Assembly (NCBI GenBank): GCA_017546665.1
Contig: JAFYSE010000011.1
Location: 1 to 45,413, forward strand
DNA length: 45,413 nucleotides
Origin: Clostridia bacterium
GTDB taxonomy: Bacteria; Bacillota; Clostridia; Oscillospirales; Acutalibacteraceae
Direction of reading: 5' to 3'
The position numbers were made by a program, and so were the translations under genes. Below, in pieces: positions 1 to 45,413 of this stretch (position 1 is its first letter; each line of letters begins with the position of its first letter). The notes beneath the pieces were generated by a model. That model was not told the DNA's origin and searched no databases. It was given only the letters and a program-made list of their open reading frames with translations.

Positions 1-1118
1 CTGATGGTTGCGTAACACTTAAAACAAGTGAAGGCACAAGAGATATCAGAATCAAGCAGATTCATATGGAAGAAGACGCAGGTAAGCTTGTTCACAGCGG
101 TAATTCATCATTTGTTGACTTTAACCGTACAAGTGTTCCACTTATCGAAATCGTTACACAGCCTGATTTCCGTAGTGCTGAAGAAGTTGTAACTTACCTT
201 AACAAACTCAAATCAATGTTCCGTTCAAGTGGCATTTCTGAGTGTGAAGAGGGTGCTATGCGTTGCGACGTTAACATTTCTGTTCGTCCTGAAGGTAGCA
301 CAGAATTTGGTGTTCGTACTGAAATCAAGAATATGGCTTCGTTTGAGGCTATTGAAAGAGCAATCAAGTACGAATCACAGCGTCATATGGATGCTCTTGA
401 ATATGAAATCGAAGAACTTGTTCAGGAAACAAGACGATTTGATGATGCAAGTGGCAAAACATTTGCCATGAGAAATAAGGAAACAGAAGCAGACTATCGC
501 TATTTCCCTGATGCAAACCTTATGCCTATTATTATTGACGATGCTTGGCTTGAAGAAATCAAGGCAAATAAGCCTGTCGCAGTTGACGAAAAGGCTGAAA
601 TGTACCGTGAAGCAGGAATTTCAGAAAAAGAAATTGACATGCTTATTTCTAACCATAAGATTGCAAAAATGCACGAGGATATCGTTGCTATGGGATGCAA
701 CTCAAAGGATGTTGCAGCATGGATTCTTACAGACTGTGCAGGTGTCCTCCGTAAGGATGGTAAAACTCTCAACGACCTTACAATGACAGCAGAAACATTG
801 GCTACAATCATCAAAATGGTTGATAGTGGCAAGATTAACAGAAATGCAGGTAAGAAAGTTCTTATCGCAGTTGTTGAAGATAATGTTGACCCTGAAGAAT
901 TTGTTAAATCACAAGGACTTGACAAGAAGTTTGACTCATCTGCTATTGATAGCGTAATTGATAAAGTTATTGCTGAAAATCCAAAGGCAGTTGAAGATTT
1001 CAAGGGTGGTAAAACAAAGGCTTTACAGGCTCTCTTTGGTGCTTGTATGAAAGAACTTCGTGGTGCAGGTGACCCGTCTGTAATTAAAGAAATTCTTGAA
1101 AAGAAAATGAATAACTAA
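1..1118 (+). CDS. gatB: Asp/Glu-tRNA amidotransferase subunit B (5' end missing)
   Basis: This is the B subunit of the GatCAB amidotransferase, which converts misacylated Asp-tRNA(Asn) and Glu-tRNA(Gln) to the amidated forms. The reading frame is open from base 3, so the N-terminal part of the gene lies outside the window; the Met at base 66 is internal. The visible part contains the family hallmark IHMEEDAGKLVH followed by SFVDFNRTSVPLIEIV, which belongs to the catalytic cradle fold. The C-terminal YqeY-like tail domain follows, ending near GDPSVIKEILEKKMNN. The gene closes with a hairpin terminator immediately after the stop. gatC and gatA would be expected upstream, outside the window. Confidence 0.97.
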   Translation, partial: DGCVTLKTSEGTRDIRIKQIHMEEDAGKLVHSGNSSFVDFNRTSVPLIEIVTQPDFRSAEEVVTYLNKLKSMFRSSGISECEEGAMRCDVNISVRPEGSTEFGVRTEIKNMASFEAIERAIKYESQRHMDALEYEIEELVQETRRFDDASGKTFAMRNKETEADYRYFPDANLMPIIIDDAWLEEIKANKPVAVDEKAEMYREAGISEKEIDMLISNHKIAKMHEDIVAMGCNSKDVAAWILTDCAGVLRKDGKTLNDLTMTAETLATIIKMVDSGKINRNAGKKVLIAVVEDNVDPEEFVKSQGLDKKFDSSAIDSVIDKVIAENPKAVEDFKGGKTKALQALFGACMKELRGAGDPSVIKEILEKKMNN

Positions 1119-1146
1119 AAAAGTGGGAGTTAAAACTCCCACTTTT
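1119..1146. terminator. Bidirectional terminator between gatB and the GH43-like gene
   Basis: A perfect 12-bp stem (AAAAGTGGGAGT / ACTCCCACTTTT) encloses a TAAA loop. It begins one base after the gatB stop, with A and T tracts on both sides so it can work in both directions. The minus-strand glycosidase stop codon at 1130-1132 lies inside it, so one arm also encodes that protein's last residues. Confidence 0.9.
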
Positions 1147-2026
1147 CATTTATAAGTCTGTCATATTCTTCATCAGTAATGTGCATTACTGAACCATGTC
1201 TTGGCTTTAAATGGTCAAGATTTATTTTTTCTCTTGGTACAATAGAAAAGTTTATTAAATCGGTGGTTTCTTGCATAAAGTAACCACCTTTTTTAAATTG
1301 GTCTGCTATAAGAGCATATTTGTCCGTACCTAAAATTTTATAAGTACAATGTCCTTCAAGTGCAGTATCTGCAAGTGAAATTCTATTGTTTTCAGGCTCT
1401 GTGTAAGGACCGTTTAGTTTATCTGATACAAGATAGCAAATTCCATCTTGTTCTTCATCTGCAACATAGAGATAGAAATTACCATTTTTCTCAATTATAT
1501 CACCGTCTATGGCAGCCTTGCCACTACTTGGATTATATAAAATCTTTGGATTAGTAGTAAGTGTAGAAAAATCCTTTGTGTATGCATACCAAGGAATAGT
1601 GTGCCAACCCTCGTCAGCATTATTGTTAGTCCAATAAATCATATATTCCTGACGGATTTTGTCGTATTTAACCTGCGGTGCCCAAACACGATTTGCATTT
1701 TTTGTTTCAGGAAACTGAGAAAAATCAATTATTCTTTCATTTTCCCATTTTATTAAATCTTTACTGTCCCACACAACCATAGAATTGTTACTTGCCCATC
1801 CATCATAACAACGCATATCCGTTGCAATAATGTGAAAAACACCATCTTCATCACGGAAAATATATGGGTCACGGCAACATCTTTTACCAAGCATCTGTTT
1901 GATTACAGGCTCATTATTATTTAGTGCGGTAAAATTGTATCCGTCTTCTGAAACTGCAAAATGCACAGTTTCTTCTTCGGGAGCATTACCTATAAAATAG
2001 CAGAATAGATACTTAGTGAGTTCCAT
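1130..2026 (-). CDS. GH43-like glycoside hydrolase (arabinosidase/xylosidase type)
   Basis: This is a 298-residue five-bladed beta-propeller enzyme of the GH43-type superfamily, probably cleaving arabinose or xylose side chains from plant polysaccharides. Candidate catalytic residues are Asp53 in CRDPYIF (base), Asp174 in AAIDGDI (pKa modulator) and Glu224 in ALEGHCTYK (acid). The WAPQ motif near residue 115 is typical of the family. There is no signal peptide, so it should act in the cytoplasm on imported oligosaccharides. It is the last gene of the GH2-methyltransferase-aldo/keto reductase operon, starting 4 bases after the previous stop. Exact substrate cannot be read from the sequence. 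Confidence 0.85.
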   Translation of the reverse strand: MELTKYLFCYFIGNAPEEETVHFAVSEDGYNFTALNNNEPVIKQMLGKRCCRDPYIFRDEDGVFHIIATDMRCYDGWASNNSMVVWDSKDLIKWENERIIDFSQFPETKNANRVWAPQVKYDKIRQEYMIYWTNNNADEGWHTIPWYAYTKDFSTLTTNPKILYNPSSGKAAIDGDIIEKNGNFYLYVADEEQDGICYLVSDKLNGPYTEPENNRISLADTALEGHCTYKILGTDKYALIADQFKKGGYFMQETTDLINFSIVPREKINLDHLKPRHGSVMHITDEEYDRLINEKWEF

Positions 2027-2030
2027 AATC

Positions 2031-3149
2031 TTATTTCCCGAATTCCTTTGCTACATCTTTTAAAAGCTTTCTGATTTCAAGATGCTGTGGACAAGCCTTT
2101 TCACATAATCCACATTCAATACAGTCAGAAGCCTTTCCTTTGCCCGCAGTATGCACATCTTCATAATAATATTCAGCATTCCAGTCTTTAAATTGCTTTC
2201 TGTCATTCATACAAGCAAAAATTTCAGGAATCGGAATGTTTTTAGGGCATCCGTCAACACAGTAACGACAAGCAGTGCAGGGGATAAGGTGCTGTGCATT
2301 CATAATCTTACAAACCTTGTTAACTGCATCATATTCTTCATTACTGAAAGGCACAAAATCCTTCATAAAACTGATGTTATCATTCATCTGTGCCATATCG
2401 CTCATACCTGAAAGTACCATAAAAATGCCTTCAAAACTTGCAGTAAAACGAATAGCATAACTTGCAGGTGAGCCACCATTAAGGTCATCGAGCACCTTTT
2501 TAGCCTCATCAGGTAGTTTTACAAGACTACCGCCCTTAACAGGCTCCATAACAATAATAGGCTTGTCGTGTTTGCGACAAACTTCATAACATTTTCTACC
2601 TTCAACTGACTCGTCATTGTAGTCAAGATAATTAAACTGAATCTGTACAAATTCAATTTCAGGATATTCAGTAAGAATCTGGTCAAGTACATCCGCCTTA
2701 TCGTGGAATGAAAGCCCTACATGACGGATTTTGCCTTCCTTTTTAAGGTCAAACGCAGTTTCGTATGCACGACATTTCTTGTATTTTTCAAAATTTGTAG
2801 CATTCTGTGCATGCATTAAGTAAAAGTCAAAAAACTCAACACCGCAATTCTTTAATTGTTTTTCAAAAAGTGGTCTTATTTGACTTTCTTTTTTGAAAAA
2901 ACCTTCTGATAATTTGTCAGCAAGGATATAACTTTCTCTTGGGTAACGGGATGTAAGGCACTTTTTGAGTGTCGCCTCATTTCGCATTTCCATATATCCG
3001 TGAGCAGTATCAAAATAGTTAAAACCTGCTTCAAGGAATGTGTCAATCATCTGTTTTGATTGTTCATAGTCAATAAGTGGACCTTTGCGAGGAAGTCGCA
3101 TACATCCAAAACCAAAATTTTTCTTTACTTCAGGAAAATAGTTATTCAT
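2031..3149 (-). CDS. Aldo/keto reductase with C-terminal 4Fe-4S ferredoxin domain
   Basis: This 372-residue oxidoreductase has an aldo/keto reductase barrel followed by a bacterial ferredoxin module. The AKR tetrad is visible as Asp47, Tyr52, Lys79 and His113 (FDTAHGY, ADKL, LMHAQ). Two cluster-binding motifs follow: CTACRYCVDGCP (Cys291, 294, 297, 301) and CIECGLCEKACP (Cys343, 346, 349, 353). Such fusions are common in anaerobic Firmicutes and suggest electron delivery from ferredoxin-type clusters. The start has a clear AAGGAG site. It lies 9 bases after the methyltransferase and 4 bases before the GH43-like gene, so it is co-transcribed. Its substrate is unknown. Confidence 0.93.
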   Translation of the reverse strand: MNNYFPEVKKNFGFGCMRLPRKGPLIDYEQSKQMIDTFLEAGFNYFDTAHGYMEMRNEATLKKCLTSRYPRESYILADKLSEGFFKKESQIRPLFEKQLKNCGVEFFDFYLMHAQNATNFEKYKKCRAYETAFDLKKEGKIRHVGLSFHDKADVLDQILTEYPEIEFVQIQFNYLDYNDESVEGRKCYEVCRKHDKPIIVMEPVKGGSLVKLPDEAKKVLDDLNGGSPASYAIRFTASFEGIFMVLSGMSDMAQMNDNISFMKDFVPFSNEEYDAVNKVCKIMNAQHLIPCTACRYCVDGCPKNIPIPEIFACMNDRKQFKDWNAEYYYEDVHTAGKGKASDCIECGLCEKACPQHLEIRKLLKDVAKEFGK

Positions 3150-3158
3150 AATAACTCC

Positions 3159-3737
3159 TTATTTTTTAGTGCCAGCCACTTGATACATTTTATTATTTGA
3201 AATCTTAATATCCACATTGAAATATGGTTTAAGCATTTCTGCTAATTCATCACATTCAGGCAAGATATTTGAAACCTTACCCGCTGATTTCTTGTGAATT
3301 TCGTCAAGTTCTTCCTTGCTCAAGCCATGTGCAATAGTTAATCTTCCACCGTCTTTTAATGCATTTGAAAGATTTTCAATAACCTTTTCAGGTTTAGGAA
3401 AATGTGGGAAAGCATTGTAAATGACAATACAGTCAAATTGTCTGTCAAATGTAATGCTTTCTGCATCACCACAAATTACATTCGCTTGTGGAAATTTGCT
3501 TTTTGCGATTTTTACCATTTCGGGAGATAAGTCGATAGCAGTAATACTTTTGAGATTTCTTTCAAGATAATAGGGAAATAGCACACCAGTACCACAGGCA
3601 ACATCAAGCACGTCAATGTTTTCTTTAATTCCACCATTATCTAAAATTTTATCAAGTATCTGCTTTTCACAGATTGGCTCATTGTCCCAATTTGGTGCAA
3701 TATTATCAAAAAATTCTTTAATACTATCTTTATTCAT
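3159..3737 (-). CDS. Class I SAM-dependent methyltransferase
   Basis: This is a 192-residue Rossmann-fold methyltransferase. Motif I is VLDVACGTG (residues 43-51), the acidic residue after strand beta-2 is Asp69 in AIDLSPEM, and the post-II region reads CIVIYNAFPHFP. The chosen start is the ATG at 3737, which overlaps the end of the upstream GH2 gene by 8 bases and implies translational coupling; a longer form from a TTG at 3758 is possible but less likely. Substrate is unknown. Its place inside a glycosidase operon does not by itself suggest one. Confidence 0.88.
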   Translation of the reverse strand: MNKDSIKEFFDNIAPNWDNEPICEKQILDKILDNGGIKENIDVLDVACGTGVLFPYYLERNLKSITAIDLSPEMVKIAKSKFPQANVICGDAESITFDRQFDCIVIYNAFPHFPKPEKVIENLSNALKDGGRLTIAHGLSKEELDEIHKKSAGKVSNILPECDELAEMLKPYFNVDIKISNNKMYQVAGTKK

Positions 3738-5484
3738 TTTCTTTCTCAATAGCAGCAATTTGCTTGTTTACTGCAATAATTTTAGCATAAATATCGTCGT
3801 CAAATTTCTTTTCACGGTCATAGGTATAAAGACCATTTTGCTCCTGCTCAATATCATAAAGTTGAGTATAGCAGAAGCCAAACATCTTGTAGTTACTCAT
3901 AATAACATCAGTAAGACCTACATAACGCTGTGCAAATTCTTCAGGAGTCTTAACATCTTCACCATAACCCCAAGACTTTATTGATTTGTCACTAACCCAT
4001 TTAATTCCACCATATTCACTGATGAAAACAGGCTCACCATTGTATTTCTGACGACCAGGATTGTCTTGTAAAACGTGCTCATAAAGGTAATTCTCAGTCA
4101 TAAAGCGGTCATAGTTTTTCTTGAAGAAATCTACATCATAACTGTAATCGTGTAAGTCATAAATGTCAGTCTTAACATGGAAATTACCACTTGTGTCAAT
4201 ACAAGGACGAGTTGAATCAACTGCCTTTGTATAATCATAAACAGTTGCAAGAAGTGGGTCATATTGCTTTCTTTTTTTGTAGTCCCAGGTTTCGTTGAAT
4301 GGACACCAACCGATAAGGGCAGGGTGGTTGAAATCACGCTCAACTGCTTCTTTCCATTCGTTGAGAAAAACATCAACACTCTTTGGATTTGAATAGTCAA
4401 GTCCCCAGTTGGCATATTCACCCCATACAAGGTAACCCATCTGGTCTGCATAATAAAGGAATTTAGGGTCAAAGACTTTCTGGTGAAGCCTTGCACCGTT
4501 AAAACCTAAATCCATGGAGATTTTAATATCGTTGATTAAATCTGCATCAGTTGGTGCAGTGTAAATACCTTTTTTGTAGAAACCTTGGTCAAGGACTAGG
4601 CGTTGAAAAACGCTCTTTTCATTAATAAGGAATTTGTATCCGTCAAGTCGCACATTACGAAGACCGAAATACGAATAAACCTTATCTTCGCCGAAGGTGA
4701 CTTCAAGGTCATAAAGGCGACCACTTTCAACTTCCCAAAGGTGAGTTTCATCAAGTTTAATCTGTATAACTTCGTTGCCACAAGCATTTTCAACTATTGT
4801 CTTACCAACAGATTTTCCATCATAAAACGCTTCACAAGTAAGGTCGGCTTTACCTTTAAGATTAAAGTTAATTGTAACAAGACCATTTTTATGGTCAGGA
4901 TAAATTTTGAATTTTTCAACACATGTTTCAGGCACAAATTCAAAATAAACTGTCTGCCAGATGCCCGTTGTTCTTGTGTAATCACAAGCGTGGCTCTTTT
5001 TCCATTCGCTTTGCTTACCACGGATTACGAATGGATTCTTAACATCATCTTCGCAAAGAACAAAAATTTCGTTTTCACCATTATTTACCAAAAATGTAAT
5101 ATCAAATCTAAATGGTGTGTAACCACCCTTGTGACGACCTGCAAGTTTTCCGTTTACAAGCACAGTTGTAAGATTATCAGCAGCTCCAAAGCATAAGAAA
5201 ACTCGTTTATCGTCTTTTTTGATGTTAACAGTTTTCTTGTACCAAACCATATTGATAAAATTCTTGTACCCTATACCGGAAAGTTCACTTTCAACACAGA
5301 AGGGTACATTAATTTTTTGTGTATAGTTATTACTATTTCTTATTTCAACTGCTTTTTTCTCGTTGGTTGAAAACTTAAATCCCAATTTTGCTTTTTGAAA
5401 ACCGAAATCCCATTCACCATTAAGTATCTCAATTTCTTTTCTTTCGAATTGTGGATTCGGATGCTTCGCAATTTTAATTTTCAT
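3730..5484 (-). CDS. GH2 family glycoside hydrolase (beta-galactosidase/glucuronidase type)
   Basis: This 584-residue cytoplasmic retaining glycosidase has the GH2 layout: sugar-binding jelly-roll domain (about 1-185), immunoglobulin-like domain (about 190-280) and TIM barrel (about 285-580). The acid/base is Glu398 in WCPFNETW, preceded by the family Asn397. The likely nucleophile is Glu490 in FISEYGG. It is shorter than LacZ and closer in size to beta-glucuronidases and short GH2 enzymes. It is the first gene of a four-gene operon. The start has a GGTGAT ribosome binding site 7 bases upstream, and a possible -10 (TATTAT) lies about 30 bases before it. Confidence 0.93.
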   Translation of the reverse strand: MKIKIAKHPNPQFERKEIEILNGEWDFGFQKAKLGFKFSTNEKKAVEIRNSNNYTQKINVPFCVESELSGIGYKNFINMVWYKKTVNIKKDDKRVFLCFGAADNLTTVLVNGKLAGRHKGGYTPFRFDITFLVNNGENEIFVLCEDDVKNPFVIRGKQSEWKKSHACDYTRTTGIWQTVYFEFVPETCVEKFKIYPDHKNGLVTINFNLKGKADLTCEAFYDGKSVGKTIVENACGNEVIQIKLDETHLWEVESGRLYDLEVTFGEDKVYSYFGLRNVRLDGYKFLINEKSVFQRLVLDQGFYKKGIYTAPTDADLINDIKISMDLGFNGARLHQKVFDPKFLYYADQMGYLVWGEYANWGLDYSNPKSVDVFLNEWKEAVERDFNHPALIGWCPFNETWDYKKRKQYDPLLATVYDYTKAVDSTRPCIDTSGNFHVKTDIYDLHDYSYDVDFFKKNYDRFMTENYLYEHVLQDNPGRQKYNGEPVFISEYGGIKWVSDKSIKSWGYGEDVKTPEEFAQRYVGLTDVIMSNYKMFGFCYTQLYDIEQEQNGLYTYDREKKFDDDIYAKIIAVNKQIAAIEKENE

Positions 5485-5541
5485 AAATCATCACCAAGTT
5501 GATAATATCATATTTTTATTTGTACCGCAATATATTTAGCA

Positions 5542-5571
5542 AAAGAAAAGCCCGACTTTTAAAAGTCGGGC
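5542..5571 (-). terminator. Terminator of the GH3 gene
   Basis: An 11-bp perfect stem (GCCCGACTTTT / AAAAGTCGGGC, 5550-5571) is followed on the minus strand by CTTTTCTTTT. It ends the GH3 transcript before the GH2 operon promoter, so the two glycosidases are separate transcription units. Confidence 0.88.
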
Positions 5572-5584
5572 AAGAATTATTTTA

Positions 5585-8191
5585 TTAAACAATATATTTT
5601 GCAATACAAACAATTGCGTTCAATACATTGTTAAGAAGATATTCAATATTTGAAAGGGTGTATGGCTCTTCAAACTCCCATTCCTCAGGTTTTATTAGAG
5701 CACCGGCAAGTGAACCATCATATTCGTAAGGCTCTTTAAATGCCTTTGTGTGCATCTTTATAGTAATAAGATGTCTGCATGCTTCACGGAGGGCAGTACC
5801 AAATCCAATCGGGTCAACGTAGTATTGTGCAGTAACAGCAATAACATGAGATGGAAGGTTAATTGCCCAAAGACCTGTTAGCAATGTATCATTACCATTA
5901 TAAACAGCAATAATAGGACTCATATAGCCAATACCGGTAAAATTCCATGAGTAGTCGGAAACAACAAATCCTTCAAAGCCCCATTCTACACGAAGAAGGT
6001 CGTTAAGAAGTGCAGAACTTCCGCCACACCAGTTTGTTCCTATACGGTTGAATGCAGACATAACACCAAGGCAAGGAGATTCCTTAATTGGAATTTCAAA
6101 TGCTTTAAGATAAATTTCACGCATTGTTTGTTCATCAGCCCATGTGAAAATACCTTCCCTGTGTGATTCTTGGTCATTAAGAACGAAATGCTTGATTGTA
6201 ACAATAAGACCTTCGGAATAACAACCAGTAATAAGAGAAGCAGCCATTGTTGCTGAGAGAATAGGGTCTTCTGAATAGTATTCGTAGTTTCTGCCACCTG
6301 CAGGGTTACGGTGAATATTAACACCGGGAGCATACCAAATGTCTGTGCCGAGGTCACGAGCTTCAATGCCAACACATTTACCCATTTCTTCGGCTAAATC
6401 AACGTTCCAAGTACATGCAACAGCAACCTCGCATGGATATGCAGTACCACTATCGGTAAATGCAATACCATTCTGACCCTTGACGCTTGATGGAGCGTCA
6501 TTATCCCAAGTCTGTGGAATACCAAGTCGTTCAACACCACGAGTACCGTAGCCACCGTCGATAACCATCATAACCATTTCATTAACAGTAAGTTGGTCAA
6601 GGAATTTATCCATAAGTTCGGGATTTTCATAAACATCCTCAAACATTATTGTTTCATCATAAACAGCACCTGTGATAGGAGCAGTACCTTCTGTTGTTTT
6701 TTCAGGAATCTGGTCAACATTTTTAATTTCATCAGTTGCAACGAGTTTTCTTAATTCTGGATATGTTCCATCGTAATCAGCACGGGAGAGTACAGGAAAA
6801 TCGTTGTAAACGTCATCAAATTTATTTGAGATTTCAGTACCTGTTTTGTTGTCGTACTTTATAATTTTATCTTCAGCAAGAACGTAGTCAAATGTATCAA
6901 TATGCTCTCTTACATTTTTACCGAGAATAATTTTGTAAGTACCTTTTTCAAGAACCCATGCTTCAAAATTCTTATGGTCATAGGAAGCCATATCATCAAT
7001 ATCAAATGAAACTGTCAATGTCTGACTTTCATTAGGCTCAAGAAGTTTTGTCTTGTCGTAACCACCAAGACAAATTGCACTCTTTTCGATTCCACCATTG
7101 TAGTAAGGTGCACTATAATAAAGCTGAACAGTTTCTTTACCTGCCACATTACCAATGTTTGTAACTTTCACATTAGCGGTAACTTTGCCATCATCAAAAC
7201 TGTAATTTACAAGTTCTTGAGTAAATTCAGTATATGAAAGTCCGTAACCAAAAGGATATTGAACTTTATCTTTAGCAAATGTCTCGAAATAGCGATAACC
7301 TACATAAATACCTTCAAGATATTCCACATAATATTCGCCACCATCATATTCGTTTGAGCCAAAGCATACACTTGATGGATGGTCATTGTAGTTGTAAGCA
7401 ACAGTATCTGCAAGACGGCCTGAGGGGTTTACATCACCTGTAAGCATATCTGCAACAGCAAGCATACCGAATTCACCAGGAATCCAGATTGCAGCAGCAG
7501 CCTTGATATTTTCATATTCATCAATGAAGCCCATTTCAATAATATTTGAAATGTTAAGAAGAACAATAATATTCTCAAAATTATCATTGAGTTTTTCAAT
7601 AAGTGCTGTTTCTGCATCACTAAGACGAAGAATGTCTTCTGTAAGGTCAGTACCTTCAGCACTTGTACGGCTAATCATAACAAGAGCAGTATCAGAGTAA
7701 GCTTTTGCATTGTTCATAATTTCATCTGTGAGAAGTGAAACTGGCATTTCGTCAAGTTGACTCTTTGTAAGGATAAGACCAAGGGCATTATTTACAACAG
7801 GATGACTTGTTGTAGGAATTGCACTTGTACCACATTCTTCTTCATAAAGTTCACGAAGCTCGGTGTTATATTCCACACCTCTTTGGTCAAGGGCATCATA
7901 AAAACTAATAGGGTTTTCAGATGTGATACAACCAGAACCTGCACCACCAAAGAATGGACAAACTGAACCAACACCAAAAACATTCAGCTTCTTACCATTA
8001 AGAGGTAAAACATTATCTTCATTTTTCAATAGTACAATGCCTTCACTCTCAATTTTTATTGCAGTTTTTGATGTTTCCGCAATAATATCAAGGTCAATTC
8101 TACCACTATAAGCAAAACCACTGATTGTACACGTGAAAATAATAGTGATTACTAAAAAGATAGAAATCATTTTCAATAATCTTTTTTTCAT
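5585..8191 (-). CDS. Secreted GH3 family glycosidase with reversed domain order
   Basis: This 868-residue beta-glucosidase-type enzyme begins with a signal peptide-like segment (two Lys-Arg clusters, then ISIFLVITIIFTCTISGFAY). The domain usually C-terminal in GH3 comes first, recognised by SEGIVLLKNEDNVLPL near residue 50. A fibronectin III-like domain follows (about 320-420). The TIM-barrel domain, usually N-terminal, comes last, with IKHFVLNDQE and the catalytic nucleophile Asp746 in FVVSDYSW. This inverted order is known in some ruminococcal and Butyrivibrio GH3 enzymes. The C terminus is a short hydrophobic stretch. A strong GGAGGGG ribosome binding site precedes the ATG. It is monocistronic and divergent from the Gfo/Idh/MocA gene. 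Confidence 0.93.
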   Translation of the reverse strand: MKKRLLKMISIFLVITIIFTCTISGFAYSGRIDLDIIAETSKTAIKIESEGIVLLKNEDNVLPLNGKKLNVFGVGSVCPFFGGAGSGCITSENPISFYDALDQRGVEYNTELRELYEEECGTSAIPTTSHPVVNNALGLILTKSQLDEMPVSLLTDEIMNNAKAYSDTALVMISRTSAEGTDLTEDILRLSDAETALIEKLNDNFENIIVLLNISNIIEMGFIDEYENIKAAAAIWIPGEFGMLAVADMLTGDVNPSGRLADTVAYNYNDHPSSVCFGSNEYDGGEYYVEYLEGIYVGYRYFETFAKDKVQYPFGYGLSYTEFTQELVNYSFDDGKVTANVKVTNIGNVAGKETVQLYYSAPYYNGGIEKSAICLGGYDKTKLLEPNESQTLTVSFDIDDMASYDHKNFEAWVLEKGTYKIILGKNVREHIDTFDYVLAEDKIIKYDNKTGTEISNKFDDVYNDFPVLSRADYDGTYPELRKLVATDEIKNVDQIPEKTTEGTAPITGAVYDETIMFEDVYENPELMDKFLDQLTVNEMVMMVIDGGYGTRGVERLGIPQTWDNDAPSSVKGQNGIAFTDSGTAYPCEVAVACTWNVDLAEEMGKCVGIEARDLGTDIWYAPGVNIHRNPAGGRNYEYYSEDPILSATMAASLITGCYSEGLIVTIKHFVLNDQESHREGIFTWADEQTMREIYLKAFEIPIKESPCLGVMSAFNRIGTNWCGGSSALLNDLLRVEWGFEGFVVSDYSWNFTGIGYMSPIIAVYNGNDTLLTGLWAINLPSHVIAVTAQYYVDPIGFGTALREACRHLITIKMHTKAFKEPYEYDGSLAGALIKPEEWEFEEPYTLSNIEYLLNNVLNAIVCIAKYIV

Positions 8192-8241
8192 AAAATCCCC
8201 TCCGAATACATTTTATATGTTAATAATAAACAAACAAAAGG

Positions 8242-8271
8242 TTGCTTGTCAATGGATTTTTATGATATAAT
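8242..8271 (+). promoter_or_regulatory. Promoter of the Gfo/Idh/MocA gene
   Basis: A perfect TATAAT (8266-8271) lies 18 bases after TTGCTT (8242-8247). It overlaps a possible upstream TTG start for the next gene, which argues that translation begins at 8288 instead. Confidence 0.65.
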
Positions 8272-8287
8272 ACACTTGGTGATGATT

Positions 8288-9265
8288 ATGTCAAATAAAT
8301 TTAATTGGGCAATCTTAGGTTGTGGAAATATAGCAAATGACTTTGCTCGAGAGATGAACAAAATGGGTGGAAAAGTGTATTCCGTTGCTAATCGTACTTA
8401 CGAAAAAGCAATAGCCTTTGCAGACAAATATAATATAGAGAAAGTCTATGAAAATATTGATGATTTGTTTGAAGACTCAAATGTAGAAATTGTCTATATC
8501 GCAACTCCACACAATAAGCATATTGAGTATATTCTAAATGCACTTGAAAAAGGAAAACATGTTCTTTGCGAAAAGGCGATAACTCTTAACAGTGATGAAC
8601 TTAATAAGGCAGTAAAACTTGCTAATGAGAAAAATCTGATTTTAGCCGAGGCAATGACAATTTACAATATGCCACTTTATACTGAACTTGAAAAAATCAT
8701 TAGTTCAGGAGCTTTGGGTGAATTAAGACTGGCACAGGTTAATTTCGGTAGTTTTAAGGAATACGATATGACAAATCGTTTCTTTAACATGGATTTAGCA
8801 GGTGGTGCACTTTTGGATATCGGTGTTTATGCACTATCCTTTGTGAGACTATTTATGGATACAAAAAATGCCCAAATCCATTCCCAAGTGAAATTTGCCG
8901 AAACGGGAGCAGATGAACAGTCAAGCATTATTATTAAAAATGAAAAAGAACAGATGGCAAGCGTGACTCTTTCTCTCCATGCAAAACAACCAAAAAGAGC
9001 CACAATATGTTATGATAATGCTGTTATAGAGATTTTTGAATATCCAAGAGCCGACAAAGCAGTTATCACATATACTGATGATGGTCGCACAGAAAAAATT
9101 GTAGTGGGTAAATTAGAAGATGCTATGTGCTACGAAATTGAAAATATGGAAAATGCAGTAGCAAATGGCATAAATACAATGAAGTTGAACTACACCATTG
9201 ATGTAATGAATGTTATGACGAAATTAAGAAATGATTGGAATATGAAATATCCGGAAGAAAAATAA
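8288..9265 (+). CDS. Gfo/Idh/MocA family oxidoreductase
   Basis: This 325-residue NAD(P)-dependent dehydrogenase probably acts on a sugar or inositol derivative. An N-terminal Rossmann fold is seen as WAILGCGNIANDFA (residues 7-20). The conserved EK motif lies in HVLCEKAIT (Lys96). The dimerisation/substrate domain includes the DIGVYALSF stretch. The ATG at 8288 is chosen because GGTGAT lies just upstream and the promoter -10 covers the region before it. The neighbouring glycosidases are consistent with a role in sugar metabolism, but the substrate cannot be inferred. Confidence 0.9.
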   Translation: MSNKFNWAILGCGNIANDFAREMNKMGGKVYSVANRTYEKAIAFADKYNIEKVYENIDDLFEDSNVEIVYIATPHNKHIEYILNALEKGKHVLCEKAITLNSDELNKAVKLANEKNLILAEAMTIYNMPLYTELEKIISSGALGELRLAQVNFGSFKEYDMTNRFFNMDLAGGALLDIGVYALSFVRLFMDTKNAQIHSQVKFAETGADEQSSIIIKNEKEQMASVTLSLHAKQPKRATICYDNAVIEIFEYPRADKAVITYTDDGRTEKIVVGKLEDAMCYEIENMENAVANGINTMKLNYTIDVMNVMTKLRNDWNMKYPEEK

Positions 9266-9289
9266 AAAGGATGCGATTGCATCCTTTTT
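9264..9289. terminator. Bidirectional terminator
   Basis: An 11-bp stem (AAAAAGGATGC / GCATCCTTTTT) with a GATT loop separates the convergent oxidoreductase and acyltransferase-like genes. A and T tracts flank it on both strands. Confidence 0.9.
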
Positions 9290-9293
9290 GTTA

Positions 9294-10166
9294 TTATAAT
9301 ACGATAACTCCGAGGCCTTCACCGAATGTACCGCCATTTTTAATGTATTCAGCAGTAGATTTCTGTAATGAACTCTTTTGTGGAAGTTGGTCAATTAAAC
9401 CATAACTTCCGGTTTCCTTTTTGTTTTTCATAAGGTCAGAATTCTTAGTTTTAAGACCGTAAAGCCAAAGATATGCAGGCTGTGGCTCTTCTTTGCTTTG
9501 GACAATTTCATATAACGATTGGAACTTTAAAATATTACTGTTTTCAGGCATAAATTCCTTGTTGCCCGGGAATAAAAGCCAACTGTAGCACATATATTTG
9601 TTGTTTGGAAATTCTGGGAAATACTTTGCGAAAAATTCTTTAGCCATTGGTAAAGACTCCTTACAAGCATCATAGTCCAGCTTTTCACCGCGAGGAATGT
9701 GCATATTGATAACTTTTTCGCCAAATTTGAACTCAGTGCCATTCTGTGATTTAGCAGGCTTAAAATACCAGATGCATTTTTGATACTGAAGTCTGCCTAC
9801 CTTGAAGATTGAAAGATTCATATGGTGCATAAGCCAATGGAGTTCAAAAACGCCATCTTCATCAGTTCTTGCTCTGTGGTCATCAATCCAAATTTTAATA
9901 TCTGTCATAGTATCAAAGAAAATTTCTTCAGGAATTCCTTTTTTCTTGTATCTATCCCATACTGTTGGAAGAAAGGCATAAATTAAAGCTAATTTCATCA
10001 TTGGATTTTGCTTTAGTGTTATTTCCCAACGATTTTTATTGCAGAACATAAGGAAAAACTTTACCTTTGATTCGTGTCTTCCTATGTAATATTCAATTTT
10101 GTTAGCAAGTTTTTCACTATCGTAAATTTTCAAAAAAATCTCTCTTGAACGGTTAAAATCAATCAT
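9294..10166 (-). CDS. Predicted N-acyltransferase (DUF5596/GNAT-like C-terminal type)
   Basis: This 290-residue protein resembles the clostridial acyltransferase-domain proteins that join an N-terminal helical domain (DUF5596/NAT_N type, about 1-115) to a GNAT-like C-terminal domain (about 120-270). Recognisable stretches are NMHIPRGEKLDYDACKES and CYSWLLFPGN. There is no signal peptide or membrane segment. The start is supported by GGGAGAA upstream of the ATG. Substrate and pathway are unknown; assignment rests on remembered family character, so it is tentative at the functional level. The gene stands alone between two bidirectional terminators and a divergent small ORF. Confidence 0.7.
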   Translation of the reverse strand: MIDFNRSREIFLKIYDSEKLANKIEYYIGRHESKVKFFLMFCNKNRWEITLKQNPMMKLALIYAFLPTVWDRYKKKGIPEEIFFDTMTDIKIWIDDHRARTDEDGVFELHWLMHHMNLSIFKVGRLQYQKCIWYFKPAKSQNGTEFKFGEKVINMHIPRGEKLDYDACKESLPMAKEFFAKYFPEFPNNKYMCYSWLLFPGNKEFMPENSNILKFQSLYEIVQSKEEPQPAYLWLYGLKTKNSDLMKNKKETGSYGLIDQLPQKSSLQKSTAEYIKNGGTFGEGLGVIVL

Positions 10167-10275
10167 AATTAATTCTCCCTTGTTTTAGTGTTTATATTCT
10201 ATCATATAATAAAGAAAAATTAAACAGTAATTTTATAAAAATATTCGGCAACAATATTATTGCGAGGTGATAAAA

Positions 10276-10404
10276 ATGAATAATCAGAACAATAATAACA
10301 AAAATAATCCACAGAACAAAAAGAATAATCCACAGAACAATCAAAAAAATAAAAACAATAACGGCCCAGAAATGAAAAATGAAAATAATAAAAACAACAG
10401 ATAA
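10276..10404 (+). CDS. Very small Asn/Gln/Lys-rich protein (42 aa)
   Basis: A 42-codon ORF begins ATG at 10276, five bases after a good GAGGTGAT ribosome binding site, and ends just before a strong terminator. About half of its residues are asparagine. A 17-base segment (AATAATCCACAGAACAA) occurs twice, 21 bases apart, giving a repeated NNPQN motif. There is no signal peptide or membrane segment. Such a composition suggests a disordered, highly hydrophilic peptide; spore-associated small proteins can look like this, but no family is recognised. The ribosome binding site plus dedicated terminator make it more credible than a chance ORF. A TATAAT at 10205-10210 may serve its promoter. Confidence 0.6.
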   Translation: MNNQNNNNKNNPQNKKNNPQNNQKNKNNNGPEMKNENNKNNR

Positions 10405-10410
10405 TAAAAG

Positions 10411-10431
10411 AGCCGAGGGTTTTCCTCGGCT
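10411..10431. terminator. Bidirectional terminator
   Basis: An 8-bp stem (AGCCGAGG / CCTCGGCT) with loop GTTTT is followed by AATTTTATTT on the plus strand and CTTTTATT on the minus strand. It ends both the small Asn-rich ORF and the PlsC-like gene. Confidence 0.85.
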
Positions 10432-10435
10432 AATT

Positions 10436-11617
10436 TTATTTATAATCTTTTCCTATAAGATAACGCCACGCTGCAACGTATTTAGCTGCTGCTGTTGGAT
10501 TTTTACTTTTTACATATAGGAAATGTTCACTGTCAATAAACATAAGTGACTGGACAGAAACATTAAGAACAAGTTTAAGTTCTTCAATAGGCATCACAAT
10601 CGTTTGTTTTGGATTAAGATAAAGTTCAAATCTGTTCTTGTAAAGACGCATTGTAGCGTTGTCAGAAAGCTCAACACGTTTACGTTTAATCATTGTGTAA
10701 ACAATTTGGTCTTTTTCCTCAAAAACAAGTTCTCCATCAGGAGTATCTAAAACCTTTTGTTTCCAAACAGGTTTCTGCCACTTATCCCAAGCAAGTACAT
10801 TGTCAAAGATTAAATCCTTTTGTGATGGGTGGAAGAATCCGTCTCTGCCAAACTCGACCTGATAACCACAGTCACAAGTGAGATAATCACCTTTTGAATG
10901 CATTGTACCAACTTGTTGACAATGTGGACAAACATATAAAATTCTTTCAATGTGTTGTGCAAGATTTTTACCTTTGTATAATCGAGGACGCTTACGCTGT
11001 TCCTCAAAGGCATTAACATAAATATCGCGTTTAATTATCTCGTTAACTTCTTCACCGGTCATCTTGCTGAGTTCTTCTGCAGAATACTCATTGACAACCT
11101 TGCCACGAATAGGACCACGACGAAGACCTGTGCCCCATCTTGGAGTGTGGAAGAAACCACCTTTAATACGATAGGTAATAAGGGATACTCCCAAATCCTT
11201 TACAAACTGACCTGTTCTTGGTGAAAAGAAACCTGTTTCACCATTTGGAGTAATTGCACCTTCAACGAAAATACCTGTTGGTACACCCTCGTCGGCAGCA
11301 GCTTTCATATCCTTAAAAAGAACGGAGGCGGGATTGTCTCTATCTTTAATAATCCAACCTGAAATATCCTTGAAGAAAAACTTTGCCCAAGGGTTAAGGA
11401 TTGTATGGTCACCGGCAACAAATCTTATATACTTTTTCAAAGAACACATAATGTAAATGGGGTCAAGTCCGTCGGAATGGTTACCAATTACAATAAAATT
11501 CTTGCTCTTTGGTTTGTGTCTTTTAACCTTTGCATGAACGATAAGTAATACAATCCAAAAGAAAAGGACTCTGATTGTGTTCATACAAATTTTATTCATA
11601 AGAGTTCTTGCTTTCAA
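10436..11617 (-). CDS. PlsC-like lysophospholipid acyltransferase with zinc ribbon
   Basis: This 393-residue protein belongs to the 1-acyl-glycerol-3-phosphate acyltransferase superfamily of membrane phospholipid synthesis. An N-terminal hydrophobic helix (about 16-29) is followed by the HX4D motif NHSDGLD (His47, Asp52) and the FVEGAITP motif (Glu119-Gly120) used in glycerophosphate binding. A C-terminal extension carries a four-cysteine zinc ribbon (CPHC at 230-233 and CDC at 248-250), unusual for plain PlsC. The start given is a TTG with AGGAAG nine bases upstream; the ATG at 11599 is an alternative without a good site. A strong promoter precedes it. Confidence 0.85.
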   Translation of the reverse strand: MKARTLMNKICMNTIRVLFFWIVLLIVHAKVKRHKPKSKNFIVIGNHSDGLDPIYIMCSLKKYIRFVAGDHTILNPWAKFFFKDISGWIIKDRDNPASVLFKDMKAAADEGVPTGIFVEGAITPNGETGFFSPRTGQFVKDLGVSLITYRIKGGFFHTPRWGTGLRRGPIRGKVVNEYSAEELSKMTGEEVNEIIKRDIYVNAFEEQRKRPRLYKGKNLAQHIERILYVCPHCQQVGTMHSKGDYLTCDCGYQVEFGRDGFFHPSQKDLIFDNVLAWDKWQKPVWKQKVLDTPDGELVFEEKDQIVYTMIKRKRVELSDNATMRLYKNRFELYLNPKQTIVMPIEELKLVLNVSVQSLMFIDSEHFLYVKSKNPTAAAKYVAAWRYLIGKDYK

Positions 11618-11657
11618 AAAGCATCACTTCCTGTCTATAAATAACATATACATTATT

Positions 11658-11686
11658 ATTTTAAATTAAAATCGCAAACGTGTCAA
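11658..11686 (-). promoter_or_regulatory. Promoter of the PlsC-like gene
   Basis: On the minus strand a perfect -35 TTGACA (11686-11681) is followed after 17 bases by TAAAAT (11663-11658), about 40 bases before the TTG start. Confidence 0.8.
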
Positions 11687-11726
11687 TAAAATTAAGGAAA
11701 TATCAAGGGAATAAGAGTATAAATTA

Positions 11727-11755
11727 TTGCAAAAACCGGTAATTTAAGGTAAAAT
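11727..11755 (+). promoter_or_regulatory. Promoter of the radical SAM-led operon
   Basis: TTGCAA (11727-11732), 17-base spacer, TAAAAT (11750-11755), then GAGGTG and the GTG start. It is the only promoter seen ahead of the four-gene operon. Confidence 0.7.
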
Positions 11756-11772
11756 ATTAGAGGTGATAATAA

Positions 11773-12675
11773 GTGGGTAGATACTATTCATTAAATGAAT
11801 ATTTAAAACAACAGTTCGATGAAAAAGTGTATAAACTTGCATTGGACATAGGTTGCACCTGCCCAAATCGTGATGGTACTCTTGATACTCGTGGTTGTAT
11901 TTTCTGCCACAATGGCTCGTCCCATTTTGCAGAAAAGGGAATGGATATAGATATCCAAATCGAAAGAGCAAAGGAAAGAGTAAAGAGCAAGACGAATACC
12001 AATAAATTCATAGCGTATTTTCAGAGCTTTACAAACACCTATGGTGATATTGAATATCTTGAAAGTGTTTTTACAACGGCAATAAATCGTGATGATATTG
12101 TTGCCCTTTCAATAGGTACAAGACCTGACTGTATTGGGGAAGACATTCTTGATATATTAGAGAATTTAAATAAAATCAAGCCTGTTTGGATTGAATTAGG
12201 CTTTCAAAGTTCAAAACCTGAGACAGTTGAATATATCCGTAGAGGCTATGAAAACTCCGTTTATGAAAAGGCTGTCAGAGAGTTGAAAAAGCGAAACATA
12301 AATGTAGTGACTCATATTATTATTGGGTTGCCTGGAGAAACGGAAACCGATATATTAAATACTATTGATTTTGTAGTTAAAAGTGGTACTGATGGTGTTA
12401 AATTGCAACTGCTCCACATTTTAAAGGATACTGATTTATATGAGGATTATAAAAAAGGTGTTTTTAATCCTTTGATAATGGATGAGTATATTAATATTTT
12501 GTTCAGTTGTATTGAAAGAATACCTGAAAATATTGTAATTCATAGAATAACAGGGGACGCACCTAAAAAATATCTTGTTGAGCCTTTGTGGAGCGCCGAT
12601 AAGAAAAAAGTCCTTAACACGATAAATAAAGAAATGGAAAAAAGAAATATAATTCAAGGGAAGTGTACAGAATGA
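11773..12675 (+). CDS. TIGR01212/YtqA-type radical SAM protein
   Basis: This 300-residue radical S-adenosylmethionine enzyme matches the uncharacterised TIGR01212 (YtqA/YhcC-like) family. The 4Fe-4S cluster ligands lie in CPNRDGTLDTRGCIFC (Cys30, Cys42, Cys45), a spacing particular to this family. The barrel continues through FQSFTNTYGD, VALSIGTRPDC and ELGFQSS. The start is GTG with GAGGTG eight bases upstream. It overlaps the alcohol dehydrogenase start by 4 bases (ATGA), so the two are translationally coupled. Its reaction is not established for the family; tRNA-related roles have been suggested for relatives. Confidence 0.92.
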   Translation: MGRYYSLNEYLKQQFDEKVYKLALDIGCTCPNRDGTLDTRGCIFCHNGSSHFAEKGMDIDIQIERAKERVKSKTNTNKFIAYFQSFTNTYGDIEYLESVFTTAINRDDIVALSIGTRPDCIGEDILDILENLNKIKPVWIELGFQSSKPETVEYIRRGYENSVYEKAVRELKKRNINVVTHIIIGLPGETETDILNTIDFVVKSGTDGVKLQLLHILKDTDLYEDYKKGVFNPLIMDEYINILFSCIERIPENIVIHRITGDAPKKYLVEPLWSADKKKVLNTINKEMEKRNIIQGKCTE

Positions 12676-13796
12676 GTTGGGAATTTTCTTTACCTGTAAA
12701 AATCTATTTTGGTACTGATAAAATAAATGAATTGCCTAAGATTATAAATGAATGTGGGTATAAAAGAGGAGTACTTGTTTGCTCCAATACCCTTAAAAAG
12801 AATGGTGTAGCAGATGAGATTGTTAAGAATTGCAAGGGCGTAATTGTAGCAATATTTTCCGATATTCGTCCTAATCCTACAACTGATAATGTAAATGATT
12901 GCGTGAAAATTCTTCGTGATAATAAGGCCGATTTTGCAGTTGCGCTTGGTGGTGGGTCGCCAATGGATTGTTGTAAGGCAGCCTGTGCAATCGCAAAGGG
13001 TAATGATATTATCGAAAGTTATCACACGGGTGGAAAACCTATAAACAGGGACGAAGTTATTCCAATGATTGCAGTTGCAACCACAAGTGGTACGGGTAGT
13101 GAAATCACAAACATTTCTGTTTTAACTGATTTAAGTAAAAATGTAAAGTCAACTATGAATGACCCATTGATGTATCCAAAGGCTGCAATCATTGACCCAA
13201 GGCTTACATTGTCTGTTCCACCCAAAGTTACTGCATCAACGGGGCTTGATGTTTTAGCACATGCTCTTGAAAGTGTATGGAGTGTGTTGCATCAACCGAT
13301 TTGTGAAAGTTGTTCCGTACATGCCACAAAGCTTGTTTTTGAATGGCTTTATAAAGCATACTGTGAGCCTGATAACCTTGAAGCTCGTGAAAAGATGGCA
13401 GAGGCGTCAATTATTGCTGGTGTGGCTTTTTCCAACCCAAGAACAGCGGGTAGTCACGCTTGTTCATTCCCATTAACTAATTTATATGGCGTTCCCCATG
13501 GTGAAGCTTGTGCTATGACACTTGATTTCTTTACAAGATATAATGCAGAGGCAGAAAACGGAAGATTGAATAAGTTTGCACAGGATTGTGGTTTTGAAGA
13601 TGCTTACCAAATGGCAGATGCTATTACTGAACTTAAAAAGAAAATGGGAATGTCTTGCACTTTGTCGGAAATTGGTGTAAAATCTAATGAAGAAATAGAA
13701 ACGCTTACAGAAATGAGTATGACTCCTCTTATGGAGAGAAACATCATACCACTTTCCTATGATGATATAAAGAATATGTATCTCTCAATAAGATAA
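12672..13796 (+). CDS. Iron-containing alcohol dehydrogenase
   Basis: This 374-residue group III dehydrogenase reduces aldehydes or oxidises primary alcohols with NAD(P)H. The nucleotide-binding signature is GGGSPMD (94-100), followed by TTSGTGSE (138-145). Metal ligands are Asp193 and His197 in GLDVLAHALE, His262 in GSHACSFPL and His276 in PHGEACAM. The ATG at 12672 is preferred over the GTG at 12663 because it forms the ATGA overlap with the upstream gene and has AAGGGAAG at a proper distance. Downstream, the peptidase gene follows after 13 bases. A fermentation role is likely, though not specified by context. Confidence 0.95.
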   Translation: MSWEFSLPVKIYFGTDKINELPKIINECGYKRGVLVCSNTLKKNGVADEIVKNCKGVIVAIFSDIRPNPTTDNVNDCVKILRDNKADFAVALGGGSPMDCCKAACAIAKGNDIIESYHTGGKPINRDEVIPMIAVATTSGTGSEITNISVLTDLSKNVKSTMNDPLMYPKAAIIDPRLTLSVPPKVTASTGLDVLAHALESVWSVLHQPICESCSVHATKLVFEWLYKAYCEPDNLEAREKMAEASIIAGVAFSNPRTAGSHACSFPLTNLYGVPHGEACAMTLDFFTRYNAEAENGRLNKFAQDCGFEDAYQMADAITELKKKMGMSCTLSEIGVKSNEEIETLTEMSMTPLMERNIIPLSYDDIKNMYLSIR

Positions 13797-13809
13797 AAGG
13801 GGAATAGAA

Positions 13810-15246
13810 ATGGTTATTCTTTTGATTGTTTTGGCAGTTGTCTTGTGCCTTGTGCTTGTACTTGCTATAAACACTATTATTGCAACAAAAAAGGCAAGAA
13901 AATTAACTGAGTTCAAGCCTTTTTATAATGACGATGAAATTGAATTTTATGTAACTCGTCTTCAAAAAATGATACAATGTAAAACAGTGTCAGTTAAGGA
14001 TAGTTATGATGATACTGAATTTGCAAAGTTACGTAACGTTATGGCAGAACTCTTTCCTACAATACATAATGTTGCTGATAAAATGACTTTTTCAGATGAC
14101 TGTTGGATTTATAAAATCAAAGGCAAGGATGAAAACAGAAATATTATGCTTATGTCCCACCACGATGTTGTTGATGTTAGTGGTGAGTGGAAGCACGAAG
14201 GATTTTCCGGTGAGATTGCCGATGGGAAAATCTGGGGCAGGGGAACGGTTGATACCAAAACTCCTCTTTTTGCTGAATTTTCAGCACTTGAGGAGCTTTT
14301 AAATGATGGTTTTGAGCCACCTTGTAATATTTGGCTCGGTTCATCTCATAATGAGGAACTTGGTGGCGACGGAATACCGACAGCGTTAAAATATTTCAAA
14401 GAGAATAATATTATATTTGAAGTTATTCTTGATGAAGGTGGAGCACTTATTGAACCACCAATCGGTGGAATGAGAGCGGATAAATGTGGAATGGTAGCAG
14501 TCCACGAAAAGGGTAGAATAAGCCTTATCTGTACAGCAACTGCAGAAAATGGACATACAAGTCTTACTGCTGCTGCAAAGGCAACTCCTGTCGAAAGAAT
14601 GTCCGCATTCATAAATGAAATTACAGCAAAGAACATCTTTATCCGTCGTCTTAATCCTCAGGTTGAAGCAATGTTCAAGCATTTAGGACCATATTGTGGT
14701 TTCCCTATGAATATGCTTTTTGCAAACTTATGGCTTTTCGGCGGTATTATTAAAAAGGTAATGCCTAAAATTAATGCACAAGCTGGTGGGCTTATAGGTA
14801 CAACCTGTACATTCAATAATATTGAAGGCAGTACTGCATCAAAGGTTTGTACGGCAAAGGCTTTTGTTCGTCCTGTGGATGAAAAAGATTTTGAAGAAGA
14901 TTTGAAAATGTTCAAGGCTGTGGCTGCAAAATATGCAATAACAGTTGAAATGACAGAGGACAGTGAATATCACGGTCCTGCTGATATGTCAAAACCACAG
15001 TTTGAATATACAATGAACTGTATCGGTAAGGTTTTTCCACAGTATCCCGCATCACCATTCATTTTACCGGCGGGTACGGATGCGAGAACACTTACTGATG
15101 TGTGCGAATGTGTTCTTCGTTTTGCACCTATAAAGCTTTCGGCACAGCAATTAGCATCAGTTCACGCAGAAAATGAGAATATTGATGTTGATTCAGTTGC
15201 AAACTGCGTCGCATTTTATAAATATTATATTAAAAATTATAAATAA
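13810..15246 (+). CDS. Membrane-anchored M20 family metallopeptidase
   Basis: This 478-residue M20 peptidase (carboxypeptidase/PM20D1-like subgroup) has an uncleaved N-terminal membrane anchor (residues 2-24, VILLIVLAVVLCLVLVLAI). Two-zinc active-site residues can be assigned: His117 and Asp119 in SHHDVVDV, Asp148 in GRGTVDTK (bridging), Glu182-Glu183 in NEELGGDG (general base and ligand), Asp208 in LDEGGA, and a late His in SVHAENENI. The anchor implies work at the membrane, probably on the outer face, on dipeptides or N-acyl amino acids. Ribosome site AAAAGGGG. Third gene of the operon, 12 bases before the SDR gene. Confidence 0.92.
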   Translation: MVILLIVLAVVLCLVLVLAINTIIATKKARKLTEFKPFYNDDEIEFYVTRLQKMIQCKTVSVKDSYDDTEFAKLRNVMAELFPTIHNVADKMTFSDDCWIYKIKGKDENRNIMLMSHHDVVDVSGEWKHEGFSGEIADGKIWGRGTVDTKTPLFAEFSALEELLNDGFEPPCNIWLGSSHNEELGGDGIPTALKYFKENNIIFEVILDEGGALIEPPIGGMRADKCGMVAVHEKGRISLICTATAENGHTSLTAAAKATPVERMSAFINEITAKNIFIRRLNPQVEAMFKHLGPYCGFPMNMLFANLWLFGGIIKKVMPKINAQAGGLIGTTCTFNNIEGSTASKVCTAKAFVRPVDEKDFEEDLKMFKAVAAKYAITVEMTEDSEYHGPADMSKPQFEYTMNCIGKVFPQYPASPFILPAGTDARTLTDVCECVLRFAPIKLSAQQLASVHAENENIDVDSVANCVAFYKYYIKNYK

Positions 15247-15258
15247 GGGAGATATATT

Positions 15259-16089
15259 ATGAGTAATTGGATTGACAACAAAACAGTAATCATCACAGGT
15301 GCTTCTGCAGGTATCGGTAAGGGTGTTACAGAAACACTTATTAAAAAGCATAACTGTAAGGTAATTGGTATCGCAAGAAGTCAGGAAAAAACAGAAAAAT
15401 TTGTTGAGGAATTAGGCGAATATGCAAAAAATTTCTCTTACAGACTTTTTGACGTTTCAGTTAAGGAAAACTGGTTTGAATTTGCAGAATACCTTAAAGA
15501 AAACGACATTCACCCTGATGTACTTATCAACAATGCCGGCATTTTGCCAAAGTTTAATAAGACACAGAATTACTCAATCGAAGAAATCGAAAGAGTTATG
15601 AATATTAACTTCTATTCAGCAGTTTATTCAATCAAAGCATTGTTACCAATGCTCCTTGAATCAAGTACACCTGCTGTAATCAACGTTGCTTCCTCAGCAG
15701 CATTAATGGCTCTCGCGGGTACTTCTACATATTCAGCAAGTAAAGCAGCGCTCAAGTCCTTTACAGAGTCTTTAAGAGAAGATTTAAGAGGTAAATGCTA
15801 TGTTTCAGTTATCTGTCCGGGCTTTACAAAGACAGATATCTTCCGTAATCAGGACTCAAATACAGCAAAGGGCGAAAAGATGATTAATGCAATCAGTACT
15901 GACTGTGATAAGATGGTTAAGATGATTTGCAACGGTATCGCAAACAAGAGAGAACTTATGATTTTCGGCTTTGATGCTGACTTTATGAAGATTTTTGGAA
16001 GAATCACTCCTGTACAGGGTGGACGACTTTTCAGCGCAGTTATGAAAATGTCAAAACTCCCATTATTTGATGCAGTATTTAAGGACTGA
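15259..16089 (+). CDS. Short-chain dehydrogenase/reductase
   Basis: This 276-residue classical SDR has the cofactor motif TGASAGIG (residues 14-21), the NNAG motif in LINNAGILP, the catalytic Ser in NVASSAAL and the YSASK active site. The variable C-terminal region (about 200-276) would define the substrate; it is hydrophobic and ends KLPLFDAVFKD. Last gene of the radical SAM-ADH-peptidase operon, with a GGGAG ribosome site, followed by a terminator. Substrate is unknown. Confidence 0.93.
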   Translation: MSNWIDNKTVIITGASAGIGKGVTETLIKKHNCKVIGIARSQEKTEKFVEELGEYAKNFSYRLFDVSVKENWFEFAEYLKENDIHPDVLINNAGILPKFNKTQNYSIEEIERVMNINFYSAVYSIKALLPMLLESSTPAVINVASSAALMALAGTSTYSASKAALKSFTESLREDLRGKCYVSVICPGFTKTDIFRNQDSNTAKGEKMINAISTDCDKMVKMICNGIANKRELMIFGFDADFMKIFGRITPVQGGRLFSAVMKMSKLPLFDAVFKD

Positions 16090-16107
16090 TAACAATAATC
16101 ACTAACT

Positions 16108-16135
16108 AAATGGCGAAGTCTTGACTTCGCCATTT
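16108..16135 (+). terminator. Terminator of the radical SAM-ADH-M20-SDR operon
   Basis: A 13-bp stem (AAATGGCGAAGTC / GACTTCGCCATTT) with a two-base loop runs into a T tract. Confidence 0.92.
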
Positions 16136-16150
16136 TTTATGCAACGAAAA

Positions 16151-16174
16151 AGAGGAGAGTTTTCACTCTCCTCT
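16151..16174 (-). terminator. Terminator of the OYE-like flavoenzyme gene
   Basis: A 10-bp stem (AGAGGAGAGT / ACTCTCCTCT) with a four-base loop is followed by TTTTTC on the minus strand. Confidence 0.9.
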
Positions 16175-16195
16175 AATTTTATGTCTTTATGAATA

Positions 16196-18259
16196 TTATA
16201 ACTTCATTGCAACGTCCCAAGCACCCCAGATAACTGTACGGAGATTACCAACCTTGTTAGCATCACCAATTACGTGTACGTGCTTACTCTTTTCAGCAAC
16301 AGGAGCTGGTTTGTAACCAACTGAAAGAATAACTGTGTCAGCGGGGACGTCAACTGTCTGTCCGTCTTTAGTTGCGATTGTAACACCATTGTCGCGGATT
16401 TCTGTTGTACGGCTTTCAAGATAAACAGGAACATTGTTTGTCTTGAAGAAATCACGAAGATAGCTTGTGTTAGCAAGTGCAACACCGGGAGTTGTAATAA
16501 GGTCATCCTGCATTTCAACAATAACAGGTGATTTGCCCTGAAGATAGAGCTCGTAAGCGATTTCACAACCTGTAAGACCGCCACCAACAACTACAACCTT
16601 GTCACCTGCAAGTGAATTGTCAAGAAGGAAATCAACTGCTTCAATAGCCTTTTCAGCACCCTTAACAGGAATCTTGTTAGCAACTGAGCCTGTTGCAACG
16701 ATTACTTCGTCAGCACCGAGAGAAGCAATATCCTTAACTTCTGTGTTCATATGAACTGTGATTGAATCATAAAGCTTGATTTCACGGTTGTACCAAGCAA
16801 TAAGGTCACGGTCTTTTTCCTTGTATGATGGAGCAGCAGCGGCAATAAATACACCACCGAGCTTGTCGCTCTTTTCGTAAAGGTCAACCTTGTGGCCACG
16901 CTGTGCACATACCATAGCAGCTTCCATACCACCGATACCGCCACCGATAACAGCAATTTTCTTTGCTTTCTTAGCAGGTTTGATGTTATATTTCTTTGAT
17001 TGCATTGTCTTTGGATTAAGAGCACAACGAGAAAGTCCCATTGTATCTGTAAGGTCCTGAGTATTAGCGTGACCCTTTGAAGATGAGAAGTTAAAGCAAC
17101 CTGCATGACAGCAGATACAAGGCTTGATTTCTTCTACTCTGTCTTCAATAATCTTTGTAATCCATTCTGGGTCTGTAAGGAACTGACGAGCAACACCAAC
17201 ACCGTCGATTTTGCCTTCTGCAACAGCCTGAGCACCAACATCAGGTTCCATTCTACCTGCACAAACAACAGGAATATCAACAAACTTTTTAATGTGTGCA
17301 ACATCGTCAAGGTTACAGTTCTGTGGCATATACATTGGTGGGTGAGCCCAGTACCAAGAGTCATATGTACCGTTATCAGCGTTGAGCATATCATAACCTG
17401 CATCCTGAAGGTATTTAGCAGCCTTTTCAGATTCAGGCATTGCACGACCAACTTCTGTATATTCTTCACCAGGCATTGCACCTTCGCAGAATCCCTTCAT
17501 TTTTGACTCAACTGAGTAACGAAGTGAAACAGGGTAGTCATCGCCACAAGCCTCTTTAATAGCCTTAACAACTTCAACTGCGAAACGGTATCTGTTTTCA
17601 AAGTTTCCACCGTATTCGTCAGTACGTTTGTTGAAGAACTCAATAGCGAACTGGTCTAGAAGGTAACCTTCGTGAACAGCGTGAACTTCAACGCCGTCAA
17701 CACCTGCATCACGGCAGAGTTTTGCTGTCTTTGCAAATGCTTCAATAATTTCGTGAATCTGTTCCTTTGTCATTTCAGGACAGATAATATCAGGAGCCCA
17801 ACGTGATGGCTGTGGGCTTGGAGATGCTAATTCGTGAGATGTATCAAGAATAGGTTTCACAAGAGCACGTGTAAACTTATTTCTGTGAAGTGGTGCTACG
17901 AGTTCAGTAATAGCCCAGCTACGTCCCATACCGGCTGTGAGCTGAATAAAGAGTTTAGCACCTGTCTTATGAATTTCATCCATAAATTCTTTAAGTTCTT
18001 CAAACATCTTTGGGTTCTGCCAAAGCCATTTACCCCAGAATGTATCACGAAGTGGTGCGATACCGGGGATAATAAGACCAACATTGTTGTTAGCTCTTTC
18101 TAAGAAAAGCTTTGCAGCTTCCTTGTCAAAGTGGCAACCGCCAAGTTCAAACCAACCGAAAAGTGATGTACCGCCCATAGGACACATAACAATTCTGTTT
18201 TTGATTTCAACATTACCCACTTTCCAAGGTGTAAACAGTGATTCGTATTTAGAATCCAT
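16196..18259 (-). CDS. NADH:flavin oxidoreductase (OYE/2,4-dienoyl-CoA reductase/2-enoate reductase type)
   Basis: This 687-residue three-module enzyme has an FMN-binding old yellow enzyme barrel (about 1-370), a 4Fe-4S cluster region starting CICCHAGC near residue 380, and a C-terminal FAD/NAD(P) domain with GGGIGG (about 435-445) and VVVGGGLTGCE. This is the layout of FadH, 2-enoate reductases and the bile-acid enzymes BaiCD/BaiH. The catalytic barrel motif is HAVHEGYLLDQF. It reduces activated C=C bonds; the natural substrate (enoate, enone, bile acid) is not decided by sequence reading. Ribosome site GAGGAGG. It is monocistronic, with a near-consensus promoter and a candidate operator upstream. 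Confidence 0.93.
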   Translation of the reverse strand: MDSKYESLFTPWKVGNVEIKNRIVMCPMGGTSLFGWFELGGCHFDKEAAKLFLERANNNVGLIIPGIAPLRDTFWGKWLWQNPKMFEELKEFMDEIHKTGAKLFIQLTAGMGRSWAITELVAPLHRNKFTRALVKPILDTSHELASPSPQPSRWAPDIICPEMTKEQIHEIIEAFAKTAKLCRDAGVDGVEVHAVHEGYLLDQFAIEFFNKRTDEYGGNFENRYRFAVEVVKAIKEACGDDYPVSLRYSVESKMKGFCEGAMPGEEYTEVGRAMPESEKAAKYLQDAGYDMLNADNGTYDSWYWAHPPMYMPQNCNLDDVAHIKKFVDIPVVCAGRMEPDVGAQAVAEGKIDGVGVARQFLTDPEWITKIIEDRVEEIKPCICCHAGCFNFSSSKGHANTQDLTDTMGLSRCALNPKTMQSKKYNIKPAKKAKKIAVIGGGIGGMEAAMVCAQRGHKVDLYEKSDKLGGVFIAAAAPSYKEKDRDLIAWYNREIKLYDSITVHMNTEVKDIASLGADEVIVATGSVANKIPVKGAEKAIEAVDFLLDNSLAGDKVVVVGGGLTGCEIAYELYLQGKSPVIVEMQDDLITTPGVALANTSYLRDFFKTNNVPVYLESRTTEIRDNGVTIATKDGQTVDVPADTVILSVGYKPAPVAEKSKHVHVIGDANKVGNLRTVIWGAWDVAMKL

Positions 18260-18304
18260 AAAAACACTTCCTCCTCAAATTTGAGCATAATTTTTTACAG
18301 TATA

Positions 18305-18333
18305 AGTATATAAAAATCTCCATTTTATGTCAA
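18305..18333 (-). promoter_or_regulatory. Near-consensus promoter of the OYE-like gene
   Basis: On the minus strand TTGACA (18333-18328), exactly 17 bases, then TATACT (18310-18305). This is one of the best promoters in the window. Confidence 0.85.
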
Positions 18334-18342
18334 GGAGATTTT
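18313..18342. promoter_or_regulatory. Inverted repeat operator candidate over the -35 box
   Basis: A perfect 9-bp inverted repeat (AAAATCTCC / GGAGATTTT) with a 12-base spacer covers the -35 box and spacer of the flavoenzyme promoter. Position and symmetry fit a dimeric repressor site. It is not followed by a T tract in the direction of transcription, so it is not a terminator. Confidence 0.5.
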
Positions 18343-18360
18343 GTTAATAAAATAACAAAA

Positions 18361-18383
18361 GGGACTGATTTTTAATCAGTCCC
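18361..18383 (-). terminator. Terminator of the DUF1846-transporter operon
   Basis: A 10-bp stem (GGGACTGATT / AATCAGTCCC) with a three-base loop is followed on the minus strand by TTTTGTTATTTT. Confidence 0.88.
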
Positions 18384-18390
18384 AATAGTC

Positions 18391-19872
18391 TTAATTATAA
18401 TACAAATTATCGTTCTTCTTATATGGCTCATATGTTGCGTTCGTGCCAAGTTTACGGAGAGTTTCCTTATCTGTGTCGGAAAGCACAACCGTTGCATGTA
18501 CATCGCATCCCTTTAAGCCGTTAATTGCCTCAAGAGCTTGTTTTGCAAGAGGATTCATTGTTGCACAAATTGAAAGAGCAATAAGAATTTCGTCAGGATG
18601 AAGACTTGTATCTCTTTCGTGCATTTTAACCTTTAATGCCTTAATAGGTTCAAAAACAGTAGGGGAGATAAGCAGAATTTCATCACCTAAACCCGCAAGT
18701 GCTTTCAGTGCATTTAAAAGCATTGCAGATGATGAACTAAGAAGGTCGGATGCCTTGCCCGTAATAATTCTGCCATCATGCAATTCAATCGCAGTAACAG
18801 GAGCGTTAGTTGTTTCAGAAAGATTGAGAGCAGAAGCAACAACCGGTCTGTCATCCGTGCTTATGTTCAACTGTTTCATAATGAGTTCAATTTTATACAG
18901 TTCACTTGAAACTTTTTTATTGTTCTTCTGTTGAACAAGGTAGTTACAATGACGACGAAGAATTTCCTTTTTAGATGCTCTTAAAACTATATCATCATCA
19001 ATTATACAGTTGCCCGCCATATTAACACCCATATCAGTAGGTGATTTATATGGTGATTCACCATAGATTTCTTCAAAGATTGTGTTAAGTACAGGGAAAT
19101 TTTCAACATCACGATTATAGTTAACAGTTGTCACACCGTAAGCTTCAAGATGGAATGGGTCAATCATATTAACATCATTAAGGTCTGCTGTTGCAGCCTC
19201 ATAAGCAAGGTTTACCGGATGCTTTAATGGTAAATTCCAAATTGGGAAAGTCTCGAATTTAGCATATCCCGCCTTGATTCCTCGTTTATGTTCGTGATAG
19301 AGTTGAGAAAGACAAACTGCCATTTTTCCACTACCGGGACCAGGAGCAGTAATAACAACCAATGGATGAGTTGATTCAATGTAATCATTTTTCCCGTATC
19401 CGTCATCACTTACAATAAGTTGAACGTCAAGAGGATAGTTCTCGATAGGGTAGTGACGATAAACATTTATACCAAGGTTCTGAAGCTTTTGTTCAAATGC
19501 AATGACAGATGGTTGATTTGAATATTGAGTAAGAACAACACCACCAACATAAAGACCAAAACCATGATAAATATCAATCAGACGCAATACGTCAAGGTCA
19601 TAAGTAATTCCAAGGTCACTGCGAATTTTGTTCTTTTCAATATCCTTTGCACAAATAGCAATAATAATTTCAGCATCATCCTTAAGTTGCAAAAGCATTT
19701 TCATTTTACTATCAGGCTTAAAGCCGGGTAAAACTCTTGCAGCGTGGTAATCATCAAAAATCTTACCACCAAACTCAAGGTAAAGCTTGCCACCAAATTT
19801 GCTTATTCTTTCTTTAATATGTTCTGATTGTAAACGAAGATATTTATCGTTATCGAAACCTAATTTACGCAT
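18391..19872 (-). CDS. DUF1846 (UPF0371) family protein
   Basis: This 493-residue protein matches the DUF1846 family through its start MRKLGFDNDKYLRLQSEHIK, LYLEFGGKIFDDYHAARVLPGF, and ITAPGPGSGKMAVCLSQLYH, a glycine-rich P-loop-like stretch. Family members have a known structure, but I know of no established function. The ATG at 19872 is chosen over a GTG at 19881 because AGGTG lies 8 bases upstream and the family normally begins MRKLGFD. It follows the AI-2E transporter-like gene by 18 bases with no terminator between, so the two are co-transcribed. Confidence 0.92.
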   Translation of the reverse strand: MRKLGFDNDKYLRLQSEHIKERISKFGGKLYLEFGGKIFDDYHAARVLPGFKPDSKMKMLLQLKDDAEIIIAICAKDIEKNKIRSDLGITYDLDVLRLIDIYHGFGLYVGGVVLTQYSNQPSVIAFEQKLQNLGINVYRHYPIENYPLDVQLIVSDDGYGKNDYIESTHPLVVITAPGPGSGKMAVCLSQLYHEHKRGIKAGYAKFETFPIWNLPLKHPVNLAYEAATADLNDVNMIDPFHLEAYGVTTVNYNRDVENFPVLNTIFEEIYGESPYKSPTDMGVNMAGNCIIDDDIVLRASKKEILRRHCNYLVQQKNNKKVSSELYKIELIMKQLNISTDDRPVVASALNLSETTNAPVTAIELHDGRIITGKASDLLSSSSAMLLNALKALAGLGDEILLISPTVFEPIKALKVKMHERDTSLHPDEILIALSICATMNPLAKQALEAINGLKGCDVHATVVLSDTDKETLRKLGTNATYEPYKKNDNLYYN

Positions 19873-19890
19873 AAAACACACCTACACAAT

Positions 19891-21093
19891 CTATGAGATA
19901 ACCTGCTCGGATTCTTCTGTTTGCTCATTGTCGGGATTTTCCGTGACAACTGCATTCTCTTTTTTTGAACTAAGCCATTTTGTAATAATTGAATATATAG
20001 CAGAAACAGTTGGTACACCCAAAAGAATGCCCATTATTCCACCTAAATTTCCACCTATAATAACTGCAATAAGGACCAAAATTCCGGGTAAACCAACGGA
20101 CTTGCCGACAATTTTGGGATAGATGAAGTTATTGTCAATAGCTTGTAAAATAAGAACGAAAATAAGGAAAAATAATGCTTTTATCGGACTTTCCATAAAT
20201 ATGATGAAGCATCCCACAAATTCGCCAATTAACGGACCAATAACAGGAATAAGAGCAGTAACACCAATAATCACAGAAATAACTGCTGCGTTTGGAAATC
20301 TGAAAATGCTCATTCCGATAAAGCAAAGAACTGCCAAAACAAAGGCATCAGTAAACTGTCCACCTATAAAACTTGAAAACGATGATGAAATAATATTGCA
20401 AATTTCACAACCCTTTTTAAATACTTTTTCGGGGAGTGATTTTTTGAAAAACTTCTTTGCAAAGCCGAGGATTTTTTCTTTTTCAGCAAGCATATATACG
20501 GAAACGATAAATCCAATAAGAATATTTGCAAAGCCCGAAACTAAAGAGGATGTAAAAAGAACAGTTGAATTTACAATACTGTTTGTGCTTTCAAAATTAA
20601 TGAATTTATTAGCCATTTCTACGAACTTGTCCATATTAACGCTTGGATTATGAAGAATGGCAATATCAAAATCAATGTTATGTTTTGTAATAAAGTTTTC
20701 AACCCATAAAACTAATGATTTGTAGTATTGTGGAATTTTTTCAATTATCAAGATAATAGAGTCTTTAAGCTGTGGGAAGATAATGAAAATTAATAGAATA
20801 ATGAAACCCAGGGTTAAAAGTACAGTTAAAGTAAGTGAGAGAGGACGTATAAGTTTTGGAACAATCTTTTTATTGCTTTTGTTCATAGGAGCAAGGATTT
20901 TTGTTTCAATAATTGTCATAAGAATATTCAGTATAAAAGCAAGACAAAAACCGATAATAACAGGTGCAAGAATTTTTAATAATTTAGCCCAAACAATAGC
21001 AACAAATGAAAGATTCTGAGAAACTGTAAAAACTACAATCGCAAAGGTGATTATTCCTAAAATTGTTTTTATGTTTTTCTTTGTAAAGTCCAT
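19891..21093 (-). CDS. AI-2E family (UPF0118) membrane transporter
   Basis: This 400-residue polytopic membrane protein of the AI-2E/UPF0118 family has about seven to eight membrane segments: three near the N terminus (IKTILGIITFAIVVFTV, IIGFCLAFILNILM, LTLTVLLTLGFIILLIFII) and the family-typical C-terminal cluster including ALIPVIGPLIGEF and IIGGNLGGIMGILLGVP. Members transport quorum-sensing signals, Na+/H+ or other ions; substrate is undecided. The C terminus is a short acidic tail. GAGGTGAG ribosome site. First gene of a two-gene operon with DUF1846. Confidence 0.93.
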   Translation of the reverse strand: MDFTKKNIKTILGIITFAIVVFTVSQNLSFVAIVWAKLLKILAPVIIGFCLAFILNILMTIIETKILAPMNKSNKKIVPKLIRPLSLTLTVLLTLGFIILLIFIIFPQLKDSIILIIEKIPQYYKSLVLWVENFITKHNIDFDIAILHNPSVNMDKFVEMANKFINFESTNSIVNSTVLFTSSLVSGFANILIGFIVSVYMLAEKEKILGFAKKFFKKSLPEKVFKKGCEICNIISSSFSSFIGGQFTDAFVLAVLCFIGMSIFRFPNAAVISVIIGVTALIPVIGPLIGEFVGCFIIFMESPIKALFFLIFVLILQAIDNNFIYPKIVGKSVGLPGILVLIAVIIGGNLGGIMGILLGVPTVSAIYSIITKWLSSKKENAVVTENPDNEQTEESEQVIS

Positions 21094-21151
21094 TTTCTCA
21101 CCTCAAGTCTTTAAATTTTGTAAAAATTTACACATAAACACGATTATAGTT

Positions 21152-21180
21152 ATTATATACAAATTAGTAAATAAATTCAA
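21152..21180 (-). promoter_or_regulatory. Promoter of the AI-2E/DUF1846 operon
   Basis: On the minus strand TTGAAT (21180-21175), 17 bases, TATAAT (21157-21152). Confidence 0.75.
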
Positions 21181-21202
21181 GGGATTATGTTAAGTAAATA
21201 AA

Positions 21203-21234
21203 AAAGAGATGAGAGAAAAAACTCTCATCTCTTT
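21203..21234 (-). terminator. Terminator of the ketopantoate reductase-like gene
   Basis: A 13-bp stem (AAAGAGATGAGAG / CTCTCATCTCTTT) with a six-base loop is followed on the minus strand by a T tract. Confidence 0.9.
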
Positions 21235-21252
21235 GGTTGTTTTGTATAAAAA

Positions 21253-22269
21253 TTAAAGAATATCGTCGAAAAGGTGAATGTTTTTTGCCTCTGCTTTAAG
21301 TTCACCATTCTGAATCTTTTTAATAACCTCAACGATACGGTCGTTAATAGGTGTTTTAACATTGTATTTCCTACCAAAGTCACAAACAACACCATTGATT
21401 GCATCAACCTCACAAGGTTTGCCTTTTTTTAAGTCCTGAAGCATTGATGGTTCAATATCTCTATGTTTTTTAAGTGCGATAGGAAGTAAAAAAGTGCCGA
21501 ATGCACGCTTTAATGCACCTTTCCAATAGAAGAGGCTAACAATATTTTTACCTTGAACAGGTGCAAATTCCACACCCGAAGCGTGACCAACATCAATGAT
21601 TTCCTTCATACAACGAATTGCAACCTTTTGACCTGCTTTATTTTCAGTAACATCACCGAAAACACCACCAACAACTGTGCCAAGACCAGAGAAAGTAGAG
21701 TTAATCAATAATTTTGACCAACGAGCACCAATAAGATTTTCTTCTTCGTGTACAGGACACATCATTTCGAGTAAATCTTTAACCTTTTTGAATTGTGCAT
21801 CTGTAATTCCGTCCATTTTACCCATATGGAATGAAAGCGAATCTTTATCACTCGTGAGTTCGCAAACACCTGGTTCAATGAGTGCTGCTCCCCATTCAAC
21901 TGCACAACCCATTGTGTGTTCTGTACCGATAATTTCAGCAATACCCGGTTCAGGAATACCATTTTGAAGTGTAACAACAACACCGTCGTTAGTAAGGTAA
22001 TCTTTAAGCATGGTCACAACTTCTTTGTTGAATAACTGCTTTGTGAGAAGAACAATAACGTCGTATTTACCTTCCATCATATCAGGTGTAATGGCTTTTA
22101 CAGGAACCGTCATATCAACTGTGCCGATAATTTTAGCACCTTTTGTGTTAAGTGCTTCAACATGAGCCTTATTTCTGTTGATAAGGTCAACCTCACCACC
22201 ATTTTTAGTAATAAATGCACCTAGTACAGTTCCTAAAGAACCGGCACCGTAAATAGCATACCTTGCCAT
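21253..22269 (-). CDS. Ketopantoate reductase (ApbA/PanE) family oxidoreductase
   Basis: This 338-residue NADPH-dependent oxidoreductase is of the 2-dehydropantoate 2-reductase family. The N-terminal Rossmann fold begins ARYAIYGAGSLGTVLGAF; the conserved LQNG lies in VVVTLQNGIPEP; the helical domain has the ARWSKLLINS motif with the catalytic-type Lys. The ATG at 22269 is preferred over an upstream start at 22287 because AGAGG is well placed and the family starts at the nucleotide fold. The C-terminal region is longer than in E. coli PanE, so activity on ketopantoate is plausible but not certain; no panB or panC lies nearby. Confidence 0.88.
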   Translation of the reverse strand: MARYAIYGAGSLGTVLGAFITKNGGEVDLINRNKAHVEALNTKGAKIIGTVDMTVPVKAITPDMMEGKYDVIVLLTKQLFNKEVVTMLKDYLTNDGVVVTLQNGIPEPGIAEIIGTEHTMGCAVEWGAALIEPGVCELTSDKDSLSFHMGKMDGITDAQFKKVKDLLEMMCPVHEEENLIGARWSKLLINSTFSGLGTVVGGVFGDVTENKAGQKVAIRCMKEIIDVGHASGVEFAPVQGKNIVSLFYWKGALKRAFGTFLLPIALKKHRDIEPSMLQDLKKGKPCEVDAINGVVCDFGRKYNVKTPINDRIVEVIKKIQNGELKAEAKNIHLFDDIL

Positions 22270-22310
22270 AGATAAACCTCTTTTCAAATTGTTATTTTTA
22301 TATCAAAGTA

Positions 22311-22339
22311 ATTATATACCCATCTTATTAGATTTGCAA
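22311..22339 (-). promoter_or_regulatory. Promoter of the ketopantoate reductase-like gene
   Basis: On the minus strand TTGCAA (22339-22334), 17 bases, perfect TATAAT (22316-22311). Confidence 0.8.
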
Positions 22340-22375
22340 TAGAGAAAGTAGGGCATAACTTTGTGGGGGATTGAA

Positions 22376-23209
22376 TTATGCTTCAATCGAACTAAAAAAT
22401 TCATGTGCTAAAACATAAGCTTGTTTTCCGTCTTGTGAAATGAATGATGAGTGGTTTTCACCTTTGATAATTGCGATTTTACTGTTTTCAATACTTTCGT
22501 GTATGAACACAGTATCCGAAAGCCACATTATATCGAATTCTCCTGCAACGATATAAGCAGGACAGGTGATTTGTGATAATAATTCTTTTGTTATCTGTGG
22601 CTCGGTTAACATCATATCGTTTAACTTGTTTGGATTAAAAATGTCATTAATTTTAACGCCAATTGTGAAATATGGCTTAAATTCATTAGGAGTAGTGTTA
22701 GCACCACAAGAAACTATTCCACCAAGCAAGTCAGGATATGTATAAGCAGTTACAAGTGCGTTTATACCACCATCACTATGTCCCATGAGATAAGGTTTCT
22801 CAAGTCCCATTGCTTCAATGAACTCTTTAATATCCTTTGCCATTAGGTCATAAGAAATAACACCAGGGTCGCTACTCTGCCCATGACAACGACTCTCAAT
22901 AACGTAAACAACATAATCATTTGCAAGATATGTTGCAGCCTCTTTAAGTGAATTCTGACTTCCACCATTACCATGAACAAGAATCAGTGGATGACCTTTT
23001 TTACCATAAACGGCATAGTGCATTTTAACCTCACTTAACTGTATAGCATCTTCTTTTAACGGAGAAGTTATAGGGGAAGGGACATTACTTGTATCAAGAG
23101 TAATCATGTTATGCTTTTTTGACTGTTCGTGTACAACGATTTGCCATACACCTGCTCCAATAACAGCCGCAAGAGCAACTGAACCAAGGATTTTTAATAC
23201 TCTTTTCAT
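22376..23209 (-). CDS. Membrane-anchored or secreted alpha/beta hydrolase
   Basis: This 277-residue alpha/beta hydrolase has an N-terminal hydrophobic segment (VLKILGSVALAAVIGAGVWQIVV) acting as signal or anchor. The oxyanion motif is LVHGNGGSQ; the nucleophile elbow is GHSDGG; the acid is likely Asp in VAGEFDIMW; the catalytic His is in GENHSSF. The ATG at 23209 is chosen because it starts four bases after the upstream stop and has AGAGGTG. It is co-transcribed with the beta-propeller glycosidase gene. The substrate is probably an ester; removal of acyl groups from glycans would fit the neighbour but is inference. Confidence 0.9.
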   Translation of the reverse strand: MKRVLKILGSVALAAVIGAGVWQIVVHEQSKKHNMITLDTSNVPSPITSPLKEDAIQLSEVKMHYAVYGKKGHPLILVHGNGGSQNSLKEAATYLANDYVVYVIESRCHGQSSDPGVISYDLMAKDIKEFIEAMGLEKPYLMGHSDGGINALVTAYTYPDLLGGIVSCGANTTPNEFKPYFTIGVKINDIFNPNKLNDMMLTEPQITKELLSQITCPAYIVAGEFDIMWLSDTVFIHESIENSKIAIIKGENHSSFISQDGKQAYVLAHEFFSSIEA

Positions 23210-23213
23210 TACT

Positions 23214-24170
23214 TCACACCTCTGCCTCATAAATCCCTATACATTCTCTGCCCGTAAGGTTGTTTGATACGTTACGAGCATTAAAATAAAGCCTTAATTT
23301 GCCTTCGTAATAAGTAAGACAACAAGCATAAACATATTGCGCCATCCAGTTACTGTCACCGCATTTTTGTGGCACTAAAAACGGCTTAACAAATTCAAAA
23401 TTTACACCGTCTTGCGATTTCAAAAGCATAATTGCAGAATGGCTTATTCCGTCCTTTTCAAAAAGACCGTTTTGCAAACCAATATAACAATCTGCCAATT
23501 TATAAACCTTTAAACAACCTGAACAAAGGTTTAAATATTCAATATTTTTATCAGGGCTGATTATAGGATTTTCCCTTGAAATGTAACCGTTTGTAATGCT
23601 TTCGCTCTCGGCAAAACTTATGTGTGTAGGCTCACAAAAGCCACAGTCTTTAATAAAAGTCTGCCCGCAAGAGTAATACATGCGATATTTATTATCAATA
23701 TTCAGTAAAAACGGGTTTGAAATTGCAAAACCCTTGTTATATTCTTCATACTCACGGGTCTTGCCAATAACCAAAAACGGCTCTGACCAATCAATAAGAT
23801 TTTTTGATGTGACACAATAAATCTCTGATTTCCATTTAGCCCCCACAAGGCTTAATAGATTGAAAATAACGGGTCTTGTTCTTTCGTAAAACAGATAATA
23901 TCTACCATCAATATAATTAATATTAGGTCTCATAGCACGGTTAGTGATTTTACCCATATTTTTAAAATCAATACCATTTTCACTTTCATATCGGTAAACA
24001 CCAAAAAATGTGTGGCAAAATAAATGCCATTTGCCGTCGTGCGAAATGTCAGGAGTAAGCACACTTGGGTCAGCAATAACAAAGCTATCCAAAGGGTTTT
24101 TAATTATAGGATTACCATTGAAAAGCTTGAATTCGGTATTATTAAATTGTTCAAATGTAAGATTTTGCAT
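23214..24170 (-). CDS. Five-bladed beta-propeller glycosidase-like protein (GH43/GH32/GH130 type)
   Basis: This 318-residue protein belongs to the five-bladed beta-propeller glycosidase superfamily. Successive blades are seen as IADPSVLTPDISHDGKWHLF, MRPNINYIDGRYYLFYERT, ISNPFLLNIDNKYRMYYS, and YYEGKLRLYFNAR near the end. Asp residues in ADPSV and RPNINYIDG match the usual catalytic positions only loosely, so family number and activity are uncertain. No signal peptide. GCGGTGAT ribosome site. First gene of a pair with the alpha/beta hydrolase, divergent from the DUF6774-DUF421 pair. Confidence 0.75.
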   Translation of the reverse strand: MQNLTFEQFNNTEFKLFNGNPIIKNPLDSFVIADPSVLTPDISHDGKWHLFCHTFFGVYRYESENGIDFKNMGKITNRAMRPNINYIDGRYYLFYERTRPVIFNLLSLVGAKWKSEIYCVTSKNLIDWSEPFLVIGKTREYEEYNKGFAISNPFLLNIDNKYRMYYSCGQTFIKDCGFCEPTHISFAESESITNGYISRENPIISPDKNIEYLNLCSGCLKVYKLADCYIGLQNGLFEKDGISHSAIMLLKSQDGVNFEFVKPFLVPQKCGDSNWMAQYVYACCLTYYEGKLRLYFNARNVSNNLTGRECIGIYEAEV

Positions 24171-24244
24171 ATTATCACCGCTTTCTGTCTTTATATTATC
24201 ACTAATATTGTGATTTTACAATAACATAATTAGGGGTGATATTT

Positions 24245-24442
24245 ATGAATGCTTGCGAATTAACCGCATCAATAACCTTAATCGCAAACAGTCTTGCAGG
24301 CAAAATGACCGACGACGAATTAACTGCACTTTCAACGATGCTTGTACAGTTGGGAGATACTCTTGCAACTATTGTTACCCATAGAAGTATTTGTAATAAT
24401 CAAAACGAAAAGGGGAATGCTTTAAATAATTCGGAGGTCTGA
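24245..24442 (+). CDS. DUF6774-type small protein
   Basis: This 65-residue protein resembles small clostridial DUF6774 proteins, beginning MNACELTASITLIANSLAGKMTDDELTALSTML and containing LVQLGDTLATI. It is predicted helical and soluble. The ATG at 24245 has AGGGGTG upstream and is preferred to the GTG at 24236, which overlaps that site. Its stop is 2 bases before the DUF421 start, so the two are tightly coupled. Function is unknown; DUF421 proteins are commonly next to small helical proteins in spore-forming Firmicutes. Confidence 0.75.
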   Translation: MNACELTASITLIANSLAGKMTDDELTALSTMLVQLGDTLATIVTHRSICNNQNEKGNALNNSEV

Positions 24443-24444
24443 TT

Positions 24445-25119
24445 ATGGATTTTTTTAAGGTCATTATCACATCAATTCTATCGGCAGTTACGTTGTTTGT
24501 AATAGCAAAAATTATGGGACATAAACAGATGTCCCAACTTGATTTTTTTGACTATATTACTGGTATAACAATAGGCTCAATAGCCGCCGAGCTTGCAACA
24601 GAATTAGAAAATCCGTGGAAACCCCTTGTTGCAATGGTAGTCTATGGTGTAATCACAGTTATTCTCACACTTGTGACAAGTAAATTACCAAAGGCTCGAA
24701 AATTTATTAACGGCTCACCAACAATAATTATGAATAACGGCAAAATCTATCGTAAAAACATGAAAAAAGCAAAGCTCGATTTGAGTGAGTTTATGGTAAT
24801 GTGCAGACAAGAAGGGCATTTTAACCTTGACGATATACAGACTGCAATTTTTGAGTATAACGGCAGATTGACAATACTTCCCAAAAGCCATAAAAGACCC
24901 GCTAATCCTGAAGATTTGAACCTTTCTCCAAACCCTGAATATATAGGCACAGAAGTGATTATGGACGGCAGAATTTTAGAAGAAAATCTTAAACGAATGG
25001 GGCTCGATCACATCTGGCTCGAAAAACAAATCAAAGAGCAGGGATTTAAAAAAGTAAAAGAAATATTTTTAGCAACTTGTGATGAAAACAAACAGTTAAC
25101 ACTATTCAAAGCAAATTAA
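24445..25119 (+). CDS. DUF421 (YetF-like) membrane protein
   Basis: This 224-residue protein has three N-terminal membrane helices (about 1-20, 38-58, 60-80) and a cytoplasmic C-terminal domain. Family hallmarks are AKIMGHKQMSQLDFFDYITGITIGSIAAE and FINGSPTIIMNNGKI. DUF421/YetF proteins are widespread in Firmicutes, and some occur in operons with spore germination or SpoVA-like genes. The C-terminal half is longer than a minimal DUF421 and includes ILPKSHKRPANP, shared with the family. GGAGG ribosome site. Second gene of a pair, with its own terminator. Confidence 0.9.
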   Translation: MDFFKVIITSILSAVTLFVIAKIMGHKQMSQLDFFDYITGITIGSIAAELATELENPWKPLVAMVVYGVITVILTLVTSKLPKARKFINGSPTIIMNNGKIYRKNMKKAKLDLSEFMVMCRQEGHFNLDDIQTAIFEYNGRLTILPKSHKRPANPEDLNLSPNPEYIGTEVIMDGRILEENLKRMGLDHIWLEKQIKEQGFKKVKEIFLATCDENKQLTLFKAN

Positions 25120-25147
25120 AATGGCAGAGAAATTAATCTCTGCCATT
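25120..25147. terminator. Bidirectional terminator
   Basis: An 11-bp stem (AATGGCAGAGA / TCTCTGCCATT) with a six-base loop is followed by ATTTTTAT on the plus strand and by an A/T-rich tract on the minus strand. It separates the convergent DUF421 and phosphodiesterase genes. Confidence 0.88.
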
Positions 25148-25151
25148 ATTT

Positions 25152-26120
25152 TTATATCTCTTTATTTGACACAATAAATGTCATTCTTTCCTGAATGCTG
25201 TCACCACCGTGTTTAGTTAATCTTCCGCCGTGGTCAGATGTTATAATAATAAGCCAGTCTTCAGTTTCATAAGTTTCTCTTTCTTGAATTGCATTGAGTG
25301 TTTCAAGACCATAAGCATCTGCTTCTCGAAGGGCTTCTTTATATTTAGGGTTGTTATATGTAAAGCCACTGCTGTGTCCCACTGAGTCAGTCTGCTCATA
25401 AACAACTAACATAAAGTCCGTACAGTCTGATTTTGAAAGTTCATTTTTTGCATAGTCAAGTGATGCCTTGTCGTCGTCACACATATTAAAAACAACATTA
25501 AGATTTTGTTTTTCGCAATATTCTTTTTCTTCAAGATATGTTGCGTTTTCTCTTGAAAAATGACCTGCCCATCTTGTTACAAACATTGAACTGTCAATAG
25601 TTTCGTCTTCAACAAGAGATGTGAGAAGTGTTTTGTATTCAAGTGATTTTGTAATATCGTTTGCAGTGACTCCGTGCTTATCTGACCACACACCTGTGAG
25701 AATTGAGCACCAACCGGGGGCAGTTGATGTGTCTTGAGTATTTTCAGCAGGGTAGTTAACACCGCCACAATATGAAAGCTTCATTGTTGCACCGTCAAGA
25801 TGCAATTTAGATATAGCACCCTGGTATTTCATAGTTAATATGTCTGCACGACAACCGTCATAACCAATAATAATTGCCTTTTTCTCAGTCTTGCCCTCAG
25901 CAAGAGGTGAGTTAAAGTGATTTTTTACCATATTGTAAATTTCTGTCTGTGGAACAGCGGTTTCAACCTCATTTTCGTATTCAACGTGCATAAGATTGTA
26001 TAAGTAATTATCTTCAATATCTTTAAAATCAATCATATATCTTACAAAAGGAAATACAATAGCACTCACAATCATAAAAGCAGCCAATGAAATAATAAAA
26101 GTTTTCTTTTGCTTAGTCAT
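25152..26120 (-). CDS. Membrane-anchored type I phosphodiesterase/alkaline phosphatase superfamily protein
   Basis: This 322-residue protein has one N-terminal membrane helix (about 8-26), so the catalytic domain probably lies outside. Metal-binding and catalytic motifs are those of the nucleotide pyrophosphatase/phosphodiesterase branch: IIGYDGCR (Asp88), TSTAPGW (nucleophile Thr133), EQTDSVGHSSG (Asp and His), TSDHGG (Asp-His) and a late His in TKHGGDS. Activity could be on nucleotides, phosphodiesters or lipid head groups. AAGGAG ribosome site and near-consensus promoter. Confidence 0.9.
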   Translation of the reverse strand: MTKQKKTFIISLAAFMIVSAIVFPFVRYMIDFKDIEDNYLYNLMHVEYENEVETAVPQTEIYNMVKNHFNSPLAEGKTEKKAIIIGYDGCRADILTMKYQGAISKLHLDGATMKLSYCGGVNYPAENTQDTSTAPGWCSILTGVWSDKHGVTANDITKSLEYKTLLTSLVEDETIDSSMFVTRWAGHFSRENATYLEEKEYCEKQNLNVVFNMCDDDKASLDYAKNELSKSDCTDFMLVVYEQTDSVGHSSGFTYNNPKYKEALREADAYGLETLNAIQERETYETEDWLIIITSDHGGRLTKHGGDSIQERMTFIVSNKEI

Positions 26121-26173
26121 AAATATACTCCTTGTTTATAAATACATTTCTTAAATTTCATAATAACATACAA

Positions 26174-26202
26174 ATTGTAACACAAATTATTTCATATATC
26201 AA
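26174..26202 (-). promoter_or_regulatory. Promoter of the phosphodiesterase gene
   Basis: On the minus strand TTGATA (26202-26197), 17 bases, TACAAT (26179-26174). It lies in the 311-base intergenic stretch 26121-26431, which is very AT-rich and otherwise holds only the divergent promoter at 26345. Confidence 0.75.
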
Positions 26203-26344
26203 TTATAATTTTCATTTTATATTGCCTTTTATTTTGTCTAGGTATTATGATGATTTTGTAAAATGCATTATAACACAAAAAACAAGACAAAAACAATAAA
26301 GCAGTCCTATTTATATAATTTTTCAAAATGTTAATTTAAGTTGC

Positions 26345-26373
26345 TTGCAAATAAGAAGTTTTTCCACTATAAT
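26345..26373 (+). promoter_or_regulatory. Promoter of the FAD-dependent dehydrogenase gene
   Basis: TTGCAA (26345-26350), 17 bases, perfect TATAAT (26368-26373), about 58 bases before the ATG. Confidence 0.82.
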
Positions 26374-26431
26374 ATAAAAAGAATTTGATAATAAACTGTT
26401 GAGCATTAACTGTGCAATAGGGGAGGTAAAT

Positions 26432-27802
26432 ATGCAAAATAAGTATGATGTGATTATTGTTGGTGCGGGCCCAGGTGGAATTTTTGCAGCCTATGAGCTT
26501 GTGCAGCATAAACCCCAATTGAAAATAGCCGTTTTTGAAGCGGGTCATGCGTTAGAAAAGCGTAAATGTCCTATCGACGGTGAAAAAATCAAAACCTGTA
26601 TAGGTTGTAAAAGCTGTAGCATTATGAGTGGCTTTGGAGGTGCGGGTGCTTTTTCTGACGGTAAATATAATATTACCAATGATTTTGGCGGTACCTTGCA
26701 CGAGTATATCGGCAAGAAACAAGCATTGGACTTAATGAAATATGTTGACCAAATCAATTTGAAATTTGGTGGCGAGGGAACAAAACTTTATTCAACAGCG
26801 GGTAGTCGCTTTAAAACAGAGTGTATTCAGAATGATCTTCATTTGCTTGATGCATCTGTTCGCCATTTAGGAACAGACATTAACTATGTGGTGCTTGAAA
26901 ATATTTATGACTATTTAAAAGACAAGGTTCAATTCTTCTTTGATACAGCAGTTACTTCTGTTGCTTATGAAAATGACGGCTATAAAGTAGTTTGCAAAGA
27001 CGAAGTTTACGAATGCTCAAAATGTATCATTTCTGTTGGCAGAATCGGTAGCAAATGGATGGAGTCTGTTTGCAAAGATTTGGATATTAAAACAAAGTCA
27101 AATCGTGTTGATATTGGTGTTCGTGTTGAATTGCCTGCTGCCGTTTTTGCTCACTTAACAGACGAGCTTTATGAAAGTAAAATCGTTTACCGAACAGAAA
27201 AATATGGTGACAGAGTGCGTACATTCTGTATGAATCCTAAGGGTGCAGTAGTTAATGAAAATACAAACGGCATTATTACTGTTAACGGCCACAGCTATGA
27301 AGACCCTGCAAAGCAGACAGAAAATACCAACTTTGCTTTGCTTGTTGCAAAACATTTTTCAGAGCCTTTCAAAGATTCTAATGGTTATGGTGAATCTATC
27401 GCTCGTTTGAGTAATATGCTGGGTGGCGGTGTAATTGTTCAGCGTTTCGGTGACTTGATAAGAGGTCGTCGTTCAACAGTAAGCCGTATTGAAGAAGCAT
27501 TCATCACGCCTACTCTTAATGCAACCCCAGGTGATTTAAGCCTTGTTCTTCCAAAGCGAATTCTAGATGGCATTATCGAAATGATTTACGCTCTTGATAA
27601 GATTGCCCCCGGTACAGCTAATGAAGATACACTTCTCTATGGTGTCGAAGTCAAGTTCTATAATATGGAAGTAGAGGTTGACGAACACCTTGAGTCAAAA
27701 TACAAGGGACTTTATATCATCGGTGACGGTAGTGGAATTACCCATTCACTTTCTCACGCTTCTGCAAGCGGTGTGCATGTGGCACGAGATATAGTTAAAT
27801 AA
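26432..27802 (+). CDS. FAD-dependent dehydrogenase (COG2509 type)
   Basis: This 456-residue flavoprotein begins with the dinucleotide motif VIIVGAGPGGIFAAYEL. It continues with the family stretch containing CIGCKSCSIMSGFGGAGAFSDGKYN and closes with YIIGDGSGITHSLSHASASGVHVA. These match the uncharacterised NAD(P)/FAD-dependent oxidoreductases of COG2509, common in Firmicutes. The cysteine-rich segment CIGCKSC is noteworthy and may bind metal or act in redox. The ATG at 26432 has GGGGAGG just upstream. It is monocistronic. Substrate unknown. Confidence 0.92.
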   Translation: MQNKYDVIIVGAGPGGIFAAYELVQHKPQLKIAVFEAGHALEKRKCPIDGEKIKTCIGCKSCSIMSGFGGAGAFSDGKYNITNDFGGTLHEYIGKKQALDLMKYVDQINLKFGGEGTKLYSTAGSRFKTECIQNDLHLLDASVRHLGTDINYVVLENIYDYLKDKVQFFFDTAVTSVAYENDGYKVVCKDEVYECSKCIISVGRIGSKWMESVCKDLDIKTKSNRVDIGVRVELPAAVFAHLTDELYESKIVYRTEKYGDRVRTFCMNPKGAVVNENTNGIITVNGHSYEDPAKQTENTNFALLVAKHFSEPFKDSNGYGESIARLSNMLGGGVIVQRFGDLIRGRRSTVSRIEEAFITPTLNATPGDLSLVLPKRILDGIIEMIYALDKIAPGTANEDTLLYGVEVKFYNMEVEVDEHLESKYKGLYIIGDGSGITHSLSHASASGVHVARDIVK

Positions 27803-27813
27803 TTGATTTTGTG

Positions 27814-27834
27814 GGCGGGAGGTTTACTTCCGCC
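27814..27834 (+). terminator. Terminator of the FAD-dependent dehydrogenase gene
   Basis: An 8-bp stem (GGCGGGAG / CTTCCGCC, one G-U pair) with a GTTTA loop is followed by TTATTTTA. Confidence 0.75.
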
Positions 27835-27850
27835 TTATTTTACAAAAAAA

Positions 27851-27875
27851 GACCTTGCATTTCGTATGCAAGGTC
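27851..27875 (-). terminator. Probable original guaA terminator
   Basis: A 10-bp stem (GACCTTGCAT / ATGCAAGGTC) with a five-base loop is followed by TTTTTTT on the minus strand. It lies about 155 bases past the left att site, on the host side, so before insertion it would have ended the guaA transcript. Confidence 0.75.
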
Positions 27876-28029
27876 ATATTTTTTGAGTTTAAGTTTTTGA
27901 TTATTATAACAAGCTAAGATTTGCCCACCGAAAATATTGTCGCGTTGCTCGCTTGGAGCGCGTTGCACCGCTCTGTTTTTTCGCATAATAATCAACTTCG
28001 CTTCATCTGCCACAGGCAGCGCTCGTTGA
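27876..28029 (-). other. Structured, GC-richer intergenic stretch (former guaA 3' region)
   Basis: No credible gene is seen here. The stretch is clearly richer in GC than its neighbours. It carries a 10-bp inverted repeat AATAATCAAC / GTTGATTATT enclosing a smaller CTGCC-TGT-GGCAG type hairpin, and a repeated GCAACGCG / GCGCGTTGC motif. It lies between the left att site and the terminator at 27851. It could be a dispersed extragenic repeat or a structured 3' untranslated region. Its identity is unknown. Confidence 0.5.
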
Positions 28030-28042
28030 TTATTCCCACTCA
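28030..28042. repeat. Left attachment site copy (13-bp core)
   Basis: TTATTCCCACTCA here is identical to the guaA 3' end at 44481-44493, and the flanks differ. Read on the minus strand it is TGAGTGGGAATAA, the codons for Glu-Trp-Glu-stop with one preceding base. A chance 13-base match at the expected edge of an integrase-bearing element is unlikely. Confidence 0.8.
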
Positions 28043-28332
28043 CTTAGTTTTGATATTTAACTTGTGAAAAGGCACGTAAAATAAAGGTTTCTGAGGGGTC
28101 AAAACTGAAGAATTTAAGATTTTTGCCCATTTGCCGTATCAATACCAGTATCACGGAACAAAAACACTAACCCCGGCGGATTCACACCCACCTGAAACAC
28201 TCTTTATTTACAATTGCAAATGAATTGTAGCACATAAAAAACGAGATGTCAATACTTTAAAGCGATGAAGTTAATTATTATCCCTATAACACGTATTGAC
28301 ATGTCGATTATAAACCCTTAAATCAATCATGA
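28043..28332. other. Left-end non-coding region of the element
   Basis: No gene is seen in these 290 bases between the left att core and the stop of the nuclease-NACHT gene. It holds one copy of the CAGTATCACG repeat at 28146-28155. A small AATCATGATT palindrome lies near 28327, beside the stop. No clear hairpin plus T-tract terminator for the defence operon was found. Confidence 0.5.
28146..28155. repeat. Candidate integrase arm-type site, left end
   Basis: CAGTATCACG lies about 100 bases inside the left att core. The same ten bases occur in the same orientation at 44291-44300, near the right end. Confidence 0.5.
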
Positions 28333-31300
28333 TTAATCAACAACAAGTTTTGATCTTACAATATAATCATTAAGGTTTTCTATACTATTATTCAACAAGC
28401 AACAAAACTGATAATCTGTTCGAGCAATATGCTTTGATTCGTAATTTGGCATAGGCAACAACGCTCTATAGCCATCAACATAAACCATTTCAAAGGTTTT
28501 AATTAAAGACTCACCGTAATATAAATAATAATTTATACTTCGAGCATTTCTATCAGGATAATTTGTTGCCCATTCTTCTTCAAATGGTCTTTCTTCTTCA
28601 TATGAATCCCATTTAATTGATATTTTACGATCAGGCATATAAGTCATTTTGCGATTATCAGGATCGATGTCCCAATGTGATGTTTTACTATTACATATTG
28701 TATGAACCAACTGGCTGTTTTGATTTGTGTAAGTATGCAATTCAGTTAAACAATCCGAGCATGGATAAACCATTGCTTCACAAAGTTTTAATAACTGTTC
28801 AATACAATGTCTTCCCGAAGTATCTTCTCCAGTAAGTGAAAAGGCTTTAATGATATTAACAAGTCCCATTCTTCCTGCATGCTTCATAATATAATCAGCC
28901 GCCTTCGTCCGAGTTTGAGTATCAGAAATTAATATTGCAGTTATTATTGGAAAGCACTTGCTTGTTTTGGAAAAATGAGAATCAGGATAATAGTTAGCAT
29001 CCAACGTTTGATACAACATTTTAAGTTCCTTATCTTGAGATTGCTCAAATTTTATAAGCGTTTCCCAAATGGAATAAGAAGAATAGTTTATACCACTTTT
29101 CTGACAATTATAGTACTGCGAAATGTTATCAATGGTTAAATCATCTCTAACTACTGTACTATGCCCAGACTCCCAACCCATCAATCTGTTTGGCTCTTCA
29201 GAATCAACCGAACTCAAATCGTTAATAATATCCTCTAAATACGGACAACATTTTTCAACAACATACTTAAAGTGTGCATCGTAACTACCACTATCAAGCG
29301 TTTCTTTTGCCAACTTCAAAATGGAATTTGTACGTCTTATATTAATTTCCATTTCTTCTTCAGATAACCAACAATTTTCATATGCCGTCAATAAACACTT
29401 AGGTAAATGCAAATCGAGCATATCCTCTTTTCTGAACACAGGTCTAAAAATACTGTTATTTACTGCATTTTCAAAAAGAGCATCCGCTTTGAATATATCA
29501 AAATGCGACATCATGGTTGCATATTGATATCCAAGATCGGAGTTATAATCGTAATACGAAACATCTTTGCTTGCAACTAAGTATTCTGAAGAAATTAGAC
29601 TTGGGTTTGCAATTGTTTTAAACAGAGGCAAATTTCTTGACATAATAACATACAAAACTTGGAATGTGTTGACAACACTACGATATTTTTTTAATTCACC
29701 AATAAATTGTCTTATTTCAGTATCGGTAAAATCCAATGTAGAAAGCATTTCGCCAATAAAACAAGTATTGTAATATCTGAACCAATTTTTGTATATCAAA
29801 TTATACTTGTTGATTTCTGTTAAAATAGCGGTCAGTATTTCATTTTTATTGTCTGAATAAAATTCGTGAACAATGCGCCTTAAAGAAATACCGAGTTTAA
29901 AATCATGATGATATGGCACTTCTTTGCCGTCAAGCAGCATCAGTGTATAGCTGTTTAGCTCTATATTGTTTCTCCAAGTTTCATAATGATTAATGTTTGC
30001 TTTTTTTGCTCGAGCTTGAATACTTGCTTCTTGAATAATTTCCTTTGTCAAAATGCCGTACAGCACAACCGTATTATTTTCATATGATTCGGACTTATTT
30101 TGAGCAATTCTATCACACAATGTCTGAGCTAACGGAGACAACTTGCCATCGTTTTTTATTATGTATTTTAGATTGTCTTGCCTTAACAAAATGTAGCTCA
30201 AAACTTCCAAATGATTTATAGATAACTTTCCTATCGCACTTAACAACCAATCATAAAAATTTTCAATTGCCAATGCAAAGAACGCTATTACAAAATTCGA
30301 ATTAGTTTCGCTGGAAGGGTAATAATCTAAATCTGTATTGCGTACAGTATGTTCCATAGTACAGATAAAATTATAAACATCCGAAATAGACACATTATCT
30401 ACCATACACTTACAATACAGATATGAATAAATATCTTTGTTTTTAGCTTTTAATAGCTGTTCTTCAGAAAAATCGTAGAAATCCTCTAATGTTTCTCGAA
30501 TATCCACCCCATTTGTTTTGTGATATTCTTTAACAAAATCATAATAATTGTCTGTAGTTAAATATCCTTTTATATGCAATGGGTCTATGCGTATAAAATC
30601 CCTAAAATCTTCAATTTGTTTTGTGCACAAATATCTTCGCAACTCTGACGAATAAGCATATGATTCCGATGATGGCACCAAAAATTTTTCCGTGGAAAGC
30701 CAAGGAGAATTCTCTCCTCTCATGTATACATCACCCAAATATGCTTCAAAAAAACGAAGCGTGAGCACCTTTTCAAGATTAGCACTTAATGTATTTTCTT
30801 TTAGTTCTTGAATCAAAAAAATATGTAAAATGAAATCCCTATTTGATAACAACTTCAATTCTCGTAAAATAGAAGGGTTATCGTAAAATTCATTTTTAAT
30901 CGCGACGTATAGGTAAAATTCAAAATATCGCTTGTGCTTATATGAGTATCTAAGCAGTAAATCCTGAGAAGGAGATACATCAAAGAAAAGTTCGCAGACT
31001 ACATCGATAATGTGGTCAACCTCTAAATAACTGCAATTCGGGAATTGATTTCTTATTATTTTTTGTAGCTCTGATCTACTAATAGATATAATTCCAGAAC
31101 GTTGCATCTTTTTGGAAACAGATGCCAATATAGATGTTATGGATAAAACCTTAGGCTCCGGTAAGTTAATTAATACTAATTTGCTGTGTTTTTCTATGCG
31201 CTGCTCTACATTTAATTTAATTAAATCGACTTTCGTTGTTTTATCATCTATTTGAGTAATATTTTCACTCAATAGCACCGCAGAAAAAATATCGGTAATA

Positions 31301-32439
31301 TCATCTAAAAATGCCGGATTGGTTGATTTTATATTTATGAGCTTTTTGCTCTTTTCGGCATTGTTTAAGCTCCTAAAATATAACTCTACATCGGCTGTTT
31401 TTAGATCGTCTATTGTGTAAACCTTGGTTTCTAAATCACGCAAAATCATTGTAAGATTGGGCGTATTAAGACGAGAAGAAAGAATAAAAGAATTATGATT
31501 ATTGGTGGTGTGATGCAAAATGAATGACATTACACTGTGAAAATCAATTGTCGAAACTTCATCAACACCATCCAAGAAAATCATATATGGATTTTGATTG
31601 TTTGCTATACTAATACCAAAATCATTCAATCTATCTCTTAACAATGACTCCAAATTGCCTTTTATACAATCTCTTAGTCTTATTAAAACAGGTATTTGGA
31701 TATCACAGGGTGCCGGTGTTTGTTTAAAACTTGACTTATATTTGGCTTCTGCTTTAAGATATAGTTTTTTTAATAATTCACTTTTTCCTGTACCTGCTGC
31801 ACCTGTAACAATAGATAATTGATTGGATAATATTTCGTCTTGGAGCAAGGAAAACCTTGTGCCGTTTACAGATAAATCAATGAATTGCAAAGAGGTCAAA
31901 AAGGTACGTTCGTCATACGTTATTGCGCTGTTTAACAAACCGTTTGTGTCCTGAGAAGAAAAGAAAGCTCTATATAAATCATAGTTACTATCTTCGTTTA
32001 AGGCACTTTCAAAATTTGTTTTTAAAAACCAAATAATTTTTATGCCTTTATCTCGTACCAAACGTGCTATTTTGATTCGATTGGATTTAGTTGTTGATGC
32101 AAGTTCTTCTTCTGTGACATTGGGCTTGATATCCAGATTTGTGTATACAATTATGGTATTTATATGCGGATATGTAGCTACAGCCTTTTTTAAAGAGTCA
32201 TACACTTCTTTATAAAGAGCATCGCCATTTCCACTTGTTGAATATTTACATTGAAACCCATAATATTTCCCATCAAACGAGATAGGTTCAGTTTCCAGTC
32301 CGGTTTGATTGTAGTTTGCGGAAAAAGCATGACTGCTTACTTTGTACTGACGGAGAAATATGTGGCGACACATAGTTTCAAATGCATCGCGCGGATTTGA
32401 GTTCTTTATTTCAAATTGGTTCCAGCTAATATTATTCAT
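28333..32439 (-). CDS. PD-(D/E)XK nuclease-NACHT-like STAND NTPase (defence protein)
   Basis: This 1368-residue protein combines an N-terminal restriction-endonuclease-like region with a STAND-type NTPase and a very large C-terminal part. The nuclease signature is GLETEPISFDGKYYGFQCKYS (acidic residues Glu49/Glu51, then Gln63-Cys-Lys65). The NTPase has Walker A GAAGTGKS (213-220) and a NACHT-like Walker B MIFLDGVDE (286-294), then SSR at 321-323. Residues from about 450 on are helical with no recognised repeat family and probably sense a phage or cellular trigger, as in Avs and bacterial NACHT proteins. A strong AAGGAG site precedes the ATG. It lies 59 bases after the helicase gene with no terminator between, so it is probably in the Shango-like operon. 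Which Avs/bNACHT family it belongs to is undetermined. Confidence 0.8.
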   Translation of the reverse strand: MNNISWNQFEIKNSNPRDAFETMCRHIFLRQYKVSSHAFSANYNQTGLETEPISFDGKYYGFQCKYSTSGNGDALYKEVYDSLKKAVATYPHINTIIVYTNLDIKPNVTEEELASTTKSNRIKIARLVRDKGIKIIWFLKTNFESALNEDSNYDLYRAFFSSQDTNGLLNSAITYDERTFLTSLQFIDLSVNGTRFSLLQDEILSNQLSIVTGAAGTGKSELLKKLYLKAEAKYKSSFKQTPAPCDIQIPVLIRLRDCIKGNLESLLRDRLNDFGISIANNQNPYMIFLDGVDEVSTIDFHSVMSFILHHTTNNHNSFILSSRLNTPNLTMILRDLETKVYTIDDLKTADVELYFRSLNNAEKSKKLINIKSTNPAFLDDITDIFSAVLLSENITQIDDKTTKVDLIKLNVEQRIEKHSKLVLINLPEPKVLSITSILASVSKKMQRSGIISISRSELQKIIRNQFPNCSYLEVDHIIDVVCELFFDVSPSQDLLLRYSYKHKRYFEFYLYVAIKNEFYDNPSILRELKLLSNRDFILHIFLIQELKENTLSANLEKVLTLRFFEAYLGDVYMRGENSPWLSTEKFLVPSSESYAYSSELRRYLCTKQIEDFRDFIRIDPLHIKGYLTTDNYYDFVKEYHKTNGVDIRETLEDFYDFSEEQLLKAKNKDIYSYLYCKCMVDNVSISDVYNFICTMEHTVRNTDLDYYPSSETNSNFVIAFFALAIENFYDWLLSAIGKLSINHLEVLSYILLRQDNLKYIIKNDGKLSPLAQTLCDRIAQNKSESYENNTVVLYGILTKEIIQEASIQARAKKANINHYETWRNNIELNSYTLMLLDGKEVPYHHDFKLGISLRRIVHEFYSDNKNEILTAILTEINKYNLIYKNWFRYYNTCFIGEMLSTLDFTDTEIRQFIGELKKYRSVVNTFQVLYVIMSRNLPLFKTIANPSLISSEYLVASKDVSYYDYNSDLGYQYATMMSHFDIFKADALFENAVNNSIFRPVFRKEDMLDLHLPKCLLTAYENCWLSEEEMEINIRRTNSILKLAKETLDSGSYDAHFKYVVEKCCPYLEDIINDLSSVDSEEPNRLMGWESGHSTVVRDDLTIDNISQYYNCQKSGINYSSYSIWETLIKFEQSQDKELKMLYQTLDANYYPDSHFSKTSKCFPIITAILISDTQTRTKAADYIMKHAGRMGLVNIIKAFSLTGEDTSGRHCIEQLLKLCEAMVYPCSDCLTELHTYTNQNSQLVHTICNSKTSHWDIDPDNRKMTYMPDRKISIKWDSYEEERPFEEEWATNYPDRNARSINYYLYYGESLIKTFEMVYVDGYRALLPMPNYESKHIARTDYQFCCLLNNSIENLNDYIVRSKLVVD

Positions 32440-32498
32440 TGCTTATTTCTCCTTGTTTAGTATTTGAGCTTCATTAACTTGAATTTGTGCTAATTAGT

Positions 32499-34694
32499 TT
32501 ATAATTTCCACTCGTCATCAAAATCAACAAGTTTATTTAATATCTTATTTGCAGATACAACATTAACCTGATTATATAAATATGCTTCTCTTAGAAGTTC
32601 ATCAGGCACCATATAATCATATTTATCAATTCTCGGCGCTTGATTTTCATTGAGCACCATATTTGGGTTATCTTGATCAATCACAAGTTCTTGTAATTTT
32701 TTAGTAAGGTCATCAATTTCTAATCCACTGGTAAAACTGAAATAATAAATTGAATTAGAAATTGACCTAATATCAAGATGTTCCTTTAAACCGTAGGCAA
32801 AAAGACTCACAATTGTTCTGATTTCCTTTGTGCCTATCCAAGGACAAACATAATAAGATCTATCTGCATATTGAATAATATCACTATCTAATATACCTGA
32901 TGTTCTTGCTAATTCTCTGGCATTTCCTAAAACTTCAATTGCATTTTTTTGAAGGTATGGATATATAACATCTTCTTGTAATACTCTTTTGATTCGCTGT
33001 ATAACTTTCGAATCAATATCTCCACCTTCGCCATTCCATAATGGAATCTTGCTGCTTTTTGTCTGATTAACATGGATCGTTTTTCTTTCTTCATCAATGG
33101 ATATTACTTTCCATGCTCTTCCCGCAAGAATAAACACCTCATCAATTGCAGGGCATTTATTTAATGTGCCGACTTCGCCGTTACTGCTCAAAACCTTATA
33201 TGCTTCCTCTTCTTTAAAAACAGCGTAAAATGTAAAATGATTACAAATCTTTTCGCCTTTTAAGCCAACTATTATTCCACCATTGTCCAATCGTTCAATA
33301 TATTCTTTCTCTAACATATATTTCAACAAAACACGATACTCGTCAGCAGAAATAATATTTTTAAATGCTGGAAGCAATAACACCTTCTGAGCAAGTTCAG
33401 ACGGCATTAGTTCACCATAAGACATCAAAATACTTAATGTTTGATGAGCCAATAAGCTAAATGGCTTTTTCTTCTGTTCAAAAGGCTCAACCCAACGCTC
33501 TTCTAAATATAACTGAATAATAGCAATTGAGCGCAATAAATCCCATGGAAGTGCATCTAATGGATTTTTATGGGAAGGTTTAAACAGATTAAGAAACATC
33601 ATTTGAGATTTTCCAGTTCTTCTACCTGAACGTCCTAATCTTTGCACAAAGCTGGAACAAGTGTACGGGGCACCTATTTGAATTGTAGAATCCAAATCAC
33701 CGATATCAATACCTAACTCAAGTGTTAATGTGGCAGCAGCAACAGTCGGCCCATCATTATCACGAAGAGCCTCTTCCGCTTCTCTTCGTAATGATGCAGA
33801 AATACTTCCATGATGAACATAGAAAACATCATTTTCATTACGTCGAGCAGCTTCTTTTTTCATTTCATCTATTGTTTTTTCTGCATTACCTCTGCTATTT
33901 GTAAAAATCAAACACTTTTTATTGTGGCAATTTTCATATAAAAAAGAATTATATTCATCAAGCACATTATTTGCTTCTAATTCATTTTCAGGAATAACAA
34001 ATGATTCTGCACAAAGTGAAATTGTTCTTTTATGAGATTGAATACCAACAGATATAGCTGTTCTATCGCTACCAGCACAAAGGAATCTCATTGCCGGTTC
34101 ATAGTCATTTAATGTTGCGGACAATCCTACTCTTCGAGGATAACAATTTGTAAGTTTTTCTAACTTATCAATCAAACACAAAACTTGCAGGCCTCTATCT
34201 TCACCCATCAAAGCATGTATCTCATCAATAACAATAAATCGCAAATCAGAAAACAACCTGCTTGCATCACCTGGGTGTCTCATAATTAAGGCTTCTAATG
34301 ATTCAGGAGTAATCTGCAACACTCCTTTTGCAGTCTTTAATGCCTTTTTTTTATGCGATTGCGAAATATCACCATGCCACGACCAAACAGGAATATCAAC
34401 ATCATCCAACAAATCATTTAATCTCTCAAACTGGTCATTAATAAGAGCTTTTAAAGGTCCAATATACATAATACCGATAGAATCAGACGGATCATTATCT
34501 AATAAAGTTAATATCGGAAAGAATGCAGCTTCAGTTTTTCCTGAAGCTGTACCGGAGGCAATTATCACATGCTTGTCTGTATCTAAAATTGCATCACAAG
34601 CCTCAACCTGAACCTCTCTTAAATCAGTCCATTTTTTACGATATATGTATTCCTGAATAAAACCGGCATAACGTTCAAAGGCACTTCTACTCAT
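32499..34694 (-). CDS. sngC: Shango-like SngC: DEAD/DEAH superfamily 2 helicase
   Basis: This 731-residue Lhr-like superfamily 2 helicase is the third gene of a Shango-type anti-phage system. Motif I is SGTASGKTEA (Lys53), the Q-like region is LREVQVEA, motif Ib is TPESLEAL, motif II is DEIH (157-160), motif III is SAT (192-194) and motif VI is QRLGRSGRR. The C-terminal 250 residues form the accessory domain typical of Lhr-related helicases. Its ATG overlaps the stop of the ATPase gene by 4 bases (ATGA), so their translation is coupled and a fixed stoichiometry is likely. Assignment to Shango rests on the gene trio, not on the helicase alone. Confidence 0.82.
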   Translation of the reverse strand: MSRSAFERYAGFIQEYIYRKKWTDLREVQVEACDAILDTDKHVIIASGTASGKTEAAFFPILTLLDNDPSDSIGIMYIGPLKALINDQFERLNDLLDDVDIPVWSWHGDISQSHKKKALKTAKGVLQITPESLEALIMRHPGDASRLFSDLRFIVIDEIHALMGEDRGLQVLCLIDKLEKLTNCYPRRVGLSATLNDYEPAMRFLCAGSDRTAISVGIQSHKRTISLCAESFVIPENELEANNVLDEYNSFLYENCHNKKCLIFTNSRGNAEKTIDEMKKEAARRNENDVFYVHHGSISASLRREAEEALRDNDGPTVAAATLTLELGIDIGDLDSTIQIGAPYTCSSFVQRLGRSGRRTGKSQMMFLNLFKPSHKNPLDALPWDLLRSIAIIQLYLEERWVEPFEQKKKPFSLLAHQTLSILMSYGELMPSELAQKVLLLPAFKNIISADEYRVLLKYMLEKEYIERLDNGGIIVGLKGEKICNHFTFYAVFKEEEAYKVLSSNGEVGTLNKCPAIDEVFILAGRAWKVISIDEERKTIHVNQTKSSKIPLWNGEGGDIDSKVIQRIKRVLQEDVIYPYLQKNAIEVLGNARELARTSGILDSDIIQYADRSYYVCPWIGTKEIRTIVSLFAYGLKEHLDIRSISNSIYYFSFTSGLEIDDLTKKLQELVIDQDNPNMVLNENQAPRIDKYDYMVPDELLREAYLYNQVNVVSANKILNKLVDFDDEWKL

Positions 34695-36025
34695 ATATCA
34701 AACTCCGCAAACAAATTATCACTTTCTTCATCAATTTGTTCAGGGTCTTTTTCTGCACTCTGCACAGAAAATCCCTGCTTATTAATTAATTCATCAAATG
34801 TAGTTCCGGGATTTTGGTGAAGAATATTTAATAATCCGAGAAAGTCTCTTGTAACTTCTCGAGGTGTAAGTAATTGGTCTGCACCTAATCTTCCAAGAAC
34901 CATATTTAAAAATACAGTAAGTTCTTTTTGTCCTAAATTGCATTCATATGAATAATGTGAACTATGCAATTCACAAAGACGCTCAAGTAGTAAATATATT
35001 TCTTCAGCTGTCAGCTGTTCAAGCTTAATAACAGGACTTGTAAAATCAACAAAACCTTTAATCGCAAAACGGTTGTCCGCGAGACGTGAACGCAAAGCTT
35101 CATAGCTAAACAAACCTCTGCGTTCATCATAAATAAATTGGGGAGTACCACTCATAAATACACCAATATATTCTGCTTTGCCTTGCATTGTATCATTAAA
35201 GATTGTAAGAACCTTTTCGTAGTTACTGTCTCTTGCTTGCTTGTGATTTATCTTATAAAGATTTACTCCTTCATCAATAAACACGAGTAAGCCTTTATAT
35301 CCAGCTTTTTTCACAAAAAGAGCAAAAAGCTTTAAGAACTCATACCAATTTTGATCATCAATAATACTATCAACAGGAAGCTCTCTTTTTGCTTCGGTTT
35401 TGTTTGCATACTCGCCTCGCAACCATCTTAAAGCAGATGTTTTTAAGGCATCATCTCCGTTCTTCATACCTTTCCAATAAGAATCTATTACATTTGAAAA
35501 AGCAAAACCATATGCCATTTCTGAAAGTTCAGACAAAACTTCTGCTATTTTATCGCTTACTGCTTTTATCAATGCAGGATCATTGACTTGTAAATTGTCT
35601 TCCTTTGCTATTGTAGTTTGCATAGAAGCAATCCATTTTTGCAAAATTGATTCCAAAGCACTTCCTTCCGGACGTGTTCTTGTTGAAAGATGCTGTATCA
35701 ACTCTCTGTATGTAGCTAAACCTTGTCCGCCTGCACCTGTTAATCTTCTTTCAGGAGACAAATCGGCATCCATAACAACAAAGGAACGCTCCATTGCATT
35801 ATTACGGATAGTTTGCAATAAAAAGCTCTTACCACTACCATATTGACCACAAACAAATCTAAAAGCAGCGCCACCATCTTCAATAGTTGCTAAATCCTGT
35901 AAAAAGGCATTTACTTCACCATGTCTACCAACGGCAATATGCCTTAAACCAATTCTTGGTACAACACCTGCTGTTAATGAATTTATCAAAGCCGCAGATT
36001 CGCGACGATTTATTGTTACAGCCAT
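34691..36025 (-). CDS. sngB: Shango-like SngB: P-loop ATPase (DUF2791/BrxC-like)
   Basis: This 444-residue ATP-binding protein is of the DUF2791 type, distantly related to BREX P-loop proteins. Walker A is GQYGSGKS (60-67); Walker B is LLVFIDEG (Asp251-Glu252). Pieces such as FLQDLATIEDGGAAFRFVCG and VFMSGTPQFIYDERRG are typical of the group. The ribosome site AGGAGG lies in the end of the upstream gene, and the ATG begins 3 bases after its stop. In Shango the ATPase works with a TerB-domain protein and a helicase; the mechanism is not established. BREX is excluded because no PglX methylase or PglZ is present. Confidence 0.85.
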   Translation of the reverse strand: MAVTINRRESAALINSLTAGVVPRIGLRHIAVGRHGEVNAFLQDLATIEDGGAAFRFVCGQYGSGKSFLLQTIRNNAMERSFVVMDADLSPERRLTGAGGQGLATYRELIQHLSTRTRPEGSALESILQKWIASMQTTIAKEDNLQVNDPALIKAVSDKIAEVLSELSEMAYGFAFSNVIDSYWKGMKNGDDALKTSALRWLRGEYANKTEAKRELPVDSIIDDQNWYEFLKLFALFVKKAGYKGLLVFIDEGVNLYKINHKQARDSNYEKVLTIFNDTMQGKAEYIGVFMSGTPQFIYDERRGLFSYEALRSRLADNRFAIKGFVDFTSPVIKLEQLTAEEIYLLLERLCELHSSHYSYECNLGQKELTVFLNMVLGRLGADQLLTPREVTRDFLGLLNILHQNPGTTFDELINKQGFSVQSAEKDPEQIDEESDNLFAEFDI

Positions 36026-36028
36026 AAA

Positions 36029-38452
36029 TTAATCCTCCTGTTTCATTGCATCTTTTAATTCATTTTCATATTGTTCTAATACGCAAATTTCATCACTAAA
36101 TGTATCTATCAAAATGTCACCAATAATTTGTGATGAGATATCGTTAATTTCGTCAATTAGCATTTCCGGCATTGATAATTCAGCATTAGCAATCTCCTCT
36201 AATTGCGAACTGATATTCACCCTGTTTAAAATAACGCATATAATTGTCTGCTGTATCGGAGACAAAGTTTCAATTAATTGTTTCAACTCATCTGAAAGAT
36301 TATCTACAGTAAACATTGAACTGTTATCAGTCTCTTTTATTTCATCACCACACTCGAATTCATCAAGGTGATTATATATAAATTCAAACTCATCCCTATA
36401 ATCATCTTCTAAAAGGAGATGGTTTTCCTCTACTACCAATATAGCACATGCTAAATATTTTAAAGAAATCTCGTTTACTTTATCGACAGACGGTTGGACT
36501 GATGAATCATAATTAATCTCCCATGAATTCGAGTGTAATTCATTAATTAAAGAACGACAATATTGTGGTATTAAACCAAAGATTGTCTTTACAACATCAA
36601 TATCCGTCAACAATTCTTTTTGTTCTACAGAGTCATCAGATACCTCAAGAGCATCCCTTACCGCATCGGATTGATTTCTTAACTCATTAATGTTATTGAA
36701 ATCAAGATTTACTTCAGCTTTTTTAGGAACTTCTGTGGTTGTTTTCTTTGGCGAATACTCCTTAATCAAAAATGCTTTTACCATTTTAGCGGTTTCATCG
36801 TCTATCTCAACGCCTCTCAGACGACCTCTTGAACCGTATAACTCTCGCAAAACATTTTCGGCATAGCGAACCAATTCGTTGATATAACTACGTAATTTTT
36901 GGCTGCTTGTGTAACCTTTTACAGACACATTGATTCTTTTATTTGCGTTTATACAGTTTGCGCTTTGAAAAGCATAGTAGCTTTGTTGTTTCGTACGCTT
37001 TGGACCGTAAGTTTCAAGAATACCTTTACCCTTATTTTTTATCAACATGGCATCTGCTAATGCCACTACTCTTGGGATAGCTTCATTCATTAATAATTGA
37101 TGACCTTCTTTATAAAATTTGCTGTTTACTAATGAATAGTCACACAAAGCGTCAATTAATGCAAATGAGAGTTTCAAAGGCTTTTCAGTGCTATGAGCAT
37201 CAATCAAAATATCTCTTATAGCAGGTTGATATGGTAAAGAAACATCATGACAATCTGGAATGCGATATTCTAAATTATGCAATTGTGCAAAATCAAATAG
37301 CCAGTTAAGTAAATAATGGTCAAGTTTAGGATGTTCAGCTCTATAGGTTGTCCACAACGCAAGAAGTTGATTATAACCATCTTCAGGATTTTTCCACCCA
37401 AAACCACTTAACAACTCATATATGTGTACAAATATATATGATAAATCAGTTTTTAAGTACACGGATTGTCTGACTTGAGTTCTCCAGTAAAAATACCAAT
37501 TTTTCTGTTGTCTATTCATACTGTCGTATGACGGCCAGTATTGCATGAAAGGAACAAAAGGTGCTTTATCACCGGTTTTGTTCTCCAGTTTCGCCATATC
37601 CTTGGTAAAATTAGAACCATATCTGTAATCATCATCAAAATCAAAGGTTAATCTGTCATCTGAAATACTTGTTTTGATTCTTATTGCTCCTACCGAAGTA
37701 TAAATATTTTTTGTTTGCTGAGCATTTGCATCTATTGCAGGTATAGCCTGAGATTTTTCTTCTGACCCAGAAACAAACACATCTGTGAAGGGAGAAGAAT
37801 TACTATTATTTTGATTGTTGATTGTTTTTTCGGAACTACTTTTTACAGATTGTTTTACTTTTTCAACTTTATTAACAATTACATCTTTATTAATTTTAGT
37901 TTTAGCATCTTCTAAAGATGAGCTTAACGACTCCTTATAACCGTTAATTTCGTCAACTAACTTTTTGGTATATGTTGATGCTTTATTACTATTGTTTTGT
38001 TTGTTATACTTAATTGGTCTACCTACTTGGTCTGTAAATTTTCCGGATAAAATAAGAATCAAATCTATAACATAACCGAAGCCAAAACACCCCATAGTGA
38101 AAAGATATACCAGTCCTGAAGTTTTCTTACCTGCATAAAATCTATGCAAACCTAAATGCCAAAAGAAAAAACACAAAAGGAATAATACACCCCAAGATTT
38201 ATCTGATGAAATATCATCACGTTCACTTTGTTTTACTTTGATGAATTTATCAAAAGCTATAGCAGGAACAAGAAAGAAATTGCTGAAAATAATATAACCC
38301 AACAATAATATTGTTATATCATCGGAAGTTAAATTACCTTCTGTTCCAACTGCACAAGCAAATGTTACAACAAACATACAAAACATCCATATGAAAATTA
38401 ATATTTTAGATGGCAGCTTTAATTTTTTTATGTTTTCTATAATTTTTTTCAT
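36029..38452 (-). CDS. sngA: Shango-like SngA: TerB-domain protein with N-terminal TM2 membrane module
   Basis: This 807-residue protein has two N-terminal hydrophobic segments (about 14-36 and 46-68). A TM2 domain follows (about 86-136), seen in LGLHRFYAGKKTSG and FGFGYVIDLILI. A low-complexity Ser/Asn/Lys linker (about 150-260) leads to a TerB_N-type domain (about 285-400; QYWPSYDSMNRQQKNWYFYW and YIFVHIYELLSG) and TerB_C-like C-terminal helices. The ATG at 38452 with GGAG six bases before is preferred over a TTG at 38464. It starts 22 bases after the XRE regulator. TerB-type domains are linked to membrane-associated stress and phage responses. The TM2 module gives this SngA an explicit membrane anchor. 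Confidence 0.82.
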   Translation of the reverse strand: MKKIIENIKKLKLPSKILIFIWMFCMFVVTFACAVGTEGNLTSDDITILLLGYIIFSNFFLVPAIAFDKFIKVKQSERDDISSDKSWGVLFLLCFFFWHLGLHRFYAGKKTSGLVYLFTMGCFGFGYVIDLILILSGKFTDQVGRPIKYNKQNNSNKASTYTKKLVDEINGYKESLSSSLEDAKTKINKDVIVNKVEKVKQSVKSSSEKTINNQNNSNSSPFTDVFVSGSEEKSQAIPAIDANAQQTKNIYTSVGAIRIKTSISDDRLTFDFDDDYRYGSNFTKDMAKLENKTGDKAPFVPFMQYWPSYDSMNRQQKNWYFYWRTQVRQSVYLKTDLSYIFVHIYELLSGFGWKNPEDGYNQLLALWTTYRAEHPKLDHYLLNWLFDFAQLHNLEYRIPDCHDVSLPYQPAIRDILIDAHSTEKPLKLSFALIDALCDYSLVNSKFYKEGHQLLMNEAIPRVVALADAMLIKNKGKGILETYGPKRTKQQSYYAFQSANCINANKRINVSVKGYTSSQKLRSYINELVRYAENVLRELYGSRGRLRGVEIDDETAKMVKAFLIKEYSPKKTTTEVPKKAEVNLDFNNINELRNQSDAVRDALEVSDDSVEQKELLTDIDVVKTIFGLIPQYCRSLINELHSNSWEINYDSSVQPSVDKVNEISLKYLACAILVVEENHLLLEDDYRDEFEFIYNHLDEFECGDEIKETDNSSMFTVDNLSDELKQLIETLSPIQQTIICVILNRVNISSQLEEIANAELSMPEMLIDEINDISSQIIGDILIDTFSDEICVLEQYENELKDAMKQED

Positions 38453-38474
38453 AATGATCTCCAAAATATAAATA

Positions 38475-38690
38475 TTATTTCCCTATTTCTTCCGGAACAA
38501 ATTCCATAATATCATCCACACCACAGTTTAATGCAGCACAGATTTTACCGAGGGTTTCCACTGTGACGTTTTCGCCCTTGCTCATTTTTGTGATTGTGTA
38601 ATTGCTGATGTCAGCGACCTTTGCAAGGTCTTTTTTCTTCATATCGTGGTCAATTAAGAGCTTCCAGAGTTTTTTGTAACTAACAGCCAT
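38475..38690 (-). CDS. XRE/Cro-type HTH regulator of the defence operon
   Basis: This 71-residue single-domain helix-turn-helix protein starts MAVSYKKLWKLLIDHDMKK. Its recognition region, DLAKVADISNYTITKMSKGENV, is followed by LGKICAALNCGVDDIMEFVP. The ATG at 38690 with AGAGGTG upstream is preferred to the longer frame. It is the first gene of the defence operon, directly before SngA, and its promoter contains a symmetric site. It therefore probably autoregulates and controls the cargo. It has no partner gene that would suggest a toxin-antitoxin pair. Confidence 0.9.
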   Translation of the reverse strand: MAVSYKKLWKLLIDHDMKKKDLAKVADISNYTITKMSKGENVTVETLGKICAALNCGVDDIMEFVPEEIGK

Positions 38691-38719
38691 AAATACACCT
38701 CTTAAATATAATAATCCAC

Positions 38720-38731
38720 TTATAATTATAA
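38720..38731. promoter_or_regulatory. Candidate XRE operator over the -10 box
   Basis: TTATAATTATAA is a perfect 12-bp palindrome covering the -10 box. Its position and two-fold symmetry fit a repressor dimer site for the XRE protein, though AT-rich palindromes also arise by chance. Confidence 0.4.
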
Positions 38732-38753
38732 CAATCTGATTTTGATATTGCAA
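38725..38753 (-). promoter_or_regulatory. Promoter of the XRE-Shango operon
   Basis: On the minus strand TTGCAA (38753-38748), 17 bases, perfect TATAAT (38730-38725), about 35 bases before the XRE start. This is the only promoter found for the whole defence cargo. Confidence 0.82.
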
Positions 38754-38817
38754 CAAAAAATCGAGTTAAAACTACATTTTATGTTAAAATATTAGCAGTA
38801 TAATGTTGTGCACTTTG

Positions 38818-38839
38818 TATATATAACCCCTTATATATA
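38818..38839. repeat. Perfect 9-bp inverted repeat upstream of the defence promoter
   Basis: TATATATAA and TTATATATA flank a CCCC loop. It lies between the TnpV terminator and the defence promoter. It may be an operator, a hairpin, or low-complexity sequence. Confidence 0.4.
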
Positions 38840-38879
38840 ATAATGTCGAAAAACATAAAAAGTAACGCAAAAATTTTAA

Positions 38880-38905
38880 GGAGCAGTAGAAAAATCTACT
38901 GCTCC
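38880..38905 (-). terminator. Terminator after tnpV
   Basis: An 11-bp stem (GGAGCAGTAGA / TCTACTGCTCC) with an AAAA loop is followed on the minus strand by TTAAAATTTTTG. It separates the mobilization module from the cargo operon. Confidence 0.82.
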
Positions 38906-38913
38906 CAGTTTAA

Positions 38914-39264
38914 TTACGTGTTAATCAGTTCGTGATTTACAATTTCTGTTGCTCGGTTATAGACATTGTTCATTGAACGCACCCAGCATATCTGGTCTCT
39001 TGCTTTCAGTTCTTCGTTGATATTTTCATCCTTGCAGATTTCTTTTACAAGCTGATTAAACATCTTTTCTGCCTGTTCATCGACTTCCTGCAAATGCTTC
39101 CAAAGTGTTCCGTCGGCAAGCATTGTTGTAAAGGTAACGGGTCTATGATACATAAGGTAGTCCTTATGTGCAGTGCCCCATCTGCCGAGAGGAGCCTTTG
39201 CTTCTTCGGGTAAATCAAGATTCGGGATTCTATAATCTCCAACTGTTCTATAAGTTATTTCCAT
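38914..39264 (-). CDS. tnpV: TnpV family transposon-encoded protein
   Basis: This 116-residue protein matches TnpV, a small protein of unknown function first noted on Tn4451-type clostridial mobilizable transposons. Family traits are the start MEITYRTVGDYRIPNL, GRWGTAHKDYLMYHRP and the C-terminal VNHELI. No catalytic motif is seen and it is not a transposase. An AAAGGAAG ribosome site precedes the ATG, overlapping the end of the DUF6809 gene. Its presence next to a MOBV relaxase matches the composition of mobilizable clostridial elements. Confidence 0.88.
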   Translation of the reverse strand: MEITYRTVGDYRIPNLDLPEEAKAPLGRWGTAHKDYLMYHRPVTFTTMLADGTLWKHLQEVDEQAEKMFNQLVKEICKDENINEELKARDQICWVRSMNNVYNRATEIVNHELINT

Positions 39265-39279
39265 AAATTTATCTTCCTT

Positions 39280-39546
39280 TCATTTTACAAATACATCGTG
39301 TGTGAATTTTGCACCGAGCCGAAAACCGGAAATAAAACTGTCGGCAATGCTCATGCTCAGAAATTCGTTGTATAAATTTGTGTATTGCTGAAGCAGTTTC
39401 CTTTCTTCTTCGGATAGCTTTTCTCTGAACTCATCTTCGTTTTTAACGAGTGAGTTCAGTTTCTTTTTAAGGGAAGAGCCGAGCTCGGGACTGAGCTCCT
39501 GCGGCTCTATGTTGCCGTAATAAAATTCTTCAATGAAGCTTTTCAT
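39280..39546 (-). CDS. DUF6809-type small protein
   Basis: This 88-residue helical protein starts MKSFIEEFYYGNIEPQELSP and ends with FISGFRLGAKFTHDVF, a pattern I recognise from small proteins beside mobilization genes in Clostridia (DUF6809). It is rich in charged residues and predicted soluble. It starts 6 bases after the relaxase stop, so it is co-transcribed. Function is unknown. Confidence 0.78.
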   Translation of the reverse strand: MKSFIEEFYYGNIEPQELSPELGSSLKKKLNSLVKNEDEFREKLSEEERKLLQQYTNLYNEFLSMSIADSFISGFRLGAKFTHDVFVK

Positions 39547-39552
39547 ACCGAC

Positions 39553-40767
39553 CTACCTTTCTTTTCGTGGATTTGGTTTTCTGTAACGTGCCTGACGGGA
39601 AGCTCTTTCTGTTTCTTTTGCCTTGACTACAAGAGAATCAATCTGTTCATCACCGAAGATTTTACGAAGCAGCTTATAGTTCTGAACTTCTCTGTTGAGC
39701 TTTTCATTCTGTTCAGTTAGAGTGCGATTTTCAGCCAACATTTGCCCTGTATTGACCTTATCAGCCTTACCCCATAACTTTATACTATTAAGCTGTGTCT
39801 GTAGTTCAAAACACTTTCTTACCGCAGTTTTTGCAAGGTCAAGAAGCTTTTTGAAAAGAGGTTCAACAAACTTTGACTTATAAACTTTTGCTGTCATCAG
39901 AGGCGGAGGTTCAGGTAATTTAAACTCATCAGTTTCATAAAAGTCTTCTGTTATCTCACTTATATCTGAATTAAACTGCATCAGAGCTTCTGCCTTTTCG
40001 GTCAGCTCTTCAACCTTAAGATTCAGTTTTTCAGATTCTTTTGTGAGCTTTTCGACTTCTTCAGAACGCATTTTCTTTTCGTAATCATATACCGATAAGT
40101 GTTTTTCGTGAGTGCCTTTCTGCTCCCATTGAACACCGTAACATTCCATAACTTTTGAAAGTGCTTCCTTTTCGGACTCAACCCACAGACTCCATTCGGT
40201 TTCATGTTTTGAGTTTCCGACAAAGCCTTGATTCGCTAATGCTTGTTTTAATGAAACTCTTGTATCAAGTCCTCGTTTGCTTTTTGTTGTGAACGGTACG
40301 AAGTCGATATGCAGATGAGGTGTTGCTTCATCCATATGAAGATGAGCGGAGAAAACTTTTAAGCACGGATTACGCTTTTGAAAATCCTGATAATACTCAT
40401 CAAGTATTCTCTCGGCAAGTTCACCGTCGGGAGTTTTTGAATTCATATTTTCACAGTTACCGACCTGAATTATGATTTCGTGAAAGGACTTTTCCTGTTT
40501 ACCTGAACGGATTTTCTCGTAGTAGTTTTCGATTTTTCTGTCGGCACGTTTTTGTTTTTGGTTGTATCTTTGTAGTGCATCATCGAACAATTCGTGGTAC
40601 ACATCTTTGATTTTTTCATTGCAGTATTCGGTGTTCAGCGGAGTTCTTTCAGGGTCTGTGTTCTTTGCGTTGAACTCTCTGCTGTTATGATTCACCGAGC
40701 CTTTGCCTACACATATACTTATTGTTCGTCTTATAAAATCACTGTCCTTCTTTTTTATAATCTTCAA
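39553..40767 (-). CDS. MOBV family relaxase (Mob/Pre type)
   Basis: This 404-residue relaxase nicks oriT and pilots the single strand during mobilization. The motif I region is VNHNSREFNAKNTDPERTPLN with His27 and Arg30. Motif III is HLHMDEATPHLHIDF, with Asp146, Glu147, His151 and His153. A coiled-coil region (about 225-265) and a second one (about 330-385) follow. It is closest in kind to TnpZ and plasmid Mob proteins. The start is a TTG at 40767 without an ideal ribosome site; no better in-frame start exists upstream of the motif. Inverted repeats just upstream are candidate oriT. Confidence 0.92.
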   Translation of the reverse strand: MKIIKKKDSDFIRRTISICVGKGSVNHNSREFNAKNTDPERTPLNTEYCNEKIKDVYHELFDDALQRYNQKQKRADRKIENYYEKIRSGKQEKSFHEIIIQVGNCENMNSKTPDGELAERILDEYYQDFQKRNPCLKVFSAHLHMDEATPHLHIDFVPFTTKSKRGLDTRVSLKQALANQGFVGNSKHETEWSLWVESEKEALSKVMECYGVQWEQKGTHEKHLSVYDYEKKMRSEEVEKLTKESEKLNLKVEELTEKAEALMQFNSDISEITEDFYETDEFKLPEPPPLMTAKVYKSKFVEPLFKKLLDLAKTAVRKCFELQTQLNSIKLWGKADKVNTGQMLAENRTLTEQNEKLNREVQNYKLLRKIFGDEQIDSLVVKAKETERASRQARYRKPNPRKER

Positions 40768-40783
40768 ACCTTATAAAGGTTCT

Positions 40784-40965
40784 GTTACTCTTGTCAAGAG
40801 TAACGCAAAAGCACTTATGACATACCTCGTACATCATAAGCTGCAATTGCGCTCTCCGAGGGTTTAAAAACTGCATTTCATCGCAGTTTTCTGCGTCAAC
40901 CGTGACGACCGTGACAACCTTTCTGGCAGTGCGTTTTAAGTTGACACGGTTGACGCGGTTGTCAC
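40784..40965. other. Candidate oriT / iteron region
   Basis: Immediately upstream of the relaxase lie a perfect 10-bp inverted repeat with one central base (GTTACTCTTG / CAAGAGTAAC, 40784-40804) and a 7-bp one (CTTATGA / TCATAAG, 40814-40840). Further up come two mirrored modules built from GTCAACCG and GTGACAACC units (40895-40919 and 40940-40965). MOBV elements usually have oriT just upstream of mob, and the repeated modules resemble iterons for the RepA-like ATPase. The exact nick site cannot be read. Confidence 0.6.
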
Positions 40966-42104
40966 GCCTGCAGCTCGAATCTGATTCTTCTGCATGCGTG
41001 TGTGCGTCTGCTTTCATAGAGAATATTGTACTCATTAAGCAGTCGCCCGGCGGTGACATTAAGCTTCATGCCTAACGCATTCGGCGTAATGTCTAACATC
41101 AACAAATCCCTGAGTTCGGAAACAGTTCCGTCCCATACAGGATTTTCAGCTGTAACTTTTTCTGCTATCGCTTCAAGCAACGGGTCAGGTTTTTCTTTCC
41201 AAAGTTCTGTTTCAACTTTTTCAAGCTCCCATATAAGACTATCTTCATTCCTTGTAAGAAAAAGTTTTTGGTCCTGCTGGTCTCTTCCCGAAACTTCAAG
41301 TGTCGCAGTTTTTGATGTTCGTTTTTCTTTTTGCAAAAGGAATGCACCATCTGCTGCACCGAGCAAACCGTTGGTGCCCGAAATCATATCGAACTTATCA
41401 TCGAAATTTTGTTTGCGGGTGTGATGCACAAGAAGCAAACATATTCCGTATCGGTCAGAGAATTTTTTAAGCTGAGCGATAACCTCATAGTCACTTGCAT
41501 AGGAATACTTTTCTGTTGCTGACTCTCTGACTTTTTGCAAGGTATCAATTATGATAAGTCGGGTATCTGGGTTTTCACTTATAAACTTTTCAAGCTGGTC
41601 AAATAGTCCGCCGTTTAAGTTCTTGGCCGAAACGGAAAAATACAAATTGTCTGTTCCGTCAGTTCCGAACATTCGGTAAAGTCTTTTCTGCAGTCTTGAA
41701 TAATCATCTTCAAGAGCAAGATATAAAACTTTACCTTGTCTGACTTCGTTCTCCCAAAGCTCTTTTCCGGTGCTTACATGATAAGCAAGCTGTGCCATAA
41801 GGAAGCTTTTACCCACCTTGGGGGCACCTACGAAAAGGTAGGTGCCGGGGTAAAGTAGTCCGTCAATGATTGCAGGTTTGTTGAGGTAAGCCGTGTCATA
41901 AAGCTCACTCATCGTTACCGTTTTCATATATGACGGGTCTAAGGTTTTGCGAAGTTCTTTTTGCAATCGCATCATTTCTTTGAAATCATACTTGCTTTTT
42001 TCTTCGCTTTCGGGTATACTATCTACAGTTGTTTGATTTGACTGTCCGTCATCTGCGCCAACAGATGAGAGTGGGACGGTCTTTTCTTTTTTTACATCAT
42101 TCAT
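40962..42104 (-). CDS. RepA-like RecA-fold ATPase
   Basis: This 380-residue AAA/RecA-fold ATPase is of the RepA/AAA_25 type. Walker A is GAPKVGKS (93-100) and Walker B is LIIIDTL; LLVHHTRK and SGRDQ motifs follow. The N-terminal 60 residues are low-complexity and the C-terminal 90 contain a winged-helix-like part. Such proteins support replication of plasmids and of mobile elements in their excised form. The ATG at 42104 has AAGGAG and overlaps the MobC-like gene by 8 bases. Its 3' end lies in the repeated GTCAACCG modules. Confidence 0.85.
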   Translation of the reverse strand: MNDVKKEKTVPLSSVGADDGQSNQTTVDSIPESEEKSKYDFKEMMRLQKELRKTLDPSYMKTVTMSELYDTAYLNKPAIIDGLLYPGTYLFVGAPKVGKSFLMAQLAYHVSTGKELWENEVRQGKVLYLALEDDYSRLQKRLYRMFGTDGTDNLYFSVSAKNLNGGLFDQLEKFISENPDTRLIIIDTLQKVRESATEKYSYASDYEVIAQLKKFSDRYGICLLLVHHTRKQNFDDKFDMISGTNGLLGAADGAFLLQKEKRTSKTATLEVSGRDQQDQKLFLTRNEDSLIWELEKVETELWKEKPDPLLEAIAEKVTAENPVWDGTVSELRDLLMLDITPNALGMKLNVTAGRLLNEYNILYESRRTHACRRIRFELQA

Positions 42105-42420
42105 TAAAATCTCCTTTCAGTTCTCGAAGTGTTTCGGTGATGAGCTTTATTATTTCAAGCATCTCATCGGTCACTTCTTTTTTATTTTTAAGTTCTTCGA
42201 GCACCTCGGCAAGATTGTTGCGAAGTGCCTTGAATACTCTCGGGTTACCACCGTGAACAATTATGTCCTGCTTCATACATCGGCGGTAGCAGTATTCCTG
42301 TTTGCTCAGCCCCGATATTGCAACGACCTTGTTTATCTGTTCGTTTTCTTCGGGGGAGACTCTGAAGCCAACCGTTATACTGCGGAAACGGTTGTGCTTA
42401 TCAAGATTTTTTGCTGACAT
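42097..42420 (-). CDS. MobC-like relaxosome accessory protein
   Basis: This 107-residue protein begins MSAKNLDKHNRFRSITVGFRV and has the ribbon-helix-helix-like stretch ITVGFRVSPEENEQINKVVAISG followed by SKQEYCYRRCM, typical of MobC/plasmid mobilization accessory proteins. The ATG at 42420 lies one base after the integrase stop, with GGAG inside the integrase gene; a longer frame from 42558 has no support. It should bind oriT with the relaxase. The order integrase-mobC-repA-relaxase is compact and probably one transcript. Confidence 0.8.
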   Translation of the reverse strand: MSAKNLDKHNRFRSITVGFRVSPEENEQINKVVAISGLSKQEYCYRRCMKQDIIVHGGNPRVFKALRNNLAEVLEELKNKKEVTDEMLEIIKLITETLRELKGDFNE

Positions 42421-42421
42421 T

Positions 42422-43492
42422 TCAAGCACGCTCCATATTAAGTTTTTCTGCAATCTCCGTTTGCTTTGACGGGAAGAGATGTGCATATCTGTAAGTGATG
42501 TCGATGCTCTCGTGACCGACCCTGTCCGCAATAGCAAGAGGTGTGAATCCCATATCAATTAGAAGTGAAACGTGTGAGTGTCTTAAATCGTGAATACGGA
42601 TTTTTTTAACTCCCGTTTCCTTGCAGCCTCTTCGCATTTCGCTGTGAAGATAAGCTTTGGTTATGAGAAACACTCTGTCATTCTTCTTCGGCTTGTAAAG
42701 TCCTTTGAAGTATCTTTGTATTTCATCACACAAAAAGTCAGGCATCACGATTGTGCGATTGCTCTTTTTTGTTTTCGGCGTAGTAACAACATCCTTACCC
42801 TTGATGCACTGATAAGATTTGTTGATTCGTACTGTCTGCTTCACAAAATCAAAATCACCGTAGGTGAGAGCCAACAACTCTCCGAGACGGATACCGCACC
42901 AATAAAGCATTTCAAATGCGTAGTAGGATAACGGCTTGTCCATCATCGCATCGGAGAACTTTGTGTATTCTTCCTTTGTCCAGAAGAGCATTTCCTTTGT
43001 ATTCGCTTTGCCCATGTTGCCAACCTTTGATGCAGGATTTGACGGTAGTTCATAGAAATTTACAGCGTGATTGAATATTGCACTGAGCTGATTGTGAATT
43101 GTTTTCAGATAACCCGAAGCATACGGCTGACCGTTCTTATCTCGGTATGTCATCATTTCTTTATGCCAAGCCATTACATCATGAGGCTTGATTTCGCACA
43201 TCTTCTTTTTCTTGAAGTACGGCAGGATTTTAAGCTCAATAACACTCGTTTTCATAACCCAAGTGTTTTCTTTTAGTTTTTCTTCAAGGTCGCTTTTGTA
43301 GATATCATAAAACTCCTCAAAAGTCATATTCAGGTCACCTGTGCTTTTGTTTAGAAACGTGTTCTCCCAGGCAACTGCATCCTTACGAGTTTTGAAGCCT
43401 CGTTTTACCTTACGTGCATTTTCGCCTTTCCAGTCTGTGTAGTAAACCGAAACATACCACGTGCCGCGTTTCTTGTCTTTATAGACAGCCAT
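42422..43492 (-). CDS. int: Tyrosine recombinase/integrase
   Basis: This 356-residue site-specific integrase has an N-terminal arm-binding domain (about 1-55), a SAM-like core-binding domain (about 60-165) and the catalytic domain. Active-site residues are Arg202 in GIRLGELLAL, a Lys near 240, His301 and Arg304 in HDLRHSH, His327 in GHE and Tyr336 in TYRYAHLF. It catalyses insertion and excision at the guaA 3' end. AAAGGA ribosome site, 20 bases after the excisionase-like gene. Its 5' end faces the right att site, about 1 kb away. Confidence 0.95.
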   Translation of the reverse strand: MAVYKDKKRGTWYVSVYYTDWKGENARKVKRGFKTRKDAVAWENTFLNKSTGDLNMTFEEFYDIYKSDLEEKLKENTWVMKTSVIELKILPYFKKKKMCEIKPHDVMAWHKEMMTYRDKNGQPYASGYLKTIHNQLSAIFNHAVNFYELPSNPASKVGNMGKANTKEMLFWTKEEYTKFSDAMMDKPLSYYAFEMLYWCGIRLGELLALTYGDFDFVKQTVRINKSYQCIKGKDVVTTPKTKKSNRTIVMPDFLCDEIQRYFKGLYKPKKNDRVFLITKAYLHSEMRRGCKETGVKKIRIHDLRHSHVSLLIDMGFTPLAIADRVGHESIDITYRYAHLFPSKQTEIAEKLNMERA

Positions 43493-43512
43493 TTCATCAT
43501 TCCTTTCTATTT

Positions 43513-43695
43513 TTAATCTTTGTCAGGCATGCCGTAAATCTGCTCAGAGAGATAACGGCGGCTGACTTTGCCTTTGATTACGAAGAAGCCTTTTGCTTCA
43601 AGCTCTTTGTTGAGCTTTTCCATAATCTGATAGGCAAGTGTTTTGGAAATACCAAGCTCTTCGCTGATTTCCTTTGCGTTCATTAAAACTGCCAT
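43513..43695 (-). CDS. Excisionase-like helix-turn-helix protein
   Basis: This 60-residue protein has a MerR/excisionase-like helix-turn-helix (MNAKEISEELGISKTLAYQIM) and a basic wing. Its place directly before the integrase suggests a recombination directionality factor. The ATG at 43695 has a strong AAGGAGG site; an in-frame ATG at 43683 is an alternative. A symmetric GTCGGT-TG-ACCGAC site lies about 36 bases upstream. Confidence 0.85.
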   Translation of the reverse strand: MAVLMNAKEISEELGISKTLAYQIMEKLNKELEAKGFFVIKGKVSRRYLSEQIYGMPDKD

Positions 43696-43730
43696 TTTGT
43701 TTTCCTCCTTTCAGTTAGTATTTATTACAA

Positions 43731-43744
43731 GTCGGTTGACCGAC
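43731..43744. promoter_or_regulatory. Candidate operator upstream of the excisionase-integrase genes
   Basis: GTCGGT and ACCGAC form a perfect 6-bp inverted repeat with a two-base centre, in the region where the xis-int promoter should be. Confidence 0.4.
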
Positions 43745-43790
43745 ATTGAATACTGTAATTTCTTGCGTTTTTATGTCTTACTTAAAAAGT

Positions 43791-44290
43791 CCTCTCAAGG
43801 GGTAAGGATTTAGAAGGGCCAAAAATAAACCAAATTGAGAAAAAATTTTCAAAAAACTGAAACTTTGTAGCTTTGCACAAAACCAACATCTTGGTTTTGG
43901 TTGTTTTTACCCCTTCATATATGTAAGGGTTTCAGAAGGGTGAAAATTCGGTTTTTTCAAAAACTTTTTTTAATTTTTAAATCGTCTTGAAAATGTCCCC
44001 TCACTAGTTGGGACAGAGAAGGGCATTTTCTCACCCCTAAAATTGAAAAAAGTTTCAAAAATTTACAAGTTTGTAGAAACTGACGAAAAATACCCCTCAC
44101 TTGTAAGGAACGGGAGAAGGTAAAAATGAGGTATATTTCTGAAAAAACTTTTCAAAAATTGAAAATTTGTTAAATCTGCCGAAAAAAATACCCTCTACTT
44201 GTAATGACTGGGAAGATGTAAAAATAAGGTAGTTTGCCGAAAAAACTTTTCAAAATGCAAAAGTTTGTTAAATCTGCACAACAAAATTCA
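43791..44290. repeat. Five-unit degenerate tandem repeat upstream of xis-int
   Basis: About five imperfect units of 87-119 bases start near 43791, 43910, 43997, 44093 and 44191. Four begin with a C-rich box such as CCCCTCACTTGTAAGG and the first with CCTCTCAAGGGG. All continue with a GAAGG-like box, then AAAAACTTTTCAAAAATTG and, in four units, TTTGT. Four of the units read EK(T/S/I)F(Q/K)(K/N)xx(I/L/V)C in translation. In unit 4 this is a 15-codon ORF (44126-44173) with GAGAAGG five bases before its ATG. Units differ too much for a CRISPR array. Confidence 0.75.
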
Positions 44291-44422
44291 CAGTATCACG
44301 CTGCCGAAAAATAGGCATAAAAAATACCTCTCTCGAATGAACTAAGTGTTCAAACGAGAGAGGTTTTCTCTTGTATGAAATTAATGTGGGAAAGTCGTAT
44401 ACAGTATCATTTTCGTATCACG
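44291..44422. repeat. Right-end candidate integrase arm-type sites
   Basis: CAGTATCACG at 44291-44300 is identical to 28146-28155. CAGTATCA (44402-44409) and GTATCACG (44415-44422) lie closer to the att core at 44481. All are in the same orientation. Confidence 0.55.
44326..44364. terminator. Strong bidirectional terminator at the right end of the element
   Basis: A 10-bp outer stem (ACCTCTCTCG / CGAGAGAGGT) and an inner TGAAC / GTTCA stem form a long hairpin, with TTTTCTC after it on the plus strand and ATTTTTT on the minus strand. It can stop guaA transcripts from entering the element. Confidence 0.88.
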
Positions 44423-44480
44423 AGGCTTTCTGAAAGTCCCGAAACCCTTGATATATAAGGCTTTGTGAACTTTTTGTTTC

Positions 44481-44493
44481 TTATTCCCACTCA
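44481..44493. repeat. Right attachment site copy at the guaA 3' end
   Basis: TTATTCCCACTCA covers the stop and last three codons of guaA plus one base and matches 28030-28042 exactly. Integration therefore keeps the GuaA C terminus intact. Confidence 0.82.
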
Positions 44494-45413
44494 ATAGTGC
44501 CGATTGGCTTTGGAGTAAGGTCATAGAGCACACGGTTGATGCCTTCAACCTCGTGTGTGATTCTGTCAGTAATCTTATGAAGCACTGCGTAAGGAATTTC
44601 TTCGATTGTAGCGCTCATAGCGTCCTTTGTGTTAACTGCACGGATGATTGCAGGCCAACCTTCGTAACGGCTTTCGTCCTTAACACCAACGCTCTTAACG
44701 TCAGGCACAGCAATGAAATACTGCCATACTTTTTCAGCAAGACCGCAGTTGTCAAATTCTTCACGAAGAATTGCGTCTGCTTCACGAAGTGCGTGGAGTC
44801 TGTCGCGTGTGATTGCGCCGAGGCAACGAACACCAAGACCAGGACCTGGGAATGGCTGACGATAAACCATAGCGTGTGGAAGACCAAGTGCTTCACCAAC
44901 AACACGAACTTCGTCTTTAAAGAGAAGCTTGATTGGCTCAACAAGCTCAAAATCAAGGTCTTCAGGAAGTCCGCCAACATTGTGGTGAGATTTAACAGCC
45001 TGTTTGCCTTCAGCCTGCTTAATGCTTTCAAGAATATCAGGATAAATTGTACCCTGTGCTAAGTATTCAACGCCTTCAAGCTTTCTTGCTTCGTCTGCGA
45101 AAACATTGATAAATTCTGCACCGATAATCTTTCTCTTGCTTTCAGGGTCAGAAACACCTGCAAGAAGGTCAAGAAAACGGTCAGTAGCATCAACATAAAC
45201 AAGGTTAGCATCAAGCTCTTTGCCGAAAACTTCAATAACATTTTCGCTTTCGTTCTTTCTCATAAGGCCGTGATTTACATGAACGCAAACCAACTGTTTG
45301 CCGATTGCCTTGATAAGAAGAGCAGCAACAACTGATGAGTCAACACCGCCGGAGAGAGCAAGAAGAACTTTTTTGTCGCCAACCTGCTCACGAACAAGCT
45401 TAACCTGCTCGTC
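44481..45413 (-). CDS. guaA: GMP synthase (5' end missing)
   Basis: GMP synthase converts XMP to GMP using glutamine and ATP. Only the ATP pyrophosphatase and C-terminal dimerisation domains are in the window (311 codons including the stop), and the frame is open to the right edge. The pyrophosphatase P-loop SGGVDSSV is at the right edge, followed by VNHGLMRKNE, LAQGTIYPDILES, RQPFPGPGLGVR and the terminal PKPIGTIEWE. The N-terminal amidotransferase domain lies outside. The 3' end is the integration site of the adjacent element, and the coding sequence is not disrupted. Confidence 0.97.
   Translation of the reverse strand, partial: DEQVKLVREQVGDKKVLLALSGGVDSSVVAALLIKAIGKQLVCVHVNHGLMRKNESENVIEVFGKELDANLVYVDATDRFLDLLAGVSDPESKRKIIGAEFINVFADEARKLEGVEYLAQGTIYPDILESIKQAEGKQAVKSHHNVGGLPEDLDFELVEPIKLLFKDEVRVVGEALGLPHAMVYRQPFPGPGLGVRCLGAITRDRLHALREADAILREEFDNCGLAEKVWQYFIAVPDVKSVGVKDESRYEGWPAIIRAVNTKDAMSATIEEIPYAVLHKITDRITHEVEGINRVLYDLTPKPIGTIEWE

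What the first reader, a model, noticed from the sequence alone, without database searches (positions are those of the whole stretch)
28333..38690. Candidate composite defence system: XRE + Shango-like trio + nuclease-NACHT protein in one operon
Five same-strand genes follow one good promoter: XRE regulator, TerB-domain protein, DUF2791 ATPase, Lhr-like helicase and a 1368-residue nuclease-NACHT protein. Gaps are 22, 3, -4 and 59 bases, with no terminator seen between them. Shango is described as a three-gene system (TerB-like protein, ATPase, helicase). A STAND effector as a fourth member would join a DNA- or membrane-sensing module to an abortive nuclease, which would be a new arrangement if conserved.
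Basis: partly seen in the sequence, partly recalled or inferred. Interest (0 to 1): 0.88.

Follow-up and report, generated by a model that had tools for sequence, protein, structure and literature searches.

The report
Shango island with added STAND gene
A mobile DNA element in a gut-type bacterium carries a known three-gene phage-defence system called Shango, and directly behind it a separate single-gene nuclease sensor; relatives suggest that the two are neighbours, not one new composite system.

Summary
In detail: five minus-strand genes with the stated gaps, XRE, SngA, SngB, SngC and a 1368-residue nuclease-NACHT protein. The trio is Shango by PADLOC models (2e-85, 3e-190, 1e-231). The composite reading is not supported. 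In the order of this bacterium SngC occurs in 86 of 394 genomes, the last gene (E at most 1e-10) only in the window. None of 80 named SngB loci matches the last gene; 42 of them hold at least 700 bp behind SngC. The nearest sister operon (90% DNA identity over 5.9 kb) has a hairpin with a T run right after SngC and no such gene. The three nearest relatives of the last gene lie elsewhere, with no Shango beside them. Six further genes, a tyrosine integrase and mobilization genes among them, and 13-bp repeats show an element of about 16.5 kb in the 3' end of guaA. The last gene is an Avs-like STAND protein: Avs4-type nuclease domain and NACHT with a different sensor. Worth keeping: a Shango clade with membrane-anchored SngA, and a C-terminal STAND domain that also exists as stand-alone plasmid and prophage-like proteins.

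The parts
28333..32439 (-). Avs-like STAND gene (1368 aa): N-terminal Avs4-type nuclease domain, NACHT NTPase, C-terminal sensor (last role inferred)
   Evidence: Residues 1-233 match Avs4 models (PADLOC 1.9e-32; NCBIfam 9e-35); NACHT PF05729 28.3 bits against cut-off 26.7; E49, Q63, K65, G213, G216, G218 and K219 invariant in six N-termini
28336..28719 (-). last ~125 residues of the STAND protein: unannotated domain also found as stand-alone small proteins
   Evidence: relatives in a prophage-like region (L134:7674-8087), a viral contig (L272:1686-2180) and 47 plasmid records
32499..34694 (-). SngC, SF2 helicase of Shango
   Evidence: PADLOC SngC 769.6 bits, 1e-231
34691..36025 (-). SngB, BrxC/BrxD-type AAA ATPase of Shango
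   Evidence: PADLOC SngB 630.8 bits against BrxD 175.9; PF10923 1.3e-163
36029..38452 (-). SngA, TerB_N/TerB_C protein with N-terminal TM2 membrane domain
   Evidence: PADLOC SngA 2e-85 over residues 221-801; TM2 1.7e-12 at residues 84-132; hydrophobic segments 11-39, 44-68, 114-137
38475..38690 (-). XRE (HTH_26) regulator, probable autoregulator of the operon (inferred)
   Evidence: PF13443 1e-20; about 60% identical XRE upstream of the trio in L163 and L230
38725..38753 (-). promoter-like site of the operon
   Evidence: TTGCAA-17-TATAAT with TG, 10 of 12
38914..39264 (-). TnpV-family gene of the mobile element
   Evidence: PF14198 1.9e-41; relative upstream of the trio in L152 too
39280..39546 (-). 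DUF6809 gene of the mobile element
   Evidence: PF20648 4.8e-25
39553..40767 (-). Mob_Pre relaxase
   Evidence: PF01076 1.7e-21
40962..42104 (-). AAA_25 ATPase of the mobile element
   Evidence: PF13481 1.3e-30; 55% identical in L154
42097..42558 (-). NikA-like mobilization protein
   Evidence: PF21983 6.3e-11; 47% in L154
42422..43492 (-). tyrosine integrase
   Evidence: PF00589 1.1e-19, PF14659, PF14657; 63% in L154
44481..44493 (+). att repeat (13 bp) at the 3' end of guaA
   Evidence: exact copy of 28030-28042; 0 of 100 shuffles have two matches with one mismatch allowed
28030..28042 (+). att repeat (13 bp) at the far end of the element
   Evidence: in L248 the window's bases 27918-28041 lie at and directly behind the guaA end (80% over 126 bp), an empty site
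44481..45293 (-). 3' part of guaA (GMP synthase), the integration site
   Evidence: PF00958 1.7e-34

Best explanation
An integrative mobilizable element of about 16.5 kb sits in the 3' end of guaA, from 28030 to 44493, and carries two separate anti-phage modules read in the same direction. The first is an XRE-controlled Shango operon of the membrane-anchored SngA kind. The second is an Avs-like STAND nuclease gene joined directly behind SngC, next to the far att site. Shown by sequence: gene identities, element borders, and absence of the fourth gene from the relatives examined. Inferred: the STAND protein binds a phage protein with its C-terminal part, oligomerizes through NACHT, and its PD-(D/E)XK-type nuclease cuts DNA and stops the infection, as described for Avs1-4 (PMC12931631, passages). 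Also inferred: Shango acts on phage DNA with its ATPase and helicase, held at the membrane by SngA; I saw no described mechanism. The two are probably co-transcribed but work without each other.
For: Shango models hit all three genes. The trio without the STAND gene is the rule: 0 of 85 regions of the order match the STAND protein (81 have at least 700 bp held behind SngC), and 0 of 80 named loci (46 hold SngC's 3' end, 42 with at least 700 bp behind it). L152, 90.4% DNA identity from 32560 to 38423, has an RNA hairpin (z -4.25) with a T run after SngC and no STAND match in 857 bp. The three nearest STAND relatives have other neighbours, and two of their genomes (G567, G897) have no SngB match at 1e-30. 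Integrase, NikA, AAA_25, Mob_Pre, 13-bp repeats and empty sites define the element. L154 has a related integrase, NikA and AAA_25 plus the trio, and no STAND match.
Against: The short gap, shared direction and lack of a terminator or good promoter in the 59 bases allow a shared transcript. The STAND family is so rare that few relatives could be checked: matches in 1 of 394, 5 of 391, 6 of 398 and 2 of 250 genomes, each count including the window, most of the others to the N-terminal part only. 34 of the 80 named loci do not hold SngC's 3' end as searched, so they say little. Neither defence nor independence is tested experimentally.
Confidence: 0.82

Rival explanations
1. A true composite system: Shango senses infection and the STAND nuclease is its dedicated fourth, effector component.
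For: Operon-like layout in the window; both parts are cargo of one element.
Against: 0 of 85 Shango regions of the order and 0 of 80 named loci match the fourth gene; the sister operon at 90% DNA identity ends after SngC; the three nearest STAND relatives have no Shango beside them. A STAND protein carries its own sensor and effector (general knowledge; PMC12931631, passages).
Confidence: 0.07
2. The STAND gene is its own transcription unit with a promoter near the 59-base gap, merely adjacent to Shango. (This is a variant of the best explanation, not exclusive of it.)
For: A weak promoter-like site at 32459-32431 (9 of 12); homology to sister operons stops near the 3' end of SngC, at 32560 to 32527.
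Against: The number of promoter-like sites there is no more than chance (1 against 1.7); no terminator-like site separates the genes.
Confidence: 0.3
3. In this order the TerB-ATPase-helicase trio is not mainly a phage defence but a chromosomal or element-maintenance function.
For: SngC is common (86 of 394 genomes); in six regions of one family (f17) ORFs of similar sizes follow, of which only one was identified (DUF3792), so a fixed chromosomal place is suggested, not shown.
Against: Published protection by Shango in P. aeruginosa (PMC10250203, passages); in the window the trio sits on a mobile element.
Confidence: 0.1

Closest known systems
Shango (SngABC)
   Same: All three genes and their order; SngA, SngB and SngC models match
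   Different: SngA has an N-terminal TM2 membrane part. Of 54 other SngA of the order, 1 (L095) has N-terminal membrane segments; of the loci with SngB at least 73% identical, 20 of 20 with an upstream SngA ORF do, the window included
Avs4 / AVAST STAND nucleases
   Same: N-terminal nuclease domain with invariant E49...Q63xK65, P-loop G213xxG216xG218K219, STAND layout
   Different: Only about residues 1-233 match; 119.3 bits against a cut-off of 1500 for Avs4, whereas an Avs4 found here scores 2102.6 bits with the PADLOC model that gives the window protein 109.6
BREX (BrxD, BrxHI)
   Same: SngB and SngC are related to BrxD and BrxHI
   Different: Much better scores for Shango models; BrxD 176.7 bits is below its cut-off of 350; no PglZ or methyltransferase among the eleven element genes scanned
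Integrative mobilizable elements in guaA
   Same: Tyrosine integrase, mobilization genes, guaA target; guaA is a known site of streptococcal IMEs (PMC5357655, passages)
   Different: Different host group; cargo is phage defence

Membership tests
Shango | TerB protein, ATPase and helicase encoded together | tested here: met
   SngA 2e-85, SngB 3e-190, SngC 1e-231, adjacent and in order
Shango | protects against phages | not testable with these tools
   needs plaque assays
   0 of 85 regions of the order and 0 of 80 named loci; the window is the only case
Avs4 | full-length match to the Avs4 model | tested here: not met
   119.3 bits against cut-off 1500, residues 6-233 only
STAND NTPase with nuclease effector (Avs-like) | N-terminal nuclease-type domain, central NACHT, long C-terminal part | tested here: met
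   nuclease activity itself not tested
STAND NTPase with nuclease effector (Avs-like) | C-terminal part senses a phage protein | not testable with these tools
   needs experiments; no structure prediction was accepted either
BREX | PglZ and methyltransferase beside BrxD or helicase | tested here: not met
   none among the eleven element genes scanned with Pfam
Integrative mobilizable element | integrase, mobilization protein or relaxase, att repeats, empty sites in relatives | tested here: met
   transfer itself not tested

The most novel reading that the evidence does not exclude
By being joined to the 3' end of an XRE-controlled, membrane-anchored Shango operon, the STAND nuclease has become functionally coupled to it in this lineage: Shango acts first, and DNA or protein products of its action, or a rise in operon expression when XRE is relieved, set off the nuclease as a second, suicidal line.
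Probability: 0.07. Interest if true: 0.75.

Novelty: new member of a known kind. Interest (0 to 1): 0.3.

Why it matters
It keeps a neighbour on a mobile element from being taken for a new four-gene defence system. It also documents a Shango clade with membrane-anchored SngA found in Clostridia and Methanosarcina records, its carriage on an element in guaA, and a STAND sensor family whose last domain exists alone on plasmids and in a prophage-like region, which could point to what such sensors recognize or are blocked by.

Tried and rejected
Composite system with conserved fourth gene: not supported by the neighbourhood surveys. Avs4 membership: not met. BREX: not met. A first thought that the 1453-1936 aa genes behind SngC in seven loci were PolC: rejected by Pfam. 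tblastn of the whole STAND protein in phage records and a pattern scan of viral contigs found nothing; alignment A3 found nothing in viral contigs and A4 only the last domain. In plasmid records 80 matched: the 30 listed match the N-terminal part, most of them annotated as avs4; the last domain alone matched 47 records. The C-terminal pair A2 found no relative in genome contigs. Solved structures: no match for the STAND alignment, SngA or SngB. Left-flank synteny: in seven same-genus regions around the FAD-dependent gene (26399-27802) only that gene and, in two of them, short distant stretches matched. Literature: searches for Shango with TerB, anti-phage, TM2 or STAND (listings and abstract starts; one search returned off-topic papers) and passages of PMC10250203, PMC10952713 and PMC12278908 showed no STAND gene as a Shango part and no mechanism; this is a limited library.
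Full report
Observation. The start of SngA is taken as the ATG at 38452. The promoter-like site at 38753-38725 is good, but such sites are not more frequent than in shuffles of the region (60 against 53.7). The 59-base gap has no terminator-like site and one weak promoter-like site, no more than chance.

What the genes are. PADLOC models identify the trio as Shango: SngA 2e-85, SngB 3e-190, SngC 1e-231. SngA carries a TM2 domain in front of TerB_N and TerB_C. The last gene has an N-terminal part of about 230 residues related to Avs4 (1.9e-32; 119.3 bits, cut-off 1500), a NACHT domain above Pfam's cut-off, and about 1000 further residues without a Pfam match. An alignment of six N-termini (window, L126 of G897, L037 of G567, and L039, L040 and L127 found by the same searches) has invariant E49, Q63, K65 and the P-loop glycines and lysine. 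The PD-(D/E)XK reading of E49...Q63xK65 is mine, from knowledge of the fold. L039 is a full Avs4 (2102.6 bits; window protein 109.6 bits with the same model); L040 and L127 were not scanned. So the window protein is Avs-like, not Avs4.

Is the fourth gene conserved? In 394 genomes of the same order, SngC (E at most 1e-130) occurs in 86 and the last gene (E at most 1e-10) only in the window. At a looser limit one more genome of the family, G145, has an N-terminal match (residues 3-128, 1.5e-9); it has no SngC and no SngB. I fetched the regions around the SngC copies of the other 85 genomes (L041-L125). blastp of the window proteins against their ORFs of at least 70 aa gave no match of the STAND protein; its four matches were in the four regions without SngC, L037-L040. 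Of the 85 regions, 81 hold at least 700 bp and 70 at least 4200 bp behind SngC. A scan of named genome contigs with a two-sequence SngB alignment gave 80 loci (84 matched, 80 kept). None matches the STAND protein (tblastn, E at most 1e-3); 46 hold the 3' end of SngC on the expected strand, 42 of them with at least 700 bp and 37 with at least 4200 bp behind it. The two sets overlap in part (L154 and L095 are one contig). NACHT was sought in 80 of the 86 Shango genomes: 6 have a match above the cut-off and of these only the window's lies on the SngC contig; 48 have a match at E up to 1e-3, and two of the weak ones, G222 and G100, share a contig with SngC at about 28 kb and 336 kb.

The nearest operons. 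L152 (Oscillospiraceae bacterium RGIG8564) is 90.4% identical in DNA from 32560 to 38423, and its SngB is 98.6% identical. Behind its SngC comes a hairpin with a T run (free-energy z-score -4.25 against shuffles; the simple terminator scan did not list it) and then no match to the STAND protein up to the contig end, 857 bp after the end of the SngC match. Homology to L152, L153 and L168 ends at 32560, 32533 and 32527, close to the 3' end of SngC. Nine genes behind SngC, chosen by me from seven other loci of this clade, were scanned with Pfam: a tRNA synthetase, a thiamine-pyrophosphate oxidoreductase, an ion-channel-like protein, a protein without a match, a cation ATPase on the other strand, an SdpI protein, a SPASM protein, BrxL on the other strand, and a UvrD-PDDEXK helicase on the other strand. 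The last two could be defence genes. None is a STAND protein.

Relatives of the last gene. Matches, window included: 5 of 391 genomes of the class, 6 of 398 of the phylum, 2 of 250 of the family, most of them to the N-terminal part only. The closest full-length one (G897, 32% over residues 5-1367) lies among a relaxase, a T4SS coupling protein, RadC and a large methylase-helicase ORF; the 20 kb fetched give no match of SngA, SngB, SngC or XRE, and the whole genome no SngB at 1e-30. The one in G567 (25%) lies beside SIR2-HerA, with a reverse transcriptase gene between them, and that genome has no SngB. The C-terminal fragment in G536 lies between two pieces that match a type IV restriction model, on a 6.8-kb contig; the genome's SngB-model match is a BrxD in a BREX-type operon on another contig. 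Of the genomes with partial matches, G524, G758, G803, G145, G775 and G823 have no SngB at 1e-30; G914 has one (2.1e-187), on another contig (C20) than its N-terminal STAND match (C33).

The mobile element. Upstream of the operon lie genes for TnpV, DUF6809, a Mob_Pre relaxase, an AAA_25 ATPase, a NikA-like protein and a tyrosine integrase, then the 3' end of guaA. TTATTCCCACTCA occurs exactly twice, at 28030-28042 and at the guaA end, 44481-44493; no shuffle of 100 had two matches with one mismatch allowed. In same-genus genomes, sequence that lies beyond the far repeat in the window lies directly behind guaA: in L248 (80% over 126 bp, window 27918-28041) and L244 (89% over 37 bp), and in L236 a short stretch and two gene pieces from 23931-27884. 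The element therefore spans about 28030-44493, and the STAND gene is its last gene. L154 (uncultured Agathobaculum) carries relatives of the integrase, NikA and AAA_25 (63, 47 and 55%) with the trio and no STAND match. guaA is a known site of streptococcal IMEs (PMC5357655, passages).

How it works, as far as can be said. Shown: gene identity and layout, element borders, absence of the fourth gene from the relatives examined. Known from others: Shango lowers plating of many phages 10-100-fold in P. aeruginosa, not of all tested (PMC10250203, passages); the nuclease effectors of Avs1-4 cleave phage and host DNA after recognition of the large terminase, the portal or another phage protein (PMC12931631, passages). 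Inferred: XRE represses its own operon; SngA holds SngB and SngC at the membrane; the STAND protein works alone. I give 0.82 to two separable modules carried by one element and 0.07 to a coupled composite.

Side findings. Among the 24 loci (window included) whose SngB is at least 73% identical to the window's, 20 have an upstream SngA ORF; all 20 have at least one N-terminal hydrophobic segment and 18 have two or more (L095 and L154 are one locus). L162 and L170 are cut and in L165 and L166 the SngA-like match lies behind SngC. The set includes two Methanosarcina records, L160 and L189. Among 54 other SngA of the order only L095, a member of this set, has N-terminal segments. The segments come from a simple hydropathy rule. 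Among less similar SngB loci, 35 of 113 proteins upstream of SngB (picked by position) have such segments, 33 of them two or more, nearly all cyanobacterial, so a membrane part is not unique to this clade. Seven of 85 regions of the order have, directly behind SngC, a different large gene (1453-1936 aa, all seven related to each other; DUF4011, AAA or MTES_1575 nuclease domains in four of the six scanned); six of the seven are in one family, f17. In PA14 a large multi-domain helicase gene also lies beside Shango (PMC10250203, passages); whether it is related was not tested. None of the 80 named loci matches this family at 1e-15. The last 125 residues of the STAND protein are related to stand-alone small proteins: a 137-aa ORF shortly upstream of terminase and portal genes in G803 (29%), a 164-aa ORF on an IMG/VR contig (29%) and places in 47 plasmid records; no match in phage records with the G803 protein.

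Noticed in passing
28336-28719; L134:7674-8087; L272:1686-2180: The last ~125 residues of the STAND protein are an unannotated domain (no PHROGs match at 0.01) that also exists as stand-alone small proteins: shortly upstream of terminase and portal genes in a prophage-like region, on a viral contig, and in 47 plasmid records (23 Enterobacter, 18 Klebsiella by name; most of the 30 listed are 4.5-5.1 kb).
   Followed up: partly
L066:8207-13234, L067:8217-13256, L101:1842-6983, L104:8227-12633, L106:2616-6977, L109:1124-6934, L119:1948-7029: A family of 1453-1936 aa proteins (DUF4011, SF1-type AAA, MTES_1575 nuclease in some) follows SngC directly in 7 of 85 Shango regions of the order, six of them in one family: a better candidate for a recurrent fourth gene.
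   Followed up: partly
36029-38452; L152-L164, L167-L169, L172, L189, L230: A Shango clade with membrane-anchored SngA, found in Clostridia and Methanosarcina records.
   Followed up: partly
L165:310-6992, L166:247-6929: In two contigs titled as a euryarchaeon and a Streptococcaceae bacterium, with the same identity values to SngB and SngC, the SngA-like match lies behind SngC; one shared element or a binning error.
   Followed up: no
many of L191-L228 (cyanobacteria): Cyanobacterial loci with an SngB relative (about 47-52%) and an upstream protein, mostly of about 430 aa, with two N-terminal hydrophobic segments; in most of them no SngC match in the DNA held: possibly a two-gene relative of Shango.
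   Followed up: no
L065, L075, L076, L082, L096: Two SngC genes in tandem in five regions, all from one family (f20) of the order.
   Followed up: no
L038:1317-6133: A 548-aa C-terminal relative of the STAND protein lies between two pieces that match one type IV restriction enzyme model.
   Followed up: no
43990-44281: Three tandem copies (60-100% alike) of a 98-bp AT-rich repeat between integrase and guaA, possibly an origin or att-arm region of the element.
   Followed up: no
L071:13566-14549: In another Shango region of the order, relatives of XRE (59%), TnpV (35%) and DUF6809 (28%) lie together about 1.2 kb beyond the start of SngA, on the other strand: parts of the same mobile module.
   Followed up: no
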